From contig JACEVL010000479.1 of NCBI GenBank assembly GCA_020284085.1, forward strand, positions 774,103 through 838,102: 64,000 nt of DNA. The letters are read 5' to 3'. The first letter of the stretch is position 1. Every line of letters starts with the position of its first letter. Below are positions 1-64,000 of this stretch, one piece after another. Made by a program: the position numbers and the translations under genes. Source of the DNA: Aporrectodea caliginosa (Eukaryota > Annelida > Clitellata > Crassiclitellata > Lumbricidae). Under the pieces are notes generated by a model that worked only from the letters and a program-made list of their open reading frames with translations, did not search any database and was not told the DNA's origin.

Positions 1-330
1 ACGCCTAATTTGACACTAAACGACCACACGAATACTAACCTGGCCCTAACCGACCCTCAAGTTGTCGGCCATAGAAAAATTCGACGCGAAGACAACAACT
101 TAACGTGACAGGCTTTTGCCAATATTTATTTCAACCGGATGTACACGCCATAGATATGTGCAATCGCCCATAGATTATTTGCGGACGGTACCGTAGAAAA
201 GAAATAACGCTACCGTCCGGACGGTACCGTAGCCAGTTCGCTTTAGAAAACATCGTACCTGCCGCGCAGCATGCCAAAAGATACCGTCCGACATCCGAAA
301 CTTACGAACCCCGATACTAAACGTTCGCCG
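1..330 (-). repeat. Dispersed repeat with nested GGACGGTACCG palindromes
   Basis: This stretch is a near reverse complement of about 9515-9760. Both contain the motif CCGTCCGGACGG, a 'calcRatio'-free shared core reading CATAGATATGTGCAATCG (here) and a 'TTGACACTAAACGACCA' end. The copy at the window edge may be truncated. The GGACGGTACCG motif occurs twice, at about 183-232. No protein is recognised. The family is unassigned. Confidence 0.6.
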
Positions 331-1177
331 AGATGCTTTTTAATGCTGCGTTTTCAGCAATTCCGATCGCGGTAAAAATGGAGTGAAACACTGTCTACTT
401 ACTTACTACAAAGAGACCGTCAACGCACTACCACCTATTACTAGCCCTGTCCAGCTACTATCTTATATCCCACGCCCTGTAAGGTCTCGGCAGCTCATAA
501 TTTCGTGTATATAAATCAAATATTTTATTTTCTATTATATAATTCAAATTAAACCTGGAAACAGCTCCAAAAAACAAAATATCTCAAATTATTTTAAAAT
601 AAAAATTTAGAATTGCGCCAAACTACGCGTATGATCTCATTGAAATCTCGCCCTCAATATATAGCGCTTAATTATTTAAAAGTTGAGAGCCTTTGTTATT
701 CTAATTAAATAATTGAAATTCAGGCCTTGAACGTAAATATAAATGTACTCGATTCTATATATCGATCGTAATACGGTCTCGACCCTGTTGATTTTTCAAT
801 AGGGTAGCGTATGTCACTAAACTATAATCGTGGTAAAAGATTGGATGTAGGTCTATTATTACCCGATGTGGTTTTATTACGCGTATGTTATTTAATTGAT
901 TTTATTGCTGATCTTTCTTTTTACTATAACCTTACTCTCATATATTCATAGCTGTCTGTTTTATTGTATTTTATGATATTTTTGACACTTGTGATTTTGT
1001 GATTTGTGATTTAATACTCTATGTTCCCGCAGTGCGTTTGCAGACAGTTCAATAAAGCACGTACTTACTTACTTACTTATTGTCTGGAGCTCTCCTAGTT
1101 GATAATTCTTAGTAATCTGTTATGCTAGTTTGTGATGTCTATTTTTCTTAGCAACATGGGCGAATTGGGGGAGTGCA
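331..1177. other. AT-rich non-coding stretch ending in a (TACT)n tail
   Basis: No exon is recognised. At about 1050-1078 an AATAAA-like hexamer is followed by a short TACT tandem tail, which looks like the 3' end of a retroposed element. A similar tail follows AATAAA at about 60453-60480. The rest is AT-rich with no structure I can name. Confidence 0.35.
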
Positions 1178-2300
1178 ACCAGGCGCGTAACTAGCATTAC
1201 GCAATTACGCAACTGCGTAAAGATTTAAACAGCTCTCAAAAACTACAAACCGTTTAGATTACTTATTGACATCCTAGATTACTATTATTCGTTGAATTTA
1301 GTTATACTGTGAAGACTTTATTATTGTGAGGTCGGCAAACATTTTCCTTCGCTGACGCTAAATTATATGACTCTGGAAATTTTGTGGCACTTCTGAAATT
1401 TCGATCACAGACCCACAGTAGTTTAAATCATCGTAGGCTAATGTCAGTGTGATTCTCCTTACAGATTTTATTTTAGTTATAGTTACAGTTATAGTTAATG
1501 GTTTTTTATTTTAGTTATAGTTATAGTTATAGTTAGTATTTTTTTAGTTATAGTTATAGTTATATATAGTTAATGGATTTTTATTTTAGTTAATTTTAGT
1601 TATACTTTGTTACAATAATTAAAGCTGTAACCAAAATTGTGCGTATTAACACGCTGTTTCACAATTTGCTCAGCGCTTTGAAAGCCTTTGAAGCATGGGT
1701 GCATTCAGCTTCATGAATAGACGAGTTTCTAAAGTAACTGACAAATTGCATAATTAAAATATCGCATTTTTCGTACTCATTTATGTCGAATCGTCCATAT
1801 TGCACTTCCTATTTTTTATTTTTTGAATTAACGAAAATAAAGATGAATTTTCGTTAGTGTTATTTTAGTTATAGTTATAGTTATAGTTAATGATATTTTT
1901 TAGTTATAGTTATAGTTATCGTTAACGAAGTCATTTTATTTTCGTTAACGAAAATTTTCGTTATCGTTATCGTTAACGAGAATCACACTGGCTAATGTCA
2001 TATGTGCCACGCAATGCCCATGAGTACGTTGATTCAGAATGTGTGGTCAGTAAACTCGAGACAGTATTGTCGCAGAAAGTCGTGCGGGCAAGTTTTACAC
2101 TACCGTAGTCTATATTGCTAGATATGAGCGCAGACATCAGTAGCACAGAACAGATATCAGTCTGCTTATTAAAGTTGATGGCGGTAAGAACCCCGGTTCT
2201 CAGAATGTGGTAAAAAAGAACAATTTACAGCTTTCATCCGAACTCGTGACGCCACTGGCGAAACTATTACGACAATCGTCGAGCAGCAGCTATCGAAGGA
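1178..2300 (+). repeat. Left-flank module of the homopurine array, copy 1
   Basis: The module starts at GCGCGTAACTAGCATTACGC and ends just before the array. It recurs at 40357-40947 and 47229-47817, each time immediately before a homopurine array. Copy 1 is longer because a 544-bp element is inserted at 1446-1989. Near its right end all copies share GATGGCGGTAA and CCCCGGTTCTCAGAATGTGG. In one frame of copy 1 (about 2230-2330) the flank reads into the array as a plausible peptide with TGETITTIVEQQLSKEER followed by MEEREEE, which suggests the array grew from a coding exon. That reading is inference. Confidence 0.7.
1446..1989. mobile_element. MITE with 12-bp TIRs and 10-bp target-site duplication
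   Basis: The element begins AGTGTGATTCTC and ends GAGAATCACACT, a perfect 12-bp terminal inverted repeat. It is flanked on both sides by GGCTAATGTC (1436-1445 and 1990-1999). The interior is mostly imperfect tandem TTATAG and TAACGA hexamers. The paralogous flanks near 40655 and 47525 have the undivided site, TAGGCTTATGTC. No transposase is visible, so it is non-autonomous. A 10-bp duplication is in the range known for Mutator-like elements, but the superfamily is not established. Confidence 0.85.
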
Positions 2301-2304
2301 AGAG

Positions 2305-5015
2305 AGAATGGAGGAAAGGGAGGAAGAGAGCGCAATGGAGGAACGGGAAGAAGATAGCGAAATAGGGGTAGGGAGGAAGAGAGCGAATGGAGGAGAGAGG
2401 CAGAAAGAGGTGCGAATGGGTGGAAGGGAGGAAGAGAGCGAAATGGAGGAAAGGGAGGAAGAGAGCAAGTGGAGGGTAGGGAGGAAGAGAGCAAACAAAG
2501 AAAAGGGAGGAAGAGAGCGAAATGGAGGAAAGGGAAGAAAGAGAGCGAAATGGAGGAAACGGAGGAAGAGAGCAAAACGGAGGAAAGGGAGGAAGAGAGC
2601 GAAACGGAGGAAGAGAGAGCGAAATGGAGGAAAGGGAGGAAGAAAGCAAAATGGAGGAAAGGGAAGAAGAGAGCGAAATGGAGGGTAAGGGAGAAAGAGA
2701 GCGAAACGGAGGAAAGCTTGAGGAAGAGAGCGAAATGGAGGGGTAAGGGAGAAAGAGAGCAGAAATGGAAGAAAGGGAGGAAGAGAGCGCGAGGTGGAGG
2801 AAGAGGAAGGAAGAGAGCGAAATGGAGGGCAAGGAGGAAGAGAGCGAAATGGAGGAAAGGGAAGAAGAGAGCGAAATGGAGGAAAGGGAGGAAGAGAGCG
2901 AAACGGAGGAAAGGGAGGAAGAGAGCGAAACGGAGGAAGAGAGCGAAATGGAGGATAGGGAGGAAGAAAGCAAAATGGAGGAAAGGGAAGAAGAGAGCGA
3001 AATGGAGGGTAAGGAGAAAGAGAGCAGAAACGGAGGAAAGCGAGGAAGAGAGCGAAATGGAGGGTAAGGAGAAAGAAGAGAGCGAAATGGAAGAAAGGGA
3101 GGAAGAGAGCGAGGTGGAGGAAAGGAAGGAGGAGAGAGCGAAATGGAGGGCAAGGAGGAAGAGAGCGAAATGGAGGAAAGGGAAGAAGAGAGCGAAATGG
3201 AGGAAAGAGGAGGAAGAGAGCGAAACGGAGGAAAGGGAGGAAGAGAGTGAAATGGAGGCAAGGGAGGAAGAGAGCGAAATGGAGGAAAGGGAAGAAGAGA
3301 GCGAAAATGGAGGGCAAGGGAGGAAGAGAGCGAAATGGAGGAAAGGGAAGAAGAGAGCGAAATGGAGGAAACGGAGGAAGAGAGCGAGAAAAAGGAGGAA
3401 AGGGAGGAAGAAAGGCGAATGGAGGCGAGGAAGAGAGCGAAATGGAGGATAGGGAGGAAGAAAGCAAAATGGAGGAAAGGAAGAAGAGAGCGAAATGGAG
3501 GAAAAGAGAGAAAGAAAGAGCGAAATGGAGGGAAAGGGAAGAAGAGAGCGAAATGGAGGGTAAGGAGAAAAGAGAGCGAGAAATGGAAGAAAGGGAGGAA
3601 GAGAGCGAAATGGAGGAAAGGAAGGAAGAGAAGAGCGAAATGGAGGAAAAGGAGGAAGAGAGCGAAATGGAGGAAAGGGAAGAAGAGTGAAATGGAGGAA
3701 AGGGAGGAAGAGAGCGAAACGGAGGAAAGGGAGGAAGAGAGCGAAATGGAGGAAAAGGAGGAAGAGAGCAGAAATGGAGGAAAGGGAGGAAGAGAGCGAA
3801 ATGGAGGGCAAGGAGGAAGAGAGCGAAAAAGGAGGAGGAAAGGGAGGGAAGAGAGCAAAATGGAGGAAAGGGAGGAAGAGAGCGAAAAAAAGGAAAGGGA
3901 AAGAGAGCGAAATGGAGGAAAGGGAGGAAGAGAAAGAAATGGAATGAAAGGAGGAAGAGAGCAAAATGGAGGAAAAGGGAAGCAAAATGGAGAGAAGAGC
4001 GAAACGGAGGAAGAGAGCGAAACGGAGGGAATGGAGAAAGGGAGAAGAGCGAAATGGAGGAAAGGGAGGAAGAGAGCGAAATGGAGGAAAGGGAGGAAGA
4101 GAGCAGGAAAAATGGAGGAAAGGGAGGAAGAGAGCGAAATGGAGGAAAGAGAGGAAGAGAGCTGAAAATGGAGGAAAGGGAGGAGAGAGCGAAATGGAGG
4201 AAAAGGGAGGAAGAGAGCGAAATGGAGGAAAGGGAGGAAGAGAAGCGAAATGGGAGGAAAAAGGGAGGAAGAGAGCGAAATGGAGGAAAGGGAAGGAAGA
4301 GAGCGAAATGGAGGAAAGGGAGGAAAGAGAGCGAAATGGAGGAAAGGGAGGAAGAGAGCGAAATGGAGGAAAGGGAGGAAGAGAGCGAAATGGAGGAAAG
4401 GGAGGAAGAGAGCGAAATGGAGGAAAGGGAGGAAGAGAGCAAAATGGAGGAAAAGGGAGGAAGAGAGCGAAATGGAGGAAAGGGAGGAAAAGAGCGAAAT
4501 GGAGGAAAGGGAGGAAGAGAGAAGAAAATGGAGGAAAGGGAGGAAGAGAGCGAAATGGAGGAAAAGGAGGAAAGAGAGGCAAGAAATGGAGGAAAGGGAG
4601 GAAGAGAGCGAAATGGAGGAAAGGGAGCAAGAGAGCGAAATGGAGGAAAGGGAGGAAGAGAAGAGCGAAATGGAGGAAAGGGAGGAAGAGAGCAGAAATG
4701 GAGGAAAGGGAGGAAGAGGAGCGAAATGGAGGAAAGGGAGGAAGAGGAGCGAAATGGAGGAAAGGAGGAGGAAGAGAGTGAAATGGAGGAAAGGGAGGAA
4801 GAGAGCGAAATGGAGGAAAGGGAGGAGAGAGCGAAATGGAGGAAAAGGAGGAAGAGAGCGAAATGGAGGAAAGGGAGGAAGAGAGCGAAATGGAGGAAAG
4901 GAGGAGGAGCGAAATGGAAGAAAGACATTAAGGGAGGAGGAGCGAATGGAGGAAAGGGAGGAGAGAGCGAAATGGAGGAAAGGGAGGAAGAGAAGACGAA
5001 ATGGAGGAAAGGGAG
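2305..5015 (+). repeat. Homopurine minisatellite array 1, 27-bp unit section
   Basis: Tandem 27-bp units with consensus GAAATGGAGGAAAGGGAGG followed by AAGAGAGC, about 2.7 kb in all. Variants carry GGGTAAGG, AAACGG or one-to-few-base indels. In one plus-strand frame the unit reads EMEEREEES; the other frames read KWRKGRKRA and NGGKGGRER. The plus strand is almost free of T, so stops are rare on both strands. The long reading frames here are therefore not evidence of a gene. Confidence 0.95.
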
Positions 5016-7782
5016 GAGGTGAATCTAAAGGAGGAAAAAGGGAGGAGGCGAAATGGAGGAAAGGGAGGAAAGGTGCGAATGGAGGAAAAGGAGGAGGTGC
5101 GAATGGAGGAAAGGGAGGAGGTGCGAATGGAGGAAAGGGAGGAAGGTGCGAATGGAGGAAATGGAGGAGGGAGCGAATGGAGGAAAGGGAGGAGGTGCGA
5201 ATGGAGGAAAGGGAGGAAGAGTGAGAATGGAGGAAAGGGAGGGGAGGTGCGAATGGAGGAGGAGGAGGAGGTGCGGAATGGAGGAAAGGGAGGAGGTGCG
5301 AATGGAGGGAAAGGGAGGAGGTGCGAATGGAGGAAAGGGAGGAGGTGCGAAATGGAGGAAAGGGAGGAGGTGTGAATGGAGGAAAGGGAGGAGGTGCGAA
5401 TGGAGGAAAGGAGGAGGATATGCGAATGGAGGAAAGGGAGGAGGTGCGAATGGAGGAAAGGGAGGAGGTGCGAATGGAGGAAAGGGAGGAGGTGCGAATG
5501 GAGGAAAGGGAGGAGGAGCGAAATGGAGGAAAGGGAGGAGGTGAGAATGGAGGAAAGGGAGGAGGTGCGAATGGAGGAAAGGGAGGAGGTGCGAATGGAG
5601 GAAAAGGGAGGAGGTGAGAAATGGAGGAAAGGGATGAGGAGGTGCTGAATGGAGGAAAGGGAGGAGGTGAGTCTGAATGGAGGAAAGGGAGGAGGTGAAC
5701 GGAAATGGAGGAAAGGGAGGAGGTGCGAAATGGAGGAAAGGAAGGGAGGTGCGCAAAATGGAGGAAAGGGAGGAGGTGCGAATGGAGGAAAGGGAGGAGG
5801 TGCAAAATGGAGGAAAGGGAGGAGGTGCGAATGGAGGAAAGGGAGGAGGTGCGAATGGAGGAAAGGGAGGAGGTGCGAATGGAGGAAAGGGAGGAGGTGC
5901 GAAATGGAGGAAAGGGAGGAGGTGCGAATGGAGGAAAGGGAGGAGGTGCAAGAATGGAGGAAAGGAGGAGGTGCGAAATGGAGGAAAGGGAGGAGGTGGA
6001 GGAATGGAGGAAAGGGAGGAGGTGCGAATGAAAGGAAAGGGAGGAAGAGGTGCGTGAATGGAGGAAAGGAGGAGGTGCGAATGGAGGAAAGGGAGGAGGA
6101 GGTGCGAATGGAGGAAAGGGAGGAGGTGCGAATGGAGGAAAGGGAGAAGAGGTGCGAAATGGAGGAAAAGGGAGGAGGTGCGAATGGAGGAAAGGGAGGA
6201 TGCAGTGAGAATGGATGAAAAGGAAGGAGGTGCGAATGGAGGAAAGGGAGGAGGTGCGAATGGAGGAAAGGGAGGAGGTGCGAATGGAGGAAAGGGAGGA
6301 GGAGCTGAATGGAGGAGTGAAAAGGGAGGAGGTGAGAATGGAGGGAAAGGGAGGAGGAGGAGGTGAGAATGGAGGAAAGGGAGGAGGTGCGAATGGAGGA
6401 AAGGGAGGAGGTGCGAATGGAGGAAAAGAGGAGGTGAAAGAATGGAGGAAAGGAGGAGGTGCGCGAATGGAGGAAAGGAGGAGGTGCGAATGGAGGAAAG
6501 GGAGGAGGTGCGAATGGAGGAAAGGGAGGAGGTGCGAATGGAGGAAAGGGAGGAGGAGGTGCGAATGGAGGAAAGAGAGGAGGTGCAAATGGAGGAAAGG
6601 GAGGAGGTGCGAATGGAGGAAAGGAGGAGGTGCGGGAATGGAGGAAAGGAGGAGGTGAGAATGGAGGAAAAGGAGAGAGGTGCGAATGGAGGAAAGGGAG
6701 GAGGTGAGAATGGAGGAAAGGGAGGAGGTTCGAAATGGAGGAAAGGGAGGAGGTGCGAATGGAGGAAAGGGAGGAGGTGCGAATGGAGGAAAGGGAGGAG
6801 GTGCGAATGGAGGAAAGGGAGGAGGTGAGAATGGAGGAAAGGGAGGAGGTGCGAATGGAGGAAAGGGAGGAGGTGAGAATGGAGGAAAGGGAGGAGGTGC
6901 GAATGGAGGAAAGGGAGGAGGAGCGAATGGAGGAAAGGGAGGAGGTGAGAATGGAGGAAAGGGAGGAGGTGAGAATGGAGGAAAGGGAGGAGGTGCGAAT
7001 GGAGGAAAGGGAGGAGGTGCGAATGGAGGAAAGGGAGGAGGTGAAAATGGAGGAAAAGGGAGGAGGTGCGAAATGGAGGAAGGGAGGAGGTGCGAATGGA
7101 GGAAAGGGAAGGGAGGTGCGAATGGAGGAAAGGGAGGAGGTGCGAATGGAGGAAAGGGAGGAGGTGCGAATGGAGGAAAGGGAGGAGGTGCTGAATGGAG
7201 GAAAGGGAGGAGGTGCGAATGGAGGAAAAAGGGAGGAGGTGAGAATGGAGGAAAGGGAGGAGGTGCGAATGGAGGGAAAGGAGGAGGTGAGAATGGAGGA
7301 GAAAAGGGAGGAGGTGCGAATGGAGGAAAAGGGAGGAGGTGCGAATGGAGGAAAGGGAGGAGGTGCGAATGGAGGAAAGGGAGGAGGTGAGAATGGAGGA
7401 AAGGGAGGAGGTGAAAATGGAGGGAGAAAGGGAGGAGGTGAGAATGGAGGAAAGGGAGGAGGTGAGAATGGAGGAAAGGGAGGAGGTGCGAATGGAGGAA
7501 AGGGAGGAGGTGAGAATGGAGGAAAGGGAGGAGGTGCGAATGGAGGAAAGGGAGGAGGTGAGAATGGAGGAAAGGGAGGAGGTGCGAATGGAGGAAAGGG
7601 AGGAGGTGCAGAATGGAGGAAAGGGAGGAGGTGCGAATGGAGGAAAGGGAGGAGGTGCGAATGGAGGAAAGGGAGAGGTGCGAATGGAGGAAAGGAGGAG
7701 GAGGTGCGAATGGAGGGAAAGGGAGGAGGTGCGAATGGAGGAAAAGGAGGAGGTGCGAATGGAGTGAAAGGGAGGAGGTTCT
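5016..7782 (+). repeat. Homopurine minisatellite array 1, 24-bp unit section
   Basis: At about 5016 the unit changes to a 24-bp form with consensus GGTGCGAATGGAGGAAAGGG followed by AGGA. One frame reads VRMEEREE, another GGGANGGK. A GGTGAGAATGG variant is interspersed. The units are more homogeneous than in the 27-bp section, which suggests more recent amplification. The array ends at GGAGGTTCTGCC, the start of the right flank. Confidence 0.95.
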
Positions 7783-10700
7783 GCCTTATAGTGTCCTTTC
7801 CTTCTAATCTTGCATGTAGTGCAGCGTGTGGTTTTCGGTCAACTTGCATTCGCTCTCTAATAACTATTATGTCGAAACCATCGAAGTCTTCTTTGAACGA
7901 CTTTGTCTAGCAGAGTTGTTTCGATCCATAGTCCTAGCCTATTGCTGTCTAATGCCAGCGTTTTCTTATTTTCTAAAGTCTTGAGATCCCTGCGATCTTC
8001 CGCAGTAAACTAATTTGCTTTAATAATTCTTTTCTTGTCTTGCTTTCGCACTGGCCAACATTCCGACCCGTAGCCTAGAGGCAAATCGGTTGTATCTTCG
8101 TCTCGCATAATTAGCTTAATAATTATCTTTGTCTGTTTTATTGGTCTTGGTAGGCCCTAAATAGTAATAGGATTGCAAGGGGTGTTCAGGCACGAATGAG
8201 GAAGCTTTTCGCCTCGCAAGATATATAATTAAAATTATGAAATTATTTAATTTCCCAAAGAACTGATTTAAATTGTTATTACTTTTAACCAAAAAGATGG
8301 CATCCAAAATGCACCATTGTGCACACCCAAATAAAAGTTCCTTAATTAGGCCTACAGCCTCTTCCCGGACCCCTCCCCTCAGAGAGGTTGGAATCTGCGT
8401 AATTTTTGGGAAGCTCTGGTTACGCCACTGAGTGTGCAACCTCCAAATAAATAATTGCCCCAAAATCACTTAACCCTTTTAAAACTGACCCCGTAGGCTA
8501 CTCTGACCATGTCCAATGGATACCCCCGAAATTGTTTTCTGGCTACGCCTTTGCTTAACATGGTCAGTAATGTTACAGTAGTCTACCTTCGCTCCAATCA
8601 TTTTGGGCAACTCGTCATTCTAAATTCGAATGGTGAATAGCCGGGCTTTCCCTTCTAGTCCGTTCTTGAATTTTGCTCTCCACTGAACTCAGCTACACAA
8701 ATCGTGAGAATACTTGATCTGAATTATACCACTCAGAGGGCAAGACTATACTAAACTGGGATGCTAAGTAATCGAATCACTATCTACTCATTCGTAGGCT
8801 AATCATGAACTCCGCGTAAATGTTCCTCAAGATAAAAATTTAATTTTCTGCACTCTGCACTCAGTCGCATAAAATTGAAAGACCAGGAAGGCGTAGACCT
8901 ACGCATTATTGTTATAAGATTTACGAATTTAAAGTCCATTCATTTAATTGATTATTACGGCTAAAAGCGTGTGTTCAATTTGAAAAGCTTATTGTCTGCA
9001 TTAATTACTAACCTTCTGCTACAACGGAAATATTGCGCTAAATAAATTATTTATTTATAACACCCGGAAGCCGAAAGAAGTTGGAGTTAAATGAAGTTAT
9101 TAATAATTAGTTAATAATTAATTTTCAGAGTTTTAGAAGTTACAGTTAAAACATTTTATGCGAGAAACAAATTAGAAATTTGGTTCTGAAGAGACGAAGA
9201 GTTTTCGCGTCGCTGGACTGAGTTATTTCTGCTGTTGCTGTTGTACTGAAAACAGCCACCGAGATCTGTGGGAGTGTGACTGTATTTGATGAGGTCAGGC
9301 TCTTAACCTCTGACCCGGGAATAGGAAGCAGCAAGAGGGACAAGTTGCTTGACGTATCCCTTGAGGTCATGTGAAATCTATTGTGACCATAAACGGGCAG
9401 AGATTTTACCAGGCTCGCGCAGTTTCAGCTGGTTGATTGTCGCAAATACCAGTTGAAACGCAACAGGTAACAAAGAAATAAAAACTGAAATAACCCATTT
9501 ATTCTACGCACTGGCTACGGAACCGTCCGGACGGTGCCGTTATTTATTTTCTACGGAACCGGTGCAAATAATCTATGGGCGATTGCACATATCTATGGCG
9601 TGTACATCCGGTTGAAATAAATTTTGGCAAAAGCCTGTCACGTGAACTTGTTGTCTTCCCGTCGAATTTTTATATGGCGAACAACTTGAGGAAAAGTTAG
9701 GGCCAGGTTAGTATTCGGATGGTCGTTTAGTGTCAAATTGGGCGGAAAAGGAGGGTCGGTTAGGGTCAGGGTTAGGGGTTAGTTTCTGTTAATCCCTTAA
9801 CTACTGCGCTATTGATGGTTCGCTTTCACGCCATAGATAATATGTGCAATCGCCATAGATTATTTGAAAATGGCGGACGGTTCCGTGAAAATGACGGCAA
9901 GGTCCGAGGTTCGTGGCCAGTGCCTTTATTCTATGTATAGGTGGTGCTTCAACCCGGTAAACTTGCGCTTTAGGAGGTCCCGATTTTGAAGATTTTCTAA
10001 TGACAACACAAACCCTAACCCTGACCCTAACCGACCCTCAATGACGCTTTAACCTGACTCCTAACCGAGGAAAGGGCCATTGGTGCTAAACTTCTTCCAT
10101 TGAAATAGGCTGATTATAATACATACTCCCTCGAATATGGGTGTCATTGGAGGGACCCCTAAAGAGCCAAGTTTACCCTCAACCCTGTTTGTTGCTATAT
10201 TAGAAGCCAGCAAAATTGTATGACTTTAGTTTGTATGATGATGATGATATATTCGTTTATTTATCAAGCAGGAAGACACACCGCTTCACAACTTACATAC
10301 ACAAAGAGTACTATAAAGAGTACTATACAGAAAAAAGGGAATAACGTTAGTTTTTAAGATTTGGGTCAACGTGGTGGCTTAAAAATTCGCTTGTATAGAA
10401 CTCGAAACTGTGTCATACAGGAAAGGCTGCTCTAGTCACTGGTGGAAATTAAGTGGGTGCGAGTGGAGTAAAGCCAGGGCGTCCTTCTGAAATTGAAATC
10501 CTCTAAGCTGAACTTCATCCCTATCTGATCCTCTCTGTACATTTCTTCTGAATCCACCACTGGCTGTAGCCACACTCTAGTGCAGTATTCGACTACCGTA
10601 TATTGATTTAATATCCAAGTGTACTTATTACCAAATTTATGACAGATTCTGAGTAAAATGAATGTAAATAAGTAAATATATATATATATTTTCCAACTGC

Positions 10701-11478
10701 ATAACCACACTTTGGTTTACATGAAATTAAGCATTACGAATCATTCTTGTAAAAACGTTTTCCTCACCAAATTGTCTGCCCATGGGTCGATTCAGTCATG
10801 CGATCTGGGACACAGGGAATAGGGGAGTGTCTTTATAGGAGGAAGGAGCATGTTCAGCTGAGTTTTCAGTGTGCAGAAATTTGGAATGAGTCCGGTCAAA
10901 GCCCAGTAGGGCGAGCTTTGCTGTAGTTTCCTCATCATGAATCATGAATAGGCTTTCTTGCAACCTGTAGCATGAACGTCTTGGTGTTTCTTTGATCTAT
11001 TTTACATCGATCGTGATAACCTACGTGTCAGATTGTTGTTTTGTATGTTAGGAGCGTGTCCGAGGAGTTTTTATTAAAGAGGCGCTATATAAATTATGTA
11101 GTAAATATCTATTGTGTAATTGCGACTGAGAAAAGGTAGAGCATATTGCAGTGCAGTCAGTCTAAATATGACTGTTTGTAGTTCTATTTGGCAACAGGTT
11201 GGATGATGAAAGTTAATTACTTGGGTTTGAGAAATATCCTTGAATTGTTCACATGCAAGTCATTCGGTTCAGTGGTTATTGTGTCAGCCACTGGTATTTA
11301 AAACCTGGTGCAAATTACCATGGTTTTGAGTAATTTGGTCTAATTGTTAGACTGCTGTTCTCCTGTCTGAACTACCTTTGTACCAATTAATATATGACAG
11401 ACCATGCCTTTGTATTGTTGATGGCGATTAGTAATCGGATTTTCTCAGAACACCAAACTTTAATCTGATCAGGTACTC
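7783..11478 (+). repeat. Right-flank segmental duplication, copy 1
   Basis: This 3.7-kb stretch is nearly identical to 13261-16758. Both begin TTCTGCCTTAT after a homopurine array and end at CAGGTACTCACATGGCAT. Copy 1 holds about 720 bp (roughly 9505-10225) that copy 2 lacks, including the GGACGGTACCG repeat and telomere-like motifs. A diverged version of the first 400 bp, including GCAGAGTTGTTTCGATCC and CCAACATTCCGACCCGTAG, follows array 4 at about 52300-52700. No gene is recognised; the short reading frames are not conserved with known families. Confidence 0.85.
9515..10070 (+). repeat. GGACGGTACCG repeat with telomere-like motifs
   Basis: Part of the block absent from copy 2 of the flank. 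9515-9760 is the inverted partner of the window's first 300 bases. At about 9757-9785 lies GGTTAGGGTCAGGGTTAGGG-type sequence, and at 10012-10040 the complementary AACCCTAACCCTGACCCTAA type, so the telomere-like motifs face each other in inverted orientation about 230 bp apart. The copies are degenerate and few. This looks like an inserted repeat rather than a real telomere. Confidence 0.55.
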
Positions 11479-11486
11479 ACATGGCA

Positions 11487-13260
11487 TGGAAATGGAGTGA
11501 AAAGGAGGAGGCGCGAATGGAGGAAAAGGAGAAAGAGAGCGAAATGGAGGGGAAAGGGAGAAGAGAGCGAAATGGAGGGTAAGGAGGAAGAGGTGAGAAA
11601 TGGAGGAAAGGGAAGAAGATGGAGCGAAATGGAGGAAAGGGAGGGAAGAGAGGTGAAACGGAGGAAAGGGAGGAAGAGAGCGAAATGGAGGGCAAGGAGG
11701 AAGAGAGCGAAATGGAGGAAAGGGAGGAAGAGAGCGAAACGGAGGAAAGGGAGAAAAAGAGCGAAATGGAGGAGGAAAGAATGGAGGAAAGGGAGGAGGT
11801 GCGAATGGAGGAAAGGGAGGAGGTGCAAATGGAGGAAAGGGAGGAGGTGCGAATGGAGGAAAGGAGGAGGTGCGAATGGAGTAAAGGGAGGAGGTGCGAA
11901 TGGAGGAAAGGGAGGAGGTGCGAATGGAGGAAAAGGAGGAGGTGCGAATGGAGGAAAGGGAGGAGGTGAGAATGGAGGAAAGGGAGGAGGTGCGAATGGA
12001 GTGAAAGGGAGGAGGTGCGAATGGAGGAAAAGGAGGAGGTGAGAATGGAGGAAAGGGAGGAGGTGCGAATGGAGGAAAGGGAGGAGGTGCGAATGGAGGA
12101 AAAGGGAGGAGGTGAGGAATGGAGGAAAAGGAGGAGGTGCGAATGGAGGAAAGGGAGGAGGTGCGAATGGAGGAAAGGGAGGAGGTGCGAATGGAGGAAA
12201 GGGAGGGGAGGTGCGAATGGAGGAAAAGGAGGAGGTGCGAGAATGGAGGAAAGGGAGGAGGTGCGAATGGAGGAAAGGGAGGAGGTGAGAATGGAGGAAA
12301 GGGAGGAGGTGCGAATGGAGGAAAGGGAGGAGGAGCGAATGGAGGAAAGGGAGGAGGTGCGAATGGAGGAAAGGGGAGGGAGGTGAGAATGGAGGAAAGG
12401 GAGGAGGTGAGAATGGAGGAAAAGGGAGGAGGTGCGAATGGAGGAAAGGGAGGAGGTGAAAAATGGAGGAAAAGGAGGAGGTGCGAATGGAGGAAAGGGA
12501 GGAGGAAAAGAGAATGGAGGAAAGGGAGGAGGTGCGAATGGAGGGAAAGGGAGGAGGTGCGAATGGAGGAAAGGGAGGAGGTGCGAATGGAGGAAAGGGA
12601 GGAGGTGAGAATGGAGGAAAGGGAGGAGGTGCGAATGGAGGAAAGGGAGGAGGTGACAATGGAGGAAAAGGAGGAGGTGCGAATGGAGGAAAGGGAGGAG
12701 GTGCAAATGGAGGAAAAGGAGGAGGTGCGAATGGAGGAAAGGGAGGAGGTGCGAATGGAGGAAAGGGAGGAGGTGCGAATGGAGGAAAGAGAGGAGGTGA
12801 GAATGGAGGAAGGGAGGAGGTGCGAATGGAGTGAAAGGGAGGAGGTGCGAATGGAGGAAAAGGGAGGAGGTGAGAATGGAGGAAAGGGAGGAGGTAAGAA
12901 TGAATGGAGGAAAGGGAGGAGGTGCGAATGGAGGAAAGGGAGGAGGTGAGAATGGAGGAAAGGGAGGAGGTGCGAATGGAGGAAAGGGAGGAGGTGGAAT
13001 GGAGGAAAGGGAGGAGGTGAGAATGGAGGAAAAGGGAGGGAGGTGCGAATGGAGGAAAGGGAGGAGGTGCGAATGGAGGAAAGGGAGGAGGTGAGAATGG
13101 AGGAAAAGGAGGAGGTGCGAATGGAGGAAAGGGAGGAGGAGCGAATGGAGGAAAGGGAGGAGGTGAGAATGGAGGAAAGGGAGGAGGTGCGAATGGAGGA
13201 AAGGGAGGAGGTGACAATGGAGGAAAAGGAGGAGGTGCGAATGGAGGAAAGGGAGGAGGT
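11487..13260 (+). repeat. Homopurine minisatellite array 2
   Basis: The array has the same design as array 1 but is shorter. 27-bp-type units occupy about 11487-11775 and 24-bp GGTGCGAATGGAGG units occupy about 11776-13260. It starts abruptly after CACATGGCATGG, where copy 2 of the flank instead continues into single-copy sequence (CACATGGCATATGAC). This marks the breakpoint of the tandem duplication. It ends with the same GGAGGTTCTGCC junction as array 1. Confidence 0.95.
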
Positions 13261-16200
13261 TCTGCCTTATGTAATTATAGTGTCCTTTCCTTCTAATCTT
13301 GCATGTAGTGCAGCGTGTGGTTTTCGGTCAACTTGCATTCGCTCTCTAATAATAATTATTATGTCGAAACCATCGAAGTCTTCTTTGAACGACTTTGTCT
13401 AGCAGAGTTGTTTCGATCCATCCCTAGGCCTATGCTGTCTAATGCCAGCGTTTCTTATTTTCTAAAGTCTTGAGATCCCTGCGATCTTCCGCAGTAAACT
13501 ATTTTATTTATGCTTTAATAATTCTTTTCTTGTCTTGCTTTCGCACTGGCCAACATTCCGACCCGTAGCCTAGAGGCAAATCGGTTGTATCTTCGTCTCG
13601 CATAATTAGCTTAATAATTATCTTTGTCTGTTTTATTGGTCTTGGTAGGCCCTAAATAGTAATAGGATTGCAAATTTGCAAGGGGTGTTCGATCAGGCAC
13701 GAATGAGGAAGCTTTTCGCCTCGCAAGATATAATTAAAATTATGAAATTATTTAATTTCCCAAAGAACTGATTTAAATTGTTATTACTTTTAACCAAAAA
13801 GATGGTATTAAAAATGCGCCAATGTGCACACCCAAATAAAAGTTCCTTAATTAGGCCTACAGCTAGCCTCTTCCCGGACCCCTCCCCTCAGAGAGGTTGA
13901 AATCTGCGTAATTTTTGGGAAGCTCTGGTTACGCCACTGAGTGCAACCTCCAAATAAATAATTGCCCCAAAATCACTTAACCCTTTTAAAACTGACCCCG
14001 TAGGCTACTCTGACCATGTCCAATGGATACCCCCGAAATTGTTTTCTGGCTACGCCTTTGCTTAACATGGTCAGTACTGTAGTCTACCTTCGCTCCAATC
14101 ATTTTGGGCAACTCGTCATTCTAAATTCGAATGGTGAATAGCCGGGCTTTCCCTTCTAGTCCGTTCTTGAATTTTGCTCTCCACTGAACTCAGCTACACA
14201 AATCGTGAGAATACTTGATCTGAATTATACCACTCAGAGGGCAAGACTATACTAAACTGGGATGCTAAGTAATCGAATCACTATCTACTCATTCGTAGGC
14301 TAATCATGAACTCCGCGTAAATGTTCCTCAAGATAAAAATTTAATTTTCTGCACTCTGCACTCAGTCGCATAAAATTGAAAGACCAGGAAGGCGTAGACC
14401 TACGCATTATTGTTATAAGATTTACGAATTTAAAGTCCATTCATTTAATTGATTCTTACGGCTAATTGCGTGTGTTCAATTTGAAAAGCTTATTGTCTGC
14501 ATTAATTACTAACCTTCTGCTACAACGGAAATATTGCGCTAAATAAATTATATATCTTATAACACCCGGAAGCCGAAAGAAGTTGGAGTTAAATGAAGTT
14601 ATTAATAATTAGTTAATAATTAATTTTCAGAGTTTTAGAAGTTACAGTTAAAACATTTTATGCGAGAAACAAATTAGAAATTGGTTCTGAAGAGACGAAG
14701 AGTTTTCGCGTCGCTGGACTGAGTTTATTTCTGCTGTTCTGACTCCGCTGAAAACAGCCACCGAGATCTGTGGGAATGTGACTGCATTTGATGAGGTCAG
14801 GCGCATAACCTTGAAAGGACCAGGAAGGCGTAGACCTACGCAATTGGGATAAGTTTTGACGAATTTAAAGTCCATGTGAAATCTATTGTGATTATAAACG
14901 GCAGAGATTTTACCAGTGTCGCGCAATTTGAGCTGGTTGATTGTGTCTGCATAAAAACTAATAATTACTAACTGGCTACGGAAGCGGTGCCGCTACATTT
15001 TCTACGAAATATTCCGCTAAATAAATTATTTATTGCACATAACTATGGCGGAAGCCGAAATAAAGTTGGCAAAAGTTAAATGAAGTTATTAATAATTAGT
15101 TAATAATTAATTTTCAGAGTTTTAGAAGTTACAGTTAAAACATTTTATGCGAGAAACAAATTAGTGTCAAATTTGGTTCTGAAGAGACGAAGAGTATTCG
15201 CGTCGCTGGACTGAGTTATTTCTGCTGTTGCTGTTGTACTGCAAACAGCCACCGAGATCTGTGGGAGGGTGACTAGTATTTGATGAGGTCAGTCTCTTAA
15301 CCTCTGACCCGGCTTTATTCTATGTATAGGAAGCAGCAAGAGGGACAAGTTGCTTGACGTATCCCTTGATGTCATGTGAAATCTATCGTGGCCATAAACG
15401 GGCAGAGATTTTACCAGGCTCGCGCAGTTTCAGCTGGTTGATTGTCGCAAATACCAGTAATACATAAACGCAACAGGTAACAAAGAAATAAAAACTGAAA
15501 TAACCCATTTGTTCTATGTATACCAGCAAATTGGTATGACTTTAGTTTGTATGATGATGATGATATATGCGTTTATTTATCAAGCAGAAGACACCGCTTC
15601 ACAACTTACATACACAAAATTGTATACAGAAAAAAGGGAATAACGTTAGTTTTTAAGATTTTCAAGTTTGTATAGAACTCGAAACTGTGTCATACAACAA
15701 GGCTGCTCTAGTCACTGGTGGATTAAGTGGGGGCGGGGGATACAGCCATGGCGACCTTCTGAAATTGAAATCCTCTAAGCTGAACTTCATCCCTATCTGA
15801 TCCTCTCTGTACATTTCTTCTGAATCCACCACTGGCTGTAGCCACACTCTAGTGCAGTATTCGACTACCGTATATTGATTTAATATCCAAGTGTACTTAT
15901 TACCAAATTTATGACAGATTCTGAGTAAAATGAATGTAAATAAGTAAATATATATATATATTTTCCAACTGCATAACCACACTTTGGTTTACATGAAATT
16001 AAGCATTACGAATCATTCTTGTAAAAACGTTTTCCTCACCAAATTGTCTGCCCATGGGTCGATTCAGTCATGCGATCTGGGACACAGGGAATAGGGGAGT
16101 GTCTTTATAGGAGGAAGGAGCAGGTTCAGCTGAGTTTTCAGTGTGCAGAAATTTGGAATGAGTCCGGTCAAAGCCCAGTAGGGCGAGCTTTGCTGTAGTT

Positions 16201-16758
16201 TCCTCGTCATGAATCATGAATAGGCTTTCTTGCAACCTGTAGCATGAACGTCTTGGTGTTTCTTTGATCTATTTTACATCGATCGTGATAACCTACGTGT
16301 CAGATTGTTGTTTTGTATGTTAGGAGCGTGTCCGAGGAGTTTTTATTAAAGAGGCGCTATATAAATTATGTAGTAAATATCTATTGTGTAATTGCGACTG
16401 AGAAAAGGTAGAGCATATTGCAGTGCAGTCAGTCTAAATATGACTGTTTGTAGTTCTATTTGGCAACAGGTTGGATGATGAAAGTTAATTACTTGGGTTT
16501 GAGAAATATCCTTGAATTGTTCACATGCAAGTCATTCGGTTCAGTGGTTATTGTGTCAGCCACTGGTATTTAAAACCTGGTGAAAATTACCATGGTTTTG
16601 AGTAATTTGGTCTAATTGTTAGACTGCTGTTCTCCTGTCTGAACTACCTTTGTACCAATTAATATATAACAGACCATGCCTTTGTATTGTTGATGGCGAT
16701 TAGTAATCGGATTTTCTCAGAACACCAAACTTTAATTTGATCAGGTACTCACATGGCA
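13261..16758 (+). repeat. Right-flank segmental duplication, copy 2
   Basis: Second copy of the 3.7-kb flank. It lacks the 720-bp block of copy 1. It has its own internal repeat of about 480 bp: the stretch with GCGAGAAACAAATTAG and TCGCGTCGCTGGACTGAG occurs at about 14665 and again at about 15150, with rearranged sequence between. After 16758 the sequence is single copy and leads into the PLEKHA1/2-like gene. Confidence 0.85.
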
Positions 16759-17072
16759 TATGACTGAATAGAGCAAATTTTCCCCCCAATTGGATATCTT
16801 TTAGTGCATGATTGACTGTCTTTGAGAAATTTTTCTGGGGAGTGTGTATCTATCATGTGTAATGGCAGTCCATTTTTCCTGGACCTGCCATATCAGTTTC
16901 TTGCTTGGGGTCAAAACTACCTTGTGAATGATCCATTTCTTCTGCTTTGCTTGACTCAATTTGCCTTCTCATCTTTGCCTCATCTTTCTTTACCTGGTAG
17001 ATGGCACAGAGGTAATAATGGATACGTTGTCCATTTGTCTTATTGATATTATTTGTTTTGTTGATGACTTAG

Positions 17073-17237
17073 AAATCAGAAATGGAAAATGAAGTCACTG
17101 AGAAGCACATCTTCTGTGGTTTTCTCGAATTCGAGGAGAAGGAAAACAGCGGAGTATTTGTTCGGAAATTAGTACGTCTTGACACAGCGTCTTGCAAACT
17201 GGACTATTTCCCAGACAAATCAGGAGGCATTGGAACA
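17073..17237 (+). CDS. PLEKHA1/2: PLEKHA1/2-like first coding exon, copy a
   Basis: The exon lies between an acceptor (TGACTTAG) and a donor (GTAAGTGAG). It is 165 nt long, and all 55 codons are open in the family frame. It contains the likely start ATG at 17082 and the first PH strands, ending LDYFPDKSGGIGT. It differs from the second copy at 18205-18369 by five bases, all synonymous. Flanking intron sequence is duplicated too. Phase is 0 at both ends. Confidence 0.88.
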
Positions 17238-17878
17238 GTAAGTGAGAGCCAGAATTAATATCTTAGCTTTGCTGTCTTGTTTGGTTTAATTATATTTTTA
17301 TTAATTAATGTTTCATTATTTTATGCTTGGCTCATACATTTTATGCTTGGCTCATACATTTGTCAAACCTTTTTTAATGGCGGGCCAGTGGGCAGTGGCA
17401 ATATTTTGCATCAAGTGGTGCCGAAGACGCCTAAGCAAAATGGGGTTGGGGTTTGGGAGGAGGCTCGGGGAGGCCATCCCCAGAAATTTTTGCAAAACTA
17501 AATCTTAAATGGTGCATTTTTTGTAGCTTACAGTCAAATTAGGCTGAAAAAATCTAAACTTTGGTCTTCATTATCAGTCACGAACATCACATAAAACTCA
17601 TTGAGCCTTGAAACTGACAAATTTAAACTTTTTGCTCAAATTGAGTAGTCTTTAGAGAAGGCTCCACGAGCCAGAAAAGCATTTTCGGCTGGCCAGAAAT
17701 GGTCTCTGGGCCGGCTCTTTGACACCTCTGGTGTAGACAAACTGTTAAAATTAATTAAGAAAATAGTTAAAACATACTAACTTAGAAAGTACTGTTTAAC
17801 TCAACAGGTTACATATTCCAAACTTTATTTATATTTATTATTCTTATTGTTAATATCTTATTATTATTCTTGGGACGG

Positions 17879-17924
<46 letters not shown>

Positions 17925-20900
17925 TGTTGTTACTGTTGTGTTGTTGTCTGTCATGTTGTTGTTGCTGTTGTTGTTGTTTGAATTGAATAAATGAATATTA
18001 TTATTATTATTTGTGGGTTCGAGCCTCCCCAAGATCATTACAGTGTAGGGACCTTGAGCAAGTCCTTCACTCACAATTGCTCAATGCCATCAATTGATGC
18101 TTGGTTATCAGAGAATTTATGCTTAATAAATGCTTAGTAATAATAATGTCTGAATAATATTATTTGTTTTGTTGAATACATTTTCTTATCTGGTGATGAT
18201 GTAGAAATCCGAAATGGAAAATGAAGTCACTGAGAAGCACATCTTCTGTGGTTTTCTCGAATTCGAGGAGAAGGAAAACAGTGGAGTATTTGTTCGGAAA
18301 TTAGTACGTCTTGACACAGCTTCATGCAAACTGGACTATTTCCCAGACAAGTCAGGAGGCATTGGAACAGTAAGTGAAAGCCAGAATTAATATCTTAAGT
18401 TTGCTGTCGTTTTTGGTTTAATTACAAACTGTTTGTTAAAATTAATATAAAAAATAGTTAAAACATACTGTCTTAGAAAGTGCTGTTTAATTCAGTGGGC
18501 TACATATTTCACATTCCCAACTTTATTTTTATTTATTATTCTTATTGTTATTATTTTATGATTCTTGTTGTTGTTAAATTTTTATTTATTAGCCTTATTC
18601 TCTTATTGTTGTTATTATTTTAGGATTCTTGTTGTTAATAATGATAATGATAATAATAAAAATATTATTATAAAGCTATTTAGAGAGCTTTTTCACAAGG
18701 GTATGCATATATGCAATCTTAAAAGTGCGTTAAGTTACTCTATTACTTGCGATCCCCACCAGCTGCTGTTTTGTAATGTTCTATTGGTTGATTATAATTC
18801 TTGGTATTCATGTCTTTCAGCAGTGTTTTAGCCATATTATTCATATTCCAACTGACGCATGCTAGAATGATAATCTGATGCACAGTTGTCATCTTCCAGC
18901 ACACAAAGGGAACTCTGTGTTACTTTAAACATGACAACAAGTACTTGTATGTATCTGGACATTTATATAGCACATTTTTGGAACATCATAAAGGCACAGA
19001 TCATTTAAATTGGTTATCTTTGCCCATTTAAATTGGTTGATTTTGGTGCGTCATCGCTTGATGCCCTGTGCATTAGACATTGGAAAATTAAATAAAGTTT
19101 ACCATGGCAGTACAGGATTTGATCTGCTGGCACAGAGTTATCAGTTCAGTCAGACTTTGCTTTACCTTATGTGGAAACTTAGAAAAATTAATTTTAGAAA
19201 TGTGTTTTTATTGAAGACTGCATTTTTGCAGGAGCCGCGGTCGAGCCTTGAACCGGATGGCAGCTTTAATGTGTGTTTTTTATCAATGGTTAGTCACTCT
19301 TATTGATTTAATTAGTCATTATATCTATGCTAATTATATTGTTTGACAAGCTGCTTTAGGGTATGTGAATGGTTTAATTACACCAGTGTAACTGGCCTTT
19401 TTAGGTTCGAATAATTATAATGACTCTTTGCATTTGTGTAAAATGAATCATTGGGTGCTGACTTTTTTAATAATTACTGAAATTTGGATGTTTAGCTCAG
19501 TTGATCAATTTGAGCTTTTGCAGTTTGTAAGAAGCAGTGAGGGTTTGTGTGCATTTAAATCCTGTGAGTTGAACCCTATCTGTCTTAACCATATTAAACT
19601 GTTGATGAGCACTTGTAGAGTGCAGTCCTTTAAGAAATCCCAGAGGCAGCCACGGGTATGAAGTATTAGCGAGGAGCAGTGAAGGTTTGCATGTACATGT
19701 GTTTAGGTCCTGTGAGTTGAACCGTATCTGACTTCCCCATATTAAAATGTTGATGAGCACTTGTAGAGACCGAGACAGCCATGGGTATGAAGTAATTAGC
19801 GACCTGTAGTTTCTCTTAGCCTCAGCATATGAGGGCAGGTGGCCAGCCCTCTCCATTGCTGCTTTCTCTTCCTACTGAGAGTGTATAGGTAGTGAACTCA
19901 TAGCTGAGTTGTCTATGGGGTGCAAGTGGAGCCAAAAGCTAAAATAAATGTCAGCACTGCGGGAATTGAACCTCAGCTTCTCAGTTGACAGTCTAGCATG
20001 CCAGCCACGACTATGATGTACTCCCTGAGCACTACTAAAGTTTCAATAACTGAAATTGAGAGTAGGCAATTAAAATTGCCAAGTGCTTTAGAAGTTCTTT
20101 CGTAAATTTTAATTTTTGCTTTTAATTTTGCATGTGTTAATGCATTTGTTTATTTGTCTGTGATTTTACCCTTTCAGTGTTTAATGCTTTCATTTGTTTA
20201 ATATATTCTGTAAAAGTTTAGAGATTAAAGCATGCTTTGTTTTTGTTTGTTGCCAGGCAGCAGATGCTGCGTCTGCAAGACTCACGGGTTCTCAGGTTCG
20301 GGGGACAAAGTACAAAACTGTTTCTGTGAGTTTATACAGTTCTACAAAAACTTAGTAACAAATGTTTAAACAAATTTTTGAGACATTTTAGCTTAAAGAA
20401 TCTTTGAATTTGATCAGTTTCCTTAATACATTGGTTCTTAACTTATATTCCTTGCTGTGGACCAGCTAATCCTTGAGATTCCTCAGCACCGTTCTTACTG
20501 CCAGCCACATTGTGGACAATTTTACACAGACGTTAGCAGAATGTTTTAATGAAATAAGGTGCAGTGTTATTAGCATTGTTTGCCTGTAGAGGAGCGTTTT
20601 GTTGTTGACGTTATTTAGACTAGACGAGCATTTAAAGCGCACTTCTGATTTTTTTTATCTTGAAGCTATGAAAATTTCTGATTATGATTATGGTGGGTTC
20701 GAGCCTCCCTCTTTTAAGAAAACTGATTTCTTGATTTTTTCTGTTAGATATTGTTGTATCCGGTAAGAAGTATTATTTCAAAGCGACATCAGAGAAAGAG
20801 AAACAGACTTGGATCAACAGACTCCAGGATGCATCACGAATCACGGTGAATTACCTTTTTTCGTTGGTAAACATCCAGAATTTTGTAAAAGACGTTTCAT

Positions 20901-23900
20901 ATTACTCCAGCCAAACTTGCATCTTATTGTTACTTGAGATGTTTATTTAAAATGTTAATCACAATCCTTATTTAATCAAAGTAAGCTTTAATAACTACTG
21001 CACATGTACATCTTTCTTTCTCTTGCATTTATACTGTCCTTATGGAACAACCTTCAAAGTCCACTAATGTATCCAATTTATCCATTCCAATAACTAAAAT
21101 GGATGAGAGCCTTTCGGGTCGCTGGTACAGTCTTCCTATACCTATTCAGGAAGCCAAAAAGCCTTTATGTTTTAAAAGACAGTTTAAAATGTACTTGCTA
21201 TGTAGCTCTGAGCACTGACAGTTGATAGTGTGTGTAAAGCATCCTAGAAGTAGCTGACGATGCTAAAGAAATTGTCTTAATTACAATTACGTTTAAAATT
21301 AAAACTTTCCAGCCATGAGATGTCTCGAGCAACCATTGCTGCATATCTAGATTGTTAGACCGCCATGCACCTTTGTGCGATTGGTAAAACATGCTATACA
21401 AGTGTTTAGAGAGTAATGTAGTGTCTCTTCAGAAAGCTCATGAGGTGCTCCCGACCTAACCTATACAAGTGAAACAGCGTCGTAGAAATAGAGTGATACA
21501 AAGGAGAAGAAATTCATACATGTTAAGTATTCTCGCTGACTCTAGCCTCTGACTCAAGCTTATCATGTCAACTCGTCTGATGGGTTTGTTGACATGATGT
21601 GCTCTTTCAGTTATTTTACCCGTCATGTTAAACTCGTACTTCGTTCCAATAAATAAATGACTGCTTCACTATTGTGCAGGCGAATTATTGTCGTTACTTT
21701 AGGTTCCTCAGCGACAGAGTCTGATGGACAGTGGGAGCTTTCAGACGGGGTTCAAGGTGGAAGTAGTTGGCGGTGTTGTGCTTAAAACACCGATGGAGCT
21801 GGCACAAGTGACTCAGGTAAATGTCTCCACTGATTTCTCGAGTGTATTGACAGCCTCCTCCGGATTCAGTTTCATGAAGAATTTCAGGAATATGTGTTAT
21901 GTCAACGGTTATGCATTCTGGAGTTCAGGGCACAATGGGGTCTTGCCTCAAAATATCTAGCTGATGGAATACTCCGGCCAATCTAGCCGGTAAACCCTCC
22001 TCTACTTTTGTCAAAAAAGAAATAGCGCATTGGAAAACATCTGGCACAATGGGGTACCGAGTTCGAGCCCCCGTTGGGCGGATATGCTTTGTAGGCTGTA
22101 GCGCCTAGCTGTTCTGTTAGTAGTTGATTTAAATTGCATAACATGTAAATGGCCAGTGCGTTTGTCAGCGCTTATTGAAAAACCCTCCTCTACTTTTGTC
22201 AAAACCTATTTCTTCGCTCATGGCCTTGTGCACTGGGAGCACCACTGAATGGTTCACACTACTAGAGGGACTTTATAAGTGTTTGATTACAATCTAATAA
22301 TTATAATAATTAAGTAATTAATAAATATAGATTACAGTCTCGTCTCTGTGTTAGTGTCATTGTCTGTATTTGAGTAAGTCATGTTACGCTACGTGTTATG
22401 CTGTATGTTTGTTGAAGGTGTTTCCTCTTAGATCTTTTCTTTTCATGTGATTGTTGAAGTAGTTAAGTTCGTTAAGGTTTATTTAGTATAATATTATGTG
22501 GACCTGTTATTGTACTTTTGTGGATTCTACTCATCCAGCTATTTTAAGAACATGATTAGCTGCCATCACTCTTTATGCAACATGACTTTGTAATTAGGTG
22601 TCCCTATTTAGCAGGATCTAATGATCCCTCCAGGGCCTACTTTTTGAAACCGTAACAAGTTATTCATGTTACTACATTACACTGTGAGTTCTATTGCTGG
22701 TTCAAACTAAAAGAACTGATTGATTGATTGATGTTACGCTACATGTTACGTGATCTTCCTGATGAAACAGGATGCATTGGAAGATGCCGTTTCTGATGAT
22801 GATAGCATCAGCGTGCGTTCCTCGTCTCCGTACCAGCATATCGAAGAAGAGGCAATTAAAGCGGGATTCTGTACCAAACAGGGAGTCTTTGTAAGTGGAT
22901 TGTGTATTATGATTACATTATTTTTTTATGCAGATGAGTTATGGAACCGACAGTTGCAAATTGTCTCGAAATCAAGAAATGGCTATTATATTTTTAAAAG
23001 TCATAACAAAAAACACTTATTAGGCTAGCATTTAAAGGGCAATAGAGTCAAAGAATTGGCTAAACATGCATTTAAATCAATTTTAATGCATATTTGAGGA
23101 ATTTATTTTTGGAGAACGAGAAAGATAAATAATTAATAGGCCTAAATTGTGCATCATTTCTCCTGCAAAGGGAAAATTCATGCCGGTCCATGGCACTTAA
23201 AGTTAATTCCTGCCGGTCTGTGACTCTGAAGAGTTTGGGAAGCACTGTTGTAGCACACTAAGGGATCATCCATAATGGAAATCTTTAAAAATTGACGTGC
23301 CTTGGAATCATCCTTTGTACATGTTGGGCATTACCCACCCCACTTTCCCTTCAGGTGTGTCCACTATCCAGCCAACTACTGAAGCCTAGATAATGCTACT
23401 CTGTTGATCTTTTTGAGCTAAGTGGGATGTATGGTGTGGTACTTTGTTCCTGTGCATCCAGTAAAGTCTGCAATTAGATTCAGCACAGTATAGACTGCTG
23501 TTTACGTAGTATCTGAAGTTGATGTTGAAGATAGAGGCTGTACTGAAATAACCAGTTTTATTATATTTAAATGGAGGTCTGCAATGGACATAATCAAATT
23601 GTGTGGCGCAGTGATCGATTGGTTAGAGCGCTCGGCCTGTAACGTGAGAGATGGGTTTGAGCCTCACCTGAGGCAGTTGCTGTGAGACCTTGAGCAAGTC
23701 GCCCGAGGCAGATTACTGTTGTATTCGTGTGACTTCCTTGAACATGCTATTGTACTTTACTAACAATTGCTCTGCGCCATTGATGTTCTGTCGTATGGTC
23801 GCGTGCACTTCAGAACTTTGGAAGGAGTTCAATATCAAATGCAGTTGTATTGTATTGTTTAATTCCCAGTAAAGATCCTTCATGTCTGCATTTGTGTGAA

Positions 23901-26900
23901 CGCATCTTGCACTACCCATGCTCTTTCAGAACAACCATTATGAATAACCCCTAAGAACAGTCTGAAATCAATCCGAAATTTATTTCAGCTCTAGAGCACA
24001 TTCTCATAACCTTGTTATAACTTGATAGTCCAAAAGAAACATTATGACAGATTTTTCTATGTGTTTGAGATAGAAGAATGCTTTAAAAACATTACCACTT
24101 TCAATTTGTTATAGAGAAAAAGTTGGAAACGGAGATATTTTGTTTTGTCTTCATCTTCTTTTCGATACTATCGGTCAAACGAGGTAAGTAGGGGACATCT
24201 TGTTTATTCATTCATTTAAGAGATTTATATATTCAAGATAATCTACTCAGGAGCACCCAAACCTTGCTACTACCTGAGCAAACGATCTGTCAAAACGATT
24301 GTGTAATCTGCATATTGTTGACTAAGTAAGCATAAACTTGATTCTTATTTTTTGGGTGGTTTCCTTCAGATTTTCTTGTGATTGGAAGTTTTGATTGTCT
24401 TCATTTGAATATGTTTCAGGACAGAGTTCCAATTAAAGTTGTCAAAGTTCAAGACATCCTGGAAGCAAGAACGTCAATTGGGTAATCCAATTTATTAATT
24501 TAATTGGATGAGAATGGAAACTATTGCACTGAATAGCCTCTATTCTCATAACAGTTAAAATCTTGATCCATTGTTAACTGCTGCGTTATAACAGCAAATT
24601 TTCTATTCAATAAACAAATATGCAATATACGATACAACTGTCTGCTAATTAACTATTTCCAATCTCACTGGTATCAGTAAACTGCTTGAATGCCTATTTC
24701 TGGTATGTCTTCAGGAGCATTTAGCATCCTCTCCAAATTTTAGTCCTTTTCAATCTGACATTGATCTTGCTAGCATATATAACATATTCAATAGATTCTG
24801 GCAAGGCATGTCTTCTCGTATCTCTTAATTTGAGTTCATTCAATTCTGTTGATCATGGTTTTTGCTGTCTCAACTCTACAGCATTTGGAGTTTTGGGTTC
24901 TGCTCTTCTCTGGATATCATCTTTTCTTAACACTTTAACAAAACGCGGCATTGGTTTTCCTATCACTTTTAGTACACTCTCGTCATTAAAATGTTAATGA
25001 TTGCTATCGGCAAGTTGCAGTAAACTCGTCTCAGTTTTGCCAGACTATGTGGTTGGTTTCAGTGCAGTACTGGATCCTGGAGGTCAAAAGGGGTGAGCTG
25101 TAAAACTCTAGCATTGACTGTCTGGGGTGAAGCTCAAAACCTGTACATTTGCATCACAAACAAACACTCAACAGAGTGACCACCTTGTCAGTGTGCTGTA
25201 TATATATGTATGCATATCAATATGTGATTTAAGAGGCACTAATACATGTCTAGATAAATGCATGTATACACAGTGCTTTCATACATACATACATACATAC
25301 ATGTCATTTGATTTTCTTTCAACAGAGTCTATCCAAACCGGGACTACTTGTTTGAAGTCGTCACAGCAAATCGAGTCTTCTACATCCAGGTTTGATAATG
25401 AATTACAATTGTGCCTTCTAGTTTCTTGCATGAAAGGTTGTTAACAGTTAGCTCTATACAACACATCATTATAATGGGAATTCTGCTTAAGCACAATCAA
25501 GTATATGCAATTTAAGTTCAGTAGAATTTCAGAGCACAACCCCATCATAACAGGTTTTTTTGTAATATGCCAATTGATACAGCTGAAAGATTTTTAACAA
25601 TGTGCTGTATGTTGCACACGAAATAGAATGTCCTTTGCTTGGGCGGCGTGCATATGTGCATGGGAGTTTCCCAGTGGTGACCTTTATGTGCACTGTTTGG
25701 TCACTGATGAAGTTTTGTTCTGCAGGACTTTAATATCATTTGGGCTAGAATATTATTTGTAGTTTGAATTAGTTGCTTCTGTTGTGCTGATCCCTAAACC
25801 ATAAGGCATCAACCAATGGAACACTAGAACCAAGCCATAATCAGGTCAGTATCCAGAAGGTCAGTCCACCAACACAGAGAGACAGCCTGTAGTGGATAAG
25901 CAATTTGAAGAAGGTAGCATAGGCAGTGCTATGTTTGGTATTTAAAACACACTATATTAAGTGCCTAGATACATACATTACATATATAATGATTCATACT
26001 TCTCCACCACTACTCGTACTGTGGTAGTGCCAGTCCCAAGCCTGGAGAAAGGAGGAGGGTGACACTATGTTATGACAGTGTTGTTAAACATCTACTAACT
26101 AACAAGCTGTTGCATTGTGTTTAGTTTTTGTTCTTTGTGACAGGTGCTTGTTCTGTGTTCTTCCTGCATAACTTACTTGTTTCTTATTCTTCCTATTTTG
26201 TGTGCGACATACATATGCATTGTTTCGTATTCTTCAAGGCTGATTCAGAATGTGAACGGGACTCATGGATTGCTGCGGTTATGCGATGCTTACAAGTGTT
26301 GCGAGGACCAAAGGTATCTTTACCAGTCTAATATCTGTTGCTTATGCTTCATATTTCACAATGCTGTTAAGATTCTGGCATGTTTGAGACCCACAGAAAT
26401 ATGCAGAATTCTCTGCACGGGCTTTACGCTTCACGAACTTCAAATTTTATTGTGCACTTGTCATACAATTATTTTTAAATTATTTTTAGTTTTTTCTTTC
26501 AATTGAAACAGTTTTAATATTTCGTTAATAGTAACAATACTATTAATGTTATAGATATGACTTATGGTTGGCATTACAAAAATTTACTATGTGGCAGAAA
26601 GTTTAGGAAGAACTCGAATAATTGTTTGGGAGTCTGGTGAGTTTATTTAGCATAGTTTTTGTAAAGACTGTGAGTGAGAATGATACAGAAGTTTCCATGA
26701 ATTTATAGTGAAATGAGAATTAAGATGTATGAGTCTGTGTGTCAAGAAAGTTAATACTAAGGTTTATGTAGGGCCTTTGTGAGGTAGTAGACAGATTATT
26801 ATTATTTTTACAGCAAATTAATATCGGGCCCCTTCCTTCAGTGATGCCTACTCACAAGGGCTCCCAGCCCAACTCCGGTCAAACAGGACAGTGGAAAATG

Positions 26901-27384
26901 AGACATAGTGACCTATGCGTGAAATGTATAAATAGTGGACAGATAAATAGGGGTAAATAGGCAGACAGAAAGACACTTGAAGAGACATTTAGCGACAGAG
27001 CATGTATGTATCAAATTCTACTTTGCTGGCATTTACGTGAGTTCTTCCATTGCAGTTTATTACAACGACGGTGGAATATGCTTGTTTTGTGTTACTTAAA
27101 AATCTGCTTTCTTCTGTAATCTGTGCCGCTGCTTTTGTCTTTACTGTATCCTATCATACTGATTTTTCTTTTAAAATCACAAATTTAGTGTAGTAAGTTA
27201 AACTGCGTAGCGGGACTTAGGTAACAGATTACTATTAGATACTGTCGCTTTTTCTCTGCTACTATCCATGCACGGATGTGCGTTTTTAGAGCATTGACGT
27301 TGAAATTCAGACTGACCCAGTCGAACTGGAAGAAATTGGACCCGAGGAGGATCCTTACAGTCCCGTGAGATATTCGTGGGTGTG
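17082..27384 (+). CDS. PLEKHA1/2: TAPP-type tandem PH-domain adaptor, PLEKHA1/2-like (gene span, spliced)
   Basis: At least ten recognisable coding exons on the plus strand encode two PH domains and a C-terminal tail in the TAPP1/TAPP2 order. The N-terminal PH starts with HIFCGFLEFEEKENSG, which aligns with the family's RICGFLDIEENENSG. A linker carries VEVVGGVVLKTP, matching the family's DIVGGVPIITP. The second PH has KAGFCTKQGVF followed by KSWKRRYFVL, the basic segment that in this family binds PI(3,4)P2. The protein should be a cytosolic or plasma-membrane adaptor recruited by 3-phosphoinositide signalling. The tail ends RYSWV, a class I PDZ ligand. The start is taken as the ATG at 17082, 13 residues before CGFL (ten in the human protein as I recall it). 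One exon between the first PH strands is not securely placed, and one exon is a base out of phase. Confidence 0.88.
17879..17995. repeat. (TTG)n microsatellite in the intron between exon copies
   Basis: An uninterrupted TTG tract to about 17921 is followed by imperfect TTG repeats to about 17980. The polyglutamine it would encode on the minus strand has no surrounding gene, so it is not treated as coding. Confidence 0.9.
18008..18150 (+). mobile_element. tRNA-derived SINE family 2, 5'-truncated copy
   Basis: It starts in a B-box-like GGGTTCGAGCCTCC and carries the family body: ACCTTGAGCAAGTCCTT, a GCTCAATGCCATCAATTGAT segment and a TTAATAAATGC tail. Related copies are at 23600-23800, 32715-32905, 38615-38790, 45495-45675 and 61155-61330. 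Confidence 0.7.
18205..18369 (+). CDS. PLEKHA1/2: PLEKHA1/2-like first coding exon, copy b (tandem duplicate)
   Basis: Second copy of the 165-nt exon, 1132 bp downstream, with intact acceptor (GATGTAG) and donor (GTAAGTGAA). It encodes exactly the same 55 residues as copy a. Because the length is a multiple of three, using either copy gives the same protein. Using both would repeat the first PH strands. Mutually exclusive use or alternative first exons are likely, but this is inferred. Confidence 0.85.
19532..20025 (-). mobile_element. tRNA-derived SINE family 1, minus strand, with a local duplication
   Basis: The reverse complement has a canonical B box (GAGGTTCAATTCCCGC) near 19955. It then shows the family body: CCACTTGCACCCC, CTCATATGCTGAGGCTAAG and TTCATACCCATGGCTG. 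The same body occurs on the plus strand in each 2.7-kb unit (34205, 36891 and 43826). The 3' part is locally doubled: TCCTGTGAGTTGAACC to TGATGAGCACTTGTAGAG is present at about 19558-19620 and 19708-19768. Confidence 0.75.
20257..20325 (+). CDS. PLEKHA1/2: PLEKHA1/2-like exon, middle of the first PH domain
   Basis: A 69-nt exon between TTGCCAG and GTGAGTTT. Only the frame ending VQNCF joins in phase with the next exon, giving NCFYIVVSGKKYYFKA across the junction. That has the same length as the family's FCFVMNAGMRKYFLQA strand pair. In that frame the exon begins mid-codon, so a preceding exon of matching phase is needed between 18370 and 20256. A candidate at 18903-18949 (HTKGTLCYFKHDNKY, donor GTATGT) fits if the acceptor at 20260 is used, but homology is weak. 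Another frame (AADAASARLTGSQ) resembles the loop of the family better, so the frame is not settled. Confidence 0.55.
20748..20845 (+). CDS. PLEKHA1/2: PLEKHA1/2-like exon, end of the first PH domain
   Basis: A 98-nt exon (2 nt plus 32 codons) between TTCTGTTAG and GTGAAT. It encodes VVSGKKYYFKATSEKEKQ followed by TWINRLQDASRIT: the last PH strand and the C-terminal helix with its invariant tryptophan. It aligns with the family's EWVNVLNKAIKIT. It ends in phase 0. Confidence 0.85.
21100..21220 (+). mobile_element. LINE reverse-transcriptase C-terminal fragment
   Basis: The plus-strand reading RWYSLPIPIQEAKKPLCFKR followed by QFKMYLL and a stop a few codons later matches the 'WNSLP...FKRQLKTYL' end typical of CR1/L2-type LINE polymerases. 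Only this tail is present. It lies in an intron of the PLEKHA1/2-like gene and is a dead fragment. Confidence 0.65.
21703..21816 (+). CDS. PLEKHA1/2: PLEKHA1/2-like exon, inter-PH linker
   Basis: A 114-nt exon (38 codons, phase 0 at both ends) between TACTTTAG and GTAAATG. It encodes VPQRQSLMDSGSF and then FKVEVVGGVVLKTPMELAQ. The VGG(V)xxxTP core is conserved in the TAPP linker. Confidence 0.85.
22017..22179 (+). mobile_element. tRNA-derived SINE family 3 with 25-bp target-site duplication
   Basis: The insertion is bracketed by the 25-bp direct repeat starting AAACCCTCCTCTACTTTTGT at 21992-22016 and 22180-22204. Inside are an A-box-like TAGCGCATTGG and a B-box-like GAGTTCGAGCCCC, then GCGCC, GTTCTGTTAGTAGTT and a TTTGTCAGCGCTTATTGAA end. 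A fuller copy lies on the minus strand at 53785-54045. The duplication shows LINE-type target-primed insertion. Confidence 0.8.
22771..22890 (+). CDS. PLEKHA1/2: PLEKHA1/2-like exon, acidic-serine linker and start of the second PH domain
   Basis: A 120-nt exon (40 codons, phase 0) between GATGAAACAG and GTAAGTGG. It encodes an acidic and serine-rich stretch (AVSDDDSISVRSSSPYQHI) and then AIKAGFCTKQGVF, the first strand of the C-terminal PH. The family has VIKAGYCVKQGAV at this place. Confidence 0.88.
23600..23800 (+). mobile_element. tRNA-derived SINE family 2, copy with tRNA-like head
   Basis: The head shows an A-box region (GTGGCGCAGTGATCGATTGG) and a B-box-like GGGTTTGAGCCTCA about 30 bp later. 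The body ACCTTGAGCAAGTCGCCCGA follows. The cloverleaf is degraded, so it is not a functional tRNA. It is the best-preserved head of this family in the window. Confidence 0.7.
24114..24183 (+). CDS. PLEKHA1/2: PLEKHA1/2-like exon, basic phosphoinositide-binding segment (one base out of phase)
   Basis: An exon between TTGTTATAG and GTAAGTAG encoding KSWKRRYFVLSSSSFRYYRS, the KRRYF core of the second PH. The previous exon ends in phase 0, but from the visible acceptor the PH frame needs one base fewer. The surplus can be placed in the A6 run at 24116-24121; with five A residues the exon would read RKSW in phase. The exon's donor is in phase with the next exon. It is either an assembly or sequencing indel or a real frameshift. 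Confidence 0.75.
24420..24481 (+). CDS. PLEKHA1/2: PLEKHA1/2-like exon, second PH domain strands 3-4
   Basis: A 62-nt exon between TATGTTTCAG and GTAATCC encoding DRVPIKVVKVQDILEARTSI plus two bases of a glycine codon. It aligns with the family's [20 protein letters not shown]. The split codon joins correctly with the exon at 25326. Confidence 0.85.
24755..24940 (+). mobile_element. LINE reverse-transcriptase palm fragment, degenerate
   Basis: The plus-strand reading DSGKACLLVSLNLSSFNSVD continues with HGFCCLNSTAFGVLGSALLW. It resembles the 'LLVLLDLSAAFDTVDH' catalytic-motif region of CR1/L2/Jockey-type LINEs. The catalytic aspartate of the first motif is replaced (SLNLS), and no other RT motif is in frame nearby. 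It is an inactive intronic fragment. Confidence 0.6.
24929..24997. mobile_element. 66-bp palindromic micro-MITE, intronic copy
   Basis: The ends AACACTTTAAC and ATTAAAATGTTA are inverted, around a core with GCATTGGTTTTCC and CACTTTTAGTACACTCTCG. TTAA lies at each edge. It is one of about eight copies in the window. Confidence 0.65.
25285..25304. repeat. (ATAC)n microsatellite
   Basis: Five ACAT/ATAC units about 20 bp upstream of the next exon's acceptor. They are close enough to the splice site that length changes might matter, but nothing in the sequence proves this. Confidence 0.8.
25326..25389 (+). CDS. PLEKHA1/2: PLEKHA1/2-like exon, second PH domain strands 5-6
   Basis: A 64-nt exon between TTTCAACAG and GTTTGA. 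It completes the split glycine codon and encodes VYPNRDYLFEVVTANRVFYI and a glutamine. It aligns closely with the family's RDNLFEIVTTSRTFYVQ. The donor GTTTGA is weaker than the others in this gene. Confidence 0.88.
26239..26313 (+). CDS. PLEKHA1/2: PLEKHA1/2-like exon, C-terminal helix of the second PH domain
   Basis: A 75-nt exon (25 codons) between TTCTTCAAG and GTATCT encoding ADSECERDSWIAAVMRCLQV and LRGPK. It contains the invariant PH tryptophan and aligns with the family's [20 protein letters not shown] and RGP. Confidence 0.88.
27290..27384 (+). CDS. PLEKHA1/2: PLEKHA1/2-like terminal exon with a PDZ-ligand C-terminus
   Basis: After the acceptor CGTTTTTAG the exon is in phase with the previous one. 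It encodes a short acidic tail (SIDVEIQTDPVELEEIGPEE, then DPYSPVRYSWV) and a TGA at 27382-27384. The tail is much shorter than the vertebrate TAPP tails. It keeps the pattern serine-x-valine at the very end, as in human TAPP1 (SDV). A polyadenylation hexamer follows within 50 bp. Confidence 0.78.
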
Positions 27385-27429
27385 ATGTCACCCCTGGTCT
27401 TCCGTTGGCCGTAGATGGATCTGTTCTGC

Positions 27430-27435
27430 AATAAA
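27430..27435 (+). terminator. PLEKHA1/2: Polyadenylation signal AATAAA of the PLEKHA1/2-like gene
   Basis: A canonical AATAAA lies 46 bp after the stop codon, followed by T/G-rich sequence (GGACTGGGTTGAG, TGTCTGTTGAATGTTTTG). This supports 27290 as the last exon. Confidence 0.65.
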
Positions 27436-28945
27436 GTTACAAAACATTTATTTGGACTGGGTTGAGTTACTTACGCCTGTCTGTTGAATGTTTTGTAGCT
27501 TGTCTGTCTTTGCTACTTTGTGCTACGTGTAGTCGTTTATTTAGCATTTCAAAGGAAACGTTTTTTAATTTTAAATTTGATGTACGGTAGGTGTCACATC
27601 TATGGCTTTTTGTGTTCACGTGAAAGTTACGTCAAGCGAGACAGAATACAATTTTATACTTCTTGTGTATGTGTCAGGACATTTATGTTGAGCGCTTAAA
27701 GAAAGGAGCTAGATAAATGTTGCGATGATTCCTGGCTTTAGCTTAGGCTTGTGATCGTAAAAATGAGGACAGTAGTATGGCTAATGTCATCAACGAGAAT
27801 GACAGACCAGTTACTTTATTTATTTGCTTTTTTGTAACTCAGGATATGTGATACTATTAACAGTCATGGTAGTTTGACTTTTTACTTAAATCTGTAAAAC
27901 TCTTGACTGTAAGTATTTATGAATGCCGATGGTAAACTGTAAGTTGAAAACTTCCTGTTTCAAATTATTTTGTCTGTTGCTGAGTAAGAGGTTTATTATA
28001 ACTCCTTTTTCTTTTATGACACATACTGTTTAGAACAATAATAGCTGGGAAAATACAACTCTTAAACTCTTGTTAGCAAGTTGAGGCACAGATGAAAGCA
28101 GAGAAACTTAGTAGAGGGTCATGTGTTACTGTAGGTAGCGTGCAGAGCTAAGTTGCCTTTTGTATCAGCCATTGGCTTCATCTGTGTAGGATGGGCTAGC
28201 ATCTAGGACTATATACCACTGTTGTTAATAAAATGCTTGCCTGCCAAATGCAGCACACAAAGACAGCGATCGCTGAACTTATTACAAACAAAATGCAGGC
28301 GACTTATGATGATTAATATTATTAGATTTCGCTGGACTCTCCTTTATGTGTTGCCTCTGCAGTCATATCAAGTTATAACCTCTGCAGTTATATCGCATTA
28401 TAATGTTGTTGCATTCGACTGAGGCTAGGTTCAATTTGTGGCCCATGTCCTCAAACAATTTATGCCATAATTTGCACTGTAGAGGCAAATTGTAAGGAGA
28501 TTCAATTGTATTTGTATCAATAACTCTAAGACTATGAATTTAATTCATCAATTCTACGGTAATATTAAATCATCAAGAGTTATTGTACAGGTACATGTTT
28601 CACCTTATGTCGATATAAAATTAATTGTGCTGTGGCTTTGCATGTTTTCGTGAATTTGTCTGGAAGCATGTGGCCAATAGACTGCAATGTTGGCTGTTGT
28701 TAACGATTTGGGCAAATGAGTATTTTGTTGCTGATATAACTGTAGCTGTACTTGCCACATACCGTAATCATGATTCCTTAATAGTTTGGCCATTTTGAGA
28801 GTCTTGACTATGTTTTTGGTCAGGGATGATTAATTTAATGTAGATTAATTTAATATAATGACTTAAGAAAATGTGTAAAAATGATAACTAAATCATACTT
28901 ACCTATTCCAAACCAAAAAGTTAACTTTAAGAAACCAATTTATTC
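27436..28945. other. Intergenic, no gene seen
   Basis: AT-rich sequence on both strands without recognisable exons, RNA genes or long repeats. Short reading frames here have no family resemblance. Confidence 0.5.
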
Positions 28946-28950
28946 ACTTG

Positions 28951-29013
28951 ACATTTTAATGACGAGAGTGTACTACAAGCAATTGGGAAACCAATGCAGC
29001 TCGATGTTAAAGT
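28951..29013. mobile_element. 66-bp palindromic micro-MITE abutting the 246-bp tandem repeat
   Basis: It carries ACATTTTAATGACGAGAGTG, then GGGAAACCAATGCAGCTCGA and TGTTAAAG. Its right arm (CTCGATGTTAAA) is also the first sequence of every unit in the tandem repeat that follows. Confidence 0.65.
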
Positions 29014-30236
29014 TTAAAAAAATGATTTATAAGATTAATTGGGTGAGATTGTGTTTGCTCTTAAAATCTAATTGACAGTTGACATAAGGTAAAAAGAGTG
29101 AGTTGAGTTGGATATCTGAGGTAAATATAATCAGCATAATATGGTAACACTAAGGCTTTAACTTGAGTTCCTTTGAAAATCAGAAGGAAGTGCCATTTGG
29201 TTTAACTGTTAATGCTTTAGCTTCAAGAAGTCTTGACTGAACCTAGCCTCGATGTTAAACTTTAAAAAATGATTTATAAGATTAATTGGGTGAGATTGTG
29301 TTTGGTCTTAAAATCTAATTGACAGTTGCATAAGGTAAAAAGAGTGAGTTGAGTTGGATATCTGAGGTAAATATAATCAGCATAATATGGTAACACTAAG
29401 GCTTTAACTTGAGTTCCTTTGAAAATCAGAAGGAAGTGCCATTTGGTTTAACTGTTAATGCTTTAGCTTCAAGAAGTCTTGACTGAACCTAGCCTCGATG
29501 TTAAACTTTAAAAAATGATTTATAAGATTAATTGGGTGAGATTGTGTTTGGTCTTAAAATCTAATTGACAGTTGCATAAGGTAAAAAGAGTGAGTTGAGT
29601 TGGATATCTGAGGTAAATATCATCAGCATAATATGGTAACACTAAGGCTTTAACTTGAGTTCCTTTGAAAATCAGAAGGAAGTGCCATTTGGTTTAACTG
29701 TTAATGCTTTAGCTTCAAGAAGTCTTGACTGAACCTAGCCTCGATGTTAAACTTTAAAAAATGATTTATAAGATTAATTGGGTGAGATTGTGTTTGGTCT
29801 TAAAATCTAATTGACAGTTGCATAAGGTAAAAAGAGTGAGTTGAGTTGGATATCTGAGGTAAATATCATCAGCATAATATGGTAACACTAAGGCTTTAAC
29901 TTGAGTTCCTTTGAAAATCAGAAGGAAGTGCCATTTGGTTTAACTGTTAATGCTTTAGCTTCAAGAAGTCTTGACTGAACCTAGCCTCGATGTTAAACTT
30001 TAAAAAATGATTTATAAGATTAATTGGGTGAGATTGTGTTTGGTCTTAAAATCTAATTGACAGTTGCATAAGGTAAAAAGAGTGAGTTGAGTTGGATATC
30101 TGAGGTAAATATCATCAGCATAATATGGTAACACTAAGGCTTTAACTTGAGTTCCTTTGAAAATCAGAAGGAAGTGCCATTTGGTTTAACTGTTAATGCT
30201 TTAGCTTCAAGAAGTCTTGACCGAACCTAGCCTTGA
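29000..30236 (+). repeat. Tandem repeat, five units of about 246 bp
   Basis: GATGTTAAA at the start of the units falls at 29003, 29251, 29497, 29743 and 29989. The spacing is 248 bp once and 246 bp three times. A partial sixth start follows at about 30231 (CCTTGATTTAG). The units are almost identical (for example AATATAATCAG versus AATATCATCAG), which suggests recent amplification or homogenisation. Nothing in the unit looks coding. Confidence 0.95.
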
Positions 30237-32300
30237 TTTAGCAAAAGGAATGTGAAGGACAACTTTTGTTTTAAAGCGCTGATTATAATAATAACAGGAA
30301 TGGACCATTATCTCGTATCCAATTACTACACAGGATAGGAGTCAATGGTTTCTGTCAAGCAAAACCGAAACCTTACAGTGATAATTATCATGCCTATTCA
30401 GAGCTTATGCAGTGCATGAGTTAATTTCAAGCTTTTATTATCTACAAACATAGCTTGTTAACATTGATTTTACAAGATATTTTTTCTGTTGAGAATTTGA
30501 AATTCATCTTCAGGTTTTGATATTTTAATTTGAGCATTAGCTTAATCTGGAGATTGCTTAAATGTTTACTGCAGCCAATGCTTCTGATTTTATTATGTGT
30601 GACTAGAAGTATCTCACAATAATTTGTACATATTAGTGTTATATATAAACCTTATAAACAGTGCTTTTGAGACGCTCCCCATTGGTGCTATATATGTCAT
30701 TTTGTATTACATGTAACTGTATTCAGATGACGAGGTCAGTTTATTTGACCTATCAACCTTTACATTCGTCAATCTTGGGCATTCCACAAAACGAGCCCTC
30801 TTTTCAATTCCTTATTTGGAACTATACTTATACCACTACCATTCCATCTTCCTGTGCTCTTCCTAGTTTTGCAATTTTCAACTTTAAAGCACATCAGTAT
30901 GTGTCCATTCCTTGAAGAAACCCTCACAAGGTCATAAAAATCCAAGTGAATTTGATACTAAACCGGACTGGGCAAAACATTTGGAACAATTGAGTGAAAA
31001 CCGCATTTTTCTATCACAATTGGTTTACTAAGTAGTTGCAATTTTTGAAAGATGTAGGTCTGTTAGTGATTATTTTTTAGAAATCCTGAGTTAAAGTTTT
31101 CTATAACTACGTCCGAGTCTATGTTGGTTGCTGTGCCTACAGGTTGTGAATGCTTATGATTATTGTAGATGGGAGTTTTTGGGATGCCTCTGTTGGCAAC
31201 CATTGATGAAACCGTAAAAACTGGCTAAGATGAATTTTTAAGTGACTTCTTCATTTGCATCAGAATTGATGCACACGATTCAAATTGGAGCATCAAGGGA
31301 ACACGTTCAATTGAATTTTTGTTGTGGGGCATCATAAAGAGAATTTAAAATAAAAATAGTAATGAAACTCTTAATAAGGACCTGCAGTTTGATAGCTAAT
31401 GCAAGAAAGTTATCTGCAGAGAAAGTGTTTCTGCAATAAGCTCATTTCTATGCATATCCTTCCTACTTGCATTCTGAGTGCATTTCTCGCAAATTTACTT
31501 TTGCATGTTGTGAGGGTTCTCTCAGGCTTGTCATGTGTAGTGAAAATGTAGGTGGGACGTACTTTCAACCTTCATTTGTCCACGATTTGTGTATCTTGCT
31601 TCCCCTATGGCCAGGATTTGGTATTCCTCCTTTGCAAGCCTGCGACCAAAGACTGAGGACCTCCTCAGGATCTCCATGTGAGGGGAGTTGGTTTTCACTT
31701 GCTCATCTGTATTTTCGTAAAAGTTAAGACTGTTCAACGTGAGTAAAATTTATCCAGCCTGTAAGCTGCTTTGCTGCACTGTTCATTTTGTATGCGTTTT
31801 TCAGGTGTTGGTGACATCCATATGACATCTGGAAAGGTGGACTTATGCCAAGTTGGACTTTTGTTGGACCAGTCGGATTTTTTCATTTAGCCGTTTTCAT
31901 GTTACAGATATACGTGGAAAGAACCATTTTTGTAACGTTGTGGATGCGCTCCCCTATTTCCGATCGGCTCAGTTGTTAGGGCATGGTAGAGCTTGGTTAC
32001 TCTGTGGAACTTTTGCAATGGCATGTCTCTTTAATTTAGCACAATTTGTGACAGACTGTTACTGTATTCTTCAGTTGTTGGCACTGAGTAACATGTGGTT
32101 GGAGACGGATTCTTGAGGGTCCACATGTAAATTTGTGTGCATAGGCGTAACTTTGTATTTTGACGGTGGTGTACAGTTACCATTGCTTTTTTCACCACCA
32201 CTTTGTGGGGCAAAATTATGCCAATGTTTGTGTGCCAGTGCTATATGATTTAATTTATGTTATGCAATTTGTGTTCTGTGTTCATAGTTTGTTTATTGAA
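30237..32300. other. Intergenic, no gene seen
   Basis: I see no exon of a known family, no RNA gene and no array. Short open stretches (for example 31467-31727) lack resemblance to anything recognised. Confidence 0.45.
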
Positions 32301-32310
32301 CAATTATTTT

Positions 32311-32585
32311 ATTGCACTGTTTTGTATAACACATGATTTTCATACATGCTGTTCTCACTACTACACAATCTGACAACAGATTGAGTTGCCTTTATGCGTA
32401 ACAAATACATTACTGTGTCGTAATCTCAACTGTTGAAAACCTACTTTATTGCACTGTTTTTGTATAAATGTGATTTTCGTACATGTTTTTCTCACTACCA
32501 CACCATCTGAATGCAGAGATGGCATCGAATTGCCTTTATGCGTAACAAATACATTACCGTGTCGTAATCTCAACTGTTGATGTGA
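32311..32585 (+). repeat. Two-unit tandem repeat, about 137 bp
   Basis: ATTGCACTGTTTT to CGTAATCTCAACTGTTGA occurs at about 32311-32435 and 32448-32581. The second copy carries a 7-10 bp difference (ATGCAGAGATGGCATCGAA). No function is evident. Confidence 0.8.
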
Positions 32586-32714
32586 TGGTTTAGTCTGTGG
32601 AACAGGTGTGTATGTCGCCATCCCAGATTCCTTGTCTACAGTGCTGAATTTTTACTTTTATTTTCTCTCTTGTGGCATGGTGGATGATTCGGTTAGCAGG
32701 GTATGAATCCTCAT

Positions 32715-32971
32715 GCGTTGCATGCAATAAGGTACTCATCATGTTATCATAGCTGATTGGTTTTGAGCAGTTGCCTTGTAACATGGAATGTGCGGATTCA
32801 AGCCTCCAATGATCTGGTTACTGCATGATGATCTTCTGCAAGTTCTTTCTGCACAGTTGCTCAGTGCCACCAATTGACGTTTTGTTTTTACTTAATAGCA
32901 CTTAACACTTTAACGACGAGAGTGTACTAACAGTTACTGGGAAACCAATGCAGCTCGTCGTTAAAGTGTTA
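32715..32971 (+). mobile_element. SINE family 2 copy followed by a palindromic micro-MITE
   Basis: The SINE (about 32715-32905) has GGATTCAAGCCTCC, then TGCACAGTTGCTCAGTGCCA and CCAATTGACG. Directly after it, 32904-32971 is the cleanest copy of the 66-bp palindrome: AACACTTTAACGACGAG at one end and CTCGTCGTTAAAGTGTT at the other, with TTAA at each border. Confidence 0.75.
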
Positions 32972-34204
32972 ATAAATGCATAAATAAAAATAATATAGGT
33001 GTAATTAGCTTTAATTTATGTGGGACTGCTGTTACCACTGTAATTAAAGAAGTCATGTCACTGAGGACTGTGTCACTAAGGGGCATGTAATTATTATAAC
33101 ATCTTTATAATTATAACGTGCGATTATCTAACTACTTCATTTAAAACCATCTTTCTGTTTCTCTGTGACCTTTAAAAGATGTAATGTAAAGTAAACAATT
33201 CATTTCGTTTCATTGGAAGGATTTTCCAGCATTGTGCCAAGTACATGTTAAATGTTTGACAAATATTGGGTCTTCAGCAGACCGGGTTGTGCGTATAAGT
33301 TTACAATGATGTGGTGTTTTCTGGCATACCAGTTAGTCTATACACAATGTATTTGTATTTAATTTCAGCCCTTTGTAATGCTACCGCAAACTTGCTTTAT
33401 GTTGCAGTCGAGATGGTAACCTGTATTCAATTAAGTAGATGCTATATTAGCACTTGCATATACTCAGTAATTGGATACTGAGTATATTAGGCATTGCGGT
33501 ATATTACTGAGTATATTAGGTACTTACTTGGTAGTTCTAAATACGTGTAGTTCAGGAGTCTCCATTCTTCTATTTTGTTTGTCAGTTTGTGCACACAGTA
33601 TCGCATAATATTTCTGTTTGTCACTGATGCTTTCTTGCCTGTTTTTCATGATTGTCCTGTTCTTCTGTTTAAAGGTATCCAATCTAAGACTATTTCTTAT
33701 TTTTCTAATACCTTTCCATACAAACCACACATAAGTTTGATTTTGATCTTCTTACAATAGCTTGCTTCTGTTTGTTCCAAAGTTCTCTTCTCAGCTGCTG
33801 CTTTAGATGTTGTTCTAATGTGTTTTAGGATTTGTTTGCACTTTCCATCAGTATTTCTACTTGTTTTTCGTGTAATTGCACGTTCAATGACCAAAAATAA
33901 ACAAGTTTAATGTAAGCTTTATTGTTATTTTGTGCCTCTTATGGACCATTCGAAATCTTTGTATATGAATTGCGCCTTATCAGTGTGTGCCTTTTTATAG
34001 TAGTTTGGCTGTGTTATCGTTTTTATGTGTGTATTAGACATGTGCCAGTGAAATTTTCATGGGGGTGACCTGTTACTGGTTTAATATGTGGTCTAATGTT
34101 TGATGTTTCGTCCAGCCACTTTATAAAAGACAGTCTCTGCATTTGTGTATCTTTTGAGAAGTTGATGAACATGTTGTTCATTCTGGAAGTTAGCATCACT
34201 TAAT

Positions 34205-34485
34205 GGGTGTGCTCGCTAGTGTAGTGTTGTGCGTGCTGAACTGTCATTCGAGAGGTCAGAGGTTTAAATCCCACCAGGACAGAAATTTGGTTCGAATTTC
34301 TGCCCCACTTGCACCCCCTAATGAACTCAGCTTTGAGGTAGTGCACCGACTGTAGATGGGAAGATGACACGGCGAGGGAGAGGACTGGTCACCCACCCGC
34401 ATATGCCGAGGCTAAGAAAATGAAGTAGCTAACACTTCATACCCATGGCTGCCCCAGGGCTAGCTTAAGGGACTGCTCCTCTGTT
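34205..34485 (+). mobile_element. tRNA-derived SINE family 1 in unit A
   Basis: tRNA-like head with B box AGGTTTAAATCCCACC at about 34259. The body includes CCACTTGCACCCCCTAATGA, CGCATATGCCGAGGCTAAG and TTCATACCCATGGCTGCCCC. It is present at the same place in units B (about 36891) and C (about 43826), so it was inserted before the unit was duplicated. Confidence 0.75.
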
Positions 34486-34588
34486 CTTCTTCTACAGTGT
34501 AACTGGTAGCACCTCTATGGTACAGTACCCAGAAAGTGCTATGAGAGTGTTCAGTTACATACATACACTGTACGTGCAAGCTTTACAG

Positions 34589-34909
34589 CAGCGGTTCCCA
34601 AACTTCTCTGGGTTGGGACCTCACTTGTGAATATCTTGGCAGTCTCGGTACCCATCGTGTAAAATGAAGCATTATGTACTAAAATTTGCTTTGTAAATTG
34701 GCATTGAAATGTGCAAATTTACATACAACGTGTCGAAATTGGCATATTTAAAGCATTAAAAGGAAACCCCATTCATTCATTCATTTATGGTTATGGTTAT
34801 GGTTATTGCCAAATGTTGTTCAGAAGAAATAAATGTGTCTCAAAACAATTTGGCGACCCGCTTGCCAGAGCTTCATTTTGGGTCGCAACCCAAAGTTTGA
34901 GAAATGCTG
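34589..34909. mobile_element. hAT-type MITE with 8-bp target-site duplication
   Basis: It starts CAGCGGTTCCCAAACTT and ends AAAGTTTGAGAAATGCTG. Both sides carry the 8-bp duplication CTTTACAG (34581-34588 and 34910-34917). End sequence and duplication length are those of hAT transposons. There is no transposase. Unit B has the identical insertion (37279-37599) and unit C a shorter one (44206-44492). Confidence 0.88.
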
Positions 34910-34977
34910 CTTTACAGAATTGCTCATTTCTTGTACGACAACACACGGAATTAGATTCACATGGGCATAAGAGGAGA

Positions 34978-35424
34978 GGGGTCGTCCATTAATTATGTCA
35001 ACAAATTTAAGGCAGTTTTTGACCCCCTCCACCCCCCTTGTCAACAACTGTCAAACATTGACAGACCCCCTAAAAAATTATGCCAACAATCCCAGAACCC
35101 CACCCCCTCCACAAAAAGAAATAAAATGGCTCAATACATGTAGAATCATGTTTTCAAATTTTTTACACTAAAAATGCAATCTCGAATTTCAAAATATATG
35201 AGTTTAGTTTATTACCAGCATTTTAGTAGTATTAAACATTAAGCACTTTATAAATTTTTAGCATTACTTAATGTTTTCGCTACCATTTTGAAGGGTCTGT
35301 GTTGATTCATTGGAAAAAAATTTGTTGACGTCAAATTGTACCGAACCCCCTCCCCCCTTGTCAACAACTGTCAGACTTTCCCTCCCCCTCCCCTATTTTG
35401 TTGACATAATTAATGGACGACCCC
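34978..35424. mobile_element. 447-bp MITE with GGGGTCGTCCATTAATTATG termini
   Basis: The left end GGGGTCGTCCATTAATTATG, then TCAACAAA, is inverted at the right end, about 28 bp. Inside each end the motif CCTTGTCAACAACTGTCA appears in direct orientation next to C-rich tracts. Copies sit at 37668-38113 (unit B) and 44561-45006 (unit C). The superfamily is unknown; no clear long target-site duplication is seen. Confidence 0.8.
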
Positions 35425-35727
35425 AGACCTGCTGTATTTTTTTTAACCGCTATGTGTAGGTCCTAGATCAGTTCTGTTCTGTTGTGACTTGTGATATTAT
35501 TTTTGTGTTAAAGGACATGAATTTTGTTTGTGAGTCTCTAGTATTTGCACTGCTTCACCATTGCGCTTGCAACGTTTCTAACAGTTTGTGTTTCAGCTTT
35601 TGATTTTGAACAGCAAGGATATCATTTAGTCAGGACAAGAATTATTTTCTTTTCACTTGTGGTGTCAGACGTTGTGCTGTCCTGTTTAAAATCTCAAGTC
35701 AGTGGATTGAATCCGACAGTTTCATAC

Positions 35728-38417
35728 ACTGTAATTAAAGAAGTCATGTCACTGAGGACTGCTGTCACTAAGGGGCATGTAATTATTATAACGTCTTTAT
35801 AATTATAACGTGCGATTATCTAACTACTTCATTTAAAACCATCTTTCTGTTTCTATGTGACTTTAAAAGATGTAATGTAAAGTAAACAATTCGTTTCATT
35901 GGAAGGATTTTCCAGCACTGTGCCAAGTACATGTTAAATGTTTGACAAAAATTGGTCTTCAGCAGACCGGGTTGTGCGTATAAGTTTACAATGATGTGGT
36001 GTTTTCTGGCATACCAGTTAGTCTATACACAATGTATTTGTATTTAATTTCAGCCCTTTGTAATGCTACCGCAAACTTGCTTTATGTTGCAGTCGAGATG
36101 GTAACCTGTATTCAATTAAGTAGATGCTATATTAGCACTTGCATATACTCAGTAATTGGATACTGAGTATATTAGGCATTGCGGTATATTACTGAGTATA
36201 TTAGGTACTTACTTGGTAGTTCTAAATACGTGTAGTTCAGGAGTCTCCATTCTTCTATTTTGTTTGTCAGTTTGTGCACACAGTATCGCATAATATTTCT
36301 GTTTGTCACTGATGCTTTCTTGCCTGTTTTTCATGATTGTCCTGTTCTTCTGTTTAAAGGTATCCAATCTAAGACTATTTCTTATTTTTCTAATACCTTT
36401 CCATACAAACCACACATAAGTTTGATTTTGATCTTCTTACAATAGCTTGCTTCTGTTTGTTCCAAAGTTCTCTTCTCAGCTGCTGCTTTAGATGTTGTTC
36501 TAATGTGTTTTAGGATTTGTTTGCACTTTCCATCAGTATTTCTACTTGTTTTTCGTGTAATTGCACGTTCAATGACCAAAAATAAACAAGTTTAATGTAA
36601 GCTTTATTGTTATTTTGTGCCTCTTATGGACCATTCGAAATCTTTGTATATGAATTGCGCCTTATCAGTGTGTGCCTTTTTATAGTAGTTTGGCTGTGTT
36701 ATCGTTTTTATGTGTGTATTAGACATGTGCCAGTGAAATTTTCATGGGGGTGACCTGTTACTGGTTTAATATGTGGTCTAATGTTTGATGTTTCGTCCAG
36801 CCACTTTATAAAAGACAGTCTCTGCATTTGTGTATCTTTTGAGAAGTTGATGAACATGTTGTTCATTCTGGAAGTTAGCATCACTTAATGGGTGTGCTCG
36901 CTAGTGTAGTGTTGTGCGTGCTGAACTGTCATTCGAGAGGTCAGAGGTTTAAATCCCACCAGGACAGAAATTTGGTTCGAATTTCTGCTCCACTTGCACC
37001 CCCTAACGAAGTCAGCTTTGAGGAGTACCGGTACACCGACTGTAGATGGGAAGATGACACGGCGAGGGAGAGGACTGGTCACCCACCCTCATATGCCGAG
37101 GCTAAGAAAATGAAGTAGCTAACACTTCATACCCATGGCTGCCCCAGGGCTAGCTTAAGGGACTGCTCCTCTGTTCTTCTTCTACAGTGTAACTGGTAGC
37201 ACCTCTATGGTACAGTACCCAGAAAGTGCTATGAGAGTGTTCAGTTACATACATACACTGTACGTGCAAGCTTTACAGCAGCGGTTCCCAAACTTCTCTG
37301 GGTTGGGACCTCACTTGTGAATATCTTGGCAGTCTCGGTACCCATCGTGTAAAATGAAGCATTATGTACTAAAATTTGCTTTGTAAATTGGCATTGAAAT
37401 GTGCAAATTTACATACAACGTGTCGAAATTGGCATATTTAAAGCATTAAAAGGAAACCCCATTCATTCATTCATTTATGGTTATGGTTATGGTTATTGCC
37501 AAATGTTGTTCAGAAGAAATAAATGTGTCTCAAAACAATTTGGCGACCCGCTTGCCAGAGCTTCATTTTGGGTCGCAACCCAAAGTTTGAGAAATGCTGC
37601 TTTACAGAATTGCTCATTTCTTGTACGACAACACACGGAATTAGATTCACATGGGCATAAGAGGAGAGGGGTCGTCCATTAATTATGTCAACAAATTTAA
37701 GGCAGTTTTTGACCCCCTCCACCCCCCTTGTCAACAACTGTCAAACATTGACAGACCCCCTAAAAAATTATGCCAACAATCCCAGAACCCCACCCCCTCC
37801 ACAAAAAGAAATAAAATGGCTCAATACATGTAGAATCATGTTTTCAAATTTTTTACACTAAAAATGCAATCTCGAATTTCAAAATATATGAGTTTAGTTT
37901 ATTACCAGCATTTTAGTAGTATTAAACATTAAGCACTTTATAAATTTTAGCATTACTTAATGTTTTCGCTACCATTTTGAAGGGTCTGTGTTGATTCATT
38001 GGAAAAAAATTTGTTGACATCAAATTGTACCGAACCCCCTCCCCCCTTGTCAACAACTGTCAGACTTTTCCACCCCCTCCCCTATTTTGTTGACATAATT
38101 AATGGACGACCCCAGACCTGCTGTATTTTTTTTAACCGCTATGTGTAGGTCCTAGATCAGTTCTGTTCTGTTGTGACTTGTGATATTATTTTTGTGTTAA
38201 AGGACATGAATTTTGTTTGTGAGTCTCTAGTATTTGCACTGCTTCACCATTGCGCTTGCAACGTTTCTAACAGTTTGTGTTTCAGCTTTTGATTTTGAAC
38301 AGCAAGGATATCATTTAGTCAGGACAAGAATTATTTTCTTTTCACTTGTGGTGTCAGACGTTGTGCTGTCCTGTTTAAAATCTCAAGTCAGTGGATTGAA
38401 TCCGACAGTTTCATACA
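35728..38417 (+). repeat. 2.7-kb segmental unit, copy B
   Basis: Tandem to copy A with only scattered substitutions (for example ACCGGTAC-type changes near 37026). It contains the same SINE (about 36891), hAT MITE (37279-37599) and 447-bp element (37668-38113). It ends at GACAGTTTCATACA, where sequence switches to the spacer (GAATTAACTATTTATTTG). Confidence 0.9.
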
Positions 38418-39848
38418 GAATTAACTATTTATTTGAATATTCAAGAATTTCCCGTTAAATGTGTCACTCAAAACAAATCTTTCTGATTTTAATTACCGAA
38501 TTTTGTAGTAAAGAGTTCTCTTTTATTGAGTAAATGTGTTGAAATGCTTTTAATGAATATAGCACCCATGGCACTATGCAGATAAAGTTTCCTGACTAGA
38601 TTCTACTAATAAGGATGCAGTAGCCAATTGGTTTATGTGCTCACATTGTAACAAAGACTCTACGGGTGTTAGTATCCCTGACACTGTTACTGTATTGTGA
38701 CCTGGAGTAAGTCCTTTCTACACAACTGCTCAGTGCCATTGACTGATGCTTTGTCATTTAGATAGTGACACCTAATATGTATAATAAAGGAAGTCTGCAG
38801 AGTGTCATGAAGATCTGAAGAGTAAGTATATTCATAGGCACTGCAGTCAACAAAGTAGTGAAGCTATAGACATTGACACCAATTCTGAAATTTGTTCTGC
38901 TCTGGGAGGAAATGTAAAAAAGATCTGAACCCAATGCTAGTGTAACAGTGTATGTACATGGATATGGATGTAAACTGCAGGAAACTTTTTAGATGTTTTG
39001 GTTCAAAATGATAAAATTTGAGGTTTTCAGCTTTTGGAGAATGTTAATTTTAATGCCCTTTAGGTAATAATCTGATGTTAATTGCATCTAGCATGAATAA
39101 TTCCAGATTGTGGATGCTGAACTTGTGGCATGTTTAATTTGATTTTTGTTTAAAATTTATTTTAATCTTGCTTAAGTAAGCGCACATTTATGGCCGTCTT
39201 GGAAGATCCACGATTCTTCGAAATGGGGTCCAGGACCAACATGAAATCAAGGTTTCTACAATATGCCTTTCCAAATGACTGTATCAATTCAGAACATCAC
39301 TTTTTATTTAACATTTAACTATAGTTTGTCATTTGTGTAAGCCTAGTATTAGTTTGATATACATGTATATGATTATCTGTTTTCAAAGACGTTGTTTATA
39401 GTGTCCGGAATTTTAGACAATGACTGTTAATAGTGAAGAACTAGTGACTGTCTTTGTAAGATATCTCTGTCATGTTTATTTTTGCATTAAGGAATTGAAT
39501 GTTCATGCTTCGTTTATGACTGAATTATATTTTCTATTTTAATTGATTTTCCAGAGTTCAAGAAAACATGAAGGGAAAATACCTGCTGTGAAAAATTGCA
39601 ACTATTATTGCAACTCTTCCTCATCTCTCTCCCCTCTTTGACTTGACACAGTCAAGCCCGCATTAAGGGGGTTACTAAGGGTGCTGCGGCACCCGGGCCT
39701 GAAGCTTTAAGGGGCTGAACATTTTTGGAAATGAAGAAATATTTTGGTTAATGAGCAGAGGGGGCCTTTGGAAGGTAATGACAGCACCCAGGCCCACACT
39801 AGCCTAATTGCGGCCCTGGACATAGTGCTCGCACATCTACCCATACCC

Positions 39849-39885
<37 letters not shown>

Positions 39886-39903
39886 TCGTCTGTCTGTCTG
39901 TCC

Positions 39904-39973
<70 letters not shown>

Positions 39974-40013
39974 TCGTCTGTCTGTCTGTTCGTCTGTCTG
40001 TTCGTCTGTCTGT

Positions 40014-40048
<35 letters not shown>

Positions 40049-40947
40049 TTCTGTGACTTGACGCCGTGCTTTTGGTGTGCTTGTGCCTTGCGCTTAGCTA
40101 TTCCGTAGCTCTTTAGTAAGACATTTTCCAGATAACGATTACATTCTTCAGCCCGGAGGCTCCTCAATTATTCCATGCTCATTTTACTATGTGGATTCGC
40201 ACATGACCCCAAAACGGCCGACATCAATGTTGATATGGCTCATAGCAATGCTATGCACTTTGGTGGCCATCTAAGGCCCTATTATATGGGCCTAATAGGT
40301 GCTCGTGGGCCCAACGAACGTGATTGTCAGAAGCGAGCTTTCACGAGCGTGGTACCCAGGCGCGTAACTAGCATTACGCAATTAAGCAACTGCGTAAAGA
40401 TGTCAACAGCTCTCAATAGCTACAAACCATTTAGATTACTTATTGACATTCTGGATTAGGCGGCTAGGTCTACTATTATTCGTTGAATTACTTATTGACA
40501 TTCTAAATTACTATTATTCGTTGAATTTCTATTGTGCAGACTTTGTTATCGTGAGGTCGGCAAACATTTTCCTTTGCAGACGCTAACTCCTGACTCTGGA
40601 AATTTCGTGGCAATTGTGAAATTTCGATCACAGACTGACACTATTTTAAATCATCTTAGGCTTATGTCATCTGTTCCACGCAATGCCCTGTAGGCCCTAC
40701 ATAAGTCCGTTGATTCGAAATGAGCTGATCCACCTGTGTGCCTGTGTGGTCAGTAAACTCGATACAGTATTTTCGCAGAATGTGACGGTGACGGCTTAAG
40801 CTTTATTATTTGCTGTGAGCGCAGATATCAGCAGCAGAAGTGACAGAACAGATATCGGTCTGCTTATCAAAGTTGATGGCGGTAACAACCCCGGTTCTCA
40901 GAATGTGGTAAAAGAACAATTTACAGCTTTCATCCTAACTCGTAGGG
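38418..40947 (+). repeat. 2.5-kb spacer, copy 1, with left-flank module
   Basis: Nearly identical to 45303-47817. It holds a SINE family 2 copy (about 38615-38790), the CTGT microsatellite (39848-40051) and the left-flank module (40357-40947) that also precedes array 1. No gene is recognised. Confidence 0.9.
39848..40051. repeat. (CTGT)n microsatellite, interrupted
   Basis: About 200 bp of CTGT broken by several TTCGTCTG and TCCGTCTG interruptions. The paralogous tract at 46733-46921 has no interruption. The reading frames through it are repeat artefacts. Confidence 0.95.
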
Positions 40948-41961
40948 AGCAAGAGAGCGTATTGAGGAAAGGGAGGAACAGAGAGAAATAGAGGGTAGGG
41001 AGAGAGCAAATGGTGGGTAGGAAATAAGAGAGCAAATGGAGAGAAGGGAGGCAGAGAGTAAAATGGATGGTATAGAGGAGGAGAGCGAAATGTAGGGTAG
41101 GGAGGAAGAGAGTGAACGGAAGGAAGAGGCGCAAATGGAGGAAAAAGAAGAAGAGAGCGAAATGGAGGTTAGTGAGGAAGAAAGCGAAATGGAGGCGAGG
41201 GAGGAAGAGAGCGAAATGGAGGAAAGGGAGAAAGAGAGCGAAATGGACGAAAGGGAGGAAGAGAGCGAAATGGAGGTTAGGGAGGAAGAGAGCGCGTATT
41301 GGAGTGGTAGGGAGGAAGAGAGCGAAAGGAAGGAAAGGGAAGAAGAGAGCGAAATGGAGTGGTAGGGAGGAAGAGAGCGAAATGGAGGAAAGAGAGGAAG
41401 AGCGCAAATGGAGGAAAGGGAGGAAGAGAGCGAAGTGGAGGGAAGGGAGGAAGAGAGCGAAATGGAGGAAAGGGAGGAAGAGAGCGAAATGAGAGGAAAG
41501 GGAGGAAGAGAGCGAAATAGAGGAAAGGGAGGAAGAGAGCGAAATGGAGGAAAGGGAGGAAGAGAGCGAAATGGAGGGTAGGGAGGAAGAGAGCGAAATG
41601 GAGGGAAAGGGAGGAAGAGATGAAATGGAGGGTGGGGAGGAAGAGAGTGAAATGGAGTGAAAGGGAGGAAGAGAGCGAAATGGAGTGGAAAGGGAAGAAG
41701 AGAGCGAAATGGAGGCTAAGAGAAGAGAGCGAAATGGAGGTAGGGAGGAAGAGAGCGAAATAGAGGAAAGGGAGGAAGAGATCGAATGGAGTGGAAAGGG
41801 AGGAAGAGAGTGAAATGGAGGAATGGAGGAAGAGAGCGGAAATGGAGGATAGGAGGAAGAGAGTGAAATGGAGGGTAGGGAGGAAGAGAGCAGAAATGGA
41901 GGAAAGGGAGGAAGAGATCGAAATGGAGGAAAGGGAGGAAGAGAGCGAAATGGAGGAATGG
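40948..41961 (+). repeat. Homopurine minisatellite array 3
   Basis: About 1 kb of 27-bp-type units (GAAATGGAGGAAAGGGAGG with AAGAGAGC), with frequent GAGGGTAGGGAGG variants. There is no 24-bp section. It ends at GAGGAATGGTGCTG, where it is fused to the interior of a 2.7-kb unit (GCTGTATTTTTTAACCGC). This marks a duplication breakpoint. Confidence 0.95.
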
Positions 41962-44900
41962 TGCTGTATTTTTTAACCGCTATGTGTAGGTCCTAGATCA
42001 GTTCTGTTCTGTTGTGACTTGTGATATTATTTTTGTGTTAAAGGACATGAATTTTGTTTGTGAGTCTCTAGTATTTGCACTGCTTCACCATTGCGCTTGC
42101 AACGTTTCTAACAGTTTGTGTTTCAGCTTTTGATTTTGAACAGCAAGGATATCATTTAGTCAGGACAAGAATTATTTTCTTTTCACTTGTGGTGTCAGAC
42201 GTTGTGCTGTCCTGTTTAAAATCTCAAGTCAGTGGATTGAATCCGACAGTTTCATACACTGTAATTAAAGAAGTCATGTCACTGAGGACTGTGTCACTAA
42301 GGGGCATGTAATTATTATAACATCTTTATAATTATAACGTGCGATTATCTAACTACTTCATTTAAAACCATCTTTCTGTTTCTCTGTGACCTTTAAAAGA
42401 TGTAATGTAAAGTAAACAATTCATTTCGTTTCATTGGAAGGATTTTCCAGCATTGTGCCAAGTACATGTTAAATGTTTGACAAATATTGGGTCTTCAGCA
42501 GACCGGGTTGTGTGTATAAGTTGACAATGATGTGGTGTCTTCTGGCATACCAGTTAGTCTATACACAATGTATTTGTATTTAATTTTTAGACCTTTGTAA
42601 TGTTACCGCAAACTTGCTTTATGTTGCAGTCGAGATGGTAACCTGTATTCAATTAAGTAGATGCTATATTAGCACTTGCATATACTCAGTAGTAGAAACT
42701 GAGTATATTAGGTATTGAGGTATATAACTGAGTATATTAGGTACTTACTTGGTAGTTCTAAATACGTGTGGTTCAGGTGTCTCCAGTCTTCTATTTTCTT
42801 TGTCAGTTTCTGCACACAATATCGCATAATATTTCTGTTTGTCACTGATGCTTTCTTGCCCGTTTTTCATGATTGTCTTCTAATCTAATCTAATCTAATC
42901 TGAACATTTGTAAAGCGCTTCTCACAGCAGAGCTATTCAGAAGCGCTCTCAGCGTGACAGGCCCGAGAAAAGAGAAAGGTCTTTAAGCAGCGAAGAGAAG
43001 GTATCCCCTCCAGAATCCTACGAATTGCAGGGGAAGGTCATTCCATATTGGACCCACTACAGCGAAAGCCCGATGCTGGGTTAATGAGGTTCGCGACCGA
43101 GGTACAAAAAGATCAAGCCGGTCAGCAGAACGAAGAGGGCGAGAAGAACGTGCAGATAGTGGCTTACACATTAAGTCACAAAGGTACCTAGGAGCCAAGC
43201 CCTGCTGGGACTTAGTAACTAGGAGCAGGATCTTGTACTTGATTCTAGCCGAGAGAGAGGGAGCCATACGCATGTCTTATTCTTCCATTTAAAGGTATCC
43301 AATCTGAGACGGGATATTTTTTATTTTTCTAATGCCTTTCCATACAAACCACACATAAGTTTGATTTTGATCTTCTTACAATAGCTTCTGCTTGTTCCCG
43401 AGGTCTCTTCTCAGCTGCTGCTTTAGATGTTTTGCTAATTTGTTTTAGGATTACTTTGCACTTTCGATCAGTATTTCTACTTGTTTTTCGTGTAATTTCA
43501 CGTTCAATGACCAAAAATAAACAAGTTTAATGTAAGCTTTATTGTTATTTTGTGCCTCTTATGGACCATTCGAAATCTTTGTATATGAATCGCGCCTTAT
43601 CAGTGTGTGCCTTTTTATAGTAGCTTGGCTGTGTTATCGTTTTTATGTGTGTATTATACATGTGCCAGTGAAATTTTCATGGGGGTGACCTGTTACTGGT
43701 TTAATATGTGGTCTTATGTTTGATGTTTCGTCCAGCTACTTTATAAAAGACAGTGTCTACATTTGTGTATCTTTTGAGAAGTTGATGAGCATGTTGTTCA
43801 TTCTGGAATTCAGCATCACTTAATGGGTGTGCTCGCTAGTGTAGTGGTGTGCGTGCTGAACTGTCATTCGAGAGGTCAGAGGTTTAAATCCCACCAGGGC
43901 AGAAATTTGGTTCGAATTTCTGCCCCACTTGCACCCCCTAATGAACTCAGCTTTGAGGAGTGCACCGACTTTAGATGGGAAGATGAGACAGCGAGGGAGA
44001 GGACTGGCCACCCACCCGCATATGCCGAGGCTAAGTAAATGAAGTAGCTAACACTTCATACCCATGGCTGCCCCAGGGCTAGCTTAAGGGACTGCTCTTC
44101 TCTTCTTCTTCTACTGTGTAGCTGGTAACACCTCTGTGGTACACTACTCAGAAAGTGCTAGGAGTGTTCGGTTACATACGTACACTGTACATGCAAGCTT
44201 TACAGCAGCGGTTCCCAAACTTCTCTGGGTTGGGACCCACTTGTGAATATCTTGGCAGTCTCGGTACCCATCGTGTAAAATGAAGCATTATTTACTAAAA
44301 TTTGCTTTGTAAATTGGCATTGAAATATGTGAATTTACATACAATGTTTAGAAATTCGCATATTTCAAGCATTGAGAGGAAACTAGTTATAGCCAAATGT
44401 TGTTCCAAAGAAATAATGTTTCTCAACAAAATTTGGCGACCTGCTTGCCACAGCTTCGTTTTGGGTCGTGACCCACAGTTTGGGAAACACTGCTTTACGG
44501 AATTGCTCATTTCTTGTATGACAACACACGGAATTAGATTCACATGGGCATAAGAGGAGAGGGGTCGTCCATTAATTATGTCAACAAATTTAAGGCAGTT
44601 TTTGACCCCCTCCACCCCCCTTGTCAACAACTGTCAAACATTGACAGACCCCCTAAAAAATTATGTCAACAATCCCAGAACCCCACCCCCTCCACAAAAA
44701 GAAATAAAATGGCTCAATACATGTAGAATCATTTTTTCAAATTTTTTACACTAAAAATGCAATCTCGAATTTCAAAATATATGAGTTTAGTTTATTACCA
44801 GCATTTTAGTAGTATTAAACATTAAGCACTTTATAAATTTTAGCATTACTTAATGTTTTCACTACCATTTTGAAGGGTCTGTGTTGATTCATTGGAAAAA

Positions 44901-45302
44901 ATTTGTTGACGTCAAATTGTACCGAACCCCCTCCCCCCCTTGTCAACAACTGTCAAACTTTCCCAAACCCCTCCCTATTTAGTTGACATAATTAATGGAC
45001 GACCCCAGACCTGATGTATTTTTTTTAACCGCTATGTGTAGGTCCTAGATCAGTTCTGTTCTGTTGTGATATTATTTGTATTAAAGGACATGAATTTTGT
45101 TTGCGAGTCTCTAATAGTTGCACTGCTTCACCTTTGCGCTTGCAACGTTTCTAAAGGTTTGTGTTTCAGCTTTTGATTTTGAACAGCAAGGATATCATTT
45201 AGTCAGAACAAGAATTATTTTCTTTTCACTTGTGGTGTCAGACGTTGTGCTGCCCTGTTTAAAATCTCAAGTCAGTGGATTGAATCCGACAGTTTCATAC
45301 AG
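41962..45302 (+). repeat. 2.7-kb segmental unit: partial tail plus copy C
   Basis: 41962-42258 repeats the last 300 bp of a unit; 42259-45302 is a full third unit. It is longer than A and B because a LINE fragment is inserted at about 42877-43283. The SINE (about 43826), hAT MITE (44206-44492, internally shorter) and 447-bp element (44561-45006) are at the same relative places. It ends in the same junction with the spacer as copy B. Confidence 0.9.
42877..43283 (-). mobile_element. L2/CR1-type LINE 3' fragment
   Basis: On the minus strand 43273-42983 reads LSARIKYKILLLVTKSQQGL and then APRYLCDLM, with RSADRLDLFVPRSRT and FAVVGPIWNDLP further on. This is the conserved C-terminus of CR1/L2-type LINE reverse transcriptases. 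The 3' end reaches a short tandem tail (TTAGA on the minus strand, 42878-42900), as expected for such elements. Units A and B have the uninterrupted site, so this insertion came after the unit duplicated. Confidence 0.85.
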
Positions 45303-47817
<2,515 letters not shown>

Positions 47818-50800
47818 GGAGCAAGAGAGCGTATTGAGGAAAGGGAGGAACAGAGAGAAATAGAGGGTAGGGAGAGAGCAAATGGTGGGTAGGAAATAAG
47901 AGAGCAAATGGAGAGAAGGGAGGCAGAGAGTAAAATGGATGGTATAGAGGAGGAGAGCGAAATGTAGGGTAGGGAGGAAGAGAGTGAACGGAAGGAATAG
48001 GAGCATATGGAGGGTAGGGAGCAAGAGAGCGAATTGAAGGAAAGGGAGGAAGAGAGCGAAATGGAGGGTAGGGAGGAAGAGAACGAAATGAAGGATAGGG
48101 AGGAAGATAGCGAAATAAAGGCTAGGGAGGAAGAGAGCGAAATGAAGCCTACGGAGGAAGAGAGCGAAATGGAGGAAAGGGAGGAAGAGAGCGAAATGGA
48201 GGAATGGGAGGAAGAGAGCGAAATGGAGGGTAGGGAGGAAGAGAGCGAAATGGTGGAAAAGGAGGAAGAGAGCGAAATGGAGGAAAGGGAGGAAGAGAGC
48301 GAAGTGGAGGAAAGGGAGGAAGAGAGCGAAATGGAGGAAAGGGAGGAAGAGAGCGAAATGGAGGAAAGGGAGGAAGAGAGCGAAATGGAGGGTAGGGAGG
48401 AAGAGAACGAAATGGAGGGTAGGGAGGAAGAGAGCGAAATGGAGGGTAGGGAGGAAGAGAGCGAAATGGAGGAAAGGGAGGAAGAGAGCGAAATGGAGGA
48501 AAGGGAGGAAGAGAGCGAAATGGAGGAAAGGGAGGAAGAGAGAGCGAAATGGAGGAAAGGGAAGAGAAGAGAGCGAAATGGAGGCTAGAGAGGAGAGAGA
48601 GCGAAATGGAGGGTAGAGGAGGAAGAGAGCGAAATAGAGGAAAGGGAGGAAGAGATCGAAATGGAGGAAAGGGAGGAAGAGAGCGAAATGGAGGAATGGG
48701 AGGAGGAAGAGAGCGAAATGGAGGCTAGGGAGGAAGAGAGTGAAATGGAGGGTAGGGAGGAAGAGAGCGAAATGGAGGAAAGGGAGGAAGAGATCGAAAT
48801 GGAGGAAAGGGAGGAAGAGAGCGAAATGGAGGAATGGGAGGAAGAGAGCGAAATGGAGGGTAGGGAGGAAGAGAGTGAAATGGAGGGTAGGGAGGAAGAG
48901 AGCGAAATGGAGGAAAGGGAGGAAGAGAGCGAAATGGAGGAAAAAGGAGGAAGAGAGCGAAATGGAGGAAAGGGAGGAAGAGAGCGAAATGAAGGAAAGG
49001 GAGGAAGAGAGCGAAATGGAGGAAAGGGAGGAAGAGAGCAGAAATGGAGGAAAGGGAGGAAGAGAGCGAAATGGAGGGTAGGGAGGAAGAGAGCGAAATG
49101 GAGGGTAGGAAAGGAAGAGAGCGAAATGGAGGGTAGGGAGGAAGAGAGCGAAATGGAGGGTAGGAAAGAAGAGAAGAGAGCGAAATGGAGGGTAGGGAGG
49201 AAGAGAGCGAAAAGGAGGAAAGGGAGGAAGAGAGCGAAATGGAGGAAAACGGAGGAAGAGAGGCGAAATGGAGGGTAGGGAGGAAGAGAGCGAAATGGAG
49301 GAAAGGGAGGAAGAGAGCGAAATGAAGGAAAGGGAGGAAGATAGCGAAACGGAGGAAACGGAGGAAGAGCAGAAATGGAGGAAAGGGAGGAAGGGAGCGA
49401 TATGGAGGAAAGGGAGAAAGAGATGAAATGAAGGAAGGGAGGAAGAGAGCGAAATGGAGGAAATGGAGGAAGAGAGCGAAATGGAGGAGAGGGAGGAAGG
49501 AAGCGAAATGGAAGAAACGGAGGAAGAGGGCGAAATGGAGGGTAGGGAGGAGGAGAGCGAAATGGAGGAAAGGGAGGAAGAGAGCGAAATGGAGGAAACG
49601 GAGGAAGAGAGCGAAATGGAGGGTAGGGAGGGAAGAGAGCGAAATGGAGGGGTAGGAAGGAAGAGAGCGAAATGGAGGGTAGGGAGGAAGAGAGCGAAAT
49701 GGAGGAAAGGGAGGAAGAGAGCGAAATGGAGGAAACGGAGGAGGAAGAGGGCGAAATGGAGGGTAGGGAGGAAAGAGAGCGAAATGGAGGAAAAGGAGGA
49801 AGAGAGCGAAATGAAGGAAAGGGAGGAAGATAGCGAAACGGAGGAAACGGAGGAAGAGCGAAATGGAGGAAAGGGAGGAAGGGAGCGATATGGAGGAAAG
49901 GGAGAAAGAGAGCGAAATGAAGGAAAGAGAGGAAGAGAGCGAAATGGAGGAAATGGAGGAAGAGAGCGAAATGGAGGAGAGGGAGGAAGGGGCAGAAATG
50001 GAAGAAACGGAGGAAGAGGGCGAAATGGAGGGTAGGGAGGAGGAGAGCAGGAAATGGAGGAAAGGGAGGAAGAGAGCGAAATGGAGGAAAAGGAGGAAGA
50101 TAGCGAAATGGAGGAAACGGAGGAAGAGCGAAATGGAGGAAAGGGAGGAAGGGAGCGAAATGGAGGAAAGGGAGGAAGAGAGCGAAATGGAGGAAGAGAG
50201 CGAAATGGAGGAGAGGAAGGAAGAGAGCGAAATGGAGGAAAGGGAGGAAGGGAGCGAAATAGAGGTAAAGGGAGGAAGAGTGCGAAATGGAGGAAAGGGA
50301 GGAAGAGAGCGAAATGGAGGAAAGGGAGGAAGAGAGCGAAATGGAGGAAAAGGAGGAAGAGCGAAATGCAGGAAAAGGAGGAAGAGAGCGAAATGGAGGA
50401 AAGGGAGGAAGGGAGCGAAATGGAGGAAAGGGAGGAAGAGAGCGAAATGGAGGAAAGGGAGGAAGAGAGCGAAATGGAGGAAAGGGAGGAAGAGAGCGAA
50501 ATGGAGGAAAGGGAGGAAGAGAGCGAAATGGAGGTAAAGGGAGGAAGAGAGCGAAATGGAGGAAAGGGAGGAAGAGAGCGAAATGGAGGGTAGGGAGGAA
50601 GAGAGCGAAATGGAGGGTAGGGAGGGAAGAGAGCGAAATGGAGGAAAGGGAGGAAGAGGAGCGAAATGGATGAAAAGGAGGAAGAGCGAAATTGAGGAAT
50701 GGGAGGAAGGGATCGAAATGGAGGAAAGGGAGAAAGGGCGCGAAATGGAGGAAAGGAAGGAAGGGAGCAGAAATGGAGGTAAGGGAGGAAGAGAGCGAAA

Positions 50801-51922
50801 TGGAGGAAAGGGAGGAAGAGAGCGAAATGGAGGAAAGTGAGGAAGAGTGCGAAATGGAGGAAAGGGAGGAAGAGCGAAATGGAGGAAAGGAAGGAAGGGA
50901 GCAGAAATGGAGGAAAGGGAGGAAGAGAGCGAAATGGAGGAAAGGAAGGAAGAGAGCGAAATGGAGGAAAGGGAGGAAGAGAGCGAAATGGAGGAAAGGG
51001 AGGAAGAGCGAAATGGAGGAAAGGGAGGAAGAGAGCGAAATGGAGGAAAGGGAGGAAGGGAGCGAAATAGAGGAAAGGGAGGAAGAGTGCGAAATGGAGG
51101 AAAGGGAGGAAGAGAGCGAAATGGAGGAAAAAGGAGGAAGAGAGCGAAATGGAGGAAAGGGAGGAAGGGAGCGAAATGGAGGAAAGGGAGGAAGAGAGCG
51201 AAATGGAGGAATGGGAGGAAGAGAGCGAAATGGAGGAAAGGGAGGAAGAGAGCGAAATGGAGGAAAGGGAGGAAGAGAGCGAAATGGAGAGAAAGGGAGG
51301 AAGAGAGCGAAATGGAGGAAAGGGAGGAAGAGAGCGAAATGGAGGAAAGGGAGGAAGAGAGCGAAATGGAGGAAAGGGAGGAAGAGAGCGAAATGGAGGA
51401 AAGGGAGGAAGAGAGCGAAATGGAGGAAAGGAGGAAGAGAGGAAAGGGAGGAAAGGGAGGAAGAGGAGCGAAATGGAGGTAGGGAGGAAGAGAGCGAAAA
51501 ATGGAGGAAAGGGAGGAAGAGAGCAAAATGGAGGAAAGGGAGGAAGAGAGCGAAATGGAGGAAAGGGAGGAAGAGAGCGAAATGGAGGAAAGGGAGGAAG
51601 AGAGCGAAATGGAGGAAAGGGAGGAAGAGAGCGAAATGGAGGAAAGGGAGGAAGAGAGCGAAATGGAGGAAAGGGAGGAAGAGAGCGAAATGGAGGAAAG
51701 GGAGGAAGAGAGCGAAATGGAGGAAAGGGAGGAAGAGAGCGAAATGGAGGGTAGGGAGGAAGAGAGCGAAATGGAGGAAAGGGAGGAAGAGAGCGAAAGG
51801 GAGGAAAGGGAGGAAGGGAGCGAAATGGAGGGTAGGGAGGAAGAGAGCGAAAGGGAGGAAAGGGAGGAAGAGAGCGAAATGGAGGGTAGGGAGGAAGAGG
51901 AGCGAACGGAGGAAAGGGAGGA
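47818..51922 (+). repeat. Homopurine minisatellite array 4
   Basis: About 4.1 kb of 27-bp units. The start repeats the beginning of array 3 base for base, then the arrays diverge at about 47995. GAGGGTAGGGAGG, AAACGGAGGAAG and AGGGAGCG variants occur in local clusters. A patch near 49320-49560 recurs near 49810-50040, which indicates internal duplication of multi-unit blocks. The six-frame open reading is compositional. Confidence 0.95.
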
Positions 51923-52106
51923 AGGGAGAGTCAATCCATGTGAAATTATTATTAGGCCAATGTGTGAAATAGCCTACCTTGTACATGTCAGTGACCTATC
52001 TCAGATTTGGTTGTAATTTTGCTAATTTTTTGTTTTGTTACTACAATCATGTAGGCCTACATGATATTGAAATTGTCAGAAGCATATATCGCTACATGTA
52101 TCTGCA

Positions 52107-52235
52107 TTGGATCATCCTCGTCATCATCATCATCATAATCATCAGTTTCTGACGCCAGCCATTTGGTGGCGATGCGTACGAATAAATGATCTCCATTTTC
52201 CTCGGTCATTTGTCAAGTCCATTGTTTCAATTAGT
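52107..52235 (-). mobile_element. LINE polymerase C-terminal fragment with (TGA)n tail
   Basis: On the minus strand the sequence reads NQTLIETMDLTNDRGKWRSF, then IRTHRHQMAGVRN and a stop followed by tandem TGA. The 'DRxKWR' segment just before the stop is typical of the C-terminus of several non-LTR retrotransposon polymerases, and tandem TGA is a plausible 3' tail. Only the last 40 codons or so are present. Confidence 0.65.
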
Positions 52236-52279
52236 GTCTGATTTATATTGTTTATTCAGCGTTGTCTGGCTCTGCTTAG

Positions 52280-52700
52280 TTTCTTTTGCCTGCGAATCTT
52301 GCATGTAGGCTAGTGCAGTGTGTGGGTACTGTGGTAGGCTATTCGGTCAACTGGCTTTCTCTATAATTCGGTCGAAACCATCGGAGTCTTCGATCGTTGA
52401 ACGACCGTGTCTAGCAGAGTTGTTTCGATCCATAATGCTGTCTAATGCCAGCGTTTCTTATTTTCTGATGTCTTGAAAGTTGCGATCTTGCGCAGTAAAC
52501 TAATTTTTGCTGTAATAATTCTTTTCTTGTCTCGCTTTCGCATTGGCCAACATTCCGACCCGTAGACTAGAGGCAAATCGGTTGTATATTCGTCTCGTTT
52601 AATTAATTATCTTTGTCTGGTTTTTTGGTCTTGGTAAATAGTAGGCCTATAAGGCCTATATAGGCCTAACAGGATTGCAAGGGGTGGTCAGGCATCATGT
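52280..52700 (+). repeat. Diverged right-flank module after array 4
   Basis: It matches the first 400 bp after arrays 1 and 2: CTTGCATGTAG, GAAACCATCG, TCTAGCAGAGTTGTTTCGAT and GGCCAACATTCCGACCCGTA. It is clearly more diverged than those two are from each other. Thus array 4 has recognisable versions of both flanks. Confidence 0.75.
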
Positions 52701-52994
52701 ATAGACCCGATGTGAATGATTCATGACAGCATTAGCCTATAATAGCACCTTGTGAAACAGCGTCAAAGCTATCTTTACACGATTTCGTGAAATTACGACC
52801 AGGTATTATAGGCCTACTTTCAACCTTGTCTATATATATATATATAGGCTAGGCCTATTACCGCCTATAGTGATGCCGTAGGGCGTAGGCTAATTGGAAA
52901 CTCAATTTCTGAACGCCCAGAAAACTAAGCTATTAAACTAGCTTACTGAACAGTGAGATTGGCTAGACGAATAGAGTCCTGCAACAATAAATTT

Positions 52995-53165
52995 AATAAA
53001 AAAAATAATAATATTTATTCTTTAATGAAGCGCCTGACAAACGCATTGCGTTGTACATGTAGGCCTACATGTTATGACGATTAAACAATTCACAAGAACA
53101 CAAATTACATGTAGGCCTACAGAAGACACATTAAATCAACAAAGTTGCAGCCATGCAAGGCGCAA
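52995..53165 (-). mobile_element. SINE family 3, truncated copy
   Basis: It shares TATTTATTCTTT, GACAAACGCATTGCG, TTCACAAGAACACAAAT and AGAAGACA with the 3' half of the minus-strand copy at 53785-54045. It lacks the tRNA-like head. Similar short pieces occur at about 10255-10330 and 15560-15625. Confidence 0.55.
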
Positions 53166-53282
53166 GCTCAGTGTACTTTTGCTGCCACCTAGGAAATGAA
53201 GGCATGAGCTAAACCAAGGGGTCCTTACGGGAATCGAAACGGGTCCGTGAAAATTTCAGGCAATACCGCAAGAGTCCGCAAC

Positions 53283-53472
53283 TCTCGACCTAAACGACAC
53301 CCACCTCTGCATCTACTCTGATCCCTCTGACCCCTCTGATCCTCTGGAAACCGGACTCGGACCTCCCTCGGACTACTCTTTTGGACAAGCCTTCTGACTA
53401 GACGCAGCGCTCGTGAATAAGCTGGTGCCCTGAGCTTGGCTTTCGAGTGGCGCTTTAGAAGTTTGGAGATTA
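53283..53472 (+). repeat. Long inverted repeat, left arm
   Basis: About 190 bp that match the reverse complement of 54881-55061. Long identical blocks include GACTAGACGCAGCGCTCGTG, AATAAGCTGGTGCCCTG and AAACCGGACTCGGACC. The arms enclose about 1.4 kb. Confidence 0.88.
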
Positions 53473-53784
53473 CGATGACGAGTGTTATTCATTTTACTAC
53501 CCCTCCCCAAATTTAATTTGCCTAAATCATATTGTGAAATTGTGTAATAGGATGCATGATGATGAAATATTTATAAACCGTATTTTAAAAGAAATCTTTA
53601 CAAGAGTTATAAGTAAGATTTAACTGGCGAGTGGACTTTTATTTAGTGACCATTGACTCATTAACAATCCATAGTCGCTATCATCAGATGCGGATGAACG
53701 GCGCACATGACTGATCTACAGCGCGACCACTGCTTGGGATTTTTCACAAGATCTTGGGATTTTGGGGGTCTGACTTATATATAT

Positions 53785-54045
53785 AATATTTTCGTTTATT
53801 GAAACAATCCGGTTGACAAACCGCAACCGGTTACAGTGTACAATTATGCAATTGAAACATTTCACAAGAACACAAATGACAGAAGACATAAATCTTAACT
53901 ACTAACAGAACAGAACACATTGCAATACACGGCGCTAATAGTAGCCTTAGCCCTTAGGTACAACGCTTGTCCGCCCTACGGAGCTCGAACTCGGTACCTC
54001 AGATCTGGCTCTCTATACCAGTGTGTTGTCCAATGCGCTATCAGG
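53785..54045 (-). mobile_element. tRNA-derived SINE family 3, fuller copy
   Basis: The reverse complement starts near 54040 with GATAGCGCATTGGAC (A-box-like), then GGTACCGAGTTCGAGCTCCG (B-box-like). The body has GTTCTGTTAGTAGTTAAG and the 3' end GGTTTGTCAACCGGATTG, then TTTCAATAAACG. It lies inside the loop of the long inverted repeat. Confidence 0.75.
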
Positions 54046-54441
54046 ATCTGGGGATTTTGCCTAGCAATCTTGGGATTTATTTCTAAGGTCTACAGACTAG
54101 TTGTTACCGTAGGCCTACTTTGCAACAGTGGCAGCAAATTCGTTTAGTCTGAAAGACGTCTATTATTATTGTAACTTGTAAACATTGTTAATTCAATGTA
54201 ATGCTCCGGTTTTTTCTTTGCCAGTTCTTAGCTAGGCATTTTTTTTAATAATTGTGATTGTTAAAAGTGAAAACGCATTTCATATTTCATCACAACTTTT
54301 TCCTTGTCTGTAACTTGGGATGTTTTGGTACACTTTTGGCCAATCTTGGGATTTGTCTGGCAAGAGCTTGGGATTTCAGAAAATGGAGACTTGTCGCACT
54401 GCTGATCTAGACTCACCGGAAGAAGAAATCTCTTAAACGTT

Positions 54442-54520
54442 CTTTTCACGCGGAGTGGTTGTTTAACCCTACAGCCGAGGCTATCGAAAAATCCCAAAAA
54501 ACAAGAAAATAAGTAACAAT
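54442..54520 (+). CDS. RPL5: RPL5 candidate exon 1 with 5' UTR and start codon
   Basis: Exon 2 begins exactly with the second codon (GGG), so the first exon must end in ATG followed by GT. Only two such sites lie in the 3 kb upstream. The one at 54518-54520 (AACAATG, donor GTATAT) has the better start and splice context. A pyrimidine run (CTTTTC) at 54442 could be the 5'TOP cap site usual for ribosomal-protein mRNAs. The assignment is inferred; the other candidate is at 55173-55175. The coding part is only the ATG. Confidence 0.45.
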
Positions 54521-57500
54521 GGTATATTTTGCGAACTTTTTCTACGCTTATCTGAAAAGTAGTTTATGTCTCTATGGAAAATTGGTATCAGTAAAAATAA
54601 TTAGCGTTTTGCGTGGACGATGTAGGGTAAAATTGATGAGGTGGTATGGCGTGAAGCGTGGTCGTAAGATATAGTGCCACAGGACACATATTGTCTTCAT
54701 CCCACTCCATACTCGTGGGTCTTCTTACAACCATCCATTCCCATCAGCACAGCTCCGTAAACATTTAAAATGGCCACACTTATTCGTTCCTTGATACTCC
54801 ACTAATAACGTACAAGTTTACGCTAATCTGATTTCATTCAGTCACAAGTTTACACAGCATTTGCTGTATATATAATATTTTAATCTCCAAACTTATACAG
54901 CGCCACTCGAAAGCCAAGCGCAGGGCACCAGCTTATTCACGAGCGCTGCGTCTAGTCAAAGGTGTTGTCCAAAAGAGTTGTCCTGGGGGGGTCCGAGTCC
55001 GGTTTACAGAGGATCAGAGGGGGCAGAGCAGGTGTTGAGGCGGGCGTGGTTTAGGTCGAGAATTGGAAGGTAGAGGAAAAGGTGAGTCGGGGTTAGAGTT
55101 CAGGAAAAGGAGAGCCTATAGTTTCGAGTGGAAAGCCTTGGGGTAATGGATAGAGGAGCATGAGGCAGATGATGGTGGATGATTGATGATGGAGGTGGAG
55201 GAACCGAAAAGTGCGGAATTCAGGAGGCAGATATGTTCTTAATAGCGTTGAATTTTAAATATTTCTTAAGTATAAAATCTTAGTAAAATCATATGCTTAT
55301 GTTAAAATTCAAGTAGTTGTAAATCGTATTATTTTCTTTTTTCAGGGGTTTGTTAAAGTTGTCAAGAATAAGCAGTACTTCAAAAGGTACCAGGTGAAAT
55401 ACAGGAGACGACGAGGTGTGTATATTTTGCGATTTTGACTTTATTCTGTTATTCACATTGAAATCTAACACTATCTTTGCACTAGTATTTGATGAAACCT
55501 ATCAAAAAATAGAAATTTTAAACCAGCACAATGCTTAGCCTAAGTGGCATGGCTGAAATATGAATAATGAATATGCACTGTAAATGTCCATTATTCTGGA
55601 TTCATTGCTGAATTAATGCACTGTTGATTATATTGTAACTTTTACTTTGTCATTTAACTTGCAGTAGATTTAAAGAATTGGTAAAATTTGACTTTGGCTC
55701 GTCTTTGTCCGATCACGCATAAACAAGATGATTGACCCAGACTGGGAGAGGATAGAGAACTGCTAAAACTGAAAAATGGTTAAAATTACTGTTGGAAAAA
55801 ATTATAATTGTGATTACAACTGTGTATATAGCGTAATTAGCAGCAGGCTACTTCTAGGATGCTTTACAATGCCAAATGTTTATGCGAGTGCAAGAGTTAC
55901 TTGATATTATTGTATTTGAAGAGTTTATGATTTTTTTAATGTGTAGGTGAGTTAATGATGTCAGTTTGATTTGATTTGCAGAGGGTAAGACTGATTACTT
56001 TGCTCGCAAGAGACTCGTTGTCCAAGACAAGAACAAGTATAACACACCGAAGTACCGAATGATTGTGCGCATTACCAACAAGGACATCATTACCCAGGTA
56101 TGTTAGAGAAAATTAGCATCACTAATAGAATAATAGATCGTCGTTTTTCGTTGTGGCCGCTGATGATGGTATGTCATGCACCACTCTGAACACATTGTTG
56201 ATATATGACAAAACTGAGGCTACACAAAATGTCATTAACTTGTTTATTGTTTATAGTTGAGCGAACAAAATGTACTTTTAGAAGCTTTGAGAGATGTTAA
56301 ACTGTAGAAGCTTTGAAGTTCTATGTAAACTGTAAAGTTAATGTACTTTTAGAAGCTTTGAGAGAGGTAAAGCTGTAAAGTTAATGTACTTTTAGAAGCT
56401 TTGAGAGAGGTAAAGCTGTAAAGTTAATGTACTTTTAGAAGCTTTGAGAGAGGTAAAGCTGTAAAGTTAATGTACTTTTAGAAGCTGTGAGAGAGGTAAA
56501 ACTGTAAGGTTAATGTACTTTTAGAAGCTTTGAAGATGTAAAACTGTAAGGTTACCGTTTCTGTGTGTAGATAGCGTATGCCAGAATCGAGGGCGACATT
56601 GTTGTGTGTGCTGCTTATGCACATGAGTTGCCCAAGTATGGCATCAAGGTCGGGCTGACAAACTACTCCGCGGCTTATGCAACCGGACTTTTGTTAGGAC
56701 GCAGGGTAAGACGAATTAAAATATATAATAGTCATGCATAATTATGCATAGTAATGTGTTTTGGGGCATAACGATTAATTTGCAACCTTTGTTTACACTG
56801 GTCATGCATACTTAAAATTGCGCTACTTTGAATTCATATTTTCCAATGACCGTTATAAATGAACAACACTTAGAGGTTATTTTGCAGTTTGTGGTTTGTC
56901 TTGGTTTCAGTCCATTAGTAGTACTTCTAAATGACGTTAGGTTGTTTGATTGTGACGTATTAGCATTTTAGAAAAGTTTACCGTATTATTTACTCCCAGT
57001 CAATGATTGGTTTGGAACATCTGCTTTGTTGATGTTTCAGGTACATGTACTGGGAAAAATTAATGAGCATTGAAACGAACAACGTAAACTGTCTGTTGTT
57101 ATGTTGTTAAGTGTTGCACTACATGTTTCATGATTAATAATTATCAGTTGCGGTTTGTAAGAATGAATGTATGTGTCTTCATTTATTCTTCTTCAATAAC
57201 TTGAGCAGGCAGAACGCTGCTCGTTACATTAAGACAGTTGGGGAAACTGTTCATGATATGGGTCAAAACTAATACATGTTTTTATACATCATGCACGATA
57301 TAAAATTTGCTGTGTCCCTGTCAGGGAGGGAAAATTTGTTAGGCTGTGGGCATAAATTGTGCGTTGTTGCTTGTTGTGGTGGGCAAAGCTCATGGAGGAC
57401 ATGCTGCTCATTGACCTGTATAGCGCGAAACAGGGTGTCATCTGTAATTTAATGTTAATTTATATAGCGCCGCTCACAGCAGTGGCCATTCAGTAGCTCT

Positions 57501-60500
57501 TCCAGTTCGAGAACCCTAGAGAAGAAGGTTTTGCGGATGGAGAAGGCTGTAGGAAGAGACCAAGAAAGAATGGTAACATGTAGAGAGGAGGGAAGGGCAG
57601 GGAGGGCCCGATATAGTGCTAACCAGCAAAAAAATTCTTTTTTAAGTCAGTTAGCCTTTTCCATGATCTAGAATTTCAAGTAGTTGTGTTCGCATTATGG
57701 TTGTGCAGATCCTAAAGAAATTCAACTTGGATGGGATCTATGGTGGGACTGAGAGCGTGACTGGAGAAGAGTACCACGTTGAGTCTGTTGATGGGCAGCC
57801 AGGTGCATTCCGCTGCTATCTGGATGTTGGTCTTGCCCGGACGACAACTGGTGCGAGAGTCTTTGGTGCCCTGAAGGGAGCTGCCGATGCTGGTTTGGAA
57901 GTTCCCCACAGGTAATGCCCTACATCAGAAGCATGGTAGTTACCTTGACAGGTGCTTTTGTTGTTTGAACATTGGTTTGGTAATTAGATTATAAAATTAT
58001 TTGTAGAGGTGCTTGATCAAAATGTTAAGTGCAGGAAATTTGCGAGTAATAATTATGACAATTTATATGGCGCTGTAACACGGCCAAGCCGTAACACGGC
58101 CATGCCGTTACAGGGGCGCCTAACAAAACAGCTAACAAGTCGGGATAAGCCCTGGCGAACAAACGTGATTTTAGCATGGATTTTAAAGAGTCCACTGATT
58201 CGGCCAATCGAATAACAGGAGGAAGTAATAATGTAAGCGACTCGATGCTACTAGAGGTTAGATTTGAGTAGAATGTATTGCTGCATCAGATCATTTGAAT
58301 TAACATTTTAAATAAGCTTTTGTGGGTTATGGGTTGGAGCCTTTCAAATATCTGATGCCTGACAATTCACTGTATAGCAACAGAAGCACACAGATGACTT
58401 GTTTTAGTGATTGTGGCAGTTGCAAACTGTTTCTTGGTACTAAAATGACCAGTGATGACATTTTGTCATGCACCACTCTGAATATTTTGTGGATATGACT
58501 TCCTGAGGTTCGTGTGTAATGCAAACATGTTATGAAACGAACAGCTGCTGTGTTTATTCATTCTGTGTGTACATTTGATAGAAATAAAATTTGAAGAAGT
58601 TCTATTACAAAGAGCTGGAAAAGTAAAGTTTAGTAATTGATTGTTGCTTGTTGTTCAGTACTCTCCAACAGTTTTTAATATATTTAGATCTTACCTTGGT
58701 CAGTTGAAAGTTTAACGATGAGCTGCATTGGATTCCCAGTCACTTTTAGCGCAGTTTTGTTGTTAAAGTTTTAACTGACCAAAGATCAAATACATTTATG
58801 TTCTCGAACCGTTTCTTGGTAATAAAATGACCAGTGATGAAATTTTGTCATGCACCACTCTGAATATTTTGTGGATATGACTTCCTGAGGTGAAGTCTTT
58901 GTTTAGTGTGTGAACATTTAATAAAAATAAAATTTGAATAAGCATAATTACGAATACTTTGCAAAAGTAAAGTTTAATGGTAATTGATTATTGCTATTCA
59001 GTATCCAATAGTTTATAATATATTTAGATCTTTCATTTGAATGTATTGTACTGGGTATCTTTGGTCAGGTAATCTGTTAAAAAATCATTAGATAGATATA
59101 CTTGTACAAAAGTTTATTAAAGGACAATTGATAGACTTCTGGCCATTGATGACATCTCTGAATATTATTTAACCAACGTTTCTTTCAGGATATAGAATCA
59201 TAAATGATTTTAGCAGAGAAAATTGCTTTCTGTTTTGTATTACTTTCTGAAATGAAACATTTAAAATTAAATAATTAAAAATAACTCCAATTCTGCTTTC
59301 AGCTAGTCTTGAATTTCATAATTACTTGTAAGTCACGTGATAAAAAATGCAATACTGATTCATAAATACATATTGTTTTACTAGGGTATGTTATGTCAAC
59401 CATTTTTGCCTATGGTTTGTTGACTTGTGATGACTTAATGTCATGCACCACTCTGAACATTGTGTGGATTATGACTTTCTGAAGTCTTATAAACATCCAT
59501 AGAAATTTGCCAAGTTTACCATTATTAATCACACCCGGTTTATTAGTAAAACTTCTAAAACACAGTAAATGCAGGCATATAAGCATCTCAATGTGATGAG
59601 TGCCATGACAACCTAACACTTTAACTACGAGCTGCTTTGGTTTCCCAGTCACTTTTAGTGCACGCTCATCGTTAAAGTGTATTGCCAGTGCAAGAAAATT
59701 TTTAAATAATATACTTGATAAAAAATGCAATACTGATTCATAAATACGTATTTTTAAGTTGGTTTTGTTTTGTCGCATTTTTGCCTATGGTTTGTTGACT
59801 TGTGATGACTTGATGTCATGCACCACTCTGAACATTGTGTGGATTATGACTTCCTGAAGTCTTATAAACATCCATAGAAATTTTCCAAGTTTACCATTAT
59901 TAATCACACCCTGTTTGTTAGCAAAACTACTAAAACACAGTAAACGCAGGCATATAAGTATCTCAAGGTAATGAGTGCCATGACAACCCAGCACTTTAGT
60001 GACGAATTGCATTGGTTTCCCAGTCACTTTTAGTGCACAATCATCGTTAAAGTGTATTGCTAGTGCAAGAAAATTTTTAAATAATGTACTTGTCACTCCA
60101 GACCATTAGAAGTTTTTTGAGTAAACTATTTCTGGTGAAATCACGTCTAAAAATTTGAAATAAATTTAATGTTTGCTTGAACAGCACCAAGCGTTTCCCC
60201 GGCTACGACAGAGAAGGCGGTAACTTCGATGCCGAGGTTCACCGCAAGCACATCTTTGGCCAGCATGTTGCTGATTACATGAAGCTGCTGCAACAGGATG
60301 ATGAGGACAGCTACAAGAGGCAGTTCTCCAAGTACATCTCCAGCAACATTCAGCCAGATAACGTGAGTTCTGTTTCACATTTATTATTAGAATGATTTAC
60401 TCGCGATTATAACCTTCATAATGTACACCAAAATGCATTTAGCAATTAGTTCAATAAAAAAGGATATACTTACTTACTTATTACTAGAATGATTATGTAC

Positions 60501-62098
60501 TTCTGTTGGTTAAGCTTCTGGAATTTTGCCTTAGCTTTTGCTGGATATCCGTGGTGCATAAATTAGATGTTCTGTAGATGCGTTGGCTGTTCTGTCACAG
60601 TTTTGTTTACACTTCTTGTAATTTTACAGTTCTGAGAGATAGACTTGCAGTATAAAGCGTTAATTATTAAATAATTTAAAAAAATCCAATTCTGCTTTCA
60701 GCTAGTCTTGAATTTCGTAATCGCTTTGTAAGTCACATGATAAAAATGCAATACTTGTTCATAAATACATGTTTTTTAGTCGGTTTTGTTTTGTCAGCCA
60801 TTTTTGCATATGGTTTGTTGACTTATGATGACTTAATGTCATGCACCACTCTGAACATTGTGTGGATTATGACTTTCTGAAGTCTTATAAACATGAAAAT
60901 TGAAGAAGTTTATGTATCATCGCTTTTATTTAACGCTTCAACGAACTACAGTAGTTTCCTCGTCGCTTTTAATGACTCTCATGATTAAGTGTTAAGCTTA
61001 GAGATTTGTGTGCAACAAGATTTGTATTTTGTTTTCAGATTGAGGAGATGTACAAGAAGGCGCATGCTGCAATTCGTGAGAATCCAGCATATGAGCCAAA
61101 GGAGAAGAAGGCGGCAGAAGGAAAGCCAAAGAGGTATGTGGTCTGTTTGGCATGTTTTGTTTGACGCAGCAACCGGTTGCTTTGTGAACTACCCTTTTAG
61201 CACCGATGGGTTCGTGCCTCAGTGAGATGGTTGCTTTGCAAATAGCCAGGGCAAGTTCTCGTGTACAGCTGCTCATTGCCTTCAGCTCAAGTGTGCTTTG
61301 TTGTTGGATAATGGCACTTAATAAATACGGAAGTCTTGATATGTTGAACAAGTAAATTAACCATGTAAGAAAATGGAATGAGCAGCAAAATGCTCGTGTC
61401 AAAAGTGCTTACAGTGAATTTGGCCGCATCTGAGACGTGTGTATGCCTGAAGTCAAATTAACAATTTATAGAAAACCAAATACGACCGTTATCTTTTACT
61501 TGGTTAATTTGTGTTCAATATGTTAAGACTTCAAAAGGCTTTAAGCACTAGCATGAAAAAACGTGAGCTTCACTGCCAACTCACGATTTGACACTTTAAC
61601 GACAAGCGTGTATTATAAGTGACTGGGAAACCCATCGGCAACTGTACCTCATATTAGATTTGTTTGCCTTTCTATTATGTAACTCGCTGCAGTTTGTCAG
61701 TCTGTTCTATTAAACGAAGATATATATAGCTCACCTTTAAAGTGTTACACATCTTTGAAATAAACAGCTTTGAAATGCCAACTCAATCACAATAGCAAGC
61801 CAAACATGAAGAATTGTTTTGAATAAATTTCGCTGTGAGACAAATTATAAGACGAAATGACAATCGAAATCTCACCCACATGACTGATTTACATGAAAGT
61901 GTATACTTACATGTAGATCTGTAAATTTGTGTGTGCTTGCTTAAATACAAAAGGCACAGATGATACAACTTGTAAAATATTCATTGTTTTTTCAGGCACA
62001 ATCGTATAAAGTTGTCCAGGGAACAGCGCAAGGACCGTGTGCGCCAGAGAAAGGCAATCTTCCTGAAGAAGAAGGCCGAGGAGAATGTGGATGAATAA
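54518..62098 (+). CDS. RPL5: Ribosomal protein L5 / uL18 (gene span, spliced)
   Basis: Eight exons on the plus strand splice in phase into a 300-residue protein (human RPL5 has 297). Its N-terminus ([20 protein letters not shown]), central [20 protein letters not shown] and [15 protein letters not shown] motifs, and [14 protein letters not shown] are diagnostic of uL18. The protein binds 5S rRNA, travels with it and uL5 into the nucleolus and forms the central protuberance of the 60S subunit. The C-terminal 60 residues are lysine- and arginine-rich. All exon phases agree. Introns 3, 5 and 6 contain six copies of a box C/D snoRNA, in keeping with the habit of animal ribosomal-protein genes to host snoRNAs. 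Exon 1 is the only uncertain part. Confidence 0.97.
54881..55061 (-). repeat. Long inverted repeat, right arm
   Basis: Reverse complement of 53283-53472 with small differences. Together the arms make a 1.78-kb foldback structure. The right arm lies within RPL5 intron 1 if exon 1 is at 54442-54520. Confidence 0.88.
55346..55415 (+). CDS. RPL5: RPL5 exon 2
   Basis: A 70-nt exon between CTTTTTTCAG and GTGTGT encoding residues 2-24 ([12 protein letters not shown] onward through the basic KYRRRR segment) plus one base of the next codon. The basic N-terminus contacts 5S rRNA in known structures. Confidence 0.97.
55982..56097 (+). CDS. RPL5: RPL5 exon 3
   Basis: A 116-nt exon between TTGATTTGCAG and GTATGT. 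It completes Glu25 and encodes [20 protein letters not shown] to IITQ (residue 63). Nearly every residue matches the human protein. Confidence 0.97.
56156..56221 (+). ncRNA. Box C/D snoRNA copy 1 (U32/snR40-like guide), RPL5 intron 3
   Basis: Box C TGATGA at 56161, internal D' CTGA at 56186 and box D CTGA at 56214. The flanks GCC and GGC pair into a short terminal stem. The 13 bases before D' (GTCATGCACCACT) are shared by all six copies. They pair with the 18S rRNA segment GGUGGUGCAUGGC, allowing two G-U pairs. The sequence before box D (GATATATGACAAAA) differs from the other copies. This is the most diverged member, and its box C is preceded by C rather than a purine. Confidence 0.72.
56269..56552 (+). 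repeat. 43-bp minisatellite in RPL5 intron 3
   Basis: About six units of AATGTACTTTTAGAAGCTTT with GAGAGAGGTAAAGCTGTAAA, lying just after snoRNA copy 1. The first unit is longer and degenerate. No coding or RNA role is evident. Confidence 0.9.
56571..56705 (+). CDS. RPL5: RPL5 exon 4
   Basis: A 135-nt exon (45 codons, residues 64-108) between TGTGTGTAG and GTAAGACG encoding [20 protein letters not shown] and ending LLLGRR. Phase is 0 at both ends. Confidence 0.97.
57455..57615. repeat. LINE/SINE-tail-like fragment in RPL5 intron 4
   Basis: TATAGCGCCGCTCACAGCAG and GGCCATTCAG resemble AAGCGCTTCTCACAGCAG and GCTATTCAG at the 3' end of the LINE fragment at 42902. It is probably a diverged relative. 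The remainder is purine-rich and unassigned. Confidence 0.4.
57709..57911 (+). CDS. RPL5: RPL5 exon 5
   Basis: A 203-nt exon between GGTTGTGCAG and GTAATGCC encoding [20 protein letters not shown] onward to GLEVPH plus two bases (residues 109-175). It includes the [20 protein letters not shown] core, nearly invariant in eukaryotic uL18. Confidence 0.97.
58447..58510 (+). ncRNA. Box C/D snoRNA copy 2, RPL5 intron 5
   Basis: Box C GTGATGA at 58452, D' CTGA at 58478 and box D CTGA at 58503, with the terminal stem GACC/GGTT. The guide before D' is GTCATGCACCACT. The second guide region (GTGGATATGACTTC) is identical to copy 3. Confidence 0.85.
58706..58773. mobile_element. 66-bp palindromic micro-MITE, RPL5 intron 5 copy a
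   Basis: AGTTTAACGATGAGCTGCAT at one end and GTTGTTAAAGTTTT at the other, with the family core GATTCCCAGTCACTTTTAGC. It follows snoRNA copy 2 at the same kind of distance as the palindromes after copies 4 and 5. Confidence 0.7.
58829..58892 (+). ncRNA. Box C/D snoRNA copy 3, RPL5 intron 5
   Basis: Box C GTGATGA at 58834, D' CTGA at 58860 and box D CTGA at 58885. The stem is GACC/GGT(G). It is almost identical to copy 2, including the upstream TTTCTTGGTA and the downstream stretch, so the pair is a recent tandem duplication. Confidence 0.85.
59422..59487 (+). ncRNA. Box C/D snoRNA copy 4, RPL5 intron 5
   Basis: Box C GTGATGA at 59427, D' CTGA at 59453 and box D CTGA at 59479, with stem GACT/AGTC. 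D' guide GTCATGCACCACT; D guide GTGGATTATGACTTT. A C'-like TGTGGA follows D'. Confidence 0.88.
59615..59681. mobile_element. 66-bp palindromic micro-MITE, RPL5 intron 5 copy b
   Basis: AACACTTTAACTACGAGCTG opposite CTCATCGTTAAAGTGT, with core GGTTTCCCAGTCACTTTTAG. It sits 133 bp after snoRNA copy 4, the same as the palindrome after copy 5. Confidence 0.75.
59797..59862 (+). ncRNA. Box C/D snoRNA copy 5, RPL5 intron 5
   Basis: Box C GTGATGA at 59802, D' CTGA at 59828 and box D CTGA at 59854; stem GACT/AGTC. The flanking 370 bp are a tandem duplicate of those around copy 4. D guide GTGGATTATGACTTC. Confidence 0.88.
59991..60056. mobile_element. 66-bp palindromic micro-MITE, RPL5 intron 5 copy c
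   Basis: GCACTTTAGTGACGAATTGC opposite CATCGTTAAAGTGT, same core as the other copies. It is part of the duplicated snoRNA unit. Confidence 0.72.
60185..60362 (+). CDS. RPL5: RPL5 exon 6
   Basis: A 178-nt exon between GCTTGAACAG and GTGAGT. It completes Ser176 and encodes [20 protein letters not shown] and onward to NIQPDN (residue 235). It covers the [12 protein letters not shown] helix conserved in the family. Confidence 0.97.
60820..60885 (+). ncRNA. Box C/D snoRNA copy 6, RPL5 intron 6
   Basis: Box C ATGATGA at 60825, D' CTGA at 60851 and box D CTGA at 60877; stem GACT/AGTC. Both guide regions equal those of copy 4. It lies in the next intron, so the unit was copied across exon 6 rather than only in tandem. 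Confidence 0.88.
60931..60995. mobile_element. 66-bp palindromic micro-MITE, degenerate, RPL5 intron 6
   Basis: TAACGCTTCAACGAACTACA opposite ATGATTAAGTGTTA, with a worn core (TTTCCTCGTCGCTTTTAATG). It again follows a snoRNA copy at short range. It is the most diverged member in the gene. Confidence 0.5.
61039..61133 (+). CDS. RPL5: RPL5 exon 7
   Basis: A 95-nt exon between TTGTTTTCAG and GTATGTGG encoding [20 protein letters not shown] then [11 protein letters not shown] plus two bases (residues 236-266). The [13 protein letters not shown] motif is invariant in animals. Confidence 0.97.
61155..61330 (+). mobile_element. tRNA-derived SINE family 2 in RPL5 intron 7
   Basis: It carries GATGGGTTCGTGCCTCAG, then CAAGTTCTCGTGTACAGCTG, CTCATTGCC and a CACTTAATAAATACGG tail. 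It aligns with the other family 2 copies but is diverged. Confidence 0.55.
61590..61748. mobile_element. Expanded relative of the palindromic micro-MITE, RPL5 intron 7
   Basis: The left end GACACTTTAACGACAAGCGT plus GACTGGGAAACCCATCGGCA matches the 66-bp family. The matching right end (CTTTAAAGTGTTACAC) is about 90 bp further away than usual. It may be an insertion or a longer parental form. Confidence 0.45.
61996..62098 (+). CDS. RPL5: RPL5 exon 8 and stop
   Basis: A 103-nt coding part after TTTTTTCAG. It completes Arg267 and encodes [20 protein letters not shown] and [13 protein letters not shown] (to residue 300), then TAA at 62096-62098. The basic tail is the expected C-terminus of uL18. 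Confidence 0.97.
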
Positions 62099-62099
62099 A
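62094..62099 (+). terminator. RPL5: AATAAA hexamer overlapping the RPL5 stop codon
   Basis: The stop codon TAA is embedded in AATAAA. If used, the 3' UTR would be only about 15-25 nt. An alternative ATTAAA lies near 62303, giving a more ordinary UTR of about 220 nt. Which one is used cannot be decided here. Confidence 0.3.
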
Positions 62100-62159
62100 C
62101 TTCTGTCCTATTTCTCGAAAATAACGCTGGTCAACGAAAATATCTACCAGTTGTTCATT

Positions 62160-62255
62160 GTACTGTGTAATGTTCTTATCGAGATCATTTAAGAAGTAAC
62201 AGTATAACAGATTTTGTGAAGATCATTTAAGAAGTAACAGTGCAACAGATTTTCT
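62160..62255 (+). repeat. Short direct repeat in the RPL5 3' flank
   Basis: GATCATTTAAGAAGTAACAG followed by T(A/G)(T/C)AACAGATTTT occurs twice, at about 62182-62214 and 62221-62253. The spacing is about 39 bp. No role is evident. Confidence 0.75.
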
Positions 62256-62309
62256 TTTCTTTCTTGCCATGTTGATCTAAAGGACACTTTATACATTAAA
62301 TTAAAGCTT

Positions 62310-64000
62310 CCATATCCCTAGTGGAACACGTGAGAGATGAGCCGTGCGTCAACTCCTGTGCTTCAACCAATGAGTCGGCAGTGGGTGAATTCTGTAATCC
62401 CAGTTGCTGTTTACTTCCCAGCGTGCTCTGACCCCAGATCTACTGTTTGGTGACAGACACACATACGTGCAAACAAAGCTTGCTCTTATGTGGTAATATC
62501 CACTTGGTCGGTGCATATTCGCTATCTTGCATAATTAGAGAAGAAACTTTAGTGGGTGTCTGGTGTGGCAAGAGTGTTTACAATCAATCTGACATGAAAT
62601 TTGCAAGCCAGTTCCTCTTGGAGGAAAATTAAACAGTTGTGTACATCACTTTAGATCATTTGAACCTTTCAGCTGTTGGTGGTACTTGTAGGCTACTGAG
62701 TTGTTAGATCCAGTATGGAGAGTAAATCATGTGTGAAATTGTGAATGTGAGAATTAATTGACTGAAAGTGCATGTATTTGGCTTTCTAAATACACGCAGA
62801 CATGGAGCTTATGACCTGAGTAGACGTCCACATCTAAATTTGGTGCATACGGTTATATACTGACTGACAGACCGAGTAAACTGAATGACTATTAAAGTCA
62901 CTAATTGAGTAGCTGGCTGACTGACTGACTTATTTAGTAACTCTTCCAGCTATGGTAATTGTTCCATCTGGGATATTTAAAGAGCTTCTCATTTGAGGTG
63001 ATCGATCGATCTCCTTGGTAGATTGCTTATCAAAGGTCTTGTCGATCGGTACATCTATCTCGCTCGATGAGTTCGACTCCAAAAAGAACCTGGAACCAGA
63101 ACATTATTTCATTTCTGTAATTTATATTACTTGTGAAAGTTCAGTCTAGGATCAATACAACATTGCATCGACAAGCAGAGGATGCTTATCGATGGTTAAT
63201 AAGTGTTGCGTTATACTCTAGCAGTTATTGGGCAATCATGTAATATCCAGCTATAATACGATACACAAAATACGCTGTACACAAAAGGTTCCGAGGTCGA
63301 CCGCGCATCAATCGCCTATTCAATCCATCGTGATCGATTTTCAAATGAGAAGCTCTGGATATTTATGTGTCGACAGTGAGGTCCAAGCAACAAAGTTAGG
63401 CTTAAGTTGAAGGGCAACAACAGAAGTTCTACATACAGCCTGGAAATTTCTTGCAGGTCATCCGTAAAGGCGAGCATAGCTGCATGGCTATTGAAGACTT
63501 GATTGTATATAGCGCCGGGATAAGCTGGTCGCCCTGACGTAGCTTTTGGGGTGCTGAGAAATTTTCGAAGATTGACATTACATTGCATGTACATTCCCAA
63601 ACAACGACAAATTTCTAAGCATCGGTTATTCAGTCGTAGGCCTATATTATTTTAGTTATCAACGATGAACCTATCTATTGGCGATCCAATAGATTCCAAA
63701 GAATATGTTCCAGAGATTCTTTCTGGCAAAATGTATCGACCAATAAGGGAGCATCCATAAAGGACGTTCGCAATGAGGGGGGAGGAAGTCATTCAAATGC
63801 GGACAAGGGTGAGGGGAGTTATGACCAGTGCGGACGTTCGCCTAAAATGGCCTTAGAAACGTATTCTGACGTGCTCGCTCTACTTGTAAAAACTAAACCC
63901 CAAGAAAGAATCCATCGACTGACTATGTTTTACGTCACTACCAATTATTACGTGTATTATTGTTATTGTTTTTATTATGCTAAATAAAATAGAACTAGCA
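62310..64000. other. 3' flank of RPL5, no gene recognised
   Basis: No exon or RNA gene is recognised. The minus-strand open stretch near 63316-63600 lacks homology I can name. At 63726-64000 GGGAGCATCCATAAAGGACG resembles the termini of the 447-bp MITE family and may be the start of an element that runs out of the window. Confidence 0.4.

What the first reader, a model, noticed from the sequence alone, without database searches (positions are those of the whole stretch)
56156..60885. Six intronic copies of one U32/snR40-like box C/D snoRNA inside RPL5
Seen: six sequences in introns 3, 5 (four copies) and 6 share box C, D' and D and a terminal stem. All have the 13-base D' guide GTCATGCACCACT. 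It pairs with 18S rRNA GGUGGUGCAUGGC, counting two G-U pairs, and the fifth base pair from D' falls on a G. Known: this is the position methylated by U32A in human (18S G1328) and snR40 in yeast (G1271). In vertebrates U32A sits in RPL13A and RPL5 hosts other snoRNAs. Inferred: this lineage moved or copied the guide into RPL5 and multiplied it.
Basis: partly seen in the sequence, partly recalled or inferred. Interest (0 to 1): 0.78.

Follow-up and report, generated by a model that had tools for sequence, protein, structure and literature searches.

The report
Six rRNA-methylation guides inside one gene
The introns of one ribosomal-protein gene of an invertebrate, probably a segmented worm, hold six near-copies of a small guide RNA that should direct one chemical mark on the ribosome; the guide type is known, but four copies packed into a single intron is unusual for an animal.

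Summary
Six 64-67-nt box C/D snoRNA-like sequences lie in RPL5 introns 3, 5 (four copies) and 6. All share an identical 19-base word holding the D' guide and D' box. The guide makes 13 pairs, two of them G-U, with an 18S segment of the Rfam eukaryotic consensus (12 of 13 letters capital); its fifth pair falls on a G that fits human Gm1328. The terminal stem shows compensatory changes, and the snoRNA part changes less than its flanks. A search of the 1.1-Gb assembly found the 17-base guide+D' word six times, all here.

The nearest named family is Drosophila snoMe18S-Gm1358 (46 bits, below its 50-bit cut-off); the snR40 model fits poorly (14.6 bits). 'Moved into RPL5 in this lineage' could not be tested; in chicken, predicted guides for this site sit in KPNB1. 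Multiplication inside the gene is shown.

Verdict: a new member of a known kind. The unusual point is four copies in one animal intron, none near the usual distance from a 3' splice site. Expression, methylation and the species' own 18S remain untested.

The parts
55346..62099 (+). RPL5 (uL18) coding exons 2-8 and their introns: host gene
   Evidence: splice-consistent reading frame; best protein hit 99% identical, uL18/RPL5 chains in PDB
56155..56221 (+). copy 1 (intron 56098-56570), most diverged; box C CTGATGA 56160, D' CTGA, box D 56214-56217; continuous stem TGTGGCC/GGCTACA
   Evidence: 71.1 bits with model R1, of which it is a member
58447..58510 (+). copy 2 (intron 57912-60184); box C 58452, box D 58503-58506
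58829..58892 (+). copy 3 (same intron); box C 58834, box D 58885-58888; tandem sister of copy 2
59422..59486 (+). copy 4 (same intron); box C 59427, box D 59479-59482; further pairing CTATGG/CCATAG outside the stem
   Evidence: RF00533 44.4 bits
59797..59861 (+). copy 5 (same intron); box C 59802, box D 59854-59857; tandem sister of copy 4, same outer pairing
   Evidence: RF00533 40.1 bits
60820..60884 (+). copy 6 (intron 60363-61038); box C 60825, box D 60877-60880; lies in a ~250-nt segment shared with copy 4
   Evidence: RF00533 46.0 bits
56173..56185 (+). D' guide GTCATGCACCACT of copy 1 (same at 58465, 58847, 59440, 59815, 60838)
   Evidence: 13 pairs (11 Watson-Crick, 2 G-U) with 18S GGTGGTGCATGGC; pair 5 on G
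58690..58790 (+). strong hairpin (z -6.5) between copies 2 and 3; related hairpins 59608-59686 (z -3.3) between 4 and 5 and 59983-60062 (z -2.1) after 5
   Evidence: repeat family D6. The stretch after copy 6 (60925-61005) is not structured (z +0.8). Role unknown; possible spacer or processing element

Best explanation
These are six paralogous intronic box C/D snoRNA genes of RPL5. Each RNA (about 64-67 nt) would be freed from the spliced RPL5 introns, bind the C/D proteins with fibrillarin, pair its D' guide with 18S GGUGGUGCAUGGC, and place a 2'-O-methyl on the G at the fifth pair (fits human Gm1328). They look like single guides: the D side shows no rRNA match above shuffles. The set grew by duplication inside RPL5; three events still show shared flanks: 2/3 in tandem, 4/5 in tandem, and a segment around copy 4 shared with copy 6 in the next intron. 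Copy 1 is the most diverged and probably the oldest split. No other place with the exact guide was found in the assembly, so RPL5 is probably the main or only source of this mark, and the extra copies probably raise its supply. Shown: sequence, boxes, stems, pairing to the conserved 18S segment, duplications, less change in the snoRNA than in flanks. Inferred: expression, processing, methylation, dosage benefit. The confidence below is for guide identity and target; how many copies work is the matter of the first rival, which overlaps with this.
For: Six exact 19-mers, 0 expected. RF00533 E 1.8e-6 in the 9-kb region and 5.3e-5 in the 1.1-Gb genome, where the top three of 10 listed places are copies 6, 4 and 5. 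The 17-mer was found six times in the genome, 6 of 6 here, reversed control 0. The 15-mer CATGCACCRCTCTGA was found seven times, 6 of 7 here; I saw no box C or D in the usual places at the seventh. Guide-18S duplex of 13 pairs; shuffled guides as good in 2 of 300. The 18S segment is in the RF01960 consensus. Stem: 21 of 21 cells paired, 2 of 4 pairs with changes on both sides, 0 in all slid controls. snoRNA 3 differences in 126 against 51 in 486 in flanks for pairs 2/3 and 4/5 pooled, Fisher p 0.0024.
Against: No Rfam family reaches its gathering score in the window. No expression data. None of the six lies near the ~70-nt-from-3'-splice-site optimum quoted in PMC1821038; distances are 349, 1674, 1292, 698, 323 and 154 nt. 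Four copies in one intron break the 'one gene per intron' pattern that the same paper calls widely observed in animals. The species' own 18S was not seen: the RF01960 search of the genome did not complete. Stem covariation rests on 4 pairs, and 42 of 500 shuffles reach two pairs with changes on both sides. Selection is tested on few differences: single pairs give p 0.011 (2/3), 0.031 (4/6), 0.14 (4/5), 0.36 (5/6). Copies 2 and 3 have no outer pairing above shuffles.
Confidence: 0.88

Rival explanations
1. Only one or two copies are expressed guides (best candidates copy 6, alone in its intron, or copy 1); the rest are recent duplicates on the way to decay, kept alike by youth or gene conversion.
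For: Copies 4/5 and 2/3 sit in tandem duplicates; a shared intron and long distances to splice sites may hinder release.
Against: The 19-base guide/D' block is the same in all six although copy 1 is only 67-71% identical to the rest; snoRNA parts change less than flanks; stems covary. Short-range gene conversion could still mimic this.
Confidence: 0.3
2. The repeated unit is a mobile or hairpin repeat that carries the snoRNA passively, and the count has no meaning for the ribosome.
For: Hairpin repeats (family D6) lie downstream of copies 2, 4 and 5; a related word with 3 mismatches is also at 32923 and 61609 on -.
Against: The guide word was found nowhere else in the 1.1-Gb assembly, so the intact snoRNA has not spread; the only repeat family with all six copies of the snoRNA is the snoRNA core itself. 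The genome copy number of the hairpin was asked for and never answered.
Confidence: 0.07
3. A chance family of repeats that resembles a snoRNA.
For: No Rfam gathering hit.
Against: Motif, guide position, stem covariation and family scores agree.
Confidence: 0.01

Closest known systems
Rfam RF00533 snoMe18S-Gm1358 (Drosophila, by recall of the name)
   Same: Same D' block CATGCACCACTCTGA, box C ATGATGA/GTGATGA, and a shared stretch before box D (GATTATG..TTTCTGA in copies 4 and 6)
   Different: 11 model positions missing between D' and C' and 2 bases inserted after box C; 46 bits against a cut-off of 50; terminal stem sequence differs
[not shown]
   Same: Same GTCATGCACCACTCTGA block at D'; all six copies match (30.4-34.7 bits)
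   Different: Gaps of 4, 7 and 15 model positions in the copy 6 alignment; below the cut-off of 44
Human U32A/B (SNORD32) and yeast snR40
   Same: Same 18S target G (PMC3511168 table passage)
   Different: snR40 model scores 14.6 of 50 bits on copy 6; human U32 is called a double guide (passage), no second guide seen here
Chicken GGgCD25
   Same: Predicted D' (5') guide for the same 18S site, two copies within one host gene, KPNB1 introns 4 and 7 (table passage)
   Different: Different host gene; one copy per intron; sequence not compared
Drosophila DmSnR60 a-d in mfl (PMC1821038, passages)
   Same: Four copies of one C/D guide made by duplication inside one host gene
   Different: One copy per intron, each ~70 nt from the 3' splice site; 28S target
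P. falciparum PFS15/PFS16 (PMC2656528, passages)
   Same: [quoted passage not shown]
   Different: Two rather than four; not an animal

Membership tests
box C/D methylation-guide snoRNA | box C (RUGAUGA) and box D (CUGA) near the ends | tested here: met
   five copies exact, copy 1 CTGATGA
box C/D methylation-guide snoRNA | terminal stem joining the ends | tested here: met
   21 of 21 cells paired, two of four pairs with compensatory change; short, 3-5 bp next to the boxes, 7 bp in copy 1
box C/D methylation-guide snoRNA | at least 10-nt antisense to rRNA next to D or D', fifth pair on a methylated base | tested here: met
   13 pairs from position 1 of D'; tested on 18S fragments of other eukaryotes and the RF01960 consensus, not on this species' 18S; methylation itself untested
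box C/D methylation-guide snoRNA | internal C' box | tested here: inconclusive
   only a degenerate TGTGGAT / TGTTGAT at the place
box C/D methylation-guide snoRNA | stable RNA bound by fibrillarin; target methylated | not testable with these tools
   no RNA data
Rfam RF00533 snoMe18S-Gm1358 | gathering score 50 bits | tested here: not met
   46.0, 44.4, 40.1, 29.9, 29.8, 23.5 bits for copies 6, 4, 5, 2, 3, 1
Rfam RF00533 snoMe18S-Gm1358 | same D' guide | tested here: met
   alignments of copies 6, 4 and 5; the guide word is the same in all six
U32/SNORD32 | guides the same 18S G | tested here: met
   predicted
U32/SNORD32 | second guide, for 28S (human Am1511) | tested here: inconclusive
   D-side guides of copies 1, 2 and 4 no better than shuffles: 103, 174 and 67 of 200 as good; but the 28S was partial and of other eukaryotes
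yeast snR40 (RF01201) | gathering score 50 bits | tested here: not met
   14.6 bits on copy 6; not listed for the region

The most novel reading that the evidence does not exclude
An animal intron built as a multi-snoRNA cassette: four copies of one guide in a single intron, released with the help of the hairpins that lie between copies 2/3 and 4/5 (RNase III-type cuts) or of hidden 25/26-nt cassette exons (59303-59327 and its duplicate 60702-60727 before copy 6). Splicing choices in RPL5 would then set how much of one 18S methylation is made, tying the gene of a 5S-RNP protein to methylation of the small subunit.
Probability: 0.1. Interest if true: 0.6.

Novelty: new member of a known kind. 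Interest (0 to 1): 0.36.

Why it matters
It gives a clean natural case of a single guide amplified to six copies inside one host gene, against the one-gene-per-intron habit of animals. That makes two questions testable: how several snoRNAs leave one animal intron, and whether copy number sets the level of one rRNA methylation. It also adds a host, probably from an annelid, to the record of where ancient guides reside. The guide and its target are not new.

Tried and rejected
Rfam at gathering score: nothing in the window; with relaxed E-values the families above. D-side guides of copies 1, 2 and 4 tested for a second target: none above shuffles. RF00533 lists ten places in the genome, 69 of 105,224 first-look candidates having been scored; five are RPL5 copies (2-6), five are elsewhere (L016, L017, L020-L022; 25.2-31.8 bits). 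On reading those five, none has the intact guide. The best, L016 (31.8 bits, E 0.2 for the genome), has a like stretch, GATGCACAACTCTAGA, and GCAGATTATGGATT further on, but no box C, D' or D; it may be chance or a decayed relative. The seventh genome place of the 15-mer (L023) shows no RTGATGA before it and no CTGA box D after it in the stretch read, and model R1 gives 11.4 bits.

Candidate cassette exon: the only GTRAGT in intron 5 (59328) and the only one besides the splice site in intron 6 (60728) each follow TTCTGCTTTCAG by 25 or 26 nt. The two places are duplicates, so this is one event, and chance is not excluded; kept as a lead only.

Literature: 10 searches. Among the rows they listed I saw no paper whose title is on annelid or mollusc snoRNA hosts. 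Huang et al. 2005, the Drosophila catalogue, is not held, so the Drosophila host stays recalled. Papers seen only as passages: PMC3412847, PMC2246290, PMC3511168, PMC2653536, PMC1821038, PMC2656528, PMC7037970.

Full report
What is there. The window's 3' part holds RPL5 on the + strand. Exons joined by a script give a stop-free uL18 protein that matches a 99%-identical environmental protein; among the 120 of 7990 hits listed, the first with an organism name is a leech (Helobdella, 78%). I infer an annelid. The genome has 1,097,852,775 bases in 4544 contigs. The gene's introns hold six copies of one sequence, at 56155-56221, 58447-58510, 58829-58892, 59422-59486, 59797-59861 and 60820-60884, all in the sense of the gene. 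Four of them are in one 2273-nt intron.

Target. The 13 bases before D' pair without a gap with 18S GGTGGTGCATGGC: 11 Watson-Crick and 2 G-U pairs, starting at the base next to D'. Shuffled guides did as well in 2 of 300 cases, so the pairing alone is only moderately unlikely by chance; with the family match and the exact register it is convincing. That the fifth-pair G is Gm1328 fits the Um1326/Gm1328 spacing of the same table but was not counted on a human 18S. The segment stands in the RF01960 consensus with 12 of 13 letters capital, which I recall to mean strongly conserved. The 18S fragments L001-L006 hold it too, but they were fetched by it. The species' own 18S was not read, as that search did not complete.

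Second guide. The bases before D in copies 1, 2 and 4 match rRNA no better than shuffles (103, 174 and 67 of 200), on partial rRNA of other eukaryotes. So this looks like a single guide, unlike human U32A/B, which PMC2653536 calls double guides (passage).

Uniqueness. The 17-mer of guide and D' was found six times in the assembly, 6 of 6 in these copies, with 0 for the reversed control. With the 15-mer CATGCACCRCTCTGA there are seven, the seventh without box C or D in the stretch read. The RF00533 search lists ten places, five of them RPL5 copies (copy 1 is not among them) and five weaker ones without the intact guide; one of these, L016, resembles the family over its length but lacks the boxes. 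The tool states that counts can be lower bounds, so diverged copies elsewhere are not excluded.

History. Copies 4 and 5 share about 380 nt (59335-59717 with 59713-60092), copies 4 and 6 about 250 nt, copies 2 and 3 240-290 nt; the best local alignment of the surroundings of copy 2 with those of copy 4 covers only the snoRNA. Copy 1 is 67-71% identical to the others. So the set grew by tandem and inter-intron duplication inside RPL5. Pooled over pairs 2/3 and 4/5 the snoRNA shows 3 differences in 126 and the flanks 51 in 486 (p 0.0024); with 2/3 and 4/6, 2 in 126 against 40 in 351 (p 0.0004). Single pairs are weaker (2/3 p 0.011, 4/6 0.031, 4/5 0.14, 5/6 0.36). This favours upkeep of more than one copy; local gene conversion is not excluded.

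What is odd. PMC1821038 (passages) describes four copies of another C/D guide in one fly gene, with one per intron and ~70 nt from the 3' splice site, and calls one gene per intron widely observed in animals. Here four copies share an intron, and the distances of the six to the 3' splice site are 154 to 1674 nt. Clusters in one intron are known in plants and, as a pair, in P. falciparum RPS27a (passages); the reference list of PMC2246290 also names intronic H/ACA gene clusters in Drosophila (title only). Trimming from both ends of a linear intron would leave the four copies joined (inference), so a cut between them or extra splicing is needed. Hairpins between copies 2/3 (z -6.5) and 4/5 (z -3.3), and a duplicated 25/26-nt stretch with good splice-site words, are possible means. 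Neither is shown, and the stretch after copy 6 forms no such hairpin (z +0.8).

The guide and its multiplication hold. The U32/snR40 label fits by target only. Whether the guide came newly into RPL5 is open: no related genome could be searched. Predicted guides for this site are in KPNB1 in chicken, and sponge RPL5 hosts a different snoRNA, a U24 relative, in its third intron (PMC3412847, passages), so hosts of single guides differ between animals. From memory, unchecked, Drosophila keeps its a/b/c copies in RpL5 as well.

Noticed in passing
56269-56549: 43-bp minisatellite of about 5-6 units in intron 3, just after copy 1.
   Followed up: no
58711-58769, 59620-59678, 59995-60053; 61609 and 32923 on -: A ~60-nt palindromic, MITE-like repeat; the three + copies form hairpins between or after the snoRNA copies. 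Genome copy number not obtained.
   Followed up: partly
59303-59327 and 60702-60727: Duplicated candidate cassette exon of 25/26 nt: TTCTGCTTTCAG before it, GTAAGT after it; each is the only inner GTRAGT of its intron.
   Followed up: partly
L016 1501-1571 (G000 C832:246985-247055): Best RF00533 match outside RPL5 (31.8 bits): a stretch like the guide and the part before box D, but no boxes C, D' or D; chance or a decayed relative.
   Followed up: partly
2307-7776, 11489-13260, 40942-41958, 47814-51928: Long purine-rich minisatellites with 24- and 27-bp related units, open in several frames for lack of stops.
   Followed up: no
29000-30237: 246-bp satellite, five units, 99% matches.
   Followed up: no
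53325-53472 and 54881-55028: 148-nt inverted repeat, 91% complementary, upstream of RPL5 exon 2.
   Followed up: no
L022 1548-1624 (G000 C23): Weak match to the type-P1 twister ribozyme (33.9 bits of 67.2, E 3.8e-4), met by chance while checking a snoRNA hit.
   Followed up: no
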